Assembly (NCBI GenBank): GCA_037893245.1
Contig: JBAIAA010000659.1
Location: 496,001 to 560,000, forward strand
Direction: 5' to 3'
From: Crossaster papposus
Lineage: Eukaryota; Echinodermata; Asteroidea; Velatida; Solasteridae
Length of the DNA: 64,000 nucleotides
Part shown: positions 1 to 64,000 of the stretch, one piece after another
How the letters are laid out: each line of letters starts with the position of its first letter
Position numbering within the stretch: position 1 is the stretch's first letter
The notes under the pieces: generated by a model
What the model saw: only the letters and a program-made list of their open reading frames with translations
Databases searched by the model: none
Told to the model about the DNA's origin: nothing
Program-made: the position numbers and the translations under genes

Positions 1-1027
1 AAATACGAATGGATGCACTTCCTAAAACATACGGACGTCACACAAAATTATTATTCATATAGGAAACAAAATAAAAGTCTCTCTTGTTTATTTTTGCAAG
101 ATTGTATAAAAGTCAAATTTACCGTGATATGAATAATTATGATGTTTAGGGCTCATTACAAGGCAGGCCTTGTAATATTACAAATGCTGATTTTGATTTC
201 AAGAATACACACCATTATCAAACAAGACCAAACTGACAATAAATTAATACAGAAAATAAAACAAGTTTTACTATTAGTTTAACAGTTTTTCTGTTAAAGT
301 CCCTAAATTTATGATGCGTGTTAAGTTTAACATGCATTTTCATTTTCCAGGACATTCACTAATCTTGCAAGATTTTTTTTTTTTTAACACACATGTACTA
401 ATGTTAGAAAGGCATTTCCCATTGAATTCAAAATCAATGGGATAATTTTACATCCCCATGAAAATCTTAGATTTTTATTTCTAGAAAAAAGTTTGGAAAT
501 AGTATAAGGCAAGGAGTTTTCTCATTTTTTTCTCTATTACTCTTCCGACTGTTCTGCATTTGTACTAAAAACGTTGGTTACATTCTGTTTTACCAAGTTT
601 TTGTTTATTATTGTGTCCTTCTGCTCAGAATTTTTTATTTTTTTTTATTCCCTCAACATTTGGCCATCTGATTATTAAAAGTAATGAATTATTTCTAATA
701 AATAATCAGGTGACCAAAGACAAAAGTGAGTTAAAAGTACATGTACACAGACGTAAACAAAAAAAAATTGTTGTAATAACCCCCATTTCAATATATTTAT
801 ATTGTTTTCTCTAACTCTGCTTTGTTTATTTTTTCAATATAATCAAGCAGATTTTTCAGGAAAAGAATTTCTTCGACCAATTAACCTCAGATCGTCTGGG
901 TGTTTAGTCACGTTTACACAATAACCCCATAAAAAGTTAAATTACAACATTGCTTGCACTGGTTCATTAGTTAAAACAAAAAACAATTACAGTTAATGTT
1001 AATGTCATATTTGTTTCAATCGTACAG
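1..1027. other. AT-rich non-coding sequence, left edge
   Basis: Stops are frequent in every frame and no splice-bounded coding segment stands out. The stretch ends in a pyrimidine-leaning tract and CAG just before the candidate exon at 1028, so it may be an intron of a gene that starts left of the window (inference). Confidence 0.4.
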
Positions 1028-1120
1028 ATGGAAGGGCGGATGGAAGGCGCCCGCTATCTGTGCCCCATCTCAGAGGCTCGCGGAAGGAAACGGGGCCGAT
1101 CATTCTCGCTCGGGGAGTAA
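1028..1120 (+). CDS. Candidate exon (3' terminal or internal) of an unidentified gene
   Basis: I do not recognise this protein. The segment is clearly more GC-rich than the DNA on both sides. It is preceded by a T-rich tract ending in TACAG and is open for 30 codons to TAA at 1118-1120. The peptide includes RYLCPISEARG and then a basic patch, RKRGRSFSLGE. A GTAAAC at 1117 could act as a donor, which would make it an internal exon. The opposite strand is also open across the segment, but its splice signals are weaker. If real, this is part of a plus-strand gene entering from the left. Function cannot be assigned. Confidence 0.35.
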   Translation: MEGRMEGARYLCPISEARGRKRGRSFSLGE

Positions 1121-2103
1121 ACTGCAATGTTTTACAGTGAAGTGTTCCATTCGATCACTCCTCTGGTTATTGGCATAATACATGTACAATGCATTAAGAA
1201 CAGGATAGAAGACAGACTCAAAGTATTGCTACAAAACACAAAACTAATCCTGTGGGGGGGTCTTTTTGCTCCTAAACCGCATTTGGTAAATCACCTGCAA
1301 ATTGAATGTGAACACTTCTTAACTAATGTGACTATTTCTTGACAATCCCGTGAAGCAAATCTTCTTCACAAATTTAGATTTCTTCCGTTACAGGCAAGTT
1401 TAATGTTTTGTAGCCTTTGTTTTGTAGTCACTAAAAACAAACACGATACAAACAAACAAACAAACAAACAAACACACAAACAGTATGAATAATCAAGTTG
1501 ACAACATAATTTGAGTACAAAATAAAAACTGTAGATTTTCTTGTTCTGAGGTGAAACAAAATTGACAAACACTCTACTTGGGAAATCATCTGAGTAGTTT
1601 TCAGTCCTGCTCTATGGTGCATGGATGTACATCAATAATCTGCAAAAGGACAAAATCCAAATGTATTTTTAAGGGTAGTATACACCATTTGCTTTGCTGT
1701 AAGTTTCAAAAATAAATGGGTTTAGGGGATGAACAAATCCACATGCAAATGAACATATGAAGCAATATATGGGACGGAGAGAACCCCCCCCCCCCCCCCC
1801 CCCTCCCCCCTCTTCTTTATGGTGGTCATTGTTGTTGCGGAATGTTGCGTTTGTTTTTTTAAAGGTTTTTAGGGGGGTGCGTTAGGTAACAATAGTCTAG
1901 GGAGTGTATAGGTATAGGGGACAAAAGGGGGAGTCGCTCGGTCCCATATCTTGCTGGGTATACAAATGAAGCCCGGGTTTGGTAATCGGCCTTGAATGTA
2001 ACAATCCTGCAAAAATGCCGCGAACTAGCCACGTGCAGTTCACGCTACTGCCTGAGCTGCAGACGTCGGCGTGATACTCCCAACTTTGACGTTTAGTCGA
2101 CTT
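1121..2103. other. Non-coding, simple repeats only
   Basis: Contains a (CAAA)n microsatellite near 1452-1475 and a long poly-C run near 1784-1803 followed by C/T-rich sequence. The short ORFs here are interrupted and show no family resemblance. If the exon at 1028 is terminal, the first part would be its 3' UTR. Confidence 0.5.
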
Positions 2104-2107
2104 TTAA

Positions 2108-2303
2108 CCAGTTCGCGCCGAAGGACATATATACACACAACGTTTTCCCCAGATTCAAAACGGATGAGGCATAAACAGGTCACGAGCAGGGCCGGAAATG
2201 TCTGTCAGCAGCGAGCAAGGCTGGAAATGTCTGTCAGCAGCGAGCAAGGCTGGAAATGCGTGGGTGTGCTTCGTCCTGAACCCGCCTCGGATCGAGTTTC
2301 GTA
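2108..2303. mobile_element. TTAA/CCAGTTCGCGCCG-family MITE, one end missing
   Basis: TTAA at 2104-2107 is followed by CCAGTTCGCGCCG. The family body follows: the AAAACGGATGA motif, CACGAGCAGGGCCGGAAATG, and a GATCGAGTTTCGT end. The distal terminal repeat is absent. The inner GGCTGGAAATGTCTGTCAGC unit is duplicated, as in the copies at 26.5 and 39.1 kb. Confidence 0.75.
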
Positions 2304-2555
2304 AATGCAATACATGTTGCGATGTTGCACCGTTAATGCTTAACAAATCTCGGAAAATCCCAAGTTAACATTTAATAATTTCTTTAAAGTTGACAAATTC
2401 TGACAAAAACCATTGTACATTATCTTACCCAACTACTGTACACGTAGAAGTTTGTTCGAAAATTATCAAGAAATAGAAACTTTTATCAAGAATTTAGATC
2501 GCCAACTGTACGATTGTAATTTCTCTAGATCATTATGAATATTCCCATTCTTGGG

Positions 2556-2561
2556 TTTATT
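2556..2561 (-). promoter_or_regulatory. Possible polyadenylation signal of the makorin-like gene
   Basis: AATAAA on the minus strand, about 290 bases downstream of the stop at 2853-2855. The position fits a short 3' UTR, but the motif is common in AT-rich DNA. Confidence 0.35.
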
Positions 2562-2852
2562 TTGTTTGTTTGCCTCCCTTTAGTTTTGTACACGATTTTT
2601 CATGCTTTATGCCCTAACCCAATTGTCCCTCATCCATGATTGCTGCTGTTTACATACTCAGACACTTAAAAGGATTATACTACCGCAATATCACCCTTTT
2701 GGCTTTAAAGCCAGGAGGATAACAAAGAATTATATTTTCCTCTGGCTTCACCTCTGGAAAACAAAATTCCGTACGGATCACCTAATCAATATTTGCCAAC
2801 TATTTTACCTGTTGCAAATCAAACTCCATCCACCCACTCCGAGGGGGGCAAC

Positions 2853-3087
2853 TCAATAACCTCTCCGCTCCTCAGTGACCTGGGACCCGTCGGGCATCAC
2901 CGTCACGTCAGGGCGCTGGGGCACCTGAACCATGTGGGGAGGGGCGTAGTACGCAGCGGCCATGACTGGCTGGTACATGGGGTGGATAGGAGGCTGGCCC
3001 CAGCTGATGTTCTGGGCCATGGGGATCATGGTAGGGGGCGCTATACTCATGGGCTGGACGGGCGCACCTGGTACGTCATGGTCAAAC
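2853..3087 (-). CDS. Makorin-like gene, exon 3 (terminal)
   Basis: Begins after a CAG acceptor (minus strand, complement at 3088-3090) with G that completes AAG. It supplies FDHD, which contains the last zinc ligand (His84), then the Pro/Met/Tyr-rich tail, and ends at TGA (2855-2853). It is much more GC-rich than its surroundings. Confidence 0.8.
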
Positions 3088-6000
3088 CTGAAAAAGAGAA
3101 AAAAAATCCAAATCTAATAAAAACCTAGGTGCCAGACCAACAAATTGGGACTTTTCCGTTAAAACTAAGTGTTAAATCCCTGTCCACATTAACCCCAACC
3201 CCTTGGGTTAATTTACAAACTACCTGAATCCACCAAAATCAAAGAATTTTGTTGCACCCAAAAATGTTGGTGTTGGTTGCTGCTCAATATGGAGGAATAC
3301 TGAATACTGAATGCAGTATCGCAAGGTTTACAATCCACAATCCATCAAAATTCCCTAGTTTTCAATATGGAGACAAAGAATCTACCAAAATTCTCAAAAG
3401 AAAAGAGGTATGAATTTTGATGGATTCAGAGAGGTTAGGGCTAACCTCTAAGGCTCTTGTACGAGAAAGCACACTAAACCAGGCCTCAACCTTAACAGCG
3501 GCCACCAGCGGCCATTGCCGCGATGCCCCAGCAAATTGCCGTGAAGCCTCTTTAAAAAAACACGTACCTTACGGCCACTTGGCTGTCGTGCCCATTTCCA
3601 TTTATTCCATTATATTATGTATTCGAAAGTGTTATTAAAAATATTGTTAACGTTGTGACACATTATGAAGGTAAAATTGTTTTGACGTAAATGTTGTACG
3701 TAGCGTACGCTCTCGCACACTAGTTTTCATAATGCTGCCGCACACTAGTTTTCATAATGCTGAAGTACTTGCAGTGGAGAACGTGGCATGGCAACCATAT
3801 CAAACGTAGTTGAGTTGTTTACTACTAAAAACACGGCACCAGACTACTCTCATTTATAGACTGGCTACATGTCCCTACACTGAATTACACATTTTCGCAC
3901 TGATTCTGTCTATTGAGATCTGTATTTGTAGGGGATGGGGCCGGGAGCGAGATCCAGTCTATGTTTTTTCTTCGCTATTTTGCTGGTATCCAAGGCTTGT
4001 TCTATTGAATAATTAATGTTTGGACAAGAGCGCTACAGAAAAAGTAATTCATGCATTTGTCACTTCTCGCCTTGACAACGGCAATGCCCTTTTCTATGGT
4101 CTTCCGCATAACCAGATTGCTCGTCTCCAACGCCTCCAAAACACCGCAGCCCGCATGGTTACACTCTCTAAAAAATCCTGTTCCATCACCCCCATCCTGG
4201 AACAACTTCATTGGCTCCCTGTCTCTCAACGAATAATCTTCAAGCTTATGCTAATTGTCCACAAAGCACTCAATGGCAAGGCTCCCCATTACATCTCAGA
4301 ACTTCTTCAAGTTTACACTCCATCAAGGAACCTACGATCCAGCAACATGCTTCTCCTCAAGGAATCCAAGTCACGACACTCGTGGGGCGACAGACGTTTT
4401 TCTGCAGCTGCACCACACATCTGGAACTCTTTACCGCTTAATCTTAGATCTTGTCTGTGTACAACAAAATTCAAATCACTTCTCAAAACTTATCTCATGT
4501 CTCAGGTTTTCAAGAACTAATTTATTTGTTCCTCTCATTTGTTATTGTTTCTTTCAAGTTAAATATTACTTTGTTTGTTTTTTAGGGTCTCTGCGCCTTG
4601 AACACCCAGCAGGGTGGATATGTGCGCATTACAAATCTTATTATTATTATTATTATTTAGTAAACTGCCTGCTTTGCAACATTTTTGTTGTTTTAGACGC
4701 GTTTTTTTTAGGTGAGATTGTTTATATGCATAAACATGCACGTTCACGTAGGCCAATTAGTTGGCGTTGGGGTAGCCCTAGTTTATGGCCCCGCACTAGA
4801 GCACACTCTGTACTGTACTGTAGGCCATACGTCCATCAGTGCAAACAAAACGGGAATTTGTTTAATTATTAATATTTCATAGAGTTTGGGCGGTGGTGAT
4901 CCGGGGATGAACAAATACAAGTTTGAAAACGGTTTTGGTGCCCTTTAAGTTGGCCTTGGTGACCCTTTCTTTTTTGGAGAAGACAAATTAGGGTGATGTT
5001 GAAAATTTCAGAATTTTAGAATGTTCTGAGTTTAAGTTTATAAAGATTTCCCTTAGCACACAAACCCCATGGATTGTCCCCATAACGCAATGTACGAAAA
5101 GAACATCAATTCTTTTCGTACAATGCGTTATGGGGACGATCCATAGGGTTCGTGTGCTAAGGGAAATCTCTCTAAACTCAAACATTCTAAAATTCTAAAG
5201 TTAGCCTGAATCTATTTTTCATGTTTTTCAGCACTCAAGGTTCCTGTCTGGGTACTTACTTGCACTGGTTGCCATACCGACAGGTCCCAAGCAAGAAGAA
5301 CTTGCAACGTGTGGAAGGTTTGCCGGCCCGGTCGTGGGCATATCTGCAGTTATCCCCTGCTCTGCAGAGTCCATGAATGAAATATCTGCCATGGTGTACA
5401 AGATAGAAAATGAACAAATGAAAAACAAATATGTATACATCATGGGTGGCAAGGGCATAAAACGCTTGCCTCTCACCATTGTGACCTGGGTTCGATTCCC
5501 GGCTCGAACCATTAACCCTAACCACCCGGAGTCCATCAAAATCCATTTCCTGTTTTGGAGGATTTTAGCGGATTCAGGATACCTCCATATTGAACAACTG
5601 GAGGAGTGTGATGGATTGAGGATTTTAAGCCTAGCGTTACTGCAGGAGTTTGATGGATTCAGGATACAGAAATTCAGGTGATGGACTGTGATGGACTCTA
5701 TGGAGAAACGCACTGCAATTTTGTGTATACCACCTAGGTATCCTGAATTCGTCACAGTCCATCAAACTTTTGCTGGTGGATTATGATGGACTCAGGATCT
5801 CTCCAGAATGCATACTGGTGGAGTCTGATGGACTCAGGACACCAGCAGTTTTTGCAAACCAAAATTGGTGGACTGTGGCAGATTCAGGATACTTTCTAGT
5901 AAAAGCCGTGAGGGAGTTAGGGTTAAGCGAGGAGAGCTGATTCTCTCCTTTGCCACAAGTGTCCTTAAAAATCTACTTCTAGTACCAAGGGTACCTTACA

Positions 6001-7643
6001 GAATCAATAAGGCTGCACAGAAGGATTAAATCACAAATGAGAGAACAATTCTGTAACCATTGAAATATTTCGAGAGAACATTAGATGTAGGAAATCACAA
6101 TATATCAGTTGGTATAGTTGTTCCTATATTTTTCAAATCAATTTTTTACCGACCTCATGGAGAACGTCCCGAACACGACTTGTAGGCCAACTCACATGAC
6201 ATGATTTATACACGGTACGGCATAGTGCCCTGATTCTATAGCGCGCGTTCCGTAGATATCACATCGGTCTGATAGGCATGTGAATAAGCCGTGTGTATTA
6301 TGTAGTTTGCAGAACAATTCGACTTTTTTTTCAACAGCTACATATATTACATATATATATACATATATTCTGGCCGAGTTTGCCTTGTGTAACAATGGGC
6401 CACATGTAGGTGAGCTCAGGCTGTCAGTTGCAATAGTCAGACCGAAGTGATTTCTACAGAACGCACACTTCAGAATCAGGGCACCATGCCGTGTAGATAT
6501 CATGTCATGTTTGTTGGCCTGCAAGTTGTGTACGGGACGTTCTCCATGAGGTGGGTAAGAAATTGGTCTGAAAAATACACTTTATTGTGGAATTCAATCA
6601 GAAATCCCTACATCTTTTTCTAATGTTCTTCCAAAGAATCCTGATAGTTTTAGAGTTGTTTTCTCATTGGTGATGTAATCCTCCTTAACCAGTTCGCGCC
6701 GGATGACATATATAAACGCAAAAATTTCCCAAAATTCAAAACGGATGACGCATAAACACGCCAAGTTAAATCCTTTTGTCATAGATAATCCTTTTGTCAA
6801 TGAATCTATACACACAACAGAGGTGTTTACACTGCAAATCAAACACCTCGGGCATTTACAGTGGATTTCTTTAGAGATATCTTCAGAATTAATTGTCTGA
6901 TTTCATTGATTTTGGGGAGTAAAACTAGATTAGTTCGAGGTCAGAGAAATTTAATTAAACCCGTTTTATGTTACAATTTTATAAATTTAGCCACCATGCC
7001 AATGAAATGGTCAAAATGTATTACTGTTGAATTATTGTCCACAAGAAAAAGTCAGGTTTCTTTTTCCTTTTTAGTGATTTTATTTCCTAAATAAAAATTA
7101 AAAAGCCAACAAAAACAAACATATTGTTTTCCAAGTCTTAATTTTGAATGTATTTAACTTTTTTTTACATTATTTAGGCCCTATCTATGTTGATTAATGT
7201 TTAACTAAGTCTGGTCACAATAGTACACAGAAATTTAATGAAACAACTGTGGTCACACAGTTATGAATCATGACAAATGGTTTTGTTTGATCTTGATTTT
7301 ACAACACAACAAAAAGATAATGTACATACATGGTAACACGCATACAAAATACCAGTCATGCCATTTGTCCACGCATGACAAATCACATACGGTGCATGTC
7401 AAACTGCACGTCTACCAACGACAACGCACGGAAACATACCGGCCCGGTGATCGCAACGCCCAACCCCAAATCCCGCACCAAAAAAGTCACAAACACCGCA
7501 CAAATGGCGGGGAAATGACGGACAAACCTGCAAGCGATGTTTTTGCGCCAGTCTGCGCCGTTGTTCGGTCCGCGCCCCTGTCCTTGCATGCTTTGCACGC
7601 TAGACAGCCCAGGCCCAGACGGCGCATTACTGGCAGCAGCCAT
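2853..7643 (-). CDS. Makorin-like tandem CCCH zinc-finger protein, three exons, no RING domain seen
   Basis: Joining 7643-7528, 5385-5260 and 3087-2853 on the minus strand with GT...AG introns gives one continuous 158-residue frame. Residues 1-37 are small and Gly/Ser/Pro-rich. Finger 1 is C38-x7-C46-x5-C52-x3-H56 and finger 2 is C66-x7-C74-x5-C80-x3-H84. Both have the makorin spacing, and finger 1 (RYFIHGLCRAGDNCRYAH) is very like the first finger of makorin-1/2. Residues 85-158 are rich in Pro, Met, Gln and Tyr and end in ERRGY. Known makorins are about 400-500 residues, with a RING E3 domain and further CCCH fingers; neither follows here. The protein may therefore be an RNA-binding RING-less paralogue, or the last exon may be an alternative 3' end. 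The makorin relationship is strong for the fingers only. Confidence 0.8.
3714..3763. repeat. 25-bp direct tandem repeat, two copies
   Basis: The unit beginning CGCACACTAGTTTTCATAAT occurs at 3714-3738 and again at 3739-3763 without a gap. Confidence 0.9.
4020..4662 (+). mobile_element. Non-LTR retrotransposon (CR1/L2-like) 3' fragment
   Basis: A 166-residue frame carries only the C-terminal end of a CR1/L2-type ORF2: LDNGNALFYGLP, LQRLQNTAAR, ITPILEQLHWLPV and the RHSWGDRRFSAAAPHIWNSL block. These are the same blocks that end the longer element at 16.9-18.9 kb. No reverse-transcriptase catalytic motifs remain, so the copy is 5' truncated, as is usual for target-primed insertion. The 3' end is GCGCATTACAAATC followed by (TTA)n at about 4637-4659, a tail typical of this clade. 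Confidence 0.85.
4983..5207. mobile_element. Near-perfect palindromic element (AATCTCTCT/TCCCCATA family)
   Basis: Two arms of about 100 bases are inverted copies around an axis near 5104. AGGGTGATGTTGAAAATTTC at the left and its counterpart at the right flank the shared CTTAGCACACAAACC and TTGTCCCCATAACGCA blocks. Related non-palindromic copies lie at 36.1/38.5, 40.0, 48.8 and 63.7 kb. No coding capacity. Confidence 0.8.
5260..5385 (-). CDS. Makorin-like gene, exon 2 (both CCCH fingers)
   Basis: Begins after a CAG acceptor (complement at 5386-5388) with the A that completes Arg39. It encodes YFIHGLCRAGDNC through NQC and ends before GTAAGT. Phase agrees with exons 1 and 3. It carries seven of the eight zinc ligands except Cys38 (exon 1); His84 falls in exon 3. 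Confidence 0.85.
5443..5510 (+). mobile_element. tRNA-like SINE head fragment
   Basis: GGGTGGC...CGCTTGCCTCTCACCATTGTGACC followed by GGGTTCGATTCCCGGCTCG gives a degenerate A-box region plus a good RNA polymerase III B box. It resembles the head of the SINE at 37494-37762. It lies in makorin-like intron 1. No SINE body or tail was recognised downstream. Confidence 0.5.
5520..5905. repeat. Diffuse GATGGACTCAGGAT repeat cluster
   Basis: Variants of GATGGATTCAGGATA recur irregularly in both orientations at roughly 5550-5890, with spacers of variable length. Similar wording occurs near 3230-3430, 12.7-12.85, 42.5-42.6 and 43.0-43.3 kb. No regular period could be assigned. Confidence 0.5.
6146..6557. 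mobile_element. MITE with about 110-bp inverted repeats (CCTCATGGAGAACGTCCC)
   Basis: TTACCGACCTCATGGAGAAC at the left matches in inverse CGTTCTCCATGAGGTGGGTAA at the right. The similarity continues inward through GTAGGCCAACTCACATGACATG and the CAGGGCACCATGCCGTG block. The internal ORF is a by-product of the repeat. Confidence 0.8.
6689..6770. mobile_element. TTAA/CCAGTTCGCGCCGG MITE, truncated
   Basis: TTAA at 6685-6688 precedes CCAGTTCGCGCCGGATGACA. The family sequence runs through CAAAACGGATGACGCATAAA and breaks off at CGCCAAGTTAA. Confidence 0.8.
7528..7643 (-). CDS. Makorin-like gene, exon 1 (start codon)
   Basis: ATG at 7643-7641 is the only in-frame start upstream of the fingers. It sits in CAAGATGGCTGC, a good initiation context that also resembles a YY1-type AAGATGGC motif. 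It encodes Gly/Ser/Pro-rich residues 1-37 and Cys38, then splits codon 39 at a GTTTGT donor (complement at 7522-7527). The surrounding 7.43-7.77 kb is CpG-rich, fitting a promoter-proximal exon. Confidence 0.78.
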
Positions 7644-8396
7644 CTTGTGCCGATGGAGCTAGCTAGCGTGCGCGAATTGGAATCACGTACTGGTGCCCGG
7701 CGCGGTGCATCAATCGTGACTTCATTCCAGCCTTGTCTGCACGCCCATGAGCAGTACGCTCCTGTTATTACGTAGTATCCACTAGTTAGCGAAAACAATA
7801 TAAAAGGGATGAATTTATTTTTATGGGCGGCCAATAATTTGTAAGGAAAATTTTACGTAATAATCAGCAATGAAATTGAAAACCCACAACACTCGTTGTA
7901 ATCAAAATCACTAAGTGTATTATAATTATATTACCATATAACGGAATTGGAACATGTACATGTACAGTACATGTACATGTACCATGGAGAAATGTCTCCA
8001 TGCATGACACAACAGAATGATTTACCAGGGTCTACTATTGGTTTAGGTTCAGAAGTACACTCTGGGGCTGAGGTTGTGACTTCGTTCATTCAACACGCGC
8101 ATATCTGCACGTGACAACACGACGTAGTTTACCGTCACCAGTGAAATGATCGATGGATTGATCGATTCGCCGGTAATAATAATCTCGTATTGTCATTTTG
8201 TCAAACCTAGTCATCAGATAGAACTGTTATGACGGGGACACAATAATTAAAAACTATAACTAAAATTGGATTATATTCTAGTACACAGCCTGCAGTGTTG
8301 ATGACGAGAGCGCATACTTTTCTGCTGGTATGCACGTGTAGGAAATGACGTCACTTGTAAGAGAGACATAATTATTGGAGACTTTTAACATAACTT
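7644..8396. other. Intergenic: CpG-rich promoter side of the makorin-like gene, then AT-rich DNA
   Basis: The first about 120 bases upstream of the start codon are CpG-rich. Beyond that the stretch holds a self-complementary ACATGTACATGTAC cluster (about 7952-7982) next to a CATGGAGAAATGTCTCCATG hairpin. No coding segment was seen. Confidence 0.5.
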
Positions 8397-8608
8397 ATAC
8401 AATCGTCACAGATAACTTCGAAGTTCGACACACAACCTGAAAAATCCCACCTCAAACTGACTTTGCAAAGTGCCAAAGTGTGTGGTCGCAAGCCGTACAT
8501 AACAACCCTGTGCAAATCGAATAAGAAAAATCCATGAAACCGCCTACCGAAACAATAATTGCTTCGGCAGTGCCAGGCGCGAAGTAAATACAAAGGCTGT
8601 AACTAAAA
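8397..8608. repeat. Dispersed repeat, partner copy at 53.85-54.07 kb
   Basis: CAATCGTCACAGAT...CTTCGA, AACAACCCTGTGCAAAT, CCGCCTACCGAAACAA and TTGCTTCG occur in the same order and orientation at 53848-54066. The family is unidentified. The minus-strand ORF across it is not conserved between the copies. Confidence 0.65.
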
Positions 8609-8675
8609 CAAGTATGGCGTGTGTACTGCTATGGCAACTTTGCAGTGGCGTAAACTAGAACATTTTTTTTTTTTT

Positions 8676-8695
8676 GGGGGGGGGGGGGGGGGGGC
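8676..8695. repeat. Poly-T/poly-G tract
   Basis: A T-run is followed by a G-run of about 18 bases. Confidence 0.85.
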
Positions 8696-8926
8696 ATTAC
8701 CATGATTAGGGGCATAGTTTTGTTAACGTTTAGCTTTTAAACACATATCCCGTATACCAACATACTTTTTTCTACGACATAATTTGCATTCAGATGTTTA
8801 AGTTTTGACATGTTTAGGGCTTTTTAGCATTCAATTTAAAATCAACCGACTGCATATTTACAGAAGTGGGAACAAGACTTTAATGAGATTCTTTTCACAT
8901 TATTATTAAAGTTTAAGTATATTGTA

Positions 8927-9780
8927 TTACGTAGTATCCACTGATTATTCAGTAGTTTTAACAATGACGCTAATATATCATTATTGCTCATTTATAATTA
9001 CACGTAGCCCAGAGGGACATTAAAGCACTTTGAAAACGGCTTCTGTTGACCTATCTATCTTAGTACATGTAGCTTAAGCCCTTTTCACACTGCAGAGCCA
9101 ATCCCCGGGAAATAAATCCCCGGGAAATTCCCGGGGATTTTTTACTCCACCAACACCCCAGCAACCGTTCACACTAGACCCATTTGGTAACTTTCAAACG
9201 TTATTATTTGTCTTTTGTACTTAACTGTAAATATATTTACGAACAGTTTGAAAGGTACGTACTGCATTACAATACTAAGTCACCGCGCGAATTATTTGGC
9301 GCGCTATTTTTGACCCTGTGACTTTTCGAGATTACCCGTGGACGCAAAAAGGTGGGGTAAGTTCAAACCCTGCGACGTTCACACTAGTTGCTTTTCCCAG
9401 AGAAAAACGTTAAACCCCGGGGATTTCTCCCTTAACCCTACTCCCGAGCAGGGGTAAATATTTCCCGGGAAAAAGCAGTTTCCCGGGGATTTTTTTGGTA
9501 GTGTGAACAGACCGACCGAAATTCCCCGGCAATTTCCCGGGGAATTGCCGGGAAAATCGTCTACCTGTGAAAGGGGCTTTAGTGGATAATGGGTTAAGTT
9601 ACAGATTGTTCGACTGGGGTTCAAATTTGGTCTCTGCTCATTTTTCATTGACTATTGTTGGTCTCCAAGTTTATTGTTGGAGTGAGTTTAAGGATCTGAG
9701 AACGTAAGTGTCTTCCACTGAGTGTGGTGTAGATACGCCCATTTATGCTAAGTAGCCTCATCCGTCTTGCCTAGGGGAGA
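8927..9780. repeat. Left copy of a divergent direct duplication, split by a MITE
   Basis: TGATTATTCAGTAGTTT, GCCCAGAG, AAAGCACTTTGAAAA and GGCTTCTGT, then (after the element at 9077-9578) GAGAACGTAAGTGTCTTCCA and TAGATACGCCCA, recur in the same order at about 10266-10560. The right copy lacks the 9077 element. Confidence 0.6.
9077..9578. mobile_element. TTA-flanked MITE with CCCGGGG palindromes (PIF/Harbinger-like)
   Basis: Terminal AGCCCTTTTCACACTG and its inverse GTGAAAGGGGCT are flanked by TTA at 9074-9076 and 9579-9581, the 3-bp target duplication typical of PIF/Harbinger elements. Inside are many overlapping TTCCCGGGGA palindromes. No transposase frame. The superfamily assignment is inference from target-site length. 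Confidence 0.75.
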
Positions 9781-10003
9781 AACAAAATACGCGCGCGGCA
9801 GGGCGCACACGCACAAATAAAGTACTGTGGTGGTACGTCCGGCCGTACAGAGCTTGAGCTAGCGAAAGCGGAGCGGACTCATCCACCGTACCACCGCGCC
9901 ACGTGCATTATAGGGTGCGTTCGTTTAGCTCACCCGAGTCGACACGGGTTACCCCTGGGTCGTTCGTTTAGCTCTGACGCATACTGGGGGCTCACGTCAC
10001 CCT
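9781..10003. other. Intergenic, CpG-rich in part
   Basis: Contains CGCGCGCGGCAGGGCGCAC-type sequence and GACGGGTT/ACCCGAGTCGACACGGG words that recur inverted near 10815-10850. No coding segment was recognised. Confidence 0.4.
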
Positions 10004-10246
10004 GGGGCCAATTTCACGGAGCTGCTAAGCACACAAATTTGCTTAGCATGAAAATGTGTCCTTGGCAAAAACAAGGTTACAGTCCAAATTTTCACAAGAT
10101 CTTTGCTCTTTTTGATTGATAATTAACTGGTTTTTGCTTAGTATGAAAAAACACGTAGAATTTTGGCTGGTAACCCGTTTTTATTGAGCAAGACTTTTTT
10201 GTGCTAAGCAAATTTTTTTGCTTAGCAGCTCCGTGAAATTGGCCCC
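10004..10246. mobile_element. Palindromic MITE, GGGGCCAATTTCA / TGCTAAGCA family
   Basis: GGGGCCAATTTCACGGAGCT at the left is matched by its inverse at 10228-10246. Inner GCTAAGCA...TTGCTTAGC motifs and the TTTTGGCTGGTAACC block are shared with copies at 35.39, 52.57 and 58.31 kb. Confidence 0.85.
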
Positions 10247-10265
10247 AGGTCGCGTTATTTTTTTT

Positions 10266-10560
10266 CAAGAATCATGATTATTCAGTAGTTTCACCAATCA
10301 ACGCTAAAATAAATTGTTATTGCTTAGTCAACTAGTTACACGTGGGCCCAGAGGTACGTGAAAGCACTTTGAAAAACAGCTTCTGTCGATCTCTCATCTC
10401 AGTAACCAAGTATTAGGTTAGAGTTCCCGATAATGCTCATTTTTTTTTTTTAGTGGGATGAGTTTAATTTAAGAAAAAGCAAGGTTTCGAGAACATAAGA
10501 ATCTTCCATTCTATGTGGTCTAGATACGCCCAGTTAATATGATAATTGGCCATTTTTTTG
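10266..10560. repeat. Right copy of the divergent direct duplication
   Basis: Collinear with 8927-9780 but without the inserted MITE, so it serves as an approximate empty-site comparison. Confidence 0.6.
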
Positions 10561-10914
10561 CTAGGAAAAAATCACGCCGGATCAGCCACCACATTATTAG
10601 TACAGACCCTGCTTATAGGAGCAGAGTCTGGTGTCTGGGCGACTTTGGTTTGGAAGCTGTTATTTCTAGTCTGATGTTGTTACTTGTTTGCGATTAACGT
10701 AAACGCAGTATTTTAAGGCAAGTTCAGAAAATGAAGTTTGTCAATTGCTTTGGTCGGCCGCGGCTATGATCACTTGAGGATCGCGATGATCCGAGTTTGA
10801 TCTTAGCAAGGCTCTCGTCACGCGTAACCCGAGTCGAGTCGGGTGAGCTGAACGAACCACTGATCTAGATCAGTGGATCACGAACGAACCTATTGCCATT
10901 GATCTCTTGCGAGT

Positions 10915-11282
10915 TTCACTGCGGCAGCGGGCTGGCGCGCGTGGCCGGGCCGCGCCGGGCACCAGCCAACAAAAAATGGTGGACGGCAATGGCCGTGTAT
11001 ACATAGAAAACTCTTCGTAATTGGTCAGCGGCAAAATAGCATTTCAGCCTATTTTTTCTCATTATAACAATTGACTTAAAAATATGCACGTCTAAAGGGT
11101 ATTAAAATCAACTGTTACAATTAATGAGTTGTATTTTGTTTTATAAAAATTGAGAAATTTTATCAAAGAGTAAATGGACAGTTTTTGTCATAATCTCTCA
11201 GCCAATCACAGTGCACAATCACAAGCCTTGCGGGATGCAATATTTTTCTTTGCGAGTTTGGCTGTGAAAGATATCATCCAAA
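10915..11282 (+). promoter_or_regulatory. Likely ING3 promoter and 5' UTR
   Basis: A GC-rich patch (GGCTGGCGCGCGTGGCCGGG, about 10931-10960) and a CCAAT box at 11212-11216 lie upstream of the first codon at 11283. There is no obvious TATA box. The transcription start is not determinable from sequence alone. Confidence 0.4.
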
Positions 11283-11310
11283 ATGCTATATTTAGAGGAT
11301 TATTTAGAGA
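11283..11310 (+). CDS. ING3: ING3 exon 1
   Basis: ATG in AAAATGC context encodes MLYLEDYLE plus the first base of Met10, then the donor GTAAGT. The start matches the invariant N terminus of ING3 proteins. Confidence 0.93.
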
Positions 11311-14300
11311 GTAAGTAGAGGATTTTATAAATCTGTTATTTAAATAGAAGTCAAGTATCGCTTTTTTTGTTTATTATCTTTGAAGTTAAATAACATGGCC
11401 TTTTGCGTTTATTTTTGCAGTGATCGAGCAGCTACCGATGGATTTGCGGGAGCGGTTCACGGAAATGCGCGAGATGGATCTTCAAGTACAAAGTACGCCC
11501 TCAAATCTTTCTTTCTCCTCTTCCTTCTGCACATTTTAAGAGTAGTGTCTGTGAATAAATTATGAGTTTACATTTTCTCCTTTATTTTAGATGCAATGGA
11601 TAACCTCGACGAGCGGCAAAGCAATTTTTTTGAAGCTGCAAAGAAAACGGATTCTGCAAAATTCGAGTCAAAGAGTTATGAATCCATCAAAAAGGTGACT
11701 GGGGAGGGCGCCCTTTTGATTTCATGGGAGCTAGCTCCAGGCCTAGCTGGTCATGGAGGAAGGGGTGGCTCAGCTTATCAGTATTCGTGAATATGAAGCC
11801 TTAATTGTTCAACCCTTTTTTTAATACATTCACAGAAAACTTTATTTATTTTCAACAAATAAAAAGATAAAATTGAGCAAATTTCTTTTGAAATTAATAG
11901 AAGGAAGAAAAAGAAAAAGCAAGGAAAAAGCTTGGCCTACTTTAAAAAAAAAATGGAAGTTTAATTTGTAAAGGTAGGATACACCATTTGCAGATATTGA
12001 ACATTTTTACTACCAAATTACAACAAGAACAACATAAGAACCACTGCCTGATGCCGGTTGAAATCAAGCGTGCATGATTGTAAAACTTCGAACAGGTCAG
12101 TTAAATATATATTTGCTTTAAAATACAACCCCCCAAATCCACCCATTCATGATAATTCAAGAAAGTACCAATGGTGTATCCTACCTTTAAAATTGCCCTT
12201 GTTCGACTGCTTACATTTTCTTGGTAATCACTTTTTGGCCAAAAAAAGACAATTTTCTGTAAAAAAAAAAATCGGATAAATCAGTATATGTAATCACTTT
12301 TTGGCCAAAAAAAGACAATTTTCTGTAAAAAAAAAGAAAATCTGATAAATCAGTATATGTAGAAGACTTTGCTGCACCATAATGGTTTTTTTGTCAGACC
12401 ATACACTTGTATAAATCATCAAGGCAAGGGTTATTGCATTTAAATACAGATTATATTTTTCCCTCTATTTTATGTGCAGGATTATTACAAGATTTTAGAA
12501 GATTGTGATGAGAAGGTGCAACTGGCAAACCAGGTTTACGATTTGGTAAGGAAAAAAAAGTATATTTCCTTCATGTGATTTTTCTTGCAAGTTTTCATTT
12601 ATTTTATTAACAAATTTGCTATCGGAGTTAAAGAGCAAAATGATGTGTAAAGTATGTACATATTAAATTGCTTAGCAGAATTGTTTATGCTGTAAATAGT
12701 TTAGCTTAAAACCCTAACTATCCCAAATCCTCCAAACTTCTCTTTGCAAATTGCAGGATTTTGCATAATCCAGGTCATAAAGCCTAAACTAATTCTGGGT
12801 GATTTTGCTCGATTGAGGTTACTTGGATATTTTTCCAAATGAGGATTTTGGAGGATTGAGGTTATTTGTTACTTTGTACTTTCACACTGCTCATGGTCTA
12901 TGTACATTCTCTATAGAGCTTCAGTCAAGGTGTAAGATTTGTCAAGGATAGGAAACGTTTGCCTACCAAGAATCATATGTGCAGATCCTTGTTGTAATAG
13001 GGCACAATTAGCAGCTGTTTGTTAAATGTTTGGCTGCTTTATAGTTCAATGTTTGGCTGCTTTCTAGTTCAATGGTAAACCAACTGCAGGATTTTACAGG
13101 AAGTTTGGTTTAATGGAATATTTCATACATATAATGATGACTGTGAACATCGAAATTGTTATTGCGGCCCTAATGTTCAATGATTTCAATCTTTATCTAA
13201 ATTGTTCCTGTTTCTATTTCTAACAGGTCGATCGCTACTTGCGGAAATTAGACCAAGAACTGAATAAGTTCAAAATGGAACTTGAAGCAGATAATGCTGG
13301 AATCACCGAAGTTTTAGAGAGAAGTAAGGGCTTGGTATTTTACAATTGGATGATGAAATGTCACCTTAACCCTAACCCTGCCAGATCCAGCACAGTGCAT
13401 CTGTAGTGACTGCTTGACCTTGCTGGACTCTGCACACAAGTCAATGTGACAAAGTATGCAATCTGTTGCGTCTGGCAGGATTTCTAGTCAAAATACCCTG
13501 GAGGGTTAGGGTTAAAAATTAATGGCTATTACAAGTTTTAAGTTGATTTGTGTCAATTTATTATTTCCTTTAATTTTAACCAGTTCGTGCCGGGATTATA
13601 CACGTCCTCAGGCGCGAACTTAGTCTTGGCCAAGACCAAGCTAGCCCGTTCATTTGTTCCGCGGCGCGCCGTCCGTATTATCTGAGATTATTGAGGGCGC
13701 CCTTTATTTATCGCCAGATTCCTGGATTTCTTCCACTAGCTTAGTCTTGGCGCATCGGTCACGTGAACCCGGAAAATTCCGAGGACATTCCAAGCATACC
13801 TCAAATAGCTACGCGCCCCCGCATGCGCACTAAGTCGTTTTTGTTTAATGTGGTGTTCGATTATTATAGTCTGGTTCCCAGACCAAATATTTCTGACTGT
13901 TTGTGATTTTTCATTTATTATTTAGCCGTTAATGTCACGTGACCAAAAACTGGAGGAATTGCTTAACGTTCGCGATGTTCAAGTTTTTCCAGGTTTTTAT
14001 AAAATAAAACTCACATTAGCAAAGGTCAACACCAGACGAAATGCCTAAGACTATCACGGTCATTGTAGTCATTGTGCTATTTTTTTGGAAAGAGCCGTTA
14101 GAATTTGAATTGTTGCGTCGTCATAGCTACGCTGCTTGTATCATCGCGTCATTATCTATTTGTTGTCGCCGGCGGCTAGCCAAATGTGGTTTCTTACACG
14201 TCCAGTCAGGTAGCAGCCGGCGACAAAAAATAGATAATGACGCGATGATACAAGCAGCGTAGCTATGACGACGCAACAATTCAAATTCTAACGGCTCTTT

Positions 14301-17300
14301 CCAAAAAAATAGCACAATGACTACAATGACCGTGATAGTCTTAGGCATTTCGTCTGGTGTTGACCTTTGCTAATGTGAGTTTTATTTTATAAAAACCTGG
14401 AAACACTTGAACATCGCGAACGTTAAGCAATTCCTCCAGTTTTTGGTCACGTGACATTAACGGCTAAATAATAAATGAAAAATCACAAACAGTCAGAAAT
14501 ATTTGGTCTGGGAACCAGACTATAATAATCGAACACCACATTAAACAAAAACGACTTAGTGCGCATGCGGGGGCGCGTAGCTATTTGAGGTATGCTTGGA
14601 ATGTCCTCGGAATTTTCCGGGTTCACGTGACCGATGCGCCAAGACTAAGCTAGTGGAAGAAATCCTGGAATCTGGCGATAAATAAAGGGCGCCCTCAATA
14701 ATCTCAGATAATACGGACGGCGCGCCGCGGAACAAATGAACGGGCTAGCTTGGTCTTGGCCAAGACTAGCGCGAACTGGTTAACATCCATAAAACCCAGA
14801 ATGTCATTTTTGATTGAATGCATGTAACATAACGTGTTGCTCTATAATTAGCCAGCATATAGCCTGTCCATTAGTCTATTGTAGGCGTTCTAGTTTCTTA
14901 CGTTTTTCAATTTTTTCTATCTTGCTCCTATTGTTTGCTAAAAATTCTTACTATGTTCTATTTTTTCCCTACTTTTTGGTTGACAACTCAAAAAAATGAG
15001 ATCTTATTGAATATTTTTTACACAAGTGTTGCACACTATCATATGTAAATCACACAATGAAAGGCTTTAGTACAGTAGAACTGCTACTGCAGTAGTACTT
15101 CTAAGGGCTTAGTCTAGTCTAGTTGAGGATGGAGCACAAGTATCGTGATTACCGGACAGCTAAATAAGGATTATCATGATGTGGACATGGGCGAGTATCA
15201 ACAAAAATAACTGAATGCATAAAAAGTCCTACTTTTATCCTGATTTTGTCTTCCAAAAGCCTAATTTTGTCTTGTATCTTTTAAAATGTTGATCCTACTT
15301 TACTCCTGCTATAAGCCTGTTATTGTTAAAACTGTTGATTTATTTATGACACGATATGTTTACGCTGGTTACAGGGTCATTAGAGTTGGACATCCCAACG
15401 AAGCAGCTTCAGGCCCCGACTAGGGGAGAGAGTAAGTCTTTTCCATCTTCTGGGGTTTTTTTCTGAGTGACAAATTCTCCACAGGGTTCCACAAACCATA
15501 TTGTAGTATACGCTAATATGTCATTGCAACTTTACAAATCTACTTTAAGATGTGGCAGTTTTCCTTTTTTGATACTTTGCTGTTCCACAATCAAGTAGGA
15601 GCTAACTCTTCTGGTTTCGCCTTGTCTATTGTCCCCCTCCACATTTCCACATTTTGTTGTTCCACAGAACTCTGTACAGGCTTTTTCTTTTGTGTTTCTC
15701 CCGTCAGCTAAGATGTGCATCATGCTGTATGTTGCCCTATATATGTTTGTTTCGTGTACACAGTCATTATGTCTCTAAAGAAGATCTGTTAAGATCAAAA
15801 TATTAGGCCCTCTTAACTTATTTGAAAATCAAAAAAAAACGTGTCTAATGGTACTACAGTGGAACGCCGGTATAACGAACATCACGGGATCCACAGAATT
15901 TGTTCGGTATATCGATCGTTCGGTTAAGCGATTTTCACTTGTCAATCTAGGTGCGCTCTTTAACATAAAGCCACTGGTTGTTAGATGTTCAGGAATTAAA
16001 AACGGCCCAACTTGCGTTTGATATGGTTTTTTTAATGTTTGAAAATGTTGTGTATTCCCTTTAAGTCGGAACAACACTTTAAAATGGTCTGCATTAACCC
16101 CCAATTGCCCCTCTGTGCTCCCCCTCCTTACCTCTCTACCTTACCACAGAGAGGAAAAACCACATGGAAAATCACGTCGACAAAAAAATGATAACGGAGA
16201 AGAAACACCTGACTGGCTTCTCGTCTGACATGACCCAGGATATGTTGACCTTCCGATCTAACAACCTGACTACAAAGGGCGGTTCCTCCCTACTAGAAGG
16301 TCGCGAGTCTGGTACCTCACAGCCCGCATTGTCTTACAACCTGGGGCATGTGGGTGCCGGCAGTAACGCAATAGCCCTGGCAGCAGCCCAGGCCGTCTCC
16401 AATACGCTACAGGTAGGTTATAAGATAGAAACGAAAAGTAGAAAAGTTTATATTTAAATATTCGTTTCCAGAAGTAGACGGAAACCCCCCCCCCCCCAAA
16501 AAAAAAACCCAAAAAACAAAAAACAACAAAAAAAACAAGGTTTCTACAAACATCTGAAAAGCAAATTCCAGGACTTTCAAAGACTAAAATATGACAATTT
16601 CCATGACATTTAACGCTATTTTGTAGACACAAGTTGCTTGGAATTATGATACTAATGAACCGCTGATGTTGGCTAACCAATTTGTTCTCTTTTGAAAATA
16701 AGTTTTAATTGATAATAGCTTCCTCCTCTCCTTACAGCTATCCGATTCACTCACTTTAATACAAAATTACTTTAATAACCTTTGCATGATCCTGATTTCC
16801 ATGACTTTTAAATTTTTCCAATCTTCCATAACTTTTCCGTGACTTTCCAGGACAACTTTTCTGTCCATTACCCGTGGGAACCCTGCATCAGTTTCCAGAT
16901 TCCGGGCTTTCAAATATTCCTGCTTTTATTTTCATCAAAAGTCGATAGCTGCTCTACTGACCAGAAAGAACTGTTCAAAATTGTCAACAAACTCCTTCAT
17001 AGGACAGGTGACCCGGTGCTGCCTAACCACACATCGGAACGAGATTTAGCCAATAGTTTTTCTGAGCATTATCTGAGCAAAATCACCAAGATACGCGATG
17101 TCCTTGAGCAACATGGGGCACAGAGATCCACAAACGACGAGAGGCCAAGTTCATCCACAGACTCACAACTTTCCTCCTTTGAGCCAGCTTCAGTTGAGGA
17201 GGTCAAGAACGTCATCATGCGCTCACCTGCCAAGTCATGTGGTCAGGACCCACTCCCAACTTGGTTGATTAGGGAGCATGTGGATATCTTTGCTCCGTTT

Positions 17301-20300
17301 ATCACGAGTCTGGTGAATAGGTCGCTTGAGGAAGGTATATTTCCTGGAAACTTTAAACACGCGATTATTAGACCTCTACTTAAAAAGTCGGATCTTAACA
17401 GGGAAGCTCTTGGAAGCTACAGACCAGTGGCAAATTTAAAGTATCTTGGAAAAGTTATTGAGCGAGTCGTGTCATCACGTATTCTTGAATACATAGATGA
17501 TAAACAGCTCCAAGATCCTCATCAATCTGCTTACCGGAAGAATCATAGCGTTGAGACGGCTGTGTTGCGAGTAAGCAATGACGTGCTTCAAGCTATGGAC
17601 CGAGGCATGCTGACAGGCCTTATCCTCTTAGATCTCAGTTCAGCATTCGATACTGTCGATTATGAGATAATGATTCAGAGACTGGCTGATCTTGGTATCG
17701 GTGGATCTGTCATTGAGTGGTGCAGTTCTTATCTTCATGGCCGGACACAATCGGTGCGAGTTGGAGCCGTTTCATCGGAACCAGTAGCTGTCAACTTCTC
17801 TGTGCCTCAAGGCTCCGTAATTGGACCACAGCTGTTCTCCCTCTATATTTTGCCGATCGGTGACATTATCACTAGACATAACCTCATGTACCATGTGTAT
17901 GCAGATGATATACAGTTGTACGCATCCTGTCTGCCTAATCAGAGTGATATCGATTGCATCGTTGCTAGACTGGAATCGTGTGTAGCAGAGATCATGACTT
18001 GGATGACAAATAACTATCTCAAACTGAATGAAAGCAAGAGTGAATTCATTCTCTTTGGATCTGTTCAACACCGAAAGAAAGTCACCATCCCATACATCAA
18101 AGTCGGGGATTCCCAAATACGCCCTGCCGACAAAGTTCGTGATCTTGGTCTGATACTCGACGCCAACATGACTATGGAACATCAAATTTCATCTTGTGTT
18201 AGGTCTTCGGTCTACCACCTGCGAAACATTCGCAGAATTAGAGAGTACCTGAATCCACAAGCAACAAAGCTGCTCATTCATGCACTAGTATCCTCATGTC
18301 TAGACTTGTACAATTCCACATTATTTGGGTTACCTCAACGACAGATCAAGAGACTGCAAAAGGTGCAGAATACAGCTGCACGTCTTATCTCCGGTTCCCG
18401 GTCTTCATCACATATCACACCAATCCTCAAGCAACTACACTGGCTCCCCATCAAACAGCGACTTCAATACAAACTTGCCATGACAACCTTTAAGGCAATT
18501 ACCGGTCAATCTCCACTGTACATCTCGGAGCTTTTTCAAACTAATGTTCCCCGCCGTTCAGGTCTTCGCTCCAGCAACTTGCACAGGTTGTCGGAGATCA
18601 GATCGAGACGATCGTGGGGAGACAGGTCACTCGTAGTAGCTGCACCACGAGTTTGGAACACTCTCCCAAGGGACATCCACGAATCTTCATCCCTACAGTG
18701 TTTTAAGTCAAATTTGAAGACTTTCTTATACACCCAAACCTTCTCGTGATTTGATTAATACTTCATTCATTGATTCGAACCTTTTTTCCTCCAATTTTTA
18801 ATTTTTTTCTCTCCTGATGTGCGCCTTGGGTGTCCTGTTTCTGGACAGATATGTTGCGCGGTATAAATGTGTAATTATTATTATATTATTACTGTTTCCT
18901 ATATTTTTTCCCCACAACTCAACAAAATGAAATCACGTTGCACACTATCATATGTAAATCACACAATGAAGGGCTTTGGCTTAGGAGTACTGCAACTGCA
19001 CTTGGAATAGCTCAGTCAAGGATAGAGCACAAAAGTTGCGAGTACAGAACATTGATCGATGATTGATTGATTATTGGGTGTTTTCCTAACAGATGCAACA
19101 GGGTAGGCGAACGGCCAGTCTGAAGGCCAGCTATGAGGCTTTGAAATCAGGCGGATTCAGCGGACTGGGTGCCGTGGGTAGAGACGCCAGCCAAGCTTCC
19201 TCATCAAGCACCTTAACAGTCACGTCAACAACGCCAACGACTTCAGAGAGCAGCAGACACAGGGGTCGAAGGTCAGTCAACTTTGGCGCTCGGTAGAATT
19301 TTGCTAAGCGCAGAGAATATTTGCCTATTCGCTTTGTCCATACTGGGCGCCGGGAAGCGCTGATGCAGCTTCACAGATTTCTGCGAAGGAAATGCACGGC
19401 ATTCTGGGTAGCGTACCATGACCTTTTGAATCGCACGCAGCGTAGCTAAGCCACTGGACTGGTGACCTTCGGTTCACAGGTTACAACAAAACATCCAATC
19501 AGAGCTCAAAAGGCTCGAACTCTTTCCAGTGCCCAGTATAGGCGGTGGGCACAAGCAAATATTTGCTTAGCGAAAACAGGTTACCAGTAAAAATGATACG
19601 CAATGTGTATCGAATTGGTTTCCAGTAGAATTCTGCTAAATGAAATTGTGGCTATTCATTTTTTCGTTACAATATTGTTCAATTTCTTGTCGTTTACAGA
19701 ACAAACTCAAGGGCCTCCACCCCAAGTGTGACAAACGTCCAGCCACAGGCCCCGACGACAGCCTCGACGCAACCCCTGGCGGACCTCCTGACAGAGAGCA
19801 TCTTAGACGACACCAACCCGCCGGCCCCTGAATGGACCTACGATCCCAACGAACCTCGCTACTGTCTGTGCAACCAGGTGTCTTACGGAGAGATGGTGGG
19901 ATGCGACAATGCAAACGTGAGTACAAACTAGAGAAGTGCAACCAATTCTATTCAACTTTAACAGAACTGGTTATCGGGTTTACTTAAAGGTAGGATACAC
20001 CATTTGCAAATATCAAAAAAATTTACTACCGAATTATTAAGAAATATCTTACTTATTTGAAAGTAAATATTGATTATAGGCATCCAGCCAGATTTTCTGA
20101 CCTTACAATTCCCCCAATGTCTACAAATTGTTCCATTTCATCTGAAGTGGCGTCAGGGTACCAGACTACAAGAACGTTATTGGTTTTCTTAATTTTACCA
20201 GCTCTACGAACCCAAAACGTCAAATAAGTCAGTATAACAATATTTGTTATAACAAACTAATCCCGCAAATCCACCAAATTTTAAAAATTACAGCAAAAGC

Positions 20301-20549
20301 AAATGATGTATATTCCCTATAATAAAATAAACACTTATTTTCTTTGTACCTGTCCAAATTTATCAATACATGTATTTTCAAACCCGTTTATTTAATGTTC
20401 TTCTCTATTTTTTCCTGCAGTGTCCGATTGAGTGGTTCCATTACGGCTGCGTTGGCATCACCAACCCCCCTAAAGGCAAATGGTATTGCCCACAGTGCAC
20501 AGTGGCTATGAAGCGTCGTGAGAAGAAAGACTCCAGCAACAAGAAATAA
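11283..20549 (+). CDS. ING3: Inhibitor of growth protein 3 (ING3), complete, ten exons
   Basis: Ten exons with GT...AG introns join in phase to 403 residues (human ING3 is 418). Residues 1 to about 105 are the ING N-terminal helical domain ([18 protein letters not shown] and [20 protein letters not shown] are near-identical to vertebrate ING3). A low-complexity, basic linker follows, containing a [12 protein letters not shown] block that ING3 proteins share. Residues 342-393 form a C4HC3 PHD finger: C344, C346, C357, C362, H368, C371, C384, C387, with Y343 and W366 in the positions of the aromatic cage that reads H3K4me3. In known systems ING3 is a subunit of the NuA4/TIP60 histone acetyltransferase complex in the nucleus. 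No frameshift or missing ligand was seen. Introns 3, 5, 7 and 9 carry transposon insertions; intron 7 holds a 2 kb LINE in the same orientation. Confidence 0.96.
11421..11492 (+). CDS. ING3: ING3 exon 2
   Basis: Follows TTTTTGCAG. Encodes [19 protein letters not shown] and LQVQ, splitting codon Asn at GTACGC. Confidence 0.95.
11591..11694 (+). CDS. ING3: ING3 exon 3
   Basis: Follows TTATTTTAG. Encodes [18 protein letters not shown] through ESIKK and ends in phase 0 before GTGACT, a weaker donor than those of neighbouring exons. Confidence 0.93.
11971..12187. mobile_element. AGGTAGGATACACCATT-family MITE, short form, in ING3 intron 3
   Basis: Begins AAGGTAGGATACACCATTTG and ends CAATGGTGTATCCTACCTT. 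The internal sequence has lost about half of the family body. The right flank reads TTAA; the left flank is GTAA, so the left target copy has changed. Confidence 0.8.
12225..12359. repeat. 66-69-bp direct tandem repeat, two copies
   Basis: TAATCACTTTTTGGCCAAAA...CAGTATATG occurs at 12225-12290 and 12291-12359, differing mainly in A-run length. Recent duplication in ING3 intron 3. Confidence 0.9.
12480..12545 (+). CDS. ING3: ING3 exon 4
   Basis: Follows TATGTGCAG. 22 codons: [15 protein letters not shown] and ANQVYDL. Ends before GTAAGG. Confidence 0.95.
12546..13226 (+). other. ING3 intron 4
   Basis: AT-rich. Scattered words such as TTGCAGGATTTTGCATAATC and TGAGGATTTTGGAGGATTGA near 12.72-12.86 kb resemble the diffuse repeat at 5.5 kb. 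A short direct repeat, ATGTTTGGCTGCTTTMTAGTTCA, lies near 13.03-13.07 kb. No complete element was seen. Confidence 0.6.
13227..13323 (+). CDS. ING3: ING3 exon 5
   Basis: Follows TTTCTAACAG. Encodes [20 protein letters not shown] and then [12 protein letters not shown], the end of the ING N-terminal domain. Splits Arg at GTAAGG. Confidence 0.95.
13378..13516. repeat. Dispersed about 140-bp repeat (CTGCCAGATCCAGCACAG)
   Basis: Nearly identical to 43554-43702, including ACACAAGTCAATGTGACAAA and CCTGGAGGGTTAGGGTTAAA. CTGCCAG at one end and TCTGGCAG inside suggest a short inverted repeat. In ING3 intron 5. Confidence 0.8.
13580..14779. mobile_element. 1.2 kb giant hairpin (foldback) element in ING3 intron 5
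   Basis: TTAA flanks at 13576-13579 and 14780-14783. Termini are CCAGTTCGTGCCGG and GCGCGAACTGG, the ends of the CCAGTTCGCGCC MITE family. Almost the entire element is two inverted arms of about 550 bases, 13621-14173 and 14217-14769, around an axis near 14195 with a roughly 40-base loop. The left arm alone has a short extra piece (GGGATTATACACGTCCTCAG) next to the terminus. The matching 73-residue ORFs on both strands are the two arms reading the same sequence, not genes. Confidence 0.92.
14900..15230. repeat. Dispersed repeat in ING3 intron 5, related copies in intron 7, the 3' flank and 48.4 kb
   Basis: The blocks TATCTTGCTCCTATTGTTT, TTGCACACTATCATATGTAA, ATCACACAATGAAAGGCTTT, ATGGAGCACAAGT and GTGGACATGGGCGAG recur in the same order at about 18895-19060, 20735-21095 and partly 48405-48605. 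The family is not recognised. Confidence 0.65.
15375..15431 (+). CDS. ING3: ING3 exon 6
   Basis: Follows GGTTACAG. Encodes [18 protein letters not shown]; the SLELD start matches human ING3. Donor GTAAGT. Confidence 0.93.
16150..16412 (+). CDS. ING3: ING3 exon 7
   Basis: Follows CTTACCACAG. Completes a KRK basic motif, then encodes the variable linker with [16 protein letters not shown] and an Ala-rich end, [15 protein letters not shown], comparable to AITMAAAQAVQAT in human ING3. Ends in phase 0 before GTAGGT. Confidence 0.9.
16930..18896 (+). mobile_element. CR1/L2-like non-LTR retrotransposon, 5' truncated, in ING3 intron 7
   Basis: An uninterrupted frame ending at 18749 encodes a reverse transcriptase. 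Visible blocks are [18 protein letters not shown], the A-motif [13 protein letters not shown], the B-motif [16 protein letters not shown], the C-motif YADDIQLY (17898 onward) and the C-terminal HWLPIKQRL / [20 protein letters not shown] blocks. The apurinic endonuclease domain expected upstream is missing. The 3' UTR reads GTGCGCCTTGGGTGTCC and ends in ATTATTATTATATTATTA. The open frame and intact catalytic aspartates suggest a fairly young copy. It lies in the same orientation as ING3. The frame's first about 30 codons (16839-16930) are probably host or other repeat sequence. Confidence 0.92.
18897..19060. repeat. Copy of the 14.9-15.2 kb dispersed repeat, ING3 intron 7
   Basis: TTGCACACTATCATATGTAA, ATCACACAATGAAGGGCTTT and GGATAGAGCACAAAAGTTGC are shared with 14.9-15.2 and 20.7-21.1 kb. 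The LINE ends directly at its left border, so the LINE may have inserted into this repeat. Confidence 0.6.
19093..19271 (+). CDS. ING3: ING3 exon 8
   Basis: Follows TTTTCCTAACAG. Encodes [20 protein letters not shown], the ING3-typical block, then a Ser/Thr-rich stretch and a basic RHRGR. Splits Arg at GTCAGT. Confidence 0.93.
19300..19640. repeat. Degraded TGCTAAGCA-family pieces in ING3 intron 8
   Basis: TTTTGCTAAGCGCAGAGAAT, AATATTTGCTTAGCGAAAAC, AGGTTACCAG and TCTGCTAAATGAAATT resemble the element at 10004-10246, but the copy is rearranged and diverged. Confidence 0.45.
19700..19916 (+). CDS. ING3: ING3 exon 9 (first half of PHD finger)
   Basis: Follows GTCGTTTACAG. Encodes a Pro/Thr-rich linker, then [20 protein letters not shown] and EMVGCDNAN, giving zinc ligands C344, C346 and C357. 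Donor GTGAGT, phase 0. The split inside the PHD finger is as expected for ING3. Confidence 0.96.
19988..20319. mobile_element. AGGTAGGATACACC-family MITE in ING3 intron 9
   Basis: TTAA then AGGTAGGATACACCATTTGC at the left. The right end, CAAATGATGTATATTCCCTAT, is diverged. The interior mixes the two subfamily bodies (TATTAAGAAATATCTTACTT on the left, AATTACAGCAAAAGCAAATG on the right). Confidence 0.75.
20421..20549 (+). CDS. ING3: ING3 exon 10 (second half of PHD finger, stop)
   Basis: Follows TTTTTTCCTGCAG. Encodes [20 protein letters not shown] then [13 protein letters not shown] and a basic tail ending KK, TAA at 20547-20549. An AATAAA overlaps the stop; another is at 21566-21571 but lies beyond a MITE. 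Confidence 0.97.
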   Translation, partial: CPIEWFHYGCVGITNPPKGKWYCPQCTVAMKRREKKDSSNKK

Positions 20550-20734
20550 AAAAAGAAAAACTAGAAGTGCAATTTTCAAACTTTTACTTTAATTGGATGG
20601 AAACAATTGTTCAGACCTTCTAAAAATGAAGAAATTATCAAGTAAACTGGACTACGCAAACGTAGCAATGAACATCTAGATAATTTTAGTCCATAAAGGT
20701 CAAGGTAGAAGGCTATCGAGTATTTTTACTTTTC

Positions 20735-21095
20735 CTAATTTATCCAAATGTTTGCCCCACAACTTGGAAAAGATGGAATCTCATTGAATAACAGTGCTAT
20801 GCACTGTCATGTATCAGGCATGAAAGTTTTCCTTGGATGAACTGATTGAAAATTGAAAATTAGAAAAAAACAGTGTACAAAGTCTTCAGTAAAGATTGAA
20901 ATTTCTTAGTTTTTGGGTGTTAATTCCAAGTTGCATGCCTGATGTGTACATCACACAATGAAGGGCTCGGGTGCAGGAGTACTGCAACTGTACTTCCAAA
21001 GAGCTTTAGTTAGGGATGGAGCACAAGTTTTGCGAGTACAGAATATGCCAAATAAGGCTTATATGCTGTGGACATGGGTGAGCAGAGTGGAAACT
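20735..21095. repeat. Copy of the 14.9 kb dispersed repeat in the ING3 3' flank
   Basis: CATCACACAATGAAGGGCTC, AGGAGTACTGCAACTGTACT, GATGGAGCACAAGTTTTGCG and TGTGGACATGGGTGAGCAGA align with copies in introns 5 and 7. Confidence 0.65.
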
Positions 21096-21108
21096 TATCA
21101 ATTGTTAA

Positions 21109-21342
21109 CCAGTTCGCGCCATGATTATTTTAACATCGCCGAGCCGACGGGCGGGATTATTTTCAACGAAACTCGATCCGAAGCGTGTTCAGGCCGATAG
21201 TGCTGGGTAGCACACCCACGCATTTCCGGCCTTGCGCGCTGCTGACATACATTTCCGAACTTGAACTTGGCGTGTTTATGCGTCATCCGTTTTGAATTTG
21301 GGGAAATTTTTGCGTTTATATACGTCATCCGGCGCGAACTGG
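21109..21342. mobile_element. TTAA/CCAGTTCGCGCC MITE, full length
   Basis: TTAA at 21105-21108 and 21343-21346. Termini CCAGTTCGCGCC and GGCGCGAACTGG. Family body intact. Confidence 0.9.
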
Positions 21343-21346
21343 TTAA

Positions 21347-21825
21347 AAGAAATCTGATACATTTTTTTGTAGCTTGATAAAATTACCTCCCTATACCCTC
21401 TCCCCTCCCCCCCTCTCTCCCTCCCCCCCTCTCTCCCTCCCTTCCCCCGGGAAAATAAAAATGAGGCAACAATCATAGATATGATTAATACACATTTGGT
21501 AAAAACAATGTTAAAACTGTCAGAGGGCAAATTTTCCTTTTCTCCTATCTCTCTTTTTTTTTCTGAATAAACGAATTTGTGATTTATTAAAGAAAATAAT
21601 TTTGTAAAAAAAAAAATGATTATGGACTCTTTGTTGTCATCAAATAATATTGTTTAAACATCTATGCTTTTTTAGGCAAAAAACTTGAAAATGTAGGCTT
21701 GACAAAGTTGGGCTTGCTTGCTAATTGTCATATTGGACATAATGCTCAAAAAATTTTCCTCCAAAAAAGGGAAACTGACGGTGTAATTAATACTATTTGG
21801 AAAATTTTACAAAGAAATTTACTTG
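21347..21825. other. Intergenic, C/T-rich tract then AT-rich DNA
   Basis: 21390-21450 is a CCCTCTCTCC-type polypyrimidine stretch. Nothing coding is supported. Confidence 0.5.
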
Positions 21826-21826
21826 A

Positions 21827-21892
21827 GCAGGGTTTGAACAAGCACCCTGTGAATTTACGTTCTGGTGTTCTACCAATTGAGCTATCAAGCCC
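21827..21892 (-). mobile_element. tRNA-derived SINE fragment or tRNA pseudogene
   Basis: On the minus strand, TGATAGCTCAATTGGTAGA is a good A box with a D-arm and GTTCAAACCCTGC a good B box about 40 bases on. The acceptor stem cannot be closed and the anticodon arm is irregular, so a functional tRNA is unlikely. Confidence 0.55.
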
Positions 21893-23013
21893 TATGTTAG
21901 CAGTCCACCAAATTAGTATCTTTGTTAGGTCGGGGTCGGGACATTAGTCAGAAGCCACAATCCCCCAAAATGTGACTCGCTCTGCGAAAAATGAGTCTGA
22001 TGTCGCAAAATACATTTTTACGTAAAAGGCTGTTTATTGTCTCGGAGGTGATTTTTCTTTCAACAAACAATATTTTTGTTTTAAGGCATTTTGGTTTCTC
22101 CGACACCTATATTTTCAGATCTGATCGATTGAAAGATTGTTTTGATCCCTAAATTAAATTGAATATAGGTTTTGTCATTCTCTTATCATAGCATCTGATC
22201 ATGGAGCAATGAACTAGATTATTGCTCTATGATCTGAGGAAGCACTACAATTGTAAAACTTCATTTCTTTTCAAAGACATTTTTAATATAACTGAGAAAA
22301 CGAAAATGTCCCAAAATTGTAAAAGACCAATGCACAGAGTTGTGCCATATATCCAATGGAAGCTTATTTCCTGTTTTTTTCTGACCAACTGTAAACTAAA
22401 ACACATTTTTAACACAGACTCATTTTTGCAGAGTGGATCACAAATGTGTAAGGTTTCAGTCTGTAAGTTTGCGTATTATCTTTTTTGGTACCAAATTAAA
22501 ATTAAAAGAAAAAAAATGTATCAACTATTGGGACAAAATAAATCACTTCGTTCAATAATTTGGTCGCCTTTTAATTTTCGTTTTGTTCTGGACTAGACTC
22601 GACTCGAGCGTTATCAATTTCAGGCTTCACAAATCGCAATACCGCCCTCACTTGGCACCACAAATGTCCCCCATTTTTGTGAAATAAATTAATGCCGCTC
22701 GTAACGCGCGATCCACACACTTTTAAGTTAAAACTTATATATAATAAATATAAATATATATACAAAAATATACAAAAATATATAATAAGAGAACTTAATA
22801 AAGTCCAATTAGTAGATCCTTAAACAAAGTGTGTCTCACAATTAATCAGCTCTAGGTGAAACTTTAAAAAAATCAAAATTTCGAATTTTTCAGCTGCACT
22901 TGTTTAAGCTGCCGATGAGGGCGCTTTCCGTGACGCATGCTTCATTTTGAAGCTCGTTGAATTGGATCGAGGTACCGGTACGGTGCGTCAAGAACTTTCG
23001 CCGTTTTTTCATC
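21893..23013. other. Intergenic between ING3 and SRPK, including SRPK upstream region
   Basis: AT-rich, with an (ATATA)n-like stretch near 22737-22790. The last about 120 bases before the SRPK start are less AT-rich and contain GTGACGCATGC and GGTACCGGTACGG; a promoter here is inference. No other exon was recognised. Confidence 0.45.
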
Positions 23014-23029
23014 ATGAGTTCTCGAAAAG
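23014..23029 (+). CDS. SRPK: SRPK exon 1 (coding part)
   Basis: ATG in ATCATGAGT encodes MSSRK plus one base; donor GTATTT. Chosen because exon 2 continues in phase with the SRPK1-like N terminus. Confidence 0.85.
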
Positions 23030-26000
23030 GTATTTCTTTTTTCCAGCTTATTCCCACTAATGAAATTCCAGGTTTATAAATTGAGCAACTCTTGATGTTC
23101 TCGTTTTTGTTTTTCAGTGATGGCGATACAGGCAAGAAAGAAGCGAAAACCACCAAAGAACCGACAGAAAAAGAGCGGACCGGCAGCCGTGTCAAAGTGC
23201 GTATAATCAGAAATGAAAATAGGCTTAAAATATAACGTTAGTCCGAGTAAGCTAGGTACTTACCTTGCTTACTAACTTACTTATCTGACGATTGTAAGGT
23301 CCTAGCCGCAGTGGTCCCTTCACATTTAAATCAAATCCCACTGTGCTATTAATTGTTGCCCCCAAAACCCCCCCCCCCCCCCCCCTCAAAATTCACCCTC
23401 AAAATTAACCTCAAAATGGCCACAAAATTATACTCGATAAGCCATCACTTGGAGAGACCAGTAACACATCGTACTCGTAGATTAAAACTAAGATAGCCAA
23501 CTAAGGTTTACTTACGATTCGGATGGACAAAATTCCACTTCTGAACGGAAGGCATGCTACTGCTGGCATCGCGTTGCAAAGTACATGTCCATGAAGAAAA
23601 TGAGATATGTTGTAACATTGGTGGCATGTTTCTGTCACGAAACCCCCCCCCCCCCCCCCCTCCCCACTCCTGACTTCTCCTCCTAGCCCACCCCCTTAAT
23701 TACCCCCCATTACAGTACCTCTCTTAACCATTCACCGAGCCGAGACGTGGGATTATTTTTAACGAAACTCGATCCGAGGCGGGTTCAAGCCAATGGTATC
23801 GGGAAGCACACCCACGCATTTCCGGCCTTGCTCGCTGCTGACAGTGAAAGACATTTCGGGTCTTGCTTGTCACGTGTTTATGCGTCATGTGTTTTGAATC
23901 TCGGACAAACGTTGCGTGTATATACGTCCTCTGGTGTGAATTGGTTAACCCCCCTCACCTCTCTTGACCAGTTCGCGCCGGGATTATTTTAACATCACCG
24001 AGCCGAGGGGCGGGATTATTTTTAACAAAACTCGATCCGAAGCGGGTTCAGGCCGATATTGCCGGGAAGCACAGCACACCCACGCATTTCCCACACCCAC
24101 GCACCCATGTCATCGGCGCGAACTGGTTAACCAGTTCGCGCCGGATAACGTATATAAACGCAAAGTTTCCCCAAATTCAAAACGGATGACGCATAAACAC
24201 GCCAAGTTCAAGTTCGGAAATGTCTGTCAGCAGCGAGCAAGGCCGGAAATGCGTTGGTGTGCTTCCCGGCACTATCGGCCTGAACCCGCTTCGGATCGAG
24301 TTTCGTTAAAAATAATCCCGCCCCTCGGCTCAGTGATGTTCAAATAATCCCGGCGCGAACTGGCTAATAACCCCTCTTGTCCTCTTATTTATTCCTTTTC
24401 CTCTTAATCTCTCTTACTTAAGCCGCGTTCGCATTGGACTTAATATTGTCAAATGTTACGGTACGTGATTGTCAAAGTTCACGGTGTTAAATCCTCCGCT
24501 AGAAGCTTGGGCCTGTAGATCTTACGGTTGCGGATGGTAAAATGGACAATTTGACAATGTTACCGCCTGTCCGCATTGGATTTAATTTGGTTAAGTTATC
24601 TGTAGGTTTTACAAAAAAAAAGTCCAATGCGAACGCGGCTTTAGTTTACCCCTTTCCAGAATGACTAATGTCACCTGGAGGTTAGAATCATTAAGGCCAA
24701 ATAAAAAAACCAAAACATGTTTAGCGTCACCGCCCTCTTTTTGTGAACAAAATGATCAATTTTATTATCTTTAAAAAAAAAGAGAAAACAAAAAAGAGAA
24801 TAAAATTTTAAGATCGTATTTTAGACTTTAGCGTCACTGTGTACATGCTCTGGAAATATGTGACCCAGCACGAGTAAATGAGACACTTTGCGGCAAAAAT
24901 AAAAATTGAGATTTTGATTTCATCATTTAAAGCTTGTTTAGCTTTAAATGATTGAAATCAAAATCTCAAATTTTATTTTTGCCTCAAAGTGTCTCATTTA
25001 CTTGTGCTGGGTCATACATGTATATGTTTTCTAATAGGAAGGCTAGGGTGTGACGTGTATGGTGCATACATGATTGACCCACATGAATTTTGATTTTTAA
25101 TCGTGGGTGAGCCATGTTTTAATTACAAAAAAGAAGATAGGGTGTGACATGTTCACTACATGACCAGCATTAAAATGTGTCGGGCGGCAATTAAAAAACA
25201 TTAACATGTTGGTTTTTTTTTGGGGGGGGGCCTAATATTAATCTTTACAACAGGTGAGTTTTTCCAATACAACAGTATTTTGGTTTTTTACTTTTTGGAT
25301 AGTTGCAAATGGTATATTCCACCTTAACCATCAGGCCATTTCTGCACCAACCATGCAATATCTAAGTATTACGAGCATTAAGCATCAATGTAGAATTTCC
25401 AAAAATCTGTGTTATGTACTGTACATTGTATTCTAAACCAGTAGAACAAGACAATAATAGTCTCATTGTCAACAAAACAGGAATCGCTTCTGTCCTGTTC
25501 TGACGCATACAGTTCGTACACATTTCCTGGTTATTCATACGGTACAACAGTACATGTACACATGTTGTAGCGATAGTATTTTCCTGAAATACTAGAACCA
25601 AGCTTCCAAGCTTACGGAAATCTGTAAAATATGTTAGGAACTGAATCTTGAGATGTGCTTACTCAAGTTGTGCATACATGTACATGTAGTACAGTAGTTA
25701 TTACAGTGTTTTGTATTTTTTCACAGAAATGTTAAGAATACCGTTACTGACTTAACATACATACCGGTATGTACGCACGTGTAGATTCAATGAAAATCTT
25801 ACGGTCAACCATTGCCATCTTCAAAATATGTTAATGTGTAATCCAAATGTTATTTTTCACCCGACAGCCAATTGTTTTTACATTGTCAAAGTTTTTGACA
25901 GGACAAAATTTGCCCTTTTGGTATTTTCTGTCGTGATTTCTGTTTTTGGTATTACCATTTACAGTAATGCGGATTGTGTCTGTGTTTTCAAGAAAAATAT

Positions 26001-29000
26001 GATTCGTGCTGATGTACATCAAAGAAAAATGTTGAGTTAACGAAAATGGAAAGAAAAAGAAAGACATGAGTAAAGGTTGGAAGGTTGAAAAGTACAGTGA
26101 ACTTTGAAGTACCAGCTTGACATGCAATTACCGGTATAATTGTAATGGGTGGATGGTATACATGCAGTACAGTACATGTACCGGTACCGGTAGCGTACAT
26201 CAGAGGAGGGTCACACTGTTTGGGTTTTCTGTGTAGAGCATTGATCCACATGTTGTGCATTGTTAACCCTGACCTCCCAGGCTATCGCACTAGAAAGCAT
26301 ACCAAACCTAACAAACGTCAACAGCTCACAGAGGTTCAGTAATTACTGATACACTGTTCACAGTATTAAACTTTCCATGCAGTGATCTGCCCTCATAGAC
26401 GTACTTGTAGAGTTAACAAGTTTGCGCCAGGATTATTTTGACATCACCGAGCCAACGCGCAGGATTATTTTTGACGAAACTCGATCCGAGGCGGGCTCAG
26501 GCCGATAGTATCGGGAAGCACACCCACGCATTTCCGGCCTTACTCGCTGCTGACAGACATTTCCGGCCTTACTCGCTACTGACAGACATTTCCGGCCTTG
26601 CTACATGTAGTGTCGTATTGATGCGTCATCCGTTTTGAAACTGGGGAAAACTTTGCGTTTATATGCGTCATCCGGCACGAACTGGTTATGCTCTTTTCCG
26701 TTAACATTGATTTGTTTATAATGCATTATGTAGCTCAATTGGGTGCTTTCCAGGATGAAATAATCCTTTAAGATATAAACTTTGTGAGTTACATGCTTAC
26801 ATTGTATTTGTATAATTTGAGTTTATGGGTGCAGTCCGTACATGTACACCAGTACCAGCAGACCAGAACTGGTGAATTGGGGTTGGGTAATACACCCTAC
26901 ATGTATCTTGTCATGTGTAGGTGGTTTTATTCATTGTAATTAAATGTTGTTTGTTCAAAGTTTACTGACCCGCGTCATTTTAGTTCAATGCCATGTCTGC
27001 AGACAATACTGTACAAAATTACAAAAAACTTGACAATTTATGTACATTACATACAATATTTAATGTACAGGTATTATGTTCAAGTCACATTTTGATAATG
27101 GATGCACAACTTATACTGTATGTCTATCAAAGTTAAAAGAAACGAGACCACAAAATTGAAGAAAATCAATTAACCCTCGCAAAATGTAAATTGTCTCCAT
27201 TCAAGTTGGCACTGAACTTTATGCACAATCATTAATCCATTCTCTACATGTATTTTCCTACTAACCTTTTTTTTTCTTTCTCCAAATCATCTGAAACGAA
27301 TCCGTACTGTAATTCCTCCAGTGCCTCGCAGCCTTATACCAAGTACTCTCTCTGCTATTAGTCTTTCCGAGAATTAATTGCTCTGCTAGGAATTTGATCC
27401 TTGTCTCAATATTGTGTCTGCCATTGTAGTAATTATACAAGGAAAGCACGTTATGGGTGTGCGTGTGTGTGCATGTACATGTATACTGTACCGGTATGTA
27501 CTGTATCTAGTACAGTATTGACGGGTACCGAATATATTTTAAAGGTATACACCATTTTCAAACATCAACAAACAAAACTACTTGATTATTATGATACTTG
27601 AAGTTAAACTAAACAGTCTCAAGCATCCTGTGAAATCACGCACGGCACCTGATGTGATGTAGTTAAATTCAAGAAAAGAGAAATTTTGTATCAATTTGTT
27701 AAAACCTGACTATTGTCAAACACTGTCCTCAATTTATTGATTTCGTCTAAAGGAAGTCAAGGAACCATACTGCAAGACAAGCACTTTTTTTCTTGGTTTT
27801 TTCCAGCTTCTATGAACACAAAACTTTAAACAGATCCGCATCACAAAACTTACTATAAAATATGAATCCCTAACCCATCAATTTTCAAACATTACAGCGA
27901 AAGCAAATGCTAACAAATACTTTGTCTAAAGGAGCACAAGTGCATAGTGTGCATAAATTAATATACATGTGATGGGGAAAAAACCAATATACAATTTATA
28001 TGTAAATTCTCCGATAGCACACAAATTTCTTGTTAACGCTTCTGCTAATTACATTCTCTTGTTTATTTAAATACATGTACAAAAATGTTTACGGAATCAC
28101 CAACCAGTTGATAATGTACCGTACATTAGAAAATGCACCTAGAGAAAAAAGCACAAATATGTGGCAGTCTGTCTGGTAGCTGAATTTCCTTATTTTAATA
28201 ACCAAATGTTGAAACACAAGCTTCGTCTGCCATAAGGCATTTCTGAAGATTGCAGACGTCTAGTTGAAGTTTGGGTGTACCCTAATATTAATGTTCAGGC
28301 AGTATTTCACAGAGTGCTGTGCTTTACGATGTACGTGTATCTGTATGTCGTTCGGCCTCGCTAGTGCATGTATATCATCCATTATTATTGCCTGCCTGAG
28401 TCGCTGCTCGGTCTTAATCGAGCGAGACAGTGTATTATCATACCGGGGTACCCTGTGGAATAAGCCTGTTTCTCTCCCGCGACTGCACTTATCACGAGGA
28501 CAGTACGACTAGAAAGCAGAGAAACACCCTGAAATCTTGTTTATACTTCCTCTCCTTTTACGGGGAGAGAAAATGCAGGAGGAACTGGTTTGCTTGATTT
28601 GAATTTTGATTTAGTCAGCTTTGGTTTGAAATTATGCCGCACGTTAATTCCTGTTCTGGCATGTTACAGCTAGAGTCTCGCTCCGTGTACGACTGGCGTC
28701 TCAACTGTTCCCGTCCACTTCTTGAGCGGTGAGTCAGTTGATGGAATTATACAGTGTTTGCCCCTACATGCTTTCCGTTGGGCGTAAAGTAGGAATATAT
28801 TGACTAGGCTTTGCACATGTATACTGGCTGATAGCTTGTACATAACCTGTACAGTGTAGTTGGTTGATATTTATTTATTTGATACATGTACATTTAGTGA
28901 ATGCCAATCGTAATATTATATTTTTCCTACCGAACAAGTACACATGTTGTAGATCATGTACCGGTACATGTATGCGTTGAATGCTATGTACATGTACCGG

Positions 29001-32000
29001 TACATGGATACATCTAATTGCTCGACTATTATTATTATCCCAGTTTAGCAGGCCATTTGATCACTTCTGATGATGCAGAAAACAGTGTCTTCTGTTCTCT
29101 TAACCTCTCAGGTTTAGCCCCATGGATGGAGAGAGGTAATTTTATTGTAGTAAAGTATCTTGCCCAAGAACACACAGGCTTCATCTTGGGGTCAAACCAT
29201 ACATTTGTGCACAATAATTTGTGCATTTTTCATTGGGAGAGGGAAAGGTGATATTATACCTTAATCCTAATGTCCTAAGCATTACATTTAGCTCAAGAAC
29301 TCAGTACAATAGAATAATATTTTGTTGTATCAATTAGGTCTTTCTATAACTGATGATTAAGTGTAATGACAGCAGTGTAAGAGAAATCTGCAAAATGTGT
29401 ATTATACATACGCAGTGAAGGTGCGAAATACCGTACCCTCTGGAGACATGAACACAATGTGTACAATGGAGATAAAACGTCTCCGGAGGGTAAATTTCTA
29501 TAGATGAATAGGTCTCCACTGGGAATTTCACGAATTAGATTTTTGGATTTTACTTAAATTACTCAAAAACTAGGATTAGGATGTGGGTTAGGGTTAGTGT
29601 TTGGGTTAGGGTATAATATAGGGTATATTGGGTCGAAATTTCAACCCAGGAAAAAAATTATGGTTAAAATGGGAGCATTTTGAAAAACGTGCTCGACTTT
29701 CTAACCATTTTGTACACGAGAACAAAGCCATGTCTCCACAGTGATACAAAAATGCGAATATGTGTACACGTACGTGTTACGCAGTGTGAAAAATGTTCTA
29801 AATACATGGGTATACACGTATTTTGTGAAAAAGCTTGTGGAGACCTTTACAACTATAGAAATTACCGTGTAGACGTATTCATTCCCATTGTCATTATTGT
29901 GTTCACGTCTCCGCAGGGTACCGTATTTTCCTCCATGCACAGTTGCATCAGTACAATACATGTACCGTATGTGAAGATATACATGTTATGTTGTTATTCA
30001 GATAATTAAATAAATGTTAATCATTTTTGGTTAAAGTATTTGTATATACACGTGTACCGGTATGTAGAATGCCTAAGCATACATTATACACATGTGTATG
30101 TATCCTTGAAGAAATCCATTAGACTACATAAACCAGCAATTGAAATTCTAATTCCTTTACTCAAATTGTAGTCTGGTCCTGTTAATAAGTGACTTGTGTC
30201 TGTTCAGTTTTAACTGTATTTTGTACATTCCTTCAGGGCCGTAGACCCAGACATGTCCTGCCCTAAACACTTTTCATAATACATTATAATTGAATTAATG
30301 AGTTCTGGCTCGCGCAATAAGCTCTCAGCGTGCTGCATGTCAGGCAATGCAGTTAAGATACGGTAGAATACCCCATTTGCAGATATCGAAAATGTTTACT
30401 AGGAAATTATTAGGAAATATCTTACTTATTTGAAAGTAAATTTTGATTGTAGGCATCCAGCAAAAGAATTTCTCTAGATATTCCTGTAATTGTTACAAAA
30501 AATTGAAAAAAAATTAAAACATCATGATCGTCGGACGTCGATCTCCCCAAAAAACCAAGAACAACATAAGAACCACTGTCTGACTTTGGTTAAAGGCGAA
30601 TGCCATTTTTCTTGCTTTTTTTTAGCATCCATGATTGTAAAACTTTGGACAGGTCAGTTAAACGATATTTACTTTAAAATACAACTCCCCAAATCCACTC
30701 ATTCCTGATAATTCAAGCAATTACCGATGGTGTATACTATCGTACAGGTCTTTAAATTATTATTATTGAATAGTGATTTAACATTTTAAAAACAGCAGTT
30801 TGGGTGGGTGGTTGGGTTCAAAACAATTTAGAAAAAACTATTGAAATTGAAAAACATTGCATATTTTGAATGGCCCCTGAGATCTTAAGAAATTCCTTAC
30901 ATGTACCCCATGTACATGTACATGTACATGTACATAATACCGGTATGGTCTGTAGGTTGTCCCCTAGCATTCCCAAAACCTCTAAATTTAAAGGTAGGAA
31001 ACACCATTGATAATTGCTAGAATTATAATGAATGGGTAGATTTTGGGGGTTGTATTTTATAGTAAACTCGTTTAACTTGACCTGTCCGAAGTTGACAAAA
31101 TCAGGGATGCTGAGAAAAATAAGAAAAACGGTGTTCGTTTTTAACCGGTGTCGGGCATTTTTTTTTTTAAATTTTTTTTTGCAATCGCATTCCGATCAGA
31201 ACAATCACAGTATATCTTGTGCAATCAATTTCCCTAGATGCCTAAAATCATACTTTAAAATAAGTAAGATATTTCTTAATACTTTGATAGTAAAATTTGT
31301 CGATGTCTGAACATACGACTTTTAAAGGTAGGACACACCATTCGTAATTGTTTGAATCATCATGAATGGGTAGATTTGGGGGTGTTGTATTTTATAGTAA
31401 ATATCGTTTAACTGACCTGTCCAAAGTTTTACAATCATGGATGCCGAGAAAAGCACGAAAAACAGCGTTTGTTTTCAACCGGCGTCGAGCAATTTTTCTT
31501 ATGTTATCTTTGTCGGCGATCGGGAATTTTTCTTTATAAAATATTATTTTTTAGAATAATTACATGATACATGTATCTAGCGCAATAATTTTGCTGGATG
31601 CCTAGAATCATTATTTACTTCCAAATGAGTAAGATATTTCTTAATAATTCGGTAGTAAATTTTTTCAATATCTGCAAATGGTGTATCCATCCTACCTTTA
31701 AGTATTTTTTTTCAACAAATAAACCATTTTTAATCCCTTTTAACAAAACTTAAATGCCCAATTACAAAGTTTTGAGGTACGGTACATGTACATGTAAGTT
31801 TTGTCACAGGAACAGGAAAAAATGCCCTACTTTGGAGTTTGGACCTTAAATTAATGACCAATGAAACATAATGCATATTTTAATCCTACTTTGCAACAAT
31901 TATTTTAGAAACTAAGCTATGCTAAGGTACATTTACAATTCATGTTTTACGCATTATGATAATGACACATTACTACAGAGTAGATTGTTCAGTGGTACGA

Positions 32001-35000
32001 TACATTGTTGATTTGAATTAGAATGTATACGTCCTCCGGCGCGAACTGGTTAATGATGTGTATCGAGTTAGGTTGGTCAGGCCAAACCGACCTGAAACAT
32101 GAAAAATAACAACCAAATCCTAACCAAAACCGATCTGAACTCTCCAAACCGACCTTGTCCCGGTAAAACAAATCATGGAAAACTGACCTGAACCAAGGAA
32201 AACCAAACCGAACCCAAGAAATGCATTTTTCAGACCATTCTTCCAATTTAAGCACTTTTAAATTGACAAGTTATCATTACATGTACTGGTATATTAAGAA
32301 TATGATCATTTACAATCCACCTGCTTATACACATATTGCACACATCTGTTTCCAGTTTAGGGATTGCATACATGTACATGTAGTTGTACCCCCTCACTGG
32401 AATGGCATGTCAGAAATGCACAGGTACATCATATCCAATCCATATTTCCCGAGGTCAATAGAATGTGGTATTTACAGTCATCTGCATGATATTTTTTTTT
32501 TTTTAAAGATCAGTCGCATTAATGTGACAAACTTTGACTAATAGACCTGAGACCTAATACCATACACTTTTCTATGGGAGCGAAGTCGGGACGCCAGACA
32601 AAGTAGGGACAGCCATGCTCATGTGAAAGCACTCGTGTAAACAAAGCGTGACGTCATTAGGTCTTGAGCCTAAAATAAGCTAAAATGTCTGACTTTTAAA
32701 CTAAGATATTTCTGGATTCTGCAGAACAAGAGCTTTCCAATGTACATGTACAGTGTATACAACACTATAGCCGTGTTCGCACTGGACTTTTTTGGGGGAA
32801 GGTTTTACTGAGACGATGGTAAAATAAAAAATGGTCAAATGTTACCACTGTTCGCACTTGGACTTTCGACACTGGAAAATTTTACCGAGACCGTGGGAGA
32901 AGTAGCCAAGCTGTCATTATAATGACTCGTGAGGGCGCTTTGTGTAACCTTTTTGCATTGACCCCAGTGTACCCATTCGCGATCGCGCGTGTTTTTTTTT
33001 CTCGATCAAATCATTGACGCCATGCCATCGTAGGTACGGTATTGCATCCGTTGTCGTGCTTTTTTTCGTCGTAAGACACGTTGACGTTCTTTATTATCAT
33101 TTGGAAATGATGCACTGGTAGCACCAATCAAACTTCCGACTGTATCAATAATAATATCTGCCATAATATTGACCAAAGGAACCCCAACTCTACGTAATCT
33201 TTTTGCAGAACCACGTGCGAATGTGATCACGATGCGCGTGCCCGCATGTAAACAATGCAAAGAGCGCATGCGCAGTGCCTTGTATAGCGTGACCTTGCAC
33301 TGGAGGGCCAGGTGGATGTTTTCCTGGGACGCTTTTACCGAGTCGCGCTGTTCGCACTGGACTTATCGTCTAGGGAAAAGTGACCAGGGACGTTTTCCCG
33401 AGCAGCAGTTGGCCGGTAGAAGTACCCACTGGACTCGGGAGAAGTACCTGAGAGGAAAACGTCCTAGGCTGTCCGCACTGGACTTAAAATGGGAAAAGGA
33501 CCCATCGTCTAGGTATGTTTTATCATTTTAAGTCCAGTGCGAACAGGGCTTAAGGGGTACTGAGTTCAGTAACGGAAATATGGACCACCAACTTTACTTG
33601 AATTCGTAATTTAAAACGGATTTGTGAGAAAAAGCCAGGCGTTTAAAAATCTTGCAGTTTGTGTGCACAGTCAACTCTTCCTTGCAGGATAAAAAAGGTT
33701 TTAGAGACATTTTACAGAACAAAAAATAGAGAAAGGTGCATGTAGCACGCGAGTTGCATACATGTAGAGATTAAGATTTACTTTTAAAAAAATGTATTGG
33801 ATTTCACCCACTGTTCTGCAAAATTGCCATTTCTGACTTTCAGCTTATTTTGTGGTGACAGGTCACAATTATACGTGTGTATATTGAAACAATCTCCAAC
33901 ATCAAAAATGAAATACATGTAAGGGGTTTCAGTTGTTAATGGTACATGTAGTATTGGTAATTGCTTGAATTATCAGGAATGGGTTAATTTAAGGATAGGA
34001 TACACCATTGGTAATTGCTTGAATTATCAGGAATGGGTTAATTTAAGGATAGGATACACCATTGGTAATTGCTTGAATTATCAGGAATGGGTTAATTTAA
34101 GGATAGGATACACCATTGGTAATTGCTTGAATTATCAGGAATGGGTTAATTTAAAGGTAGGATACACCATTGGTAATTGCTTGAATTATCAGGAATGGGT
34201 TAATTTAAAGGTAGGATACACCATTGGTAATTGCTTGAATTATCAGGAATGGGTTAATTTAAGGATAGGATACACCATTGGTAATTGCTTGAATTATCAG
34301 GAATGGGTTCATTTAAGGATAGGATACACCATTGGTAATTGCTTGAATTATCAGGAATGGGTTAATTTAAAGGTAGGATACACCATTGGTAATCGTTTGA
34401 ATTATCAGGAATGGGTTAATTTAAGGATAGAATACACCATTGGTAATTGCCTGAATTATCAGGAATGGGTTAATTTAAGGATAGGATACACCATTGGTAA
34501 TTGCTTGAATTATCAGGAATGGGTTAATTTAAAGGTAGGATACACCATTGGTAATCGCTTGAATTATCAGGAATGGGTTAATTTAAGGATAGAATACACC
34601 ATTGGTAATTGCCTGAATTATCAGGAATGGGTTAATTTAAGGATAGGATACACCATTGGTAATTGCTTGAATTATCAGGAATGGGTTAATTTAAAGGTAG
34701 GATACACCATTGGTAATCGCTTGAATTATCAGGAATGGGTTAATTTAAAGGTAGGATACACCATTGGTAATCGCTTGAATTATCAGGAATGGGTTAATTT
34801 AAAGGTAGGATACACCATTGGTAATCGCTTGAATTATCAGGAATTGCATTTGCGCAGATTGCGCAGACACAAACATTAAATGCTAATTGTGGGCGTATCG
34901 GCTTCTAAAACGTACTGTATAGAATACAAAAACAGATAAATAGGCATACAAAAGCAGTACAAAGTTTTGAGTTTTCCTTAGGTTTGTGCACAAACATGGA

Positions 35001-38000
35001 TGCGCCTAGCAGGCATCACTTTGTACATCGAGCCAGCGCTCTAGTAATTAAATATACCTCTATGCCTTTTCCACACACCTGTGATTTTCAAATCAGAAAT
35101 GCATAGTGTTGCACTCCTGATCACAGCTTCCATCTTGTTTTCTTTTTTTTATAAACCCTTTTGCTTCATGGCCCACAAAAAGCTCTAATGGCGAACTAAT
35201 CGTGATTTGATCGCCTGGGCAATGTTAAACTACATGTACACATACTTGTACATGTACATGTACACTTGTATACTGTACACACTGTATTTACTGACCCGAT
35301 GCATCCTAGTTTGTACTATCTTACTAAAATTTCAAAAGTATCTGTCTGTTTGTGTGTGTTTCTGCCCGTAATTTAAATATCTCCAGAATATTTCATAGAG
35401 CTGCTAAGCAAAAAAAATTGCTTAGCTCAAAAAGTCTTGCTCATTAAAAACAGGTTACCAGCCAAAATTATCTGTGTTTTTCATGCTAAGCAAAAAAACA
35501 GCTGTTTATCAATCCAGAACAATAAAGATCACGTGAAAATTTGGTCTGTAACCTTGTTTTTGCCAAGGACAAATTGTCATGCTAAGCAAATGTTTGTGCT
35601 TAGCAGCTCTATGAAATTGGCCCCAGGTGTATTGCTCAGGACCCAAGAATGTGCAGGGCCAAGTTTGAAGTTGTCGGGATGAGCGGTTCTCACAAAATTC
35701 CAAAAAGCAGTATTACCCCACTGGCAAACATGGCAGTACAATAACAACCATGGTCTATTGCACATTTTAAACGTGCACTGCAGTATTACAGTACCTTCAC
35801 ACGGGTATAGACCGTCACGCATATAGACCGTCACGCATGCAATGGGGCGTGATCTAATATGCAAATTAGATGCATTCATTATCAGTGTTACCAAAATAGC
35901 TCATCCCACGTACCCATTATGATCAAGATGAATGACTTCCCTAGTATTTCCTGTCCCAGGAAAGTGGCAGGTGCAATTACATTAGTGAAAAGAATATCCA
36001 GTCTCCGTTCATCAACACTACTTGTGCCTGATGTAGACGTAGATGGTGCTTTTTGTATTACTTTGTAGAGCCCCAGTTGGTATTTAACACTGAGTACATC
36101 TTCTTCCTCTTGTACATGACGTTATGGGGACATTCCATATGTGACCCGCTCCATCGTAATCAGGAATAAGTCGCTGAGGCCGTTTTACGCAATCGGCCAT
36201 TAAAGTATTATTATTATTATTCATGGTTTATTATAATTCAACTTGGTTGCCAAAAGCAAAATTACATTGAATTCACAAAAAGTATTACACATTATAGTAT
36301 AAAATAAAATTCATAAAAAGTTAACAATATTGAACATTAAAATAATCTTTAGACAGATTAAAAAAGGTTACTCAGATTTACAAATTACAACCCAAATGAG
36401 ATGTTATAATTACAATTAGGCATTCTATGGTGCGACAGTATAAACAATCTACCCAAACGGTGACGTCTGCAAATAAGGGTTAAAGACAGCTTTCATTTAG
36501 TAGTTTTACCATGTAAGGAATTGCACTGTTAGCCTGTCTCTGGGTGCGTACTTTTGGAATGGACAACAAATTTGAGTTTCTTAGACAGTGGCTATTACTT
36601 TCTCCTCTGGTTTTTGGAAGCCAATTCCGAAATTTATTGCAACTCATCAAAGACTTAGCAAATTTAAGGCAAATGTCATAGCGGCGTTGTTTCAAGTCCT
36701 TTATTTTACACACCTGCAGGGCATGGTGATATGACATGTAATCATTACCTAAGATAATTCGACAGGCTCGTCTTTGTATGCATTCCAAAGAGTTATGTTG
36801 TTTAATAGTAAGACCTGGGTGCCAGACAGGGACAGCATATTCTAGCAATGGTCGAATGAAACCAACATAAATGGTGATGAGGTCTTTGATCGGAAGACCA
36901 AATCTTCTGAGGGTGGTTAGCATAAATAACCGTCCACTTGCTTTACGTATAATGTCATTAATATGTATATCCCATTTAAGATTATTGGTCACTTTAATGC
37001 CAAGTATTTTGAGAATACCACTAGTATGAATTTGTTGGCCAGAGAGTTGTAATGGAACAAAGGGAGTAGGATTCTTAGCAAAGGTGATATCCATAGAAGA
37101 ACACTTTGCTGGGTTTATTAGCATATTATTTTCTGCCGCCCATAAATCAAATCGGTCAAGAACCTGTTGCATATTGCTATTTCCATTAAAAGTTGTGTTC
37201 TCGATCAAAGTTAGATCATCTACGTACTTAAGGGTGTGATTGCAACTCTCACTTGGCACTGCTGCATCGTTTATCATAGTGAGAAAAACTGCAAGGCCTG
37301 TAAGAGTTCCTTGGGGGACGCCAGCTTGAAGGGTTGACCAACTTGAGAAGGAATCCTGATATCTAACGCATTGAAGTCTGTGCGAGAGGAAGTCGGCGAT
37401 CCATGGGACAATACATGGCCGAGCCCCTATGTCCAGTAATTTGGTGATTGCTATATTATGGTCCACACGATCGAAAGCTTTACTGAAATCAGTCAGGGGG
37501 GAGTCAGGTTGGCGTAGCGGTTCTTTCCTCGCCTTCCACCACTATGACCTGGGTTCGAACCCCGCCTGGGCCAATATGTGGATTGGGTTTTCAGTCCCTG
37601 CCTGACTCCGTGGGTTTTCCCCAGGATATTCTTCTGGGGTTTTCCTCCCACCTCTAAAACTGTACCTTCTTCTCATTGTCTTCTCTCAACTGAGGGCCCC
37701 AAATGATCAGCTTCTGCTGGATGGGTTACCCTCAATAAAGATGGTTGTAAATAAATAAATAAAAAGCTTTACTAAAATCAGTGACAACTATACGTGTAAG
37801 ACTTTTTGGTTTATCTGCATGTTGAAATGCATTGTTCAGGAGTTTAACCAGGTAGTGGGTAGTTGAATGACCTTTCCTGGATCCGTATTGATTATGGTCA
37901 ATGTGAGATTCAATGTCCTCCATGAGCCATCCAATGACGAATGATTCCGCAACTTTGGCAAAATGATCGGTTAATGAAATAGGTCTGAGTTGATTCCACG

Positions 38001-41000
38001 TAGGGGGATTGGATTTAGGTACTGGAACGACAACTGCTTTCTTCCACTGAGGAGGAACAACTGATTGCTCAAGTGATGCATTGAGAATGTCCGTCAGGGG
38101 CAAGCTTAATTCACAAGCAAACTCTCGTATTATCTTCGCATGGGTGAAAATTGTGACCAAGTCGATTTTCTGAGCATTGTATTTTTAGGAAGTGCAGTTA
38201 TCACAGATTATTGTCGTTAATGTCTTGTATGTAAAAACAATCAATAAAGATGAAAATAAAGAGGATTTGTGTGCACTGTCCGTATGATTTTGGTCGATTT
38301 TGTTTATTTCAAAGCTGTTTTTCTCGGAATGTGGATTTGGCAAATAACTAGACACTTGCCATCTTTTTCAGATCATAACTCGTTAACCGAAACAGATACA
38401 CACTTGTGATGGGTATCATTAGAAAGCTTATGAAATTCCCTTTCTCACCATGTGCATATCTCAAAAAGTCATTTCGAGACTTATTCCTGATTTCGATGGA
38501 GCGGGTCACAAATGGTTTGTGAGCTTAAGGAAAATCTCTCTGATACTCAAACCCTAAAAACTCTCTGATACTCAAACCCTAAAAACTCTCTCGACACAAC
38601 ATTTATAATATCGCCCTAACATGTCTACTATATTTCCTTTCATTATACCCTAACCCAAAACCACCTCTAGACCCCTTTACTCGAGACCAAAAATGTTATG
38701 GAGACAGGAAATATCCCCACAACTCGGTCAGCTTTTGTCAAACAAAAGAATGCCTACCCACACACATCTCTTGACATACTTACAGGGTACCAGTACATGT
38801 ACCGGTACATGGCATGTACCCCTATATTTAGAGAATAACAGTGTGAGGACCCGGTCTTCACTGCGGGATAATGACTGGGTTGTTGGATGGCTGCTCTTAA
38901 CCCGGTCATTATCACGCAGTGGAGACTGGGTCCTCGCACTGCTAATCACTTTAATAAATATATCTTTTTAACCAGTTCGCGCTGGGATTATTTTAAATGA
39001 AACTCGATCTGAGGCGGTTTCAGGCCAATGGTACCCGGAAGCACACCCACGCATTTCCGGCCTTGTTCGCTGCTGACGGACATTTTCGGCCTTGTTCGCT
39101 GCTGACGGACATTTCCGGCCTTGCTCGTGACGTGTTTATGCGTCATCCGTTTTGAATCTGGAGAAAACTTTGCGTGTATACGTCCTCCGGTGCGAACTGG
39201 TTAATGATGTGCATCGAGTTAGGTTGGTAAGGCCAAACCGACTTGAAACATGACAAATAACAACCAAATCCTAACCGAAACTGATCTGAACTCTCCAAAC
39301 CGACCTTGTCCCGGTAAAACAAATCAAGGAAAACTGACCTGAACATACGAAAACCAAACAGAACCTGACAAAAAATCTGAATATCTGGCTTGGGCAATAT
39401 GTCATATTTTTCACAAATGTTTGTGCCAGTAATTACCCACATTACCCACATTGAAAACCTGAAGTTGGGCTCTGTGTTACGGGTCCTGACGACAGCAGAG
39501 TATTCTGTCCGAAACGTTGAGTTTCCTCCAGTTTTTTCAGAGCCACACATCTAACTAAAAACTGTTTCAGATTATTTTGGTTTATTTCGGGGTTTTCAGA
39601 AGATGTCCTAATTGACTCGACCCGACCCAAAAATTGCAAGCGCAAAACCGAAAACTCGTTTAACTGACCTGTCCGAAGTTTTACAATCATGGATGCCGAA
39701 AAAATCACGAAAAACAGCATTTGTTTTCAACCGGCGTCGGGCAGTTGTTCTTACCGGTATGTTATTATTGTTTTTTCGCGATCGCCGGAATAATTACAGG
39801 ATATGTAGCGCAATAATTTTGCTGGATGCCTAGAATCATTATTTACTTTCAAATAGTAAGATATTTCCTAATAATTCGGTAGTAAATCTTTTCAATTTCT
39901 GCAAATGGTGTATCCTACCTTTAAGTGATAAAGACAAAATGCTTGTTTTTTGTTCATAAAGAATTGTTTGATAATGGGTATACATCATGTGGGTAGGCAC
40001 TCACCGCGTTAGGGGGACAGGCTCTTTTGTTTGGAAAAGACAGACCGAGTAGTGGGGACATTTTCGAGTCCCCATAGCGCGTTGGGTGTTCAGTACGAGT
40101 AGTGGGGACATTTTCGAGTCCCCATAGCGCGTTGGGTGTTCAGTAAAGGTAGAACAAGGTAAAATCGAGTTAGGGTATAATGAAAGAAAATGAAGAAGAG
40201 GACAAATTAGGGTGATCCTGAAAATTTTTAGAATTTTAGAGTGTTCCGAGTTTGAGATTAGAGAGATTTCAGTTTACACACAAACCCTATGGGTTGTCCC
40301 CATAACACTATGTACAAAGAATAGGTGTACTTGCATGTTTTTCATTGTTGAGATGGTGTTGATAGCCTTCAAAAGCTCAATCCTTTGGCAACAATGAAGC
40401 TGTCAAACTACGCACACCTCAAGCAATGAAGCGAAGCAAGTTTTAGCCTAGTGATAGCCTTTTAATGAGATTAGCAACAGTAGCAATCAATTCTAATCTA
40501 ATTTCCAGGCTAGCAAATTATTTGGAGCCTTTTCCCCCCCAGTCCTTGAATTGAAAAAAAACTGTTGTCCAGTATTAAACAAGAATAGTTCTGGTTTTGA
40601 GATCAACAGAGTTGCAAAAAGGTTTGCTTTTATTTATTTTTGCGGTGGGGGACAAACATGTCTAGAGGGCACAATTTATTACAATGGTGATAAAGGTCGT
40701 GCTGAGTTTATGCCTCCATGGTTTATGCAAGGTGCAGTTATAATTCCTGAATGACAGTGCTTGTAAACTTTTTAGGGGGGGTGGGGGGTGAGGGGTTGCT
40801 GGTTGCTGGTAGTCTCTTTTTATTGGTCCACTGCCAGACAAGTATCAGCTTTTTGACACCTGACTGATGAATATTCATATCTACCGGTAGTTGTCGAATC
40901 ATCAGGAGTTAGAAACAAGCACATATTTGTGGAAGAGCCATGTGGTTGGTCAGTAAATTGCCAAAATCATGTCTCCTCTCCACGCAGTGTATAAAGACAG

Positions 41001-44000
41001 CCAGAAAGTACTCGTTTCCTGAGGGAATGCCTGTTTTATGAGACCTCTGTTGCAGTGTGGATTTCAGACCAAGTCTGGGAAAGTTAATACCTGTAGCTTT
41101 CTTAAATGGTGGTAAAACTTATTGTTTTATGTACCAAGAAGTTCCCGGATGCTGAACAAGGCTCATGATCATGATGTAGGTTGTAACAGTCTGCGAACTA
41201 GTTAATAAAATGGTCATGCTCAGTTGAAGGGCTCAGACGAAACCCGTTCATCAAGTTTGGAAGTCCTGCACCATGTCCTGTCCTTTCTTCTCTCACATTT
41301 TGTTACCGTCCACCAGATACCGGTACTCCTTTTCAATTTCTATTGTCTGAATAGTTTTGAAAACTGTTTGGAGTGGTTCTGCCTCTGGGTTCAGGAATTT
41401 AGTTTGTTCATGGGACAGAGAATTCTGATTGTTGCATCGTGGGGCCAGTGGACCAGAACTGCACTATGCCCTACATACTGACTGAGGAAGGCCCTTACTA
41501 TTGGCTCACCTCCACAGAAATCATGTAAGTTTGGCTGATTTGTGTGTACATGCGATAAAAAAGTTTACTGTGTTGGGGATGTCTGCTCATTGTCATGTAC
41601 AAGTCTACTGTCTACATCTAAGAAAACTTACAACTTTCAAGTAGTTGTATTGTGAAAAGACCTTTAATCATTTTGCTATGTATACTATGTACAAGTACGT
41701 ACATGTAGGATACCATGCAGGCCTTGCGCTAACTTTTTTTCCTGGATAGCCCACTGGGCTAGCAAACTGCAGATTTTACTAGCCCGTTTACATTTTCGCT
41801 AGCCCGTATGTACAATGCACAAAACTATTCGTTCGGCGCGGGCACGTACACGTACCGGCGCGGTACGTACAATAATGTACATGTACAGTGTACATCCGTA
41901 GTAATGTACACAGAGGGCGCTGTTCTGAACAGACTCTTTATCAGGCGCTACTACTAGTACTAGTGACACGGCAGCACGCTCATGTACTATACAGCAACGC
42001 AGTGGGCCGTTATGCTAAGAAAGGCTGAACGATGTGAAAGAGAATAGTGCACATATGTGCGGTACCCTGCGCCGTAGTTTATACTATACTAATCTTACTG
42101 AAGCCCACCAGTCTACTCTATTCGTGAGATCGCAATGCACTGCATGCACGCGTGGATCGAGCGCTCCCAGGCTATCGATAATCATGCCGAAAAACACAAA
42201 CAAAAGACAGTTTATACTCGGTTTATCTTGATCCGATATTTATTTAATACACAAAAAAACAATACAAATTTTAACATGTATTTTGATCTAAACATTTACA
42301 GGTACATGTAGGTTACTGAATTTTTCACTAGCCCACCGGGCAACCAAGGAAGTGGGTCTGGTTAGCCCGGAGCTGTTTTCGCTAGACTTTGTACGCCGGG
42401 CTAGTAATATTTCGAGGCCTGCCATGCTGGCATACCCAATTTTTACAGTGTTTCCCCATAGAATCCTCAAAACCCATCACCTCAAAATCCATTTTGCAGT
42501 ACTGCACATTCGCGCAGTACTGCTAGGCTTAAAATCCTGAATACATCATATTCCCCCAGTTTGTTCAAATATGGAGCCTAACTCCTCCAAAACAGTGGAT
42601 TAATTTTGATGGATTCAGCTACATATATACGTTAAAGGTAGGATACACCATTTGCAGATATCAAAAAACTTTACTACCGAAATATTAGGAAATATCTTAC
42701 TTTTTTGAAAGTAAATAATGATTCTAGACATTCAGCAAAATGATAGCAGTAGATATCTTGTAATTGTTCAAAAAAATTAAAAAAATTACGATCACCAGAC
42801 GACAATCGCGATAAAAACAAGAACTACAAGAACAACTGACCGACGCCTGTTAAAAACGAACTTTTTTATTTCGTCTTTTTTCGGCATCCATGATTGTAAA
42901 ACTTCAGACAGGTCCGTTATTATTTACTATAAAAATACAACCATCCAAATTCACCCATTCCTGATAATTTAAGCAATTACCAATGGTGTATCCTCCCTTT
43001 AACCTTCAAGAATTTACCAAAATCCTTATCAAACAAGCAGGGAATTCAACAAATTGAGGCTGTATGGTGAAATTTTGAAAATGAGATGGTTGATTTTGCC
43101 TGATGCATTGTGTCAAGGTTACAGCTGTACCTTGTGTTGTTTGTGCTTAGTGTGCATAAATTTAGGCCTAGATAATAAATTCTCCCCACTGCTTCTGAAT
43201 ATCACATGCACTGCCTCAACATTATCAACAGTTATTGATTGTTGGAGGATTTTGCAGCAGGATTGAGGTACAGTACATGTACATGGGTTGGTCATCTCTG
43301 TCATTTTACACGTAGACAGTTGGAGAAAAAAGTCCAGGGGTTAGGGTTAAACAATGGCAGATGAGGTGTAAGTTAAAAGGTAAGATGTATACACCATTTG
43401 CAGATAACGAATTATTGAGAAAAATCTGACTTATTTTAAAGTAAATAATGATTGTAGGCATCCAGCAAAGTGATTGCGCTAGATTCTGTAATTGTTCCGA
43501 AAAATTAAATTTTATAAAAAAATAAAAAGTGTATCCTACTACTACCCTTATTCTGCCAGATCCAGCACAGTGCATCTGTGGTGACTGCTTGACCTTGCTG
43601 GGCTCTGCACACAAGTCAATGTGACAAAGTATGCAATCTGTTGCTCTGGCAGGGTTTCTAGCCGGGTTTCTAGCCAAAATACCCTGGAGGGTTAGGGTTA
43701 AAATTTGAAGAAGGAATAAGCAAGGGCAAGTTTTGTCTGGATTTTCCAGGACCTTACGATTTTAGGGTTTCTTTGCCCAGCACTTTAAAACATCTATTGC
43801 AGAAGCAGAAGGTTCCCAGGACACAAAGAATTGATAACCAGTGTTTTTCCTCCCTCCAAGTTGAAGTTCTTGCAGTAACCCAAGATCAACAGTGTAGTTT
43901 ATTCAGTGGTTTCTCTGTTGCAAATATTTATCTTTGGTTGCAACATTAATAAAATCAGTGAACAGAAGATTTGGACAAGCGAATGGGTCCTGTCAGTTTG

Positions 44001-47000
44001 TGTTGACACCAAACTTACTTAGCACATGGTTCAAGAGAGGTCACCCAGGTTTTTTTTAAGGGACTCCCTGCACAAGAGGAGAGCCACAATTTACACCATA
44101 TCATCATTTGTCAGTGGAACTAGAATTATTTTTTTCAAAGTTGTTGGATTTAGTACCTGGTGCTGGAGTCAGGGTTCTAGCCACAGTGGGCGGCGCCGGG
44201 CGGTACCGCCCGGCACTGCAAATTTCCGCCCGGCTCTTGGGTTCAAATTGGCTGTGCCGCCCGGCACAAAAAAAAGAGAGGAGATACGAAGTCACGTTAA
44301 TCATGTTCATGTAGTAATTTATTTTATTAACTCATCTAGACTTTCACAGAAACATGCGAAAATGAACTGGACCCCCAGCCGTGAGGCGCGAGAGCTCCGC
44401 TCGCTGCGCTCGCAACGCTTCGCAATCTGATAATTTACCCGGCACTAAAAAGGTCCTAGCTAGAACCCTGCCTGGAGTGTTTTGTATATGTTTTGTATAC
44501 GAGTCCTTTTTTTTTCTTCATGGAAACCCATTTGGACCATATTTTTTTAACATAATTTTTTTGGTGGATTTGGAGAGATTGGTCCTGCAGGTCCAAAGTG
44601 AATACATTTTGATTGGTTATGATGGACTTGGGCCAGGAGGCCTGAATCACTGCTGGGGGAATCAGATTCACAAGCAAAGTGAGTGATGGATTTTGGCGGA
44701 GTTGGTCCATTACTTAGTAAAAGGCAGCAGGTAGTTTAATAGGGTTAAAGAAATGCTGTAACTGTATTTGTTTCTAATTATTAAAGATTTCATTAACATA
44801 AATACCATTTAAAATGTCTTTACATAGCTTGACATACCGTAGTTGGGGGGGGGGGGGGGGGGGGGGGGGGTGTTATTGGAATCCTGAAAGTGAAAGAAGG
44901 GGAGGGGGTACAAGAGAGGGGTGGGGGGACAAGAGAGGGGGGGGGGGGACAAGGGGGTACATGTAGGCCATACATACGGTTAAGTTCGGCCAACCCATTT
45001 TCACACCATTGTACATGTACAGGCGAGTGTTATTAACCAGTTCGCGCCGGGATTATTTTAACAACGCCGAGCCGACGGGCGGGATTATTTTTACTGAAAC
45101 TGGATCCGAAGCGTGTTCAGGCTGATAGTGCCGGGAAGCACACCCACGCATTAACGGCCTTGCGCGCTGCTGACATACATTTCCAAACTTGAACTTGGCG
45201 TGTTTATGCGTCATCCGTTTTGAATTTTTGAAATTTTTTGCGTTTATATACGTCATCCGGCGCGAACTGGTTAATAAAATATTTTTTTTTTTCAGTTAAT
45301 GAAACCATGGATTCCCTAAAAGTGCCCTATGCACTAGGTAGTTCGCAAGCCTGAAGAAACCGGTACAGATAAAAGACAATGAGAAAAATATCCCAGAAGA
45401 ATATCCTGGGGGGGAAACCCTTGAATCAGGCACGGACTGAAAACTGAATCCACATATTGGCCCAGGCGGGGTTTGAACCCGGGTCACAACACTTGGTGGA
45501 AGGCGAGGAAAGAACCGCTATGCCAACCTGACTCCCCCTAGTGTATACGATACACCTTGCCTAGCCATGGTTGATGAGACCAAGTTATGCAAACAGTGTA
45601 CCTGTGTTGATCTCACTAGGGGCAGGCAAGACGGACGGCGTGAAAAGGCCTTTGGATGCAAATGGTGTTGTACAAGTTCAGTCCAGGTACATTGTGTAAT
45701 TTAAGCCAGTCTGGAAACACCAAGTGACCGTGTATGGAATACTGGCTGAGGGCCGCTGGGACGTGATAATTGGGAAACGTGAGAGTATCACTATCACAGG
45801 TCTAAGGGTTCAGTTCATAACCTGTAAAGAGGGAACTCTGTTCGTTCTCTTGTTAGTATCTCCATGTAAAGGTACACTACGTCTACGTAAATGTAGCTCC
45901 TTCAGCTGTTTTACTAGGAAACATTTTGGCTCTGCTTACCATTAGCAAAAAATCTCTGCTTTGCAGAAGAAAATTATATGCATACGGTAAGCGTATTTCA
46001 GAAGTTAGCAAGGAATTTTGGTTTCCGCGCATGTCCACATTGCACATCCTGTTAAAATAATAGATTCTGAAGTTTACTTTTTTTAAATGTCACTGATGAA
46101 TACGGTACCTGCACAGTTTACCAAACTTTTTGTTCTGGTACAGAATTTTTTTAAATTACTGATTTTAACCCTTTTCTTTCTCTGGGTGACAGTTGTCGAC
46201 AAGAAAATCCCCCCCCCCCCCCCCCCCCCTCACCTCTACGTCAGTCAATAAAGTGGTAAACACTGGTGTCGCATACAATTTGGTCTGCTATGAAATCTGG
46301 TCCCTTTTGCCCTTTTATTGGTTGAAACTTCACGGCATGCGTAATATATCGTACATTACTACCATTGATTCCATTTCATAGTACTACCGGTACATGTACT
46401 TACCGGTACATTGTACGGTACATGTACGTGTAGATTTACACTACACCTGCACCACATTGCGCTATACATGTAGGAATACCCATGTCAATCTATAAGAAGA
46501 TTTTTAGTAGAACCACTCGAGGCATATACCGTAAAAACAAAATATGACTAATAAATGAACCTTGCATTCGGCTAAATGTCATTATCACTGTCCAAGCCCT
46601 GAGCTGGTATGGATGCTGATCAAAACCTGTCATGTGACTTCTGCCTAAAGCCAATCGGAGGCTGTCGTTTCATTATGTATTTCACCCAGTGGGGTCGTCT
46701 GGTGACTTCATGTCAGAGAACTACCGTAGTCAAAATGGTCGTTTTTCAAAACAAGGTGAGCTGGTTGGATGACAGACATCACTTCTATTAGGTGCATGGT
46801 GGGGGTCTTTCTCTTAATATCCCCCTTGGGTTGACCCAATTGCTCAACTGACATATTTCTCTGACAGTAATCGTACATTTCAGCATCATTCCGGAGCCTG
46901 AACTTTCTCAACCCGTTTTCTGGGAAGAAGTGGGTTGACCCCAACTTACATTTTACATGTAGTTCGAACAACTGGAAAGGATTTGAGTAAAAATTCCACC

Positions 47001-50000
47001 CCTGGATCACTTTTTAGAATAAGGTTGCGGGTCGAGACTGGTATGGGACCCTTTGAACGCCCTGATGACTGGATCGCAGTGTTCCTGGTTGTACAGTTTT
47101 GGAAATGTTTTTGGAAACTCTTTCGGCCCAAAATGCCTGTTGGGAGATTGTGCCTCTTCAAGACTTGCAGGTACGGTACATACATGTGTAGATTTATTGT
47201 GAGGCGTTCTGGCAAAATGAGGCATAACTGGCAGACGTCTGCATGTGTTAAGAAAGAAAATAAGATTCTCTTTAAAGTACTGTTCGTTGCACTTTAATCA
47301 GGCATTCCGTTGACGAGTTATGCCTGTTTAAAGTTTGTATTTTGGAAATGTCGAACAGTAACGGGGAAAAAACCTGAGTAGTTCTGTATGTCTATATTTG
47401 ATTTTGATATTGTATATTTTATTCCACAATAGACATACAGACAAATTCTATTATTTTTTTTTGCTTGTGTGAATAGATATAAAAATTGTAAAAATTGGTT
47501 TCCCACTTCAACACAAAGGGATTTACGCAGTACAAATGCAGTAGATATGTACCGGTACATGTACATGAACATGGGTGCACATGCAAAACGCACAGTAATG
47601 TACATGTATAATGTGGGTCAATGACATTTCAGTAGTGTTTTTTTATAAGGGATCATATTTACAGTGTGTACATATTAGAGTACATATTCATTATAAACAT
47701 GAGTGTCTTGAGAGGATTGTGAACAAACAAAAGTTGAACCTACATGTACATGTAGGTCCCAACGCAACATGTGAGACATATTTTTGGTGTTGAAAGCGAT
47801 TGAAAGTTGAAAGCGAGTTGAAAGCGATTATTCTACAGTACATTTGTACTTGTCCACTTGTCCGCTGTTTGCTCAAGATTAAATATCTGATGTGACTGGC
47901 AAAACCCATTGTTGAGACTCGAACACTAGTGATTCAACAGCTCCAACAATGGGACAGGCGATAGGGATGGTATGGGGTTCCCACCAACGGTTAGATAGTA
48001 CATGTAGATACAACGTTTTACTCGTCATCTGTCCATGAACATGAAGTAAAATACACATACATCTGTTTGTCTGCATGGTCCATTGCATCTATTATGTATT
48101 TGGTCCACACATGGAGCAAGGGTTATGTACATTTTCTGGGAATTTGGTTTTTATCCTGATTCGTGATAGAGCGCTTTGATGTACACGTGTTTGTGAAAAT
48201 CTTATCGTTTGCATTGAGTCAGTCCGGAGGTTGGGTTAAAATTGAAGACCTGTACATGTACGTTTGATTAGGGTTTGGTCATCAGCAAGCACATGTACAA
48301 TGTATGTAATCATTTCAGCCAAGGTGTTGGGAACAGGACATGAATGATGTATGGATTTTGTGTTATAGGGTGAGTAAAACACTGAACATTCATGTAGGCT
48401 TTTTAGTATTCTTATACTTTTCCTATCTTGCTCCTTAAGTTTTATTACTTTTTTTTCCTTTGAAATTCTAACCCTTTTCTATTTTGCCTGCCTTTTTGTC
48501 CCACAGTCTAAAAACATATAATCACATTGGATATTTGTCATAATATACCCGGTACATGTTACACACTGTTCACACAATTAATGGCTTCGGTGCACAGATC
48601 CACAAATTTGTATCCTTGTGGAGACATCTCTTTGTTTTCTTGTTTCTAAATTCTATAACCTGAGGAGACTTAAACACATTGGGGACAATGGAAGTCGAAA
48701 GGTTTCCACATAGTCATTTATACAGATGAATACGTAGGTCTCCACAAGAAATTTCATGAAATAGATTTTTGCAATTTTACTTAAATTACTCAAAAATTAG
48801 GATATATGGGTTAGGGTTAGTGGGTAGGCATACATACGTACACCGAGTTGTGGGAAATTTTGTGTGGGTCTCGAGTAAAGGGTTCTAGAGGTAAAATTGG
48901 GTTAGGGTATAATGAGAAAAAAATGAAGACAAAATAGGGTGATTTTAAACAATTTAGGTGGAAAGATTTTTTAGAGTTTTAGTTTAGAGAGATTGTCATT
49001 AAGCACACGAACCCTATACAATGTCCCCCCTGATGTCATGTACTAAAAGAATGTGTGTTTAGGTTAGGGTATAATATAGTGTATATTGGATCAAAATTTC
49101 AACCCAGGAAATTGATTGTGGTTGAAATATAGGAGCATTTTGAAAAACAAGCTCGACATTCTAACCATTTTGTACACGAGCTGTTCCGGTACATACATGT
49201 AAGGTGTTAACAACCTTGTTGTGTACACATTGCTATACATGTATCTCTTGAATTTACAGCATGTTCTTGTTGCTAAGCTTACAGCTATAAATCGGTTAGG
49301 ATTATAATTGTAATTGATAGAGTGTGCGCATAAGTGTTACCGGTAACACATCGCAGATACCATGTACTGTAAGTCTCACTAGCTCACATTCACTTTTTCT
49401 GTGTGTCTTGGTACCAAACACTGACTAGTCTAGTTACAGACTCCCGTGTTTGAATTTACTAAACTGTTTGATTGATTGAACGGAAGCCTAGGTAAACAAA
49501 TAAAATGTTATAATACATACTGTACTAAATCATAAATTTGCAGTATTTTCGATATGTTGTAAATGGAAATGATTTAATTTTATTATTCTTTTACAATACC
49601 CATTTATCTTCCTTGACCATTCATGATGCAAATAAAATGCATAAAATATTATCCTTGACACATTGAAGAGATAGTCACGGTACCCAGATGTAGTGTATTC
49701 TTATAGAATCTGGCAGGATTTTGAGGTCAACTTACACCTGCTCTATTGAATACTGGGTACATACAGTACATGTGGAGGGCCTGTTAGAGTAACTTGCAAC
49801 TAACTGAACTTTAGGCTCATAACAAAGGAATAGCAATATGTGTGGGATATGAATAAATGGAGTGGAATCGGGTATTATCTGATCTGAAAAGAAAGATACA
49901 CATGTACATAATAACAGGAAGTGGTTTTTCATAGAAAAAGGAAAACCCAAAGGACTTTAGGACTTTTGTTGTCTGTGTTTGAGTCATCAAGTTACAATGT

Positions 50001-53000
50001 ACACATGCAAGATGTATCCATTATCTGTTATGAGGCATTCGTTCATTTTCCTTTTTTTATTGGCCATTTCTTTACATTTAACGTTCATAAAAAGCACATT
50101 TGATTCCTGTGTGCATGTATAAACATACGGTAGTACATTCGATCAAAATGTCTTATTTTTGTTTTAGTCTACTCTCTAAAAGTGGTTGCAATGGGGGCCT
50201 GTGAAAAAAATTCACAAGCTTTTCGTAAATTCTTATATATTTACAAAATCACAAAATCACAAAGTTAAATTAGATTTCGTTTTAATGCTGCATCTTATCA
50301 TGAGGCTTCTAGAATTAATTTGTTTTGCTCCCAACCCCTACCCCTCCACTCCTACCCCTACCCCTACCCCTACCCCTACCCCTACCCCTACCCCTACCCC
50401 TACCCCTACCCCTACCCCTACCCCTACCCCTACCCCTACCCCTACCCCTACCCCTACCCCTACCCCTACCCCTACCCCTACCCCTACCCCTACCCCTACC
50501 CCTACCCCTACCCCTACCCCTACCCCTACCCCTACCCCTACCCCTACCCCTACCCCTACCCCTACCCCTACCCCTACCCCTACCCCTACGCCTACCCCTA
50601 CGCCTACGCCTACGCCTACCCCTACGCCTACGCCTACCCCTACGCCTACGCCTACCCCTACCCCTACGCCTACGCCTACCCCTACCCCTACGCCTACGCC
50701 TACCCCTACCCCTACGCCTACGCCTACCCCTACCCCTACGCCTACCCCTACCCCTACCCCTACCCCTACCCCTACCCCTACCCCTACCCCTACCCCTACC
50801 CCTACCCCTACCCCCTACCCCTACCCCTACCCCTACGCCTACGCCTACCCCTACGCCCACCCCCGCCTCAATGTCTGTTTGTCGGGCCTTGGTGTTAAGC
50901 TCCTGATAGTCCTGAAATGAAAATTACCACATTCGCCTGCGGTAAATTTGTTATCTAGAGTGGGCTCGTCATCTTAAAGGTAGTATACACCATACCATTT
51001 GCAAACATGAAAAACAAAACTATTGATTATTATGAAATCCCTCACTTCACTGTGAATAACATTCTCAAGCATCCTGTGAAATCACGGCACCTGATGTGAT
51101 GTGGTTTTCAAGAAAAGTGGAACTTTGTATCAATTTTAAACGATTGCCAGCCGGCAATCATTTAAAAAAAACTGACTATTTTTCAAACACAAGTTTACAA
51201 TTTATTGAATTTGTCTGAAGGAAGTCAAGGAACCAGACTGCAAGAACAGCACTTTTTTGGTTTTTTTCAAGTTTCTATGAACACAAAACCTTAAATGGGT
51301 CAACGTCACAATATTTACTATCAAACTTGAATCCCCTAAAACTAACCCATTTTTCGAAAATTACAGCAATTAAGCAAATGGTGTATGTACCTTTAAGCTA
51401 GGCTCATTTGAAGCCAGCCACTTGGAAAGAACTGGGCCAATAAAACATGTGTAGGGTCTAGGGTTTCATCAGAATTGAACTCAGACTATAGGATACAACA
51501 TTGGTAATTGCTTGAGTTATCAGGAATGGGTGGATTTGGGGGATTGCATTTTATAGTAAATATCGTTTAACTGACCTGTACAAAGTTTTTAAATCATGGA
51601 TGCTAAGACAAAATTTAGAAAAACGGCATTCGTTTTCAAACGGAGTCAACCAAAGGGCCTCTGTTCAGTTGTTAAATTACAGGATATCTAGTGACATCAT
51701 TTTGCTGGATTCCTAGAATCATTATTTACTTTCAAATAAGTAAAATATTTCTTATTACTTCAGTAGTAAAATTATTGGATGTCTGCAAATGGTGAACATA
51801 CGACCTTTAAGTATTCTTTTTCAACAATAAATAATTTTAAATCCTTTTTAATATCCATGTCTGACCACACTAAATGTTACAACTGTGTGACATTTAGAAG
51901 GAATTTCTAACTGCAAAATGTTGTCGTTATTTTTTGCTTGAACATAACTTAATTCCCTCTATATGCTTGTTATTTTGAAAAGATCAAGATAACTTGAGCA
52001 ATATTTAAAGGGATCGTATACGTTTGGTAATTACTCCAAACATGAATGACAATAAAAACTTACTTGGTAAGAAGTACCGGTACAGCAGCTTTGAATCTGA
52101 GAAGCGTTACTGCAGTGACGTTTCTCAGATTGTGTATTCAAATGCAGAATATTCTTCCTGCGTGGACATAACCGCTCCAGATTTTTGGCAATATCTCAAA
52201 ATCGCTACCCCCTTTGGAAATGAAATTGTTACAGGTTAGTTTTATGGTATACACTGTATACCGGTACATGTAGGTATAGGATTGAAACAAACAGTGGGTT
52301 CCAATTACCAAACATATACGATCCCTTTAAGAAGTTGTTGACTGAGAATATTTCTATTTCCCATGGACGGGATCGCAGGTTACTCCCCAGTTAATGCTGG
52401 TACCCAATAATACTCCTTAGTCCTGGGTGGAGAGAGGCAAGTGGGGTGAAGTGGCTTGCCCAAGAACACAACATACATGTAGGGATTCGAACCCCTAACC
52501 CTCTGATTACGAGTCATAAATACTAACCATTAGGCCACATATACATGTAGGCCACATTTTGGTATTCACGGTAGCTGTTTTTTGCTAAGCATAAAAAGAC
52601 CTTTGAGTTTTGGCTGGTAACCTGTTTTTATTGAGCAAGACATGTTTGTTGTGCTTAGCAGCTCTATAAAATTTGGCCTTGGTTGCTGTACAGAGTACCT
52701 GTACAGCATCCTGCCATAGTGATCCACGTTAACCATCTTTCTCTATTCATGTCTGGCCAAGGTGTGAGAAACATTCCAATCTGACTAGTGGGTGACCCGC
52801 ACTTTCTCTGGAACAGACGGGATTCGCTAGTTCTGCTGTAGGTGCTACATGTACCGGTACATGTACCGGTAGTTAGTGGTGGATTTAAAACTAAATTTGC
52901 GATCGCAGGACAGCGATCGCAATCTTCTTTTTTTTTAATAAAATTATATTTTTCAAGTTATTGTGATCTATTTTTTTGTAATAATACAGGATATCTACTG

Positions 53001-56000
53001 GTAGCCCAATCATTTTGCTGGATGCTTAGAATCATTATTTACTTTCAGATGAATAAGATATTTTTTAATAATTCGGTAGTCAATTTTTTTGATATCTGCA
53101 AATGGTGTATCTTATCTTTAACTGGCGTGGGGCAGTTGTTCTTGTTTTTTTCATGATCACTAAAGTGTCCTGAACTCTACAATCTGGCCATTGCCCCCCC
53201 CCCCCCCCCCCCCCCCACCCCAAAAAAAAAAAAAAAAAAAAGAATTGGGAGAATTCCAACCCCAACTCAGTGGCACTTTAATTGCACTCTTGGGAATTTT
53301 GTCTTGGGGCCCAGTACAATGAGAATTTGATGCCCTTTGATTGTGTGTACACTTATAAGACAACCAACCTTGTACTTAAAAATGTACGTGCCAAAAACAG
53401 AACGAAAAGAAACAGAGACTGTATCGTTGAAAGTAAGTTCACATCATTTTCAACTTTCAAGGCACTTACCAGGGGCGGATCCAGGAATTTCGGTTAGAGG
53501 GGGCGCCAAAAATTGTCAACATAATATATTGGGAGAAGATATGGGAGCGCAGGAGGCACGAAGCCCCAACGCCGAGATCTTCTCAATCTTCTCGAGATTT
53601 TTTTAGGGGGGGCGCGCGCCGGGTGCGCCCCCCCCCCCCCCCCCCCTGGATCCGCGCATGCTTACGGTTTGGACCGGAAGGAAGGGTCACGTAATTTTAC
53701 ACACATGAAATAAAATGAAGATCCTGTATTATTCTATCAATTTCCACAATCGTCACGTTCAGGGCTTTTGCGGTTGATTTTTGTATTGATTTTCAAAGAT
53801 GAAATCTATTGATCTTCCAGTGTTACATAACGTCACACCTTCCTCAACGATCGTCACAGATTTCTTCGAGACACATCTGCGGATGGTCCCCAGGGACCCT
53901 GCAAAATCTTAAGTCGATTTGACTTTCCAATAATGCCAAAATCTGTGGTCACAACAACCCTGTGCAAATTGAACGGGCAAAATCACTGAAACATGCGGAA
54001 TTAAATTCCGCCTACCGAAACAAGATTTGCTTCGCCACTGGGGCAGAAGGAAATAATAACAGCCAATTCAAATTGACAAGGGAATAAAATGCTTAGCATT
54101 CTCATCACCAGATATGTAGACTATGCACTGGTACATGTACCATCGGGAGTATAGTTTAAAAAAATAAATTTTATGTCTTGTGAATTAGAAGGCTGAAAAT
54201 CAAAAATAGAAGTGGAAGCATTTTCTCTCGAGTGGCACAAAGGCTCATAAGAAAAATACAATACGACGATGAAGTACCGGTAGTCCTCTGCAATTTGCAC
54301 ACGTCCAAATCCAGCACATTTCCTTGTAGAATATTATGTGGCCTGTCACCACAAAATGAGAGTAAAGTCTACATGTACATTGTCATTTTGCAGAACAGAC
54401 AGCAAAAGTAAAAATTTGAAGGGTGGTCAGTTTTGTTTTGTAAACCTTAATCTAAGTCCTGTTTTACCTTTTTCCAATTTTGTTTTTCTGTCAAACATCT
54501 TTAACCAGTTCGCGCCGGATGACATATAAACGCAAACATTCCCCCAAATTCAAAACGGATGACGCATAAACACGCCAAGTTCAAGTTCGGAAATGTATGT
54601 CAGCAGCGCGCAAGGCCGGAAATGCGTGGGTGTGCTTCCCGGCACTATCAGCTTCGGATCGAGTTTCGTTAAAAATAATCCTGCCCGTCGGCTCGGCGAT
54701 GTTAAAATAATCCCGGCGCGAACTGGTTAAAACCTATTTCATCCCATTTTTATTATGTTGTCATACCGGTACATACTCAATGTAACAACACGACTGTAGG
54801 ATTTTAAATGTAATTTTCTCAAGGATCAGTTTTAACAATTAAAGTAAGTTGCTGGTCCATATTTTACTGAACCCGGTACTCCCGAGTGTTGTATACCATT
54901 GAAAAGCTCTTGTTTTTCAGAATCGAGAATACATTTTTGGCAACAGGTCACATGTCGGTGACATAATTTCTTGTGTTGACTTGCACTTGCAGCACCGGTA
55001 CATGTACATTTATGATCAAAATTTTATTTTATTTTAAAGGTAGAATATACATGTACCGGGTACCTTTTACAGCTCCACTTGTTGTAAAGATAATAATAAT
55101 TCTAAACTCACTGTTAAATTATTCCTTCTGGCATGCTGTCATTTTAAAGAAAATAACCAAAGAAAGTCATTTCCAAAGATGCATATCTCAGAGACGCACT
55201 TTTGGGCGCTATTATTGGTCTCCTTTAATAGTGCGTGACGCATGAACACGAGTTGCAATTGAATGCAACCTGAATGCAGAACGTGGTCACAATTCAAATT
55301 GCGACTTGGCAAATGTTGAATTGAAATTGAAATCTTAGAATATTGTTTCCTTGAAATATGCAGCACTTACAGACCTAAAAACATCATCAGGTTTATAGTT
55401 GTCAAGCACCTTTCTTTAATATATTGTGAGCACTTTTGCTGCTTCAAACGATAAAAATGCCCAACCGACGATGTAGTATACCAGATTGAGAATCTATTTT
55501 GTGGCGACAGGCCACTTACACGTACACGTGTATGTATATTGAAATTATTTCTCGTGTTGTCTTGCACTAGCAGTACATGTATAATTTATGATATAAATTC
55601 AGCTTTGTGTTTTTTGACACAGAACTATAAGCTCCATTATATTTAGTCTATTACAAAGACATAACATTTCCTTGTAAAGACTACATTGTACATGTACATG
55701 TTGATGTCAGCCGGTCCACAGGAATAGAACTAGAGCCCCAAGTTTTTCCTTCGGAGAAGGAAGTTTTTCTATAGATCATAGGTGCCAGAAGGCGTGACCT
55801 CGCTGTATTTGTGTGGCGCATGCTACACATGTACTATGTACATAATACCGTACGTGTACATTTGTACATTTGTAAATTAGATTCAAAGGTTTTGTACATT
55901 TTAACCCTAACTACATGTACATTGGTTCACTGATTCACTTGGAAATTTGTTCAGAAGGATATAATTATAATCATTATCATTGACCAGTTCGTGCCGTGAT

Positions 56001-59000
56001 TATTTTTGACATTGACTGGTCCCAGGCAGGAGATTCACGAACCTTAAGCATCTGTAGGTACATGTATCTTAAAACCAATGTAAAGAATAATAGGTGCAGT
56101 ATTTACTCCAACAGAATCAAACAAACAGTTGGTGTTTGAAGTGTTGAGATGGTTAGAGTTAAAAGTACATGTATGTAGGATACACCATTGGCAGTTATCA
56201 AAATAATTTACTACCGAATTAGTTTTTAAAAAGTATCTTTTTTTTCGAAAGTAGTTCATGATTCTAGGCATCCAGCAAAATGATTGCGCTAGATATCCTG
56301 TAATTGTTCCTAGAAAAACAATCACGGTAATTGCAGGGTGGCAATTACTGATAAAACAAGATCCACAAAAACAACTGCCTGACGCCGATTGAAAATGAAC
56401 AGCGTTTTTCTTGCTTTTTTTACTCGCCATCTATGATTGTAAAACTTCAGATCAGGTCAGTTAACGATATTTACTCTAAAATATACATGTACCCCTCCCC
56501 CAAATCTACCCATTCCTGATAATTCAAGCAATTACCAATGGTGTATCCTACCTTTAATTAACTGACACCATGCTCATGTGCAGGTCAGATATACACGCGC
56601 ACTCAATTATCTTCTGACCAATTTAGTGTTACGGACTTGTGCTCATTAATTACATATGAAGAGTTCAGGCGCAAAAGCCCCTAAATGTCACTTCGATGAA
56701 AACAAATTTCAACAATATCAACGATTGCCGGCTGGCAATTGTAAAAAAACACGACTGTTTTTCAAACACTGCCCCTAATTTAATAAATTTAGCTTGTCCA
56801 TATTTTATTTTTAAGTGGTTACACATCTGTGAATGGATACAAGCCAACTAGTCTGGTTTCCTAACCTGATAATTCCCTGACACCTATAAATTGCGCGGTT
56901 TCTTCTGAAGGAAGTCAAGGAACCAGAGTAAAAGAACAGATTTTTTTCTTAGTTTTTCCAGCATGTACCGGTATGAACAGAAAACAGGACAACATCACGA
57001 TAATACTTACTATGAAATATGGAACCCCTAGAAATAACGGTACTGGCACACAAACTTTTGGTCCCATTTTTGGTCCCATCAGTACAAATTCGCACCCCCC
57101 AAAAAAATCCTGCGTACGGGCCTGCATACATTTTCAAAAGTCGCAGCAAAAGCAGCAAGCAAAAGGTGTAAATCCAAACATTGTGCATGTGTATCAAAAA
57201 CCAAACACATGTAAGGTTTTTGTTTTTGCTGTTATTTGCTGTTATTTGCTGTTAATTTTACCGGCATTTAACCTAGTGTGGCCTGTCCAATTGAATAATG
57301 GTTGGAATTACCTGACACCTGGGCTGTGGCATGCTGCGGTGAACCCCAAGAAATTAAGGGGGCCCCTTGAAATTGATGGGATACCAGTTCATTTATTTGA
57401 TTTGTTAAGGGTTAAAGTTACAGTATACCATTTGTCAGTATACCATTTTTATCGTTTAAGGCAGTTATTGGGGCTGTACTAAATATTCAAATATTGGACC
57501 ATCAACCCAGTAGTCGAATAGCTTTTTGCTGGTTTGAATATTCACACAAAAAAAGAAAAAATGCACGTGCACACAAGACTGTGATTTCCATTGTACAGGG
57601 AGATTCTAAAAAGTACCCTTGAAACACATGGTCATCATTTCGAAAGTAATATGTGTATAGTCAAGTTTTATGTATGTACATCAATACAAAGGGGAACCTA
57701 GTTCCTCTTAAAAAACATAAAAAACATAATTGATATCCTCTCCTAATAATCCTCTTGCTGTCGATATTCTCCAATCGTTGGTGATCGCACGACCACGCGT
57801 ACCATCAAAAGTACGATAACCTACCGGTATGACCAGTTTTAAAGAGCAATCGCAGTATGCGACTGGTAATGGAGATCGTAGACAACATTGCCAATTGGTC
57901 GTACCTCTGCCACCAAACGCACGATACAGAAATCGTACGATCCGGTGTGACTGAGGCTATTGTAGAAGGATCTTTTTGGTGTTTTGGGAGTAAAATAATG
58001 TTGAATATTGTCTGACTTGGATGCAAATGAGATGTTCCATCCATCACCCCCACCCCCCCCCCCCCCCCCCCTCCCCCTTTCTCTAAATCCCCAACCCCCA
58101 CAGTTTGCAGAGCAGTTGGCTAGCTCATGAAATTACTCTCGCGCAAGTAATGACGTCTGGAAAACGGAATGAGGACCCCTTGATTGGCTGAGGTGTTAAT
58201 AATGTCTGGCTGTCGGTGATTAAAGGAGTCTTAAATTTAAAGGCAGAACATAAATTTGTAAATGTAAATGAATCAGGTTTAAAAATTTATGCCAGTCTTC
58301 CAACCTGGGGCCAATTTCATAAAATTTGCTTAGCCCCCAAATAGTTTTGCTCAGTCAAAACAGGGTAATCAGCCAAAACTCCATGTGCTTTTTATGCTAA
58401 GCAAAAACCAGCTGAATATCAGTCAGAAATGATAAACATCACCTGAAAATCAGTAATTCCCCCCCCCCCCCCCCCCCCCAACATTTCCCAAGGAAGAATT
58501 TTCATGCTAAGCGAATGTTTGTGCTTACATGTTTTATGAAATTGGCCCCTGCTGATGTCTGTTCTTTTTATGCACGGAAAAATGAAAAGAAAAACATTAA
58601 TAGATGCCATGTACCGGTACTTGTACTGATACAATGTGACCCACACAGGTACATAAAGTACCGGTACCTGTAATGCATGTGTAGAACATCTCCATGTATT
58701 ATAGTTATTACTGCCATTAGGCCAAATAAAAAAATAAAACATGTTTAGCGTTACCGCCCGCTTTCTTTTGGGGGGCCGCCTCCTTTTTTCTTTTTCTTTT
58801 TTGAAAATAATGATAAATTTGACCATTTTGTTAAAAAAAAAAAAATATTTTATTTTTTTCAAAGATAACATTTTAAGATCGTATTTTAGACTTTAGCATC
58901 ACTGTGTACATGCTCTGGAAATATATTTGTTCTAATAGGAAGGCTAGGGTGTGACGTGTAGTCGTGTACGGTGCATACATGATTGACCCGCATGAATTTT

Positions 59001-61331
59001 TGATTTTTAATCGTGGGTGAACCATGTTTTAATTTTAAATTTGAAGATAGGGTGTGACATGTTCACTACATGACTCGAATTAAGATGTGTCATGCGGCCA
59101 TTTAAAAAATAAAAAATAAAAATAAAAAGGCATCCTCCTTCCTCTATGATATAAAAAAAGGCATGACGCTAAAAATGTTTGTTTTTTTATTTGGCCTTAG
59201 GGAATGTATGCATACTGGTACATGTACTAGTGCGTACCGATATCCTAGTTCAGACAGAATGTCATCATTGTTTCAATAATTTGTATAACTAGAGATACAA
59301 AAAATTTTATCCAAAAAGTCCATTTCGAAATGTATAAATAATATAGAGACACTACATTGTATACGTATACATGTAGGTATGGTATGCATGGGGGAAGGAA
59401 TAGCCTATTTTTTCCTCCAATAGTACATGTACATGTAACAAAAACAATAATTTATTTTGCAAATAACATAAGTAAACAATTAAATACACATGCAACATCA
59501 GGCAGTACACATGCCTGTCCGTTTTATTTCATTTGTAATGCATGCTTTGTCCACACTTTAATTTCATCTCAAAACTATTTTTGAAGTTTGTCGGTCAACA
59601 ACCAAAAATTAAAAAAAAATTGTAAATTGTGTTATTTGAACACTGGATATTTAAACAAAAAAAGGCTCTTGCCTTGTATTACGACCGAGGATTGAGACAC
59701 AAAAAAGAACAAAAGATATATTAAAGGGACAACAAATTCTCGAACCACTGTTTCTTTGTCGAGATTCGTCCTCGGTCGCTCAGGTACCGTAGCGCAGGGT
59801 TGTAGTCGAGTCCCTGCAAGTCCTTTCACAAGTCCTTTCGTGAAGCCAGTCACAAGTCCCTTCATAAAGGCAGTCACAAGTAACTGGATGAACAATGACA
59901 AAGGAATGCTTTTGACAAAGCTGATTTGAATAGCGTGCGATTTGAATTGGAACTGGAGGACTTGTGATGGACTTGCAGGGACTTACAGGGACTTGCAGGG
60001 ACTTGTGATGGACTCGACTACATCCCTGCCGTAGCGTAATGTGAATCGGGTTAGGTTACAGTACCGGTTCACGACTTGATGTACGTGTAATTTTCCATAG
60101 TATTCCCGGCACTACAGGCCAAGTAGGCCCAGTGCTATAATGAATTGTTTCCTGGTATGCATTTTGTTGTCATTTTGTGAAATACCTGTAATTTAATTCT
60201 GACAGCTACGGTAAATCTCCAACATCATACCGGTACATGTACACGTACATTGTAGCTTGACTAATGTCTGTACATTCATCAATCTTGCATATATTGGTAG
60301 TGTGCTTTATGTTTAAAAAGCATATAATTGGTTGTTTATTTACCCTAACAATCCCCATCTAGTAAAATTCCAACACCAGGTTTTGTTGGAATCTGTTAGC
60401 ATGGGTACTGGACCCCTACACTGACTGTCTTTTATGGACGTGTTAAGCCGTGTTCGCACTGGACTTTTTTTGGGGGAAGGTTTTACTGAGACGAAGGTAA
60501 AATAAAAAATGGTCAAATGTTACCACTGTTCGCACTTGGACTTTCGACACGGGAAAATTTTACCGAGACTGCGGGAGAAGTAGCCGAGCCGCATTATATT
60601 GACTCATGAAGGGGATTGTGATCACAATGCGATGTGCATGCATCAACGCGCGCACGTAAACAATGCAAAGAGTGCATGCGCGGTGTCTTGTGTAGCATGA
60701 AATCGCAATAGGGGGCCGGATGTACGTTTTCCTGAGACGCATTTACCGACTCGCGCTGTTCGCACTGGACTGTAACCACTGGACCCGGGAAATATATCTG
60801 AGAGGAAAATGTCCTAGGCTGTCCGCACTGGACTTAAAATGGGAAAAGTACCCATCGTCTCGGTACGTTTTATCAAAAAAAGTCCAGTCCGAACAGGGCT
60901 TTAGTCATACATGTACCTGTACCTCCAGAATCATTTGCAAAAGTTGAACACATTCCAACTCCAGGTTTCATGACATAAAATTTGCTGAGCGTTTGAGTTC
61001 GCATCAAGTATAAACCGGCCTTTAGGAAGGAACAATTGGGCCCTGATGTGCATGGTTTTTTTTGGTTTTTTCAAAAGGTCTCATCCCAGCAAGCAATCCC
61101 AAAAGCCCCTGGATTCTTCAGAGGAGGAGGAGCAGCAACAACAAGACAACAGTTACTACCGGGAGGATGGGAATGACCGCGATGGCAAAGCGGACCGCGA
61201 CAACAAAGCGGACCGCGACAACAAAGCGGACCGCGACAAACGAGACGAGAGATATCGAGAGGATGAAGAAGAGGAAGATCAACTAGGATCTGATGACGAT
61301 GAGCAGGAGGATCCTAAGGATTACTGTAAAG
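23014..61331 (+). CDS. SRPK: SRSF protein kinase (SRPK1/2 family), first three coding exons; continues past right edge
   Basis: Exons 23014-23029, 23118-23196 and 61078-61331 join in phase to the first 116 residues. MSSRKVMAIQARKKRKPPKN parallels the MERKVLALQARKKRTKAKKD start of human SRPK1. Exon 3 ends in LGSDDDEQEDPKDYCKG, the almost invariant segment immediately before the kinase domain. Between them is an Asp/Glu/Arg/Lys-rich low-complexity linker with a threefold ADRDNK repeat. SRPKs phosphorylate Ser residues in RS domains of SR splicing factors and shuttle between cytoplasm and nucleus. The kinase domain itself is outside the window. Intron 2 is 37,881 bases and almost wholly repeat. 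I cannot tell SRPK1 from SRPK2; many invertebrates have a single gene. Confidence 0.92.
23118..23196 (+). CDS. SRPK: SRPK exon 2
   Basis: Follows TTTTTGTTTTTCAG. Encodes VMAIQARKKRKPPKNRQKKS and GPAAVS, a basic segment, and ends with two bases of Lys before GTGCGT. Confidence 0.9.
23728..23944. mobile_element. TTAA/CCAGTTCGCGCC MITE, diverged
   Basis: TTAA at 23724-23727 and 23945-23948. The left terminus is reduced to CCATTCACCGAGCCG; the right is GGTGTGAATTGG. The body is recognisable from GATCCGAGGCGGGTTCA and CACACCCACGCATTTCCGGC. Confidence 0.8.
23968..24126. mobile_element. TTAA/CCAGTTCGCGCC MITE, internally deleted
   Basis: TTGA CCAGTTCGCGCCGG at the left, CGGCGCGAACTGG TTAA at the right. 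The body is cut short after CACCCACGCATTTCCC. Confidence 0.85.
24131..24363. mobile_element. TTAA/CCAGTTCGCGCC MITE, opposite orientation, abutting previous copy
   Basis: Shares the single TTAA at 24127-24130 with the neighbour, so the two elements touch terminus to terminus. The right end, GGCGCGAACTGG, is followed by CTAA. Confidence 0.88.
24421..24640. mobile_element. TTA-flanked MITE (AGCCGCGTTCGCATTGGACTT)
   Basis: TTA at 24418-24420 and 24641-24643; AGCCGCGTTCGCATTGGACT and its inverse end the element. PIF/Harbinger-like by target site. Same family as 60446-60900 and 32769-33550. Confidence 0.85.
24690..25210. mobile_element. MITE (AAGGCCAAATAAAAAAAC / TTTAGCGTCA), interrupted
   Basis: Matches 58711-59207 on both sides of a nested palindrome: ACATGTTTAGCGT, GATCGTATTTTAGACTTTAG and TGTACATGCTCTGGAAATAT to the left; TTTTCTAATAGGAAGGCTAG and ATAGGGTGTGACATGTTCAC to the right. 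The distal terminus is not recognisable here. Confidence 0.75.
24861..25016. mobile_element. Nested 150-bp palindrome (TGACCCAGCACGAGTAAATG)
   Basis: TGACCCAGCACGAGTAAATG at the left and CATTTACTTGTGCTGGGTCA at the right are inverse. Arms of about 70 bases run almost to the axis near 24938. The copy at 58.9 kb lacks it, giving an empty site. Confidence 0.88.
26417..26685. mobile_element. TTAA/CCAGTTCGCGCC MITE with internal triplication
   Basis: TTAA at 26413-26416; right terminus GGCACGAACTGG then TTAT. ACATTTCCGGCCTTACTCGC and variants recur three times inside. Confidence 0.85.
27537..27910. mobile_element. AGGTA.TACACCATT-family MITE, second subfamily
   Basis: TTTTAAAGGTATACACCATT at the left. 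The body shares CTTGATTATTATG, CAAGCATCCTGTGAAATCAC, GGAAGTCAAGGAACCA and TTACAGCGAAAGCAAATG with 50977-51395. The right terminus has decayed. Confidence 0.7.
28674..28731 (+). other. Exon-like segment of unknown status
   Basis: TGTTACAG precedes a GC-richer 58-base segment ending GAGCG before GTGAGT. It could be a non-coding or alternative exon, but there is no reading-frame support and it is not needed for SRPK phase. Confidence 0.15.
29062..29235 (+). mobile_element. SINE fragment (CTTGCCCAAGAACACA type)
   Basis: GGATGGAGAGAGGTAA, TATCTTGCCCAAGAACACAC and GGGGTCAAACC match the order seen at 52.43-52.55 kb. The B-box region is diverged. Confidence 0.5.
29400..29935. repeat. Dispersed repeat with (GGGTTAG) core, intact copy
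   Basis: AGGTCTCCACTGGGAATTTC, TTTTACTTAAATTACTCAAA, GTTAGGGTTAGTG, TTAGGGTATAATATAGGGTA and CATTTTGTACACGAG occur in the same order at 48.62-49.19 kb, where the repeat is split by an insertion. GTACCCTCTGGAGAC near 29431 and GTCTCCGCAGGGTAC near 29910 look like its ends. Confidence 0.7.
30358..30747. mobile_element. AGGTAGGATACACC-family MITE, diverged termini
   Basis: Body runs from CATTTGCAGATATCG through AAACGATATTTACTTTAAAA to TACCGATGGTGTATACTA. Useful as an intact reference for the nested insertion at 62.2 kb. Confidence 0.75.
30991..31326. mobile_element. AGGTAGGATACACC-family MITE
   Basis: TTTAAAGGTAGGAAACACCA at the left; the right end is decayed to TCTGAACATACGACTTTTAA and adjoins the next copy. 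Confidence 0.75.
31326..31702. mobile_element. AGGTAGGATACACC-family MITE, nearly full length
   Basis: AGGTAGGACACACCATTCGT at the left, CAAATGGTGTATCCATCCTACCT at the right, TTAA on both sides. Contains the CGATCGGGA region and the TGCTGGATGCCTAGAATCAT block. Confidence 0.85.
32020..32215. repeat. Duplicated junction: CCAGTTCGCGCC MITE end plus unique flank
   Basis: GTATACGTCCTCCGGCGCGAACTGGTTAATGATGTG followed by GAGTTAGGTTGGT...AAACCGACC... to AAAACTGACCTGAAC also occurs at 39180-39365, both element end and flank, so the two loci share ancestry beyond the MITE. Confidence 0.8.
32769..33550. mobile_element. TTA-type MITE (AGCCGTGTTCGCACTGGACTT), long copy
   Basis: AGCCGTGTTCGCACTGGACT at the left and AGTCCAGTGCGAACAGGGCT at the right. 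Longer than 60446-60900; the extra central part includes a minus-strand 87-residue frame, MADIIIDTVGSLIGATSA, that I do not recognise. Flanks are TAT and TAA, not matching. Confidence 0.85.
33950..34846. repeat. 54-bp satellite array, about 16.5 units
   Basis: Head-to-tail units of exactly 54 bases. The unit carries GGATACACCATTGGTAATTG and CTTGAATTATCAGGAATGGG, which is the first about 48 bases of the AGGTAGGATACACC MITE. Two variants differ at AAGGATAGGA versus AAAGGTAGGA, and others at TTGC/TCGC/TCGT. A block of three units repeats twice (units 9-11 and 12-14). 54 is divisible by three, hence the false 304-residue open frame. Confidence 0.95.
35387..35626. mobile_element. GGGGCCAATTTCA/TGCTAAGCA palindromic MITE
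   Basis: TTTCATAGAGCTGCTAAGCA at the left; TGCTTAGCAGCTCTATGAAA then TTGGCCCCAGG at the right. Confidence 0.88.
36085..36140. mobile_element. Left half of an interrupted TCCCCATA-family repeat
   Basis: CGTTATGGGGACATTCCATA matches CGTTATGGGGACGATCCATA at about 5126-5145. The family sequence resumes after the inserted material at 38512 with TTTGTGAGCTTAAGGAAAAT. Confidence 0.75.
36206..38172 (-). mobile_element. Non-LTR retrotransposon, 5' truncated and split by a SINE
   Basis: Minus-strand reverse transcriptase in two open parts, 38160-37763 and 37493-36480. Visible blocks: LNASLEQSVVPPQWKKAVVV, LRPISLTDHFAKVAESF, the A-motif TDFSKAF broken by the SINE, the B-motif region AGVPQGTLTG, the C-motif YVDDLTLI, and the C-terminal IYVGFIRPLLEYAVPVWHPG. 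The 3' end has (AAT)n tail, complement at about 36208-36222. The clade looks CR1-like but differs from the 16.9 kb element (YVDD rather than YADD, different C terminus). No endonuclease domain. Confidence 0.88.
37494..37762 (+). mobile_element. tRNA-derived SINE inserted in the LINE
   Basis: Head GAGTCAGGTTGGCGTAGCGG, B box GGGTTCGAACCCC, a body with GGTTTTCAGTCCCTGCCTGA and GGATATTCTTCTGGGGTTTT, and a (TAAA)n tail. A 20-bp target duplication, AAAGCTTTACTRAAATCAGT, is at 37474-37493 and 37763-37782 with one mismatch. Confidence 0.93.
38512..38745. mobile_element. Right part of the interrupted TCCCCATA-family repeat
   Basis: AAGGAAAATCTCTCTGATAC, the block TATACCCTAACCCAAAACCA, and the end ACTCGGTCAGCTTTTGTCAA then GTAGGCA-like TGCCTACCCACAC. 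It also contains a direct repeat, CTCTGATACTCAAACCCTAA, twice. Confidence 0.7.
38972..39200. mobile_element. TTAA/CCAGTTCGCGCC MITE
   Basis: TTAA at 38968-38971 and 39201-39204. Termini CCAGTTCGCGCTGGG and CCGGTGCGAACTGG. The inner GACGGACATTTCCGGCCTTG unit is duplicated. Confidence 0.88.
39652..39923. mobile_element. AGGTAGGATACACC-family MITE, one end missing
   Basis: Starts inside the family at AACTGACCTGTCCGAAGTTT and runs to GCAAATGGTGTATCCTACCT followed by TTAA. Confidence 0.8.
39985..40325. mobile_element. TCCCCATA-family repeat with internal 53-bp duplication
   Basis: GTGGGTAGGCA end, then CGAGTAGTGGGGACATTTTC to GGGTGTTCAGTA given twice in tandem (about 40037-40144), then GGACAAATTAGGGTGATCCT and AACCCTATGGGTTGTCCCCA. 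Confidence 0.8.
41717..42425. repeat. Element with repeated GCTAGCCC / GGGCTAG words
   Basis: CAGGCCTTGCGCTAAC at one side and TTTCGAGGCCTGCC at the other enclose GGGCTAGCAAACTGCAG, TACTAGCCCG, TCGCTAGCCCG and, near the right end, CACTAGCCCACCGGGCAACC and CCGGGCTAGTAATATT. The ends are imperfectly inverted. The family is unknown. Confidence 0.5.
42634..43000. mobile_element. AGGTAGGATACACC-family MITE
   Basis: TTAA AGGTAGGATACACCATTTGC at the left; CCAATGGTGTATCCTCCCT TTAA at the right. Confidence 0.88.
43377..43545. mobile_element. AGGTAGGATACACC-family MITE, truncated
   Basis: AAGATGTATACACCATTTGC, GATTGTAGGCATCCAGCAAA, then a broken end, GTGTATCCTACTACTACC. Confidence 0.65.
43554..43702. 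repeat. Second copy of the CTGCCAGATCCAGCACAG repeat
   Basis: Near-identical to 13378-13516, with a small duplication of TTTCTAGCC. Confidence 0.8.
44171..44475. mobile_element. Palindromic element with GGGTTCTAGC termini and CCGCCCGGC core
   Basis: AGGGTTCTAGCCACAGTGGG at the left is matched in inverse by CCTAGCTAGAACCCT at the right. Internal CCGGGCGGTACCGCCCGG is a perfect palindrome. Confidence 0.65.
44845..44952. repeat. Long poly-G tract and G-rich tail
   Basis: About 26 consecutive G followed by AGGGGAGGGGG- and GGGGGGACAAGAG-type sequence on the plus strand; potential G-quadruplex. Confidence 0.85.
45037..45270. mobile_element. TTAA/CCAGTTCGCGCC MITE, full length
   Basis: TTAA at 45033-45036 and 45271-45274. 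Very similar to 21109-21342 in the same orientation. Confidence 0.9.
45350..45538 (-). mobile_element. Second copy of the tRNA-derived SINE
   Basis: On the minus strand, GGGAGTCAGGTTGGCATAGC, the B box GGGTTCAAACCCC, CAGTCCGTGCCTGATTC and AGGATATTCTTCTGGGATAT match 37494-37762. The 3' half is shortened. Confidence 0.85.
48620..49195. repeat. GGGTTAG-core dispersed repeat, split copy
   Basis: Matches 29400-29720 up to GGGTTAGGGTTAGTG (about 48822) and again from TTAGGGTATAATATAG (about 49063). Confidence 0.75.
48823..49058. mobile_element. TCCCCATA-family element inserted in the GGGTTAG repeat
   Basis: GGTAGGCATACATACG, TCTCGAGTAAAGGGTTCTAG, AATTGGGTTAGGGTATAATG and AAGCACACGAACCCTATACA are the family blocks in order. 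The copy at 29.6 kb lacks the insertion. Confidence 0.75.
50330..50862. repeat. (CCCCTA)n array, about 530 bp
   Basis: Nearly pure hexamer, TAGGGG on the other strand. The central 50586-50750 mixes CGCCTA units, at places in a regular order of two CGCCTA then two CCCCTA (24-base period). All frames are open because the unit lacks stops, so the long ORFs here are artefacts. Confidence 0.97.
50977..51394. mobile_element. AGGTAGTATACACC-family MITE, second subfamily, full length
   Basis: TTAA AGGTAGTATACACCATACC at the left; CAAATGGTGTATGTACCT TTAA at the right. The body carries CTGACTATTTTTCAAACACA and GAAGTCAAGGAACCAGACTG. Confidence 0.85.
51488..51811. mobile_element. AGGTAGGATACACC-family MITE, diverged
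   Basis: TATAGGATACAACATTGGTA at the left, GCAAATGGTGAACATACGACCT TTAA at the right. Confidence 0.75.
52010..52330. mobile_element. TTAA-flanked MITE (AGGGATCGTATACGTTTGGT)
   Basis: TTTAA AGGGATCGTATACGTTTGGT then AATTACT at the left and the inverse AATTACCAAACATATACGAT then CCCT TTAA at the right. A third TTAA-targeting family. The 71-residue ORF inside is not supported as a gene. Confidence 0.85.
52375..52545 (+). mobile_element. SINE (CTTGCCCAAGAACACAAC ... GGGATTCGAACCCC)
   Basis: GGTGGAGAGAGGCAAGTGGG, GGCTTGCCCAAGAACACAAC and then GGATTCGAACCCC with ACCATTAGGCCA, the usual order in this widespread SINE tail type. The related piece is at 29.06-29.24 kb. Confidence 0.7.
52565..52681. mobile_element. 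TGCTAAGCA-family MITE, right half
   Basis: TTTTTTGCTAAGCATAAAAA, TTTTGGCTGGTAACCTGTTT and GTGCTTAGCAGCTCTATAAA match 10004-10246. Confidence 0.8.
52880..53121. mobile_element. AGGTAGGATACACC-family MITE, truncated
   Basis: GCGATCGCAGGACAGCGATCGC, TTTGCTGGATGCTTAGAATC and GCAAATGGTGTATCTTATCT followed by TTAA. Confidence 0.75.
53192..53240. repeat. Poly-C then poly-A tract
   Basis: About 22 C, CACCCC, then about 20 A. Confidence 0.9.
53471..53657. mobile_element. GGGGCGGATCCAGGAATTTC inverted-repeat element
   Basis: AGGGGCGGATCCAGG at the left; CCTGGATCCGCGCATG at the right after a C-run. The internal GGGGGCGCCAAAA and GCGCACCCGGCGCGCGCC-like stretch is inverted. Confidence 0.7.
53848..54066. 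repeat. Partner copy of the 8.4 kb dispersed repeat
   Basis: CGATCGTCACAGATTTCTTC, ACAACCCTGTGCAAATTGAA and CCGCCTACCGAAACAAGATT match 8397-8608. Confidence 0.65.
54505..54726. mobile_element. TTAA/CCAGTTCGCGCC MITE, full length
   Basis: TTAA at 54501-54504 and 54727-54730; both termini intact (CCAGTTCGCGCCGG and CCGGCGCGAACTGG). Confidence 0.93.
56165..56553. mobile_element. AGGTAGGATACACC-family MITE, full length
   Basis: TGTAGGATACACCATTGGCA at the left; CCAATGGTGTATCCTACCT TTAA at the right. The left terminus has an ACATGTATG insertion. Confidence 0.82.
56690..57175. mobile_element. AGGTA.TACACC-family MITE, second subfamily, decayed
   Basis: Shares ACGATTGCCGGCTGGCAAT, GACTGTTTTTCAAACACTG and GAAGTCAAGGAACCAGA with 50977-51394. 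About 57040-57125 (TTTTGGTCCCATTTTTGGTC to TGCGTACGGGCCTGCAT) looks foreign to the family. Confidence 0.6.
58306..58549. mobile_element. GGGGCCAATTTCA/TGCTAAGCA palindromic MITE
   Basis: GGGGCCAATTTCATAAAATT at the left, TTTTATGAAATTGGCCCC at the right; contains a poly-C tract near 58457-58478. Confidence 0.85.
58711..59207. mobile_element. MITE (AGGCCAAATAAAAAAA / TTTAGCGT), full length
   Basis: TTAGGCCAAATAAAAAAATA and ACATGTTTAGCGTTACC at the left; the inverse TGACGCTAAAAATGTTTGTT and TATTTGGCCTTA at the right. Empty-site partner of 24690-25210. Confidence 0.85.
59793..60032. mobile_element. Inverted-repeat element (GCAGGGTTGTAGTCGAGTCC)
   Basis: GCAGGGTTGTAGTCGAGTCC at the left, GGACTCGACTACATCCCTGC at the right. 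Internal AAGTCCYTTC and GGGACTTGCAGG motifs recur several times. Confidence 0.8.
60446..60900. mobile_element. TTA-flanked MITE (AGCCGTGTTCGCACTGGACTT)
   Basis: TTA at 60443-60445 and 60901-60903. Internally deleted relative to 32769-33550 but otherwise collinear. Confidence 0.9.
61078..61331 (+). CDS. SRPK: SRPK exon 3
   Basis: Follows GGTTTTTTCAAAAG; the first base completes Lys32. Encodes SHPSKQSQKPLDSSEEEEQQ, a charged linker with three in-frame GCGGACCGCGACAACAAA (18-bp) units at about 61188-61241, and LGSDDDEQEDPKDYCKG. Ends before GTGGGT with the codon Gly split, as in vertebrate SRPK genes. Confidence 0.93.
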
Positions 61332-61916
61332 GTGGGTACAGGCTGGTTTGGGGGGGTTTAGGCTGGTTAGGGGGGTCCCTAAATCAGGTGGTGGGGGAAG
61401 GGGGGTTTAAAAATGTGGGGGTGCCCTTGACAGCGCACTTAAAATGGTGCGCCGAATATTCATGTTTTGTGTATGTACATGTACGTATACCAAGTTTCTT
61501 GAAAGTCCCTTCAGTAGTTTTTTTCTGTAATTATGCAAACAAACAAACAAACCCCCCCCCCCCCCCCCCCCCCCATAATGCTTGGCAGAGGTAACAATGG
61601 TAACTTGGTTGTTTGGTTGTTCACAACTGTTACTGCCTTAATTTGAGGTGTCCCCCCCCCCCCCCTTCCCATCAAAATACATACATGTACTCTACATGTA
61701 TGTACATTTGTACATTAGGTCAAGCACCCATTGGGTCAGATCTAAGATCTTGCTTGAGAAACGAAGCAGCCTCCTGACCAGCTGTCAGGCAGAAAACAGC
61801 GGTTGAATTCCAAGGGTGAATGGAATGATTTGCTTGCTGGGTCCGTCCCCAAAATAGCTGCAAGCACGTGAGGGGTTGGTCATTTGGGTCATGAATCTCT
61901 TCTGGCCCTGGACATG
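61332..61916 (+). other. SRPK: Start of SRPK intron 3
   Basis: G-rich sequence (GGGGGGTTTAGGCTGG) just after the donor, then two long poly-C tracts (about 61551-61574 and 61651-61665). No exon recognised. Confidence 0.7.
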
Positions 61917-61919
61917 TTA

Positions 61920-63367
61920 AAGGTAGGATACACCATTTGCAGATATCGAAAAAATTCACTACTAAATTATTAAGAAATCTCTTAATTATTTGAAAGTAAA
62001 TAATGATTGTACATGTACCTGTAGGCATCCAGCCAAAGGATTGCGCTAGATATACTGTAATTAATCCAAAAAATTTAATTTTATATCAACAAAATCGTGA
62101 TTGTCGCTCGCCGGTCGCGAAAAAAACAAGAACAACATAAGAACCATTGCCTGACGGCAGTTGAAAACGAATGCCGTTTTTCTTGCTTTTCTCAGCATCC
62201 ATGATTGTAAAACTCCGGACAGGCCAGTTAAAGGTAGTATACACCATTGGTAATTGCTTGAATTATCATGAATGGGTAGATTTGGGGGGTTGTATTTCAT
62301 AGTAAATATCGTTTAACTGACTTTTCCAAAGTTTTACAATCATGGATGCCGAGAAAAGCACGAAAAACAGGTTTTTTTGGAATAATTACAGGATATCTAG
62401 CGCAATCCTTTTGCTGAATGCCTAGAATCATTATTTACTTTCAATTGAGTAAGGTATTTCTTAAAGATTCGTTAGTAAATATTTTCGATATCTGCAAATG
62501 GTGAATACTACCTTTAAACGATATTTACCCTAAAATACAACCACCCAAATCCACCCATTCATGATAATTCAAGCAATTACCAATGATGTATCCTACCTTT
62601 AAAGGTATTATACACCATTGGTAAATGCTTGAATTATCATGAATGAGTGGATTTGGAAGGTTGTATTTTATAGTAAATATCGTTTAACTGACCTGTCCGA
62701 AGTTTTACAGTCATAAATGCCGAGAAAAGCACGAAAAACAGGTTTTTTTTTGAATAATTACAGGATATCTAGCGCAATCCTTTTGCTGAATGCCTAGAAT
62801 CATTATTTACTTTTAATTGAGTAAGGTATTTCTTAAAGATTCGTTAGTAAATATTTTTGATATCTGCAAATGGTGAATACTACCTTTAAACGATATTTAC
62901 CCTAAAATACAACCACCCAAATCCACCCATTCATGATAATTCAAGCAATTACCAATGATGTATCCTACCTTTAAAGGTATTATACACCATTGGTAAATGC
63001 TTGAATTATCATGAATGAGTGGATTTGGAAGGTTGTATTTTATAGTAAATATCGTTTAACTGACCTGTCCGAAGTTTTACAGTCATAAATGCCGAGAAAA
63101 GCACGAAAAACAACGTTTGTTTTCAACCGGCGTCGAGCAGTTATTCTTATGTTATTTGTTTTTTTGTGGTTTTTTTTTTTTTTCGCGATCGCCGTCCGGC
63201 TTTATAGAATTTTTTTTTCGGAATAATTTCAGAATAATTACAAGATATAGTGCAATCATTTTGCTGGATGCCTAGAATCATTACTTACTTTCAAATGAGT
63301 AAGATATTTCTTAATAATTCGGTAGTAATTTTTTTCGATATCTGCAAATAGTGTATGGATACCTTTA
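61920..63367. mobile_element. Cluster of nested AGGTAGGATACACC-family MITEs
   Basis: An outer element starts at 61920 (TTAA AGGTAGGATACACCATTT). At GGCCAGTTA it is split by a second copy (about 62230-62516), resumes with AACGATATTTACCCTAAAAT and ends near 62601. A third element (62605 on) has almost the same organisation to about 62890-62968. A fourth runs 62975-63367. The 62517-62700 and 62888-63075 stretches are near-identical to each other, indicating tandem duplication of the composite. Confidence 0.88.
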
Positions 63368-63740
63368 ACTGAGGATCTGTAGTGTGGAGGTTGCTGGTGG
63401 TTTTGGAGGTTATTGTGTGTGTGGAAAGGGTGATGGAATGTACATGTGTATATACTTGAATACATATTTTTACATTCACATTTGGCTAAAATAAAACAAA
63501 TGTTACGTTTCCCATCACCCGACTGACCCCAGACTTTTGGATTTACATACCGGTAGGGTAGGCAGCTAATATTTAAAATTTTAGTCATTTCAAACAAAAT
63601 TTATTAACGTGCATCTTTTTGTGGAAGTGACAAAATATTCAAAAGAAACAAGTTGGAGTCTAAGCAAATTTGTTGTGCTTACATGTTTTATGAAATTGGG
63701 CCCAAGTACTATACTAGAACATGCATTTTATAAAGAAGAC
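63368..63740. other. SRPK intron 3, non-coding
   Basis: Contains a TGCTAAGCA-family end fragment (about 63658-63705: TAAGCAAATTTGTTGTGCTT and TTTTATGAAATTGGGCCC). Nothing else is defined. Confidence 0.55.
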
Positions 63741-63744
63741 GTAC

Positions 63745-64000
63745 GGTACATGTACATGTACATCGATTCTTTTCGTACGTTGCGTTATGGAGACAATCCA
63801 TAGGGTTTGTGTGCTAAGGAAAATCTTTCTAATCTAGAACTCGGAACACTCTAAAATTCTAAAATTTTAACATCACCCTAATTTGTCTTCTACATTTTCT
63901 GTCATTATATCCTAACCCAATTTTACCTTGTTCTACCATTACTGAAGACCCAACGTGCTATGGGGACTTGAAAATGTCCCCACAGCACTACTCGGTCTGT
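63745..64000. mobile_element. TCCCCATA-family repeat, runs off the right edge
   Basis: TTCTTTTCGTACGTTGCGTT, GACAATCCATAGGGTTTGTG, TTATATCCTAACCCAATTTT and ACTCGGTCTGT, the same order as at 38512-38745 and inverse to 39985-40325. Confidence 0.8.

What the first reader, a model, noticed from the sequence alone, without database searches (positions are those of the whole stretch)
33950..34846. A 54-bp satellite apparently born from the terminus of a MITE
The unit equals the first about 48 bases of the AGGTAGGATACACCATTGG transposon family plus a TTAATTT joint, and each junction rebuilds the family's TTAA target site. About 16.5 head-to-tail units with no opposite terminus, and with a repeated three-unit block (units 9-11 equal 12-14), show amplification after capture of one end. 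This is a snapshot of a transposon end becoming a tandem array inside an SRPK intron.
Basis: seen in the sequence. Interest (0 to 1): 0.8.

Follow-up and report, generated by a model that had tools for sequence, protein, structure and literature searches.

The report
Transposon-end repeat array, spread genome-wide
A tidy block of 54-letter repeats in a probable gene intron is made of copies of one end of a small jumping DNA element, but it does not look newly born there: similar blocks sit at dozens of other places in the same genome, often inside copies of that element.

Summary
The array is real: 33953-34844, 16.5 head-to-tail 54-bp units, 96% matches, no indels. The unit is the left end of a TTAA-flanked MITE; the ancestral unit matches the left end of the copy at 56557(-) at 49 of 49 bases.

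The "birth snapshot in this intron" is not supported. The window's 1.02-Gb assembly has such arrays at 38 other loci among the 40 of 591 candidates scored. The standard junction occurs 2,689 times exactly, reversed control 0. Of 54 runs examined, 25 reach the MITE's R end, 15 of these with an exact left TTAA. The window run has no MITE body or R end.

The TTAATTT joint is a local variant. The common junction is TGGAT|GTAA: MITE positions 50-54 joined to a mutated TTAA. The window's exact junction was found in no other tandem array. Homologous locus pairs have 10/21, 6/9, 12/7, 8/8 and 11/11 units.

Best reading: a MITE lineage whose left 54 bp was duplicated once or a few times, was spread by transposition, and grew and shrank by unequal exchange; the window array is an incomplete derivative. 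New member of a known kind.

The parts
33953..34844 (+). 54-bp tandem array, 16.5 units, each the left end of the TTAA MITE; clean repeat starts at unit position 19 and ends at position 46
34421..34744 (+). Three-unit block repeated once: units 9-11 (34421-34582) identical to units 12-14 (34583-34744)
33936..33952 (+). Left flank; weak resemblance to a decayed outermost MITE terminus (TTAATGGTA...), 2% of random window positions score as high; inconclusive
   Evidence: best of 11 flank comparisons p 0.026; TTAA near the expected place
56169..56557 (-). MITE copy whose left end matches the ancestral unit 49 of 49
42632..43002 (-). Full MITE copy of the same CAGG left-end type, 47 of 49
31322..31701 (+). 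Full MITE copy, TTAA at both ends, left end single
61917..62602 (-). MITE interrupted by a second MITE (62228-62517) inserted at its internal TTAA
62228..63370 (+). Three MITE copies with 371/372-bp spacing; the middle one (62599-62889) is a recombinant of the outer two
23197..61077 (+). Probable SRPK intron that holds the array (donor and acceptor phase-compatible)
   Evidence: upstream exon identity recalled

Best explanation
The array is an incomplete member of a dispersed family: a TTAA-targeting MITE lineage whose left terminal 54 bp (TTAA plus 50 bp) became a tandem array. Inferred founding step: a duplication joining MITE position 54 (GGGTGGAT^TT) to position 1 (TT^AAAGG) through 2-3 shared T's, followed by a TTAA-to-GTAA change in the internal copy that most arrays examined inherited. 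Inferred spread: elements carrying the array moved to new TTAA sites using a transposase supplied in trans. Shown: arrays of 2 to about 116 units; 25 of 54 runs continue to the MITE R end, 15 of them with an exact left TTAA; unit number differs in 3 of 5 homologous locus pairs, as unequal exchange would give. The window copy has no MITE body or R end, and its left terminus is lost or decayed; it carries a private TTAAT|TTAA junction and is fairly uniform (units differ by 4.1%; 8th lowest of 36 runs, median 7.8%, first unit dropped). It probably does nothing for the SRPK gene (inference, untested).
For: Genome search with 311 bp of the array: 130 matches, 40 of 591 candidates scored, in the window and 38 other regions (all 38 fetched). 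Standard junction 30-mer: 2,689 exact, reversed control 0. R-end 24-mer: 8,741 exact, control 0. 54 runs from 51 of 53 sequences: exact left TTAA plus R end 15 (10 in one continuous match, 5 by a separate match up to 700 bp on); R end without exact left TTAA 10 (L021 gives two of these runs). GTAA in 36 of 38 similarity-chosen loci, although the query had only TTAA junctions; a fresh duplication of an intact end would give TTAA, so shared GTAA points to common descent. Unit divergence within loci 10.7%, between loci 10.6%; 8.2 versus 9.4% in 16 loci that I picked for R ends. Nearest-neighbour units are same-locus 48% versus 4.6% shuffled: local duplication also occurs. Homologous pairs: 10/21, 6/9, 12/7, 8/8, 11/11. 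The window's TTAAT spelling recurs in 12 of 635 other units at 6 loci, two homologous pairs among them.
Against: The window junction TTAAT|TTAA was found in no other tandem array and is 3 substitutions from the family consensus, so an independent birth at the same T-rich microhomology is not excluded; L018 (7 of 7 junctions) and L015 (10 of the 12 shown) are also TTAA-type. Equal divergence within and between loci would also follow from many near-simultaneous births from near-identical ends, so the shared GTAA is the stronger argument. The 38 loci were chosen by similarity to the window array and the 13 of contig C1 by the GTAA pattern: proportions are not genome-wide rates. Left TTAA was required for the class of 15; 9 of those 15 show an exact TTAA on the right, and two pairs (L017/L043, L046/L047) are homologous, leaving 13 distinct. 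No empty site or transposition event was seen.
Confidence: 0.8

Rival explanations
1. One reading: the window array was born here, from one captured MITE end, independently of other arrays.
For: Junction spelling found in no other tandem array; ancestral unit matches a MITE end 49 of 49; TTAA at all 16 junctions as a fresh duplication would give; weak trace of a terminus at the left edge.
Against: Same period and same breakpoint as arrays at 38 other loci; TTAAT spelling and some other window variants occur in units elsewhere; no MITE body beside it.
Confidence: 0.12
2. Nested insertion: a MITE inserted at a TTAA at position 55-58 of another copy, and unequal exchange then expanded the 54-bp spacing.
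For: MITEs here do insert into each other at TTAA (62228-62517 inside 61917-62602) and do recombine into tandem copies.
Against: None of the 14 left ends listed has TTAA at 55-58; most read TTGG there. Most junctions examined are GTAA.
Confidence: 0.08
3. The 54-bp repeat is older, and the MITE took its left end from it.
For: Some runs show neither MITE body nor a clear left terminus (2 of 54 by the lax rule, L015 and L081; the window is close to this).
Against: The repeat contains the 21 bp (TTAA included) shared with the otherwise different R end; its consensus is of one left-end type (G at position 42 in 571 of 651 units), carried by 4 of 12 single left ends compared in the window; over the same 45 positions those left ends differ by 12.3% and window units by 4.6%.
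Confidence: 0.03
4. Assembly artefact inflating a local repeat.
For: No reads could be examined.
Against: Units carry distinct variants in an ordered pattern, and comparable arrays occur on many contigs.
Confidence: 0.02

Closest known systems
T2-MITE / Xmix and Xstir repeats in Xenopus (Kolobok-type, TTAA)
   Same: TTAA target, AGG-starting ends, tandem repeats riding on a MITE (PMC6004289 and PMC12628747, passages only)
   Different: Xstir is described in those passages as an amplified internal segment; here the unit is the extreme end including the target site. The terminal motif here is AGGTA, not AGGRR.
Tetris TIR-220 (Drosophila virilis)
   Same: Tandem repeats related to the terminal inverted repeat, kb-size arrays, allelic unit-number difference (PMC4079207, abstract and section 19)
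   Different: Foldback element with repeats inside its TIRs behind a unique outer domain; here repeats at one end only, and the outer end itself is the unit.
Galileo long TIRs
   Same: Tandem repeats in the element end region; extra transposase-binding sites there (PMC3688188, passages)
   Different: Binding was shown there by experiment; nothing is known here. Different superfamily (P element).
CMITE tandem arrays in corals
   Same: TTAA MITEs forming tandem arrays (PMC2872659, passages)
   Different: Whole elements in tandem, piggyBac-type CC[C/T]T ends.
miDNA4 MITE satellite in Xenopus
   Same: MITE carrying an array of variable unit number that can end as an array without ends (as described in PMC12628747; the original paper was not seen)
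   Different: Tc1/mariner type with an internal, captured repeat.

Membership tests
MITE (short non-autonomous DNA transposon) | Short, high copy number, terminal inverted repeats | tested here: met
   Copies of 290-390 bp in the window, 21 bp (TTAA included) shared by both ends; 8,741 exact R-end 24-mers
MITE (short non-autonomous DNA transposon) | Target-site duplication | tested here: met
   TTAA at both ends of 31322-31701 and 42632-43002; nested 62228-62517 duplicates the host TTAA
Kolobok superfamily, T2-MITE type | TTAA target and RR terminal bases | tested here: met
   Ends begin TTAA-AGG; criterion from PMC6004289
Kolobok superfamily, T2-MITE type | AGGRR terminal motif | tested here: not met
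   AGGTA: fourth base T, not a purine
Kolobok superfamily, T2-MITE type | Matching autonomous element with Kolobok transposase | not tested
   No transposase search was made
piggyBac MITE | CC[C/T]T terminal motif | tested here: not met
   Ends begin AGGT; criterion from PMC2872659
Foldback element | Tandem repeats in both long inverted repeats | tested here: not met
   36 R ends found, 0 tandem R pairs within 130 bp; the sample was chosen for left-end arrays
Satellite DNA | Many head-to-tail units, kb-size arrays at some loci | tested here: met
   About 116 units, about 6.3 kb, at C1:779476-785758 (worked out from the hits); the window array is minisatellite-sized
Satellite DNA | Heterochromatic blocks | not testable with these tools
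   No cytology or chromosome map

The most novel reading that the evidence does not exclude
The left-end array is an adaptation of the transposon: each unit keeps the presumed transposase-recognition sequence, while internal units have lost the cutting site (TTAA to GTAA) and the outermost keeps TTAA. The array would be a one-sided bank of binding sites that raises end recognition without allowing internal cuts; arrays without R ends, such as the window's, would then be decoys that titrate transposase.
Probability: 0.08. Interest if true: 0.6.

Novelty: new member of a known kind. Interest (0 to 1): 0.35.

Why it matters
One assembly holds a series from single-end elements through 2-unit elements (L076) and R-end-bearing elements with many units to arrays of about 6 kb. 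That makes it possible to ask whether transposon-derived satellites are born often, or once and then carried. Here the evidence leans to one or few births plus transport. It also shows how a single window can mislead: the array looked like a local birth because the rest of the genome was not in view.

Tried and rejected
Flank similarity to the MITE body: none beyond chance in 400 bp left and 600 bp right; anchored tests left 2%, right 14% or worse; left flank against 11 MITE flanks, best p 0.026: dropped as inconclusive. Joint from MITE flanking DNA (TCAGTTAA before 56557): considered, displaced by the TGGAT|GTAA family junction. Open frame through the array (318 aa): a 54-bp stop-free unit; its three Pfam matches have no stretch passing alone; rejected as coding. 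Viral contigs with the junction 26-mer: 0. The one non-window hit of the window junction (C373) is an ordinary R end beside host GGGTTAA. An allelic copy was sought with the right flank: among the 40 of 1432 candidates scored only the window matches in full, and the others are a common repeat at about query 43-220; the left-flank search did not complete. The count of TGGAT|TTAA junctions did not complete. A reverse-transcriptase ORF was searched to place the organism: two of the 120 listed hits name a species (Asterias amurensis, Patella caerulea), none close; species unknown. My first label 'naked' for 12 runs was too strict: a recheck found a shifted or decayed left terminus, a region edge, a further unit or some body for 10 of the 12, the window's weak trace included; that lax rule has no chance control.

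Full report
Observation. The array spans 33953-34844. In the TTAA frame the unit is TTAA plus 50 bp. Unit 0 is clean from position 19, fifteen whole units follow, and the last is clean to position 46. Variants are ordered: AGGTAGG or GGATAGG at positions 5-11, C at 28, a type with A11 and C31, and two private changes; units 9-11 and 12-14 are identical.

The MITE family. The window holds 18 copies or fragments by my count of the rows, several of 290-390 bp, with TTAA at their ends and two different sides after a shared 21 bp (TTAA included): a left side (CCATTGGTAATTGCTTGAATTATCA[G/T]GAATGGG) and a right side (CCATTTGCAGATATC). Over 45 positions, the twelve left ends compared (two pairs identical through a tandem duplication) differ by 12.3% on average and the 15 window units by 4.6%; the ancestral unit is identical to the left end at 56557(-) over 49 bases and shares G at position 42 with 4 of those 12 ends. 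Outside the array, no left end recognised in the window is followed by a second unit at 54 bp.

What the genome shows. The window is C659:496001-560000 of a 1.02-Gb assembly. Searching it with 311 bp of the array gave 130 matches, with 40 of 591 candidates scored; they fall in the window and in 38 other regions, all of which I fetched. I added the 13 further places on contig C1 in the list of exact standard junctions and one on C373. Of these 52 regions plus the window, 51 held a run of at least two units, 54 runs in all (L078 and L084 had none; L021, L037 and L074 gave two). By a strict rule: exact left TTAA plus R end 15, R end without it 10, body 7, left end and body 3, left end only 7, neither 12. 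The window run is in the last class. Of the 15, 10 reach the R end in one continuous match and 5 by a separate match within 700 bp, which could in part be a neighbouring copy. A laxer reading of left edges leaves 2 of 54 runs (L015, L081) with neither body nor any trace of a left terminus; the window then counts as a shifted TTAA without body, but that rule has no chance control and the window's own trace is weak. Run lengths were 2 to 111 units, median 10.5. The longest, on C1, runs from 779476 to about 785758, about 116 units; the printed 124 also counts an isolated left end 420 bp further out.

The junction. The common spelling is GGGTGGAT|GTAAAGG: 2,689 exact copies of a 30-mer, 0 for the reversed control. 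GGGTGGAT is the MITE's own sequence at positions 47-54 (consensus TGGGTGGATTTGGGGGG), so no foreign joint is needed: position 54 is joined to position 1 across shared T's, and the first T of TTAA has become G. In the 38 similarity-chosen loci 36 have GTAA and 10 have TTAA junctions, 401 against 51 junctions. The window's TTAAT|TTAA is a variant. Its exact 26-mer occurs 7 times in the window and once elsewhere, where it is an R end next to host DNA. TTAAT at 50-54 occurs in 12 of 635 other units at 6 loci, TTGAT in 30 units at 18 loci, so intermediate spellings exist.

Birth or transport. Recent separate births would make units closer within than between loci. They are not: 10.7% and 10.6% over all loci, homologous pairs not collapsed, or 8.2% and 9.4% in 16 loci picked for R ends. 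Many near-simultaneous births from near-identical ends could also give this, so the shared GTAA carries more weight. Nearest neighbours come from the same locus in 48% of cases against 4.6% for shuffled labels, so local duplication continues. The window's 15 whole units differ by 4.1%, 8th lowest of 36 runs. Five homologous locus pairs have 10/21 (left flank 96.6% alike), 6/9 (left 94.0%), 12/7 (right 95-97%), 8/8 (both sides 97%) and 11/11 units (97% and 99.7%) (the 12 is, splits it in 6 and 4). Whether they are alleles or duplicates was not settled. The simplest account is one or few founding duplications, transport by transposition, and unequal exchange in place.

Recombination of this family in the window. 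At 62228-63370 a MITE sits inside another at an internal TTAA, and the middle of three direct copies (62599-62889) equals its right neighbour for 142 of 142 bases and then follows its left neighbour with few differences. That is a recombinant between neighbours and shows that copies of this family recombine unequally.

Classification. TTAA plus an AG start fits Kolobok-type elements; AGGTA departs from the AGGRR motif given for T2-MITEs (PMC6004289, passages), and the ends are not the CC[C/T]T of piggyBac (PMC2872659, passages). No transposase was sought.

Known relatives. A review lists terminal inverted repeats among recorded sources of satellites (PMC9659126, passages), another describes MITE-borne arrays that lose their ends (PMC12628747, passages), and Tetris and Galileo have repeated end regions, with binding shown for Galileo (PMC4079207 abstract and section 19; PMC3688188 passages). 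No title in the listings names this family, but the species is unknown, so it may be described under a name I could not search. What seems less usual is that the unit is the extreme end with the target site, on one side only in the sample.

Limits. Loci were not a random sample; thresholds decide unit counts and classes; the left-flank search and the count of TTAA-type junctions did not complete by the server; no reads and no related genomes were available.

Noticed in passing
62228-63370: Three MITE copies spaced 371/372 bp; the middle one is a recombinant of its neighbours, and the first lies inside another MITE at an internal TTAA.
   Followed up: yes
2183-2258, 26529-26599, 39052-39127: A similar 29-bp unit, 2.4 to 2.6 copies each, at three places (CATTTCCGGCCTT... 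or its reverse complement): perhaps another element carrying a small tandem repeat.
   Followed up: no
34887-35064: A roughly 180-bp repeat beginning 42 bp after the array, 84-89% identical at 39 other places (40 of 1432 candidates scored).
   Followed up: partly
50330-50863: CCCTAC hexamer array, 88.5 copies.
   Followed up: no
52471-52545: tRNA-Thr (CGT) on the minus strand.
   Followed up: no
16812-18746 and 36483-37541: Two reverse-transcriptase ORFs (PF00078), the first 645 aa long without a stop.
   Followed up: partly
19644-19928: Exon with the start of an ING-family PHD finger, plus strand, upstream of the probable SRPK gene.
   Followed up: partly
5259-5564: Minus-strand CCCH zinc-finger reading frame.
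   Followed up: no
33345-33549: Inverted repeats around TTCGCACTGGACTTA, perhaps another small inverted-repeat element.
   Followed up: no
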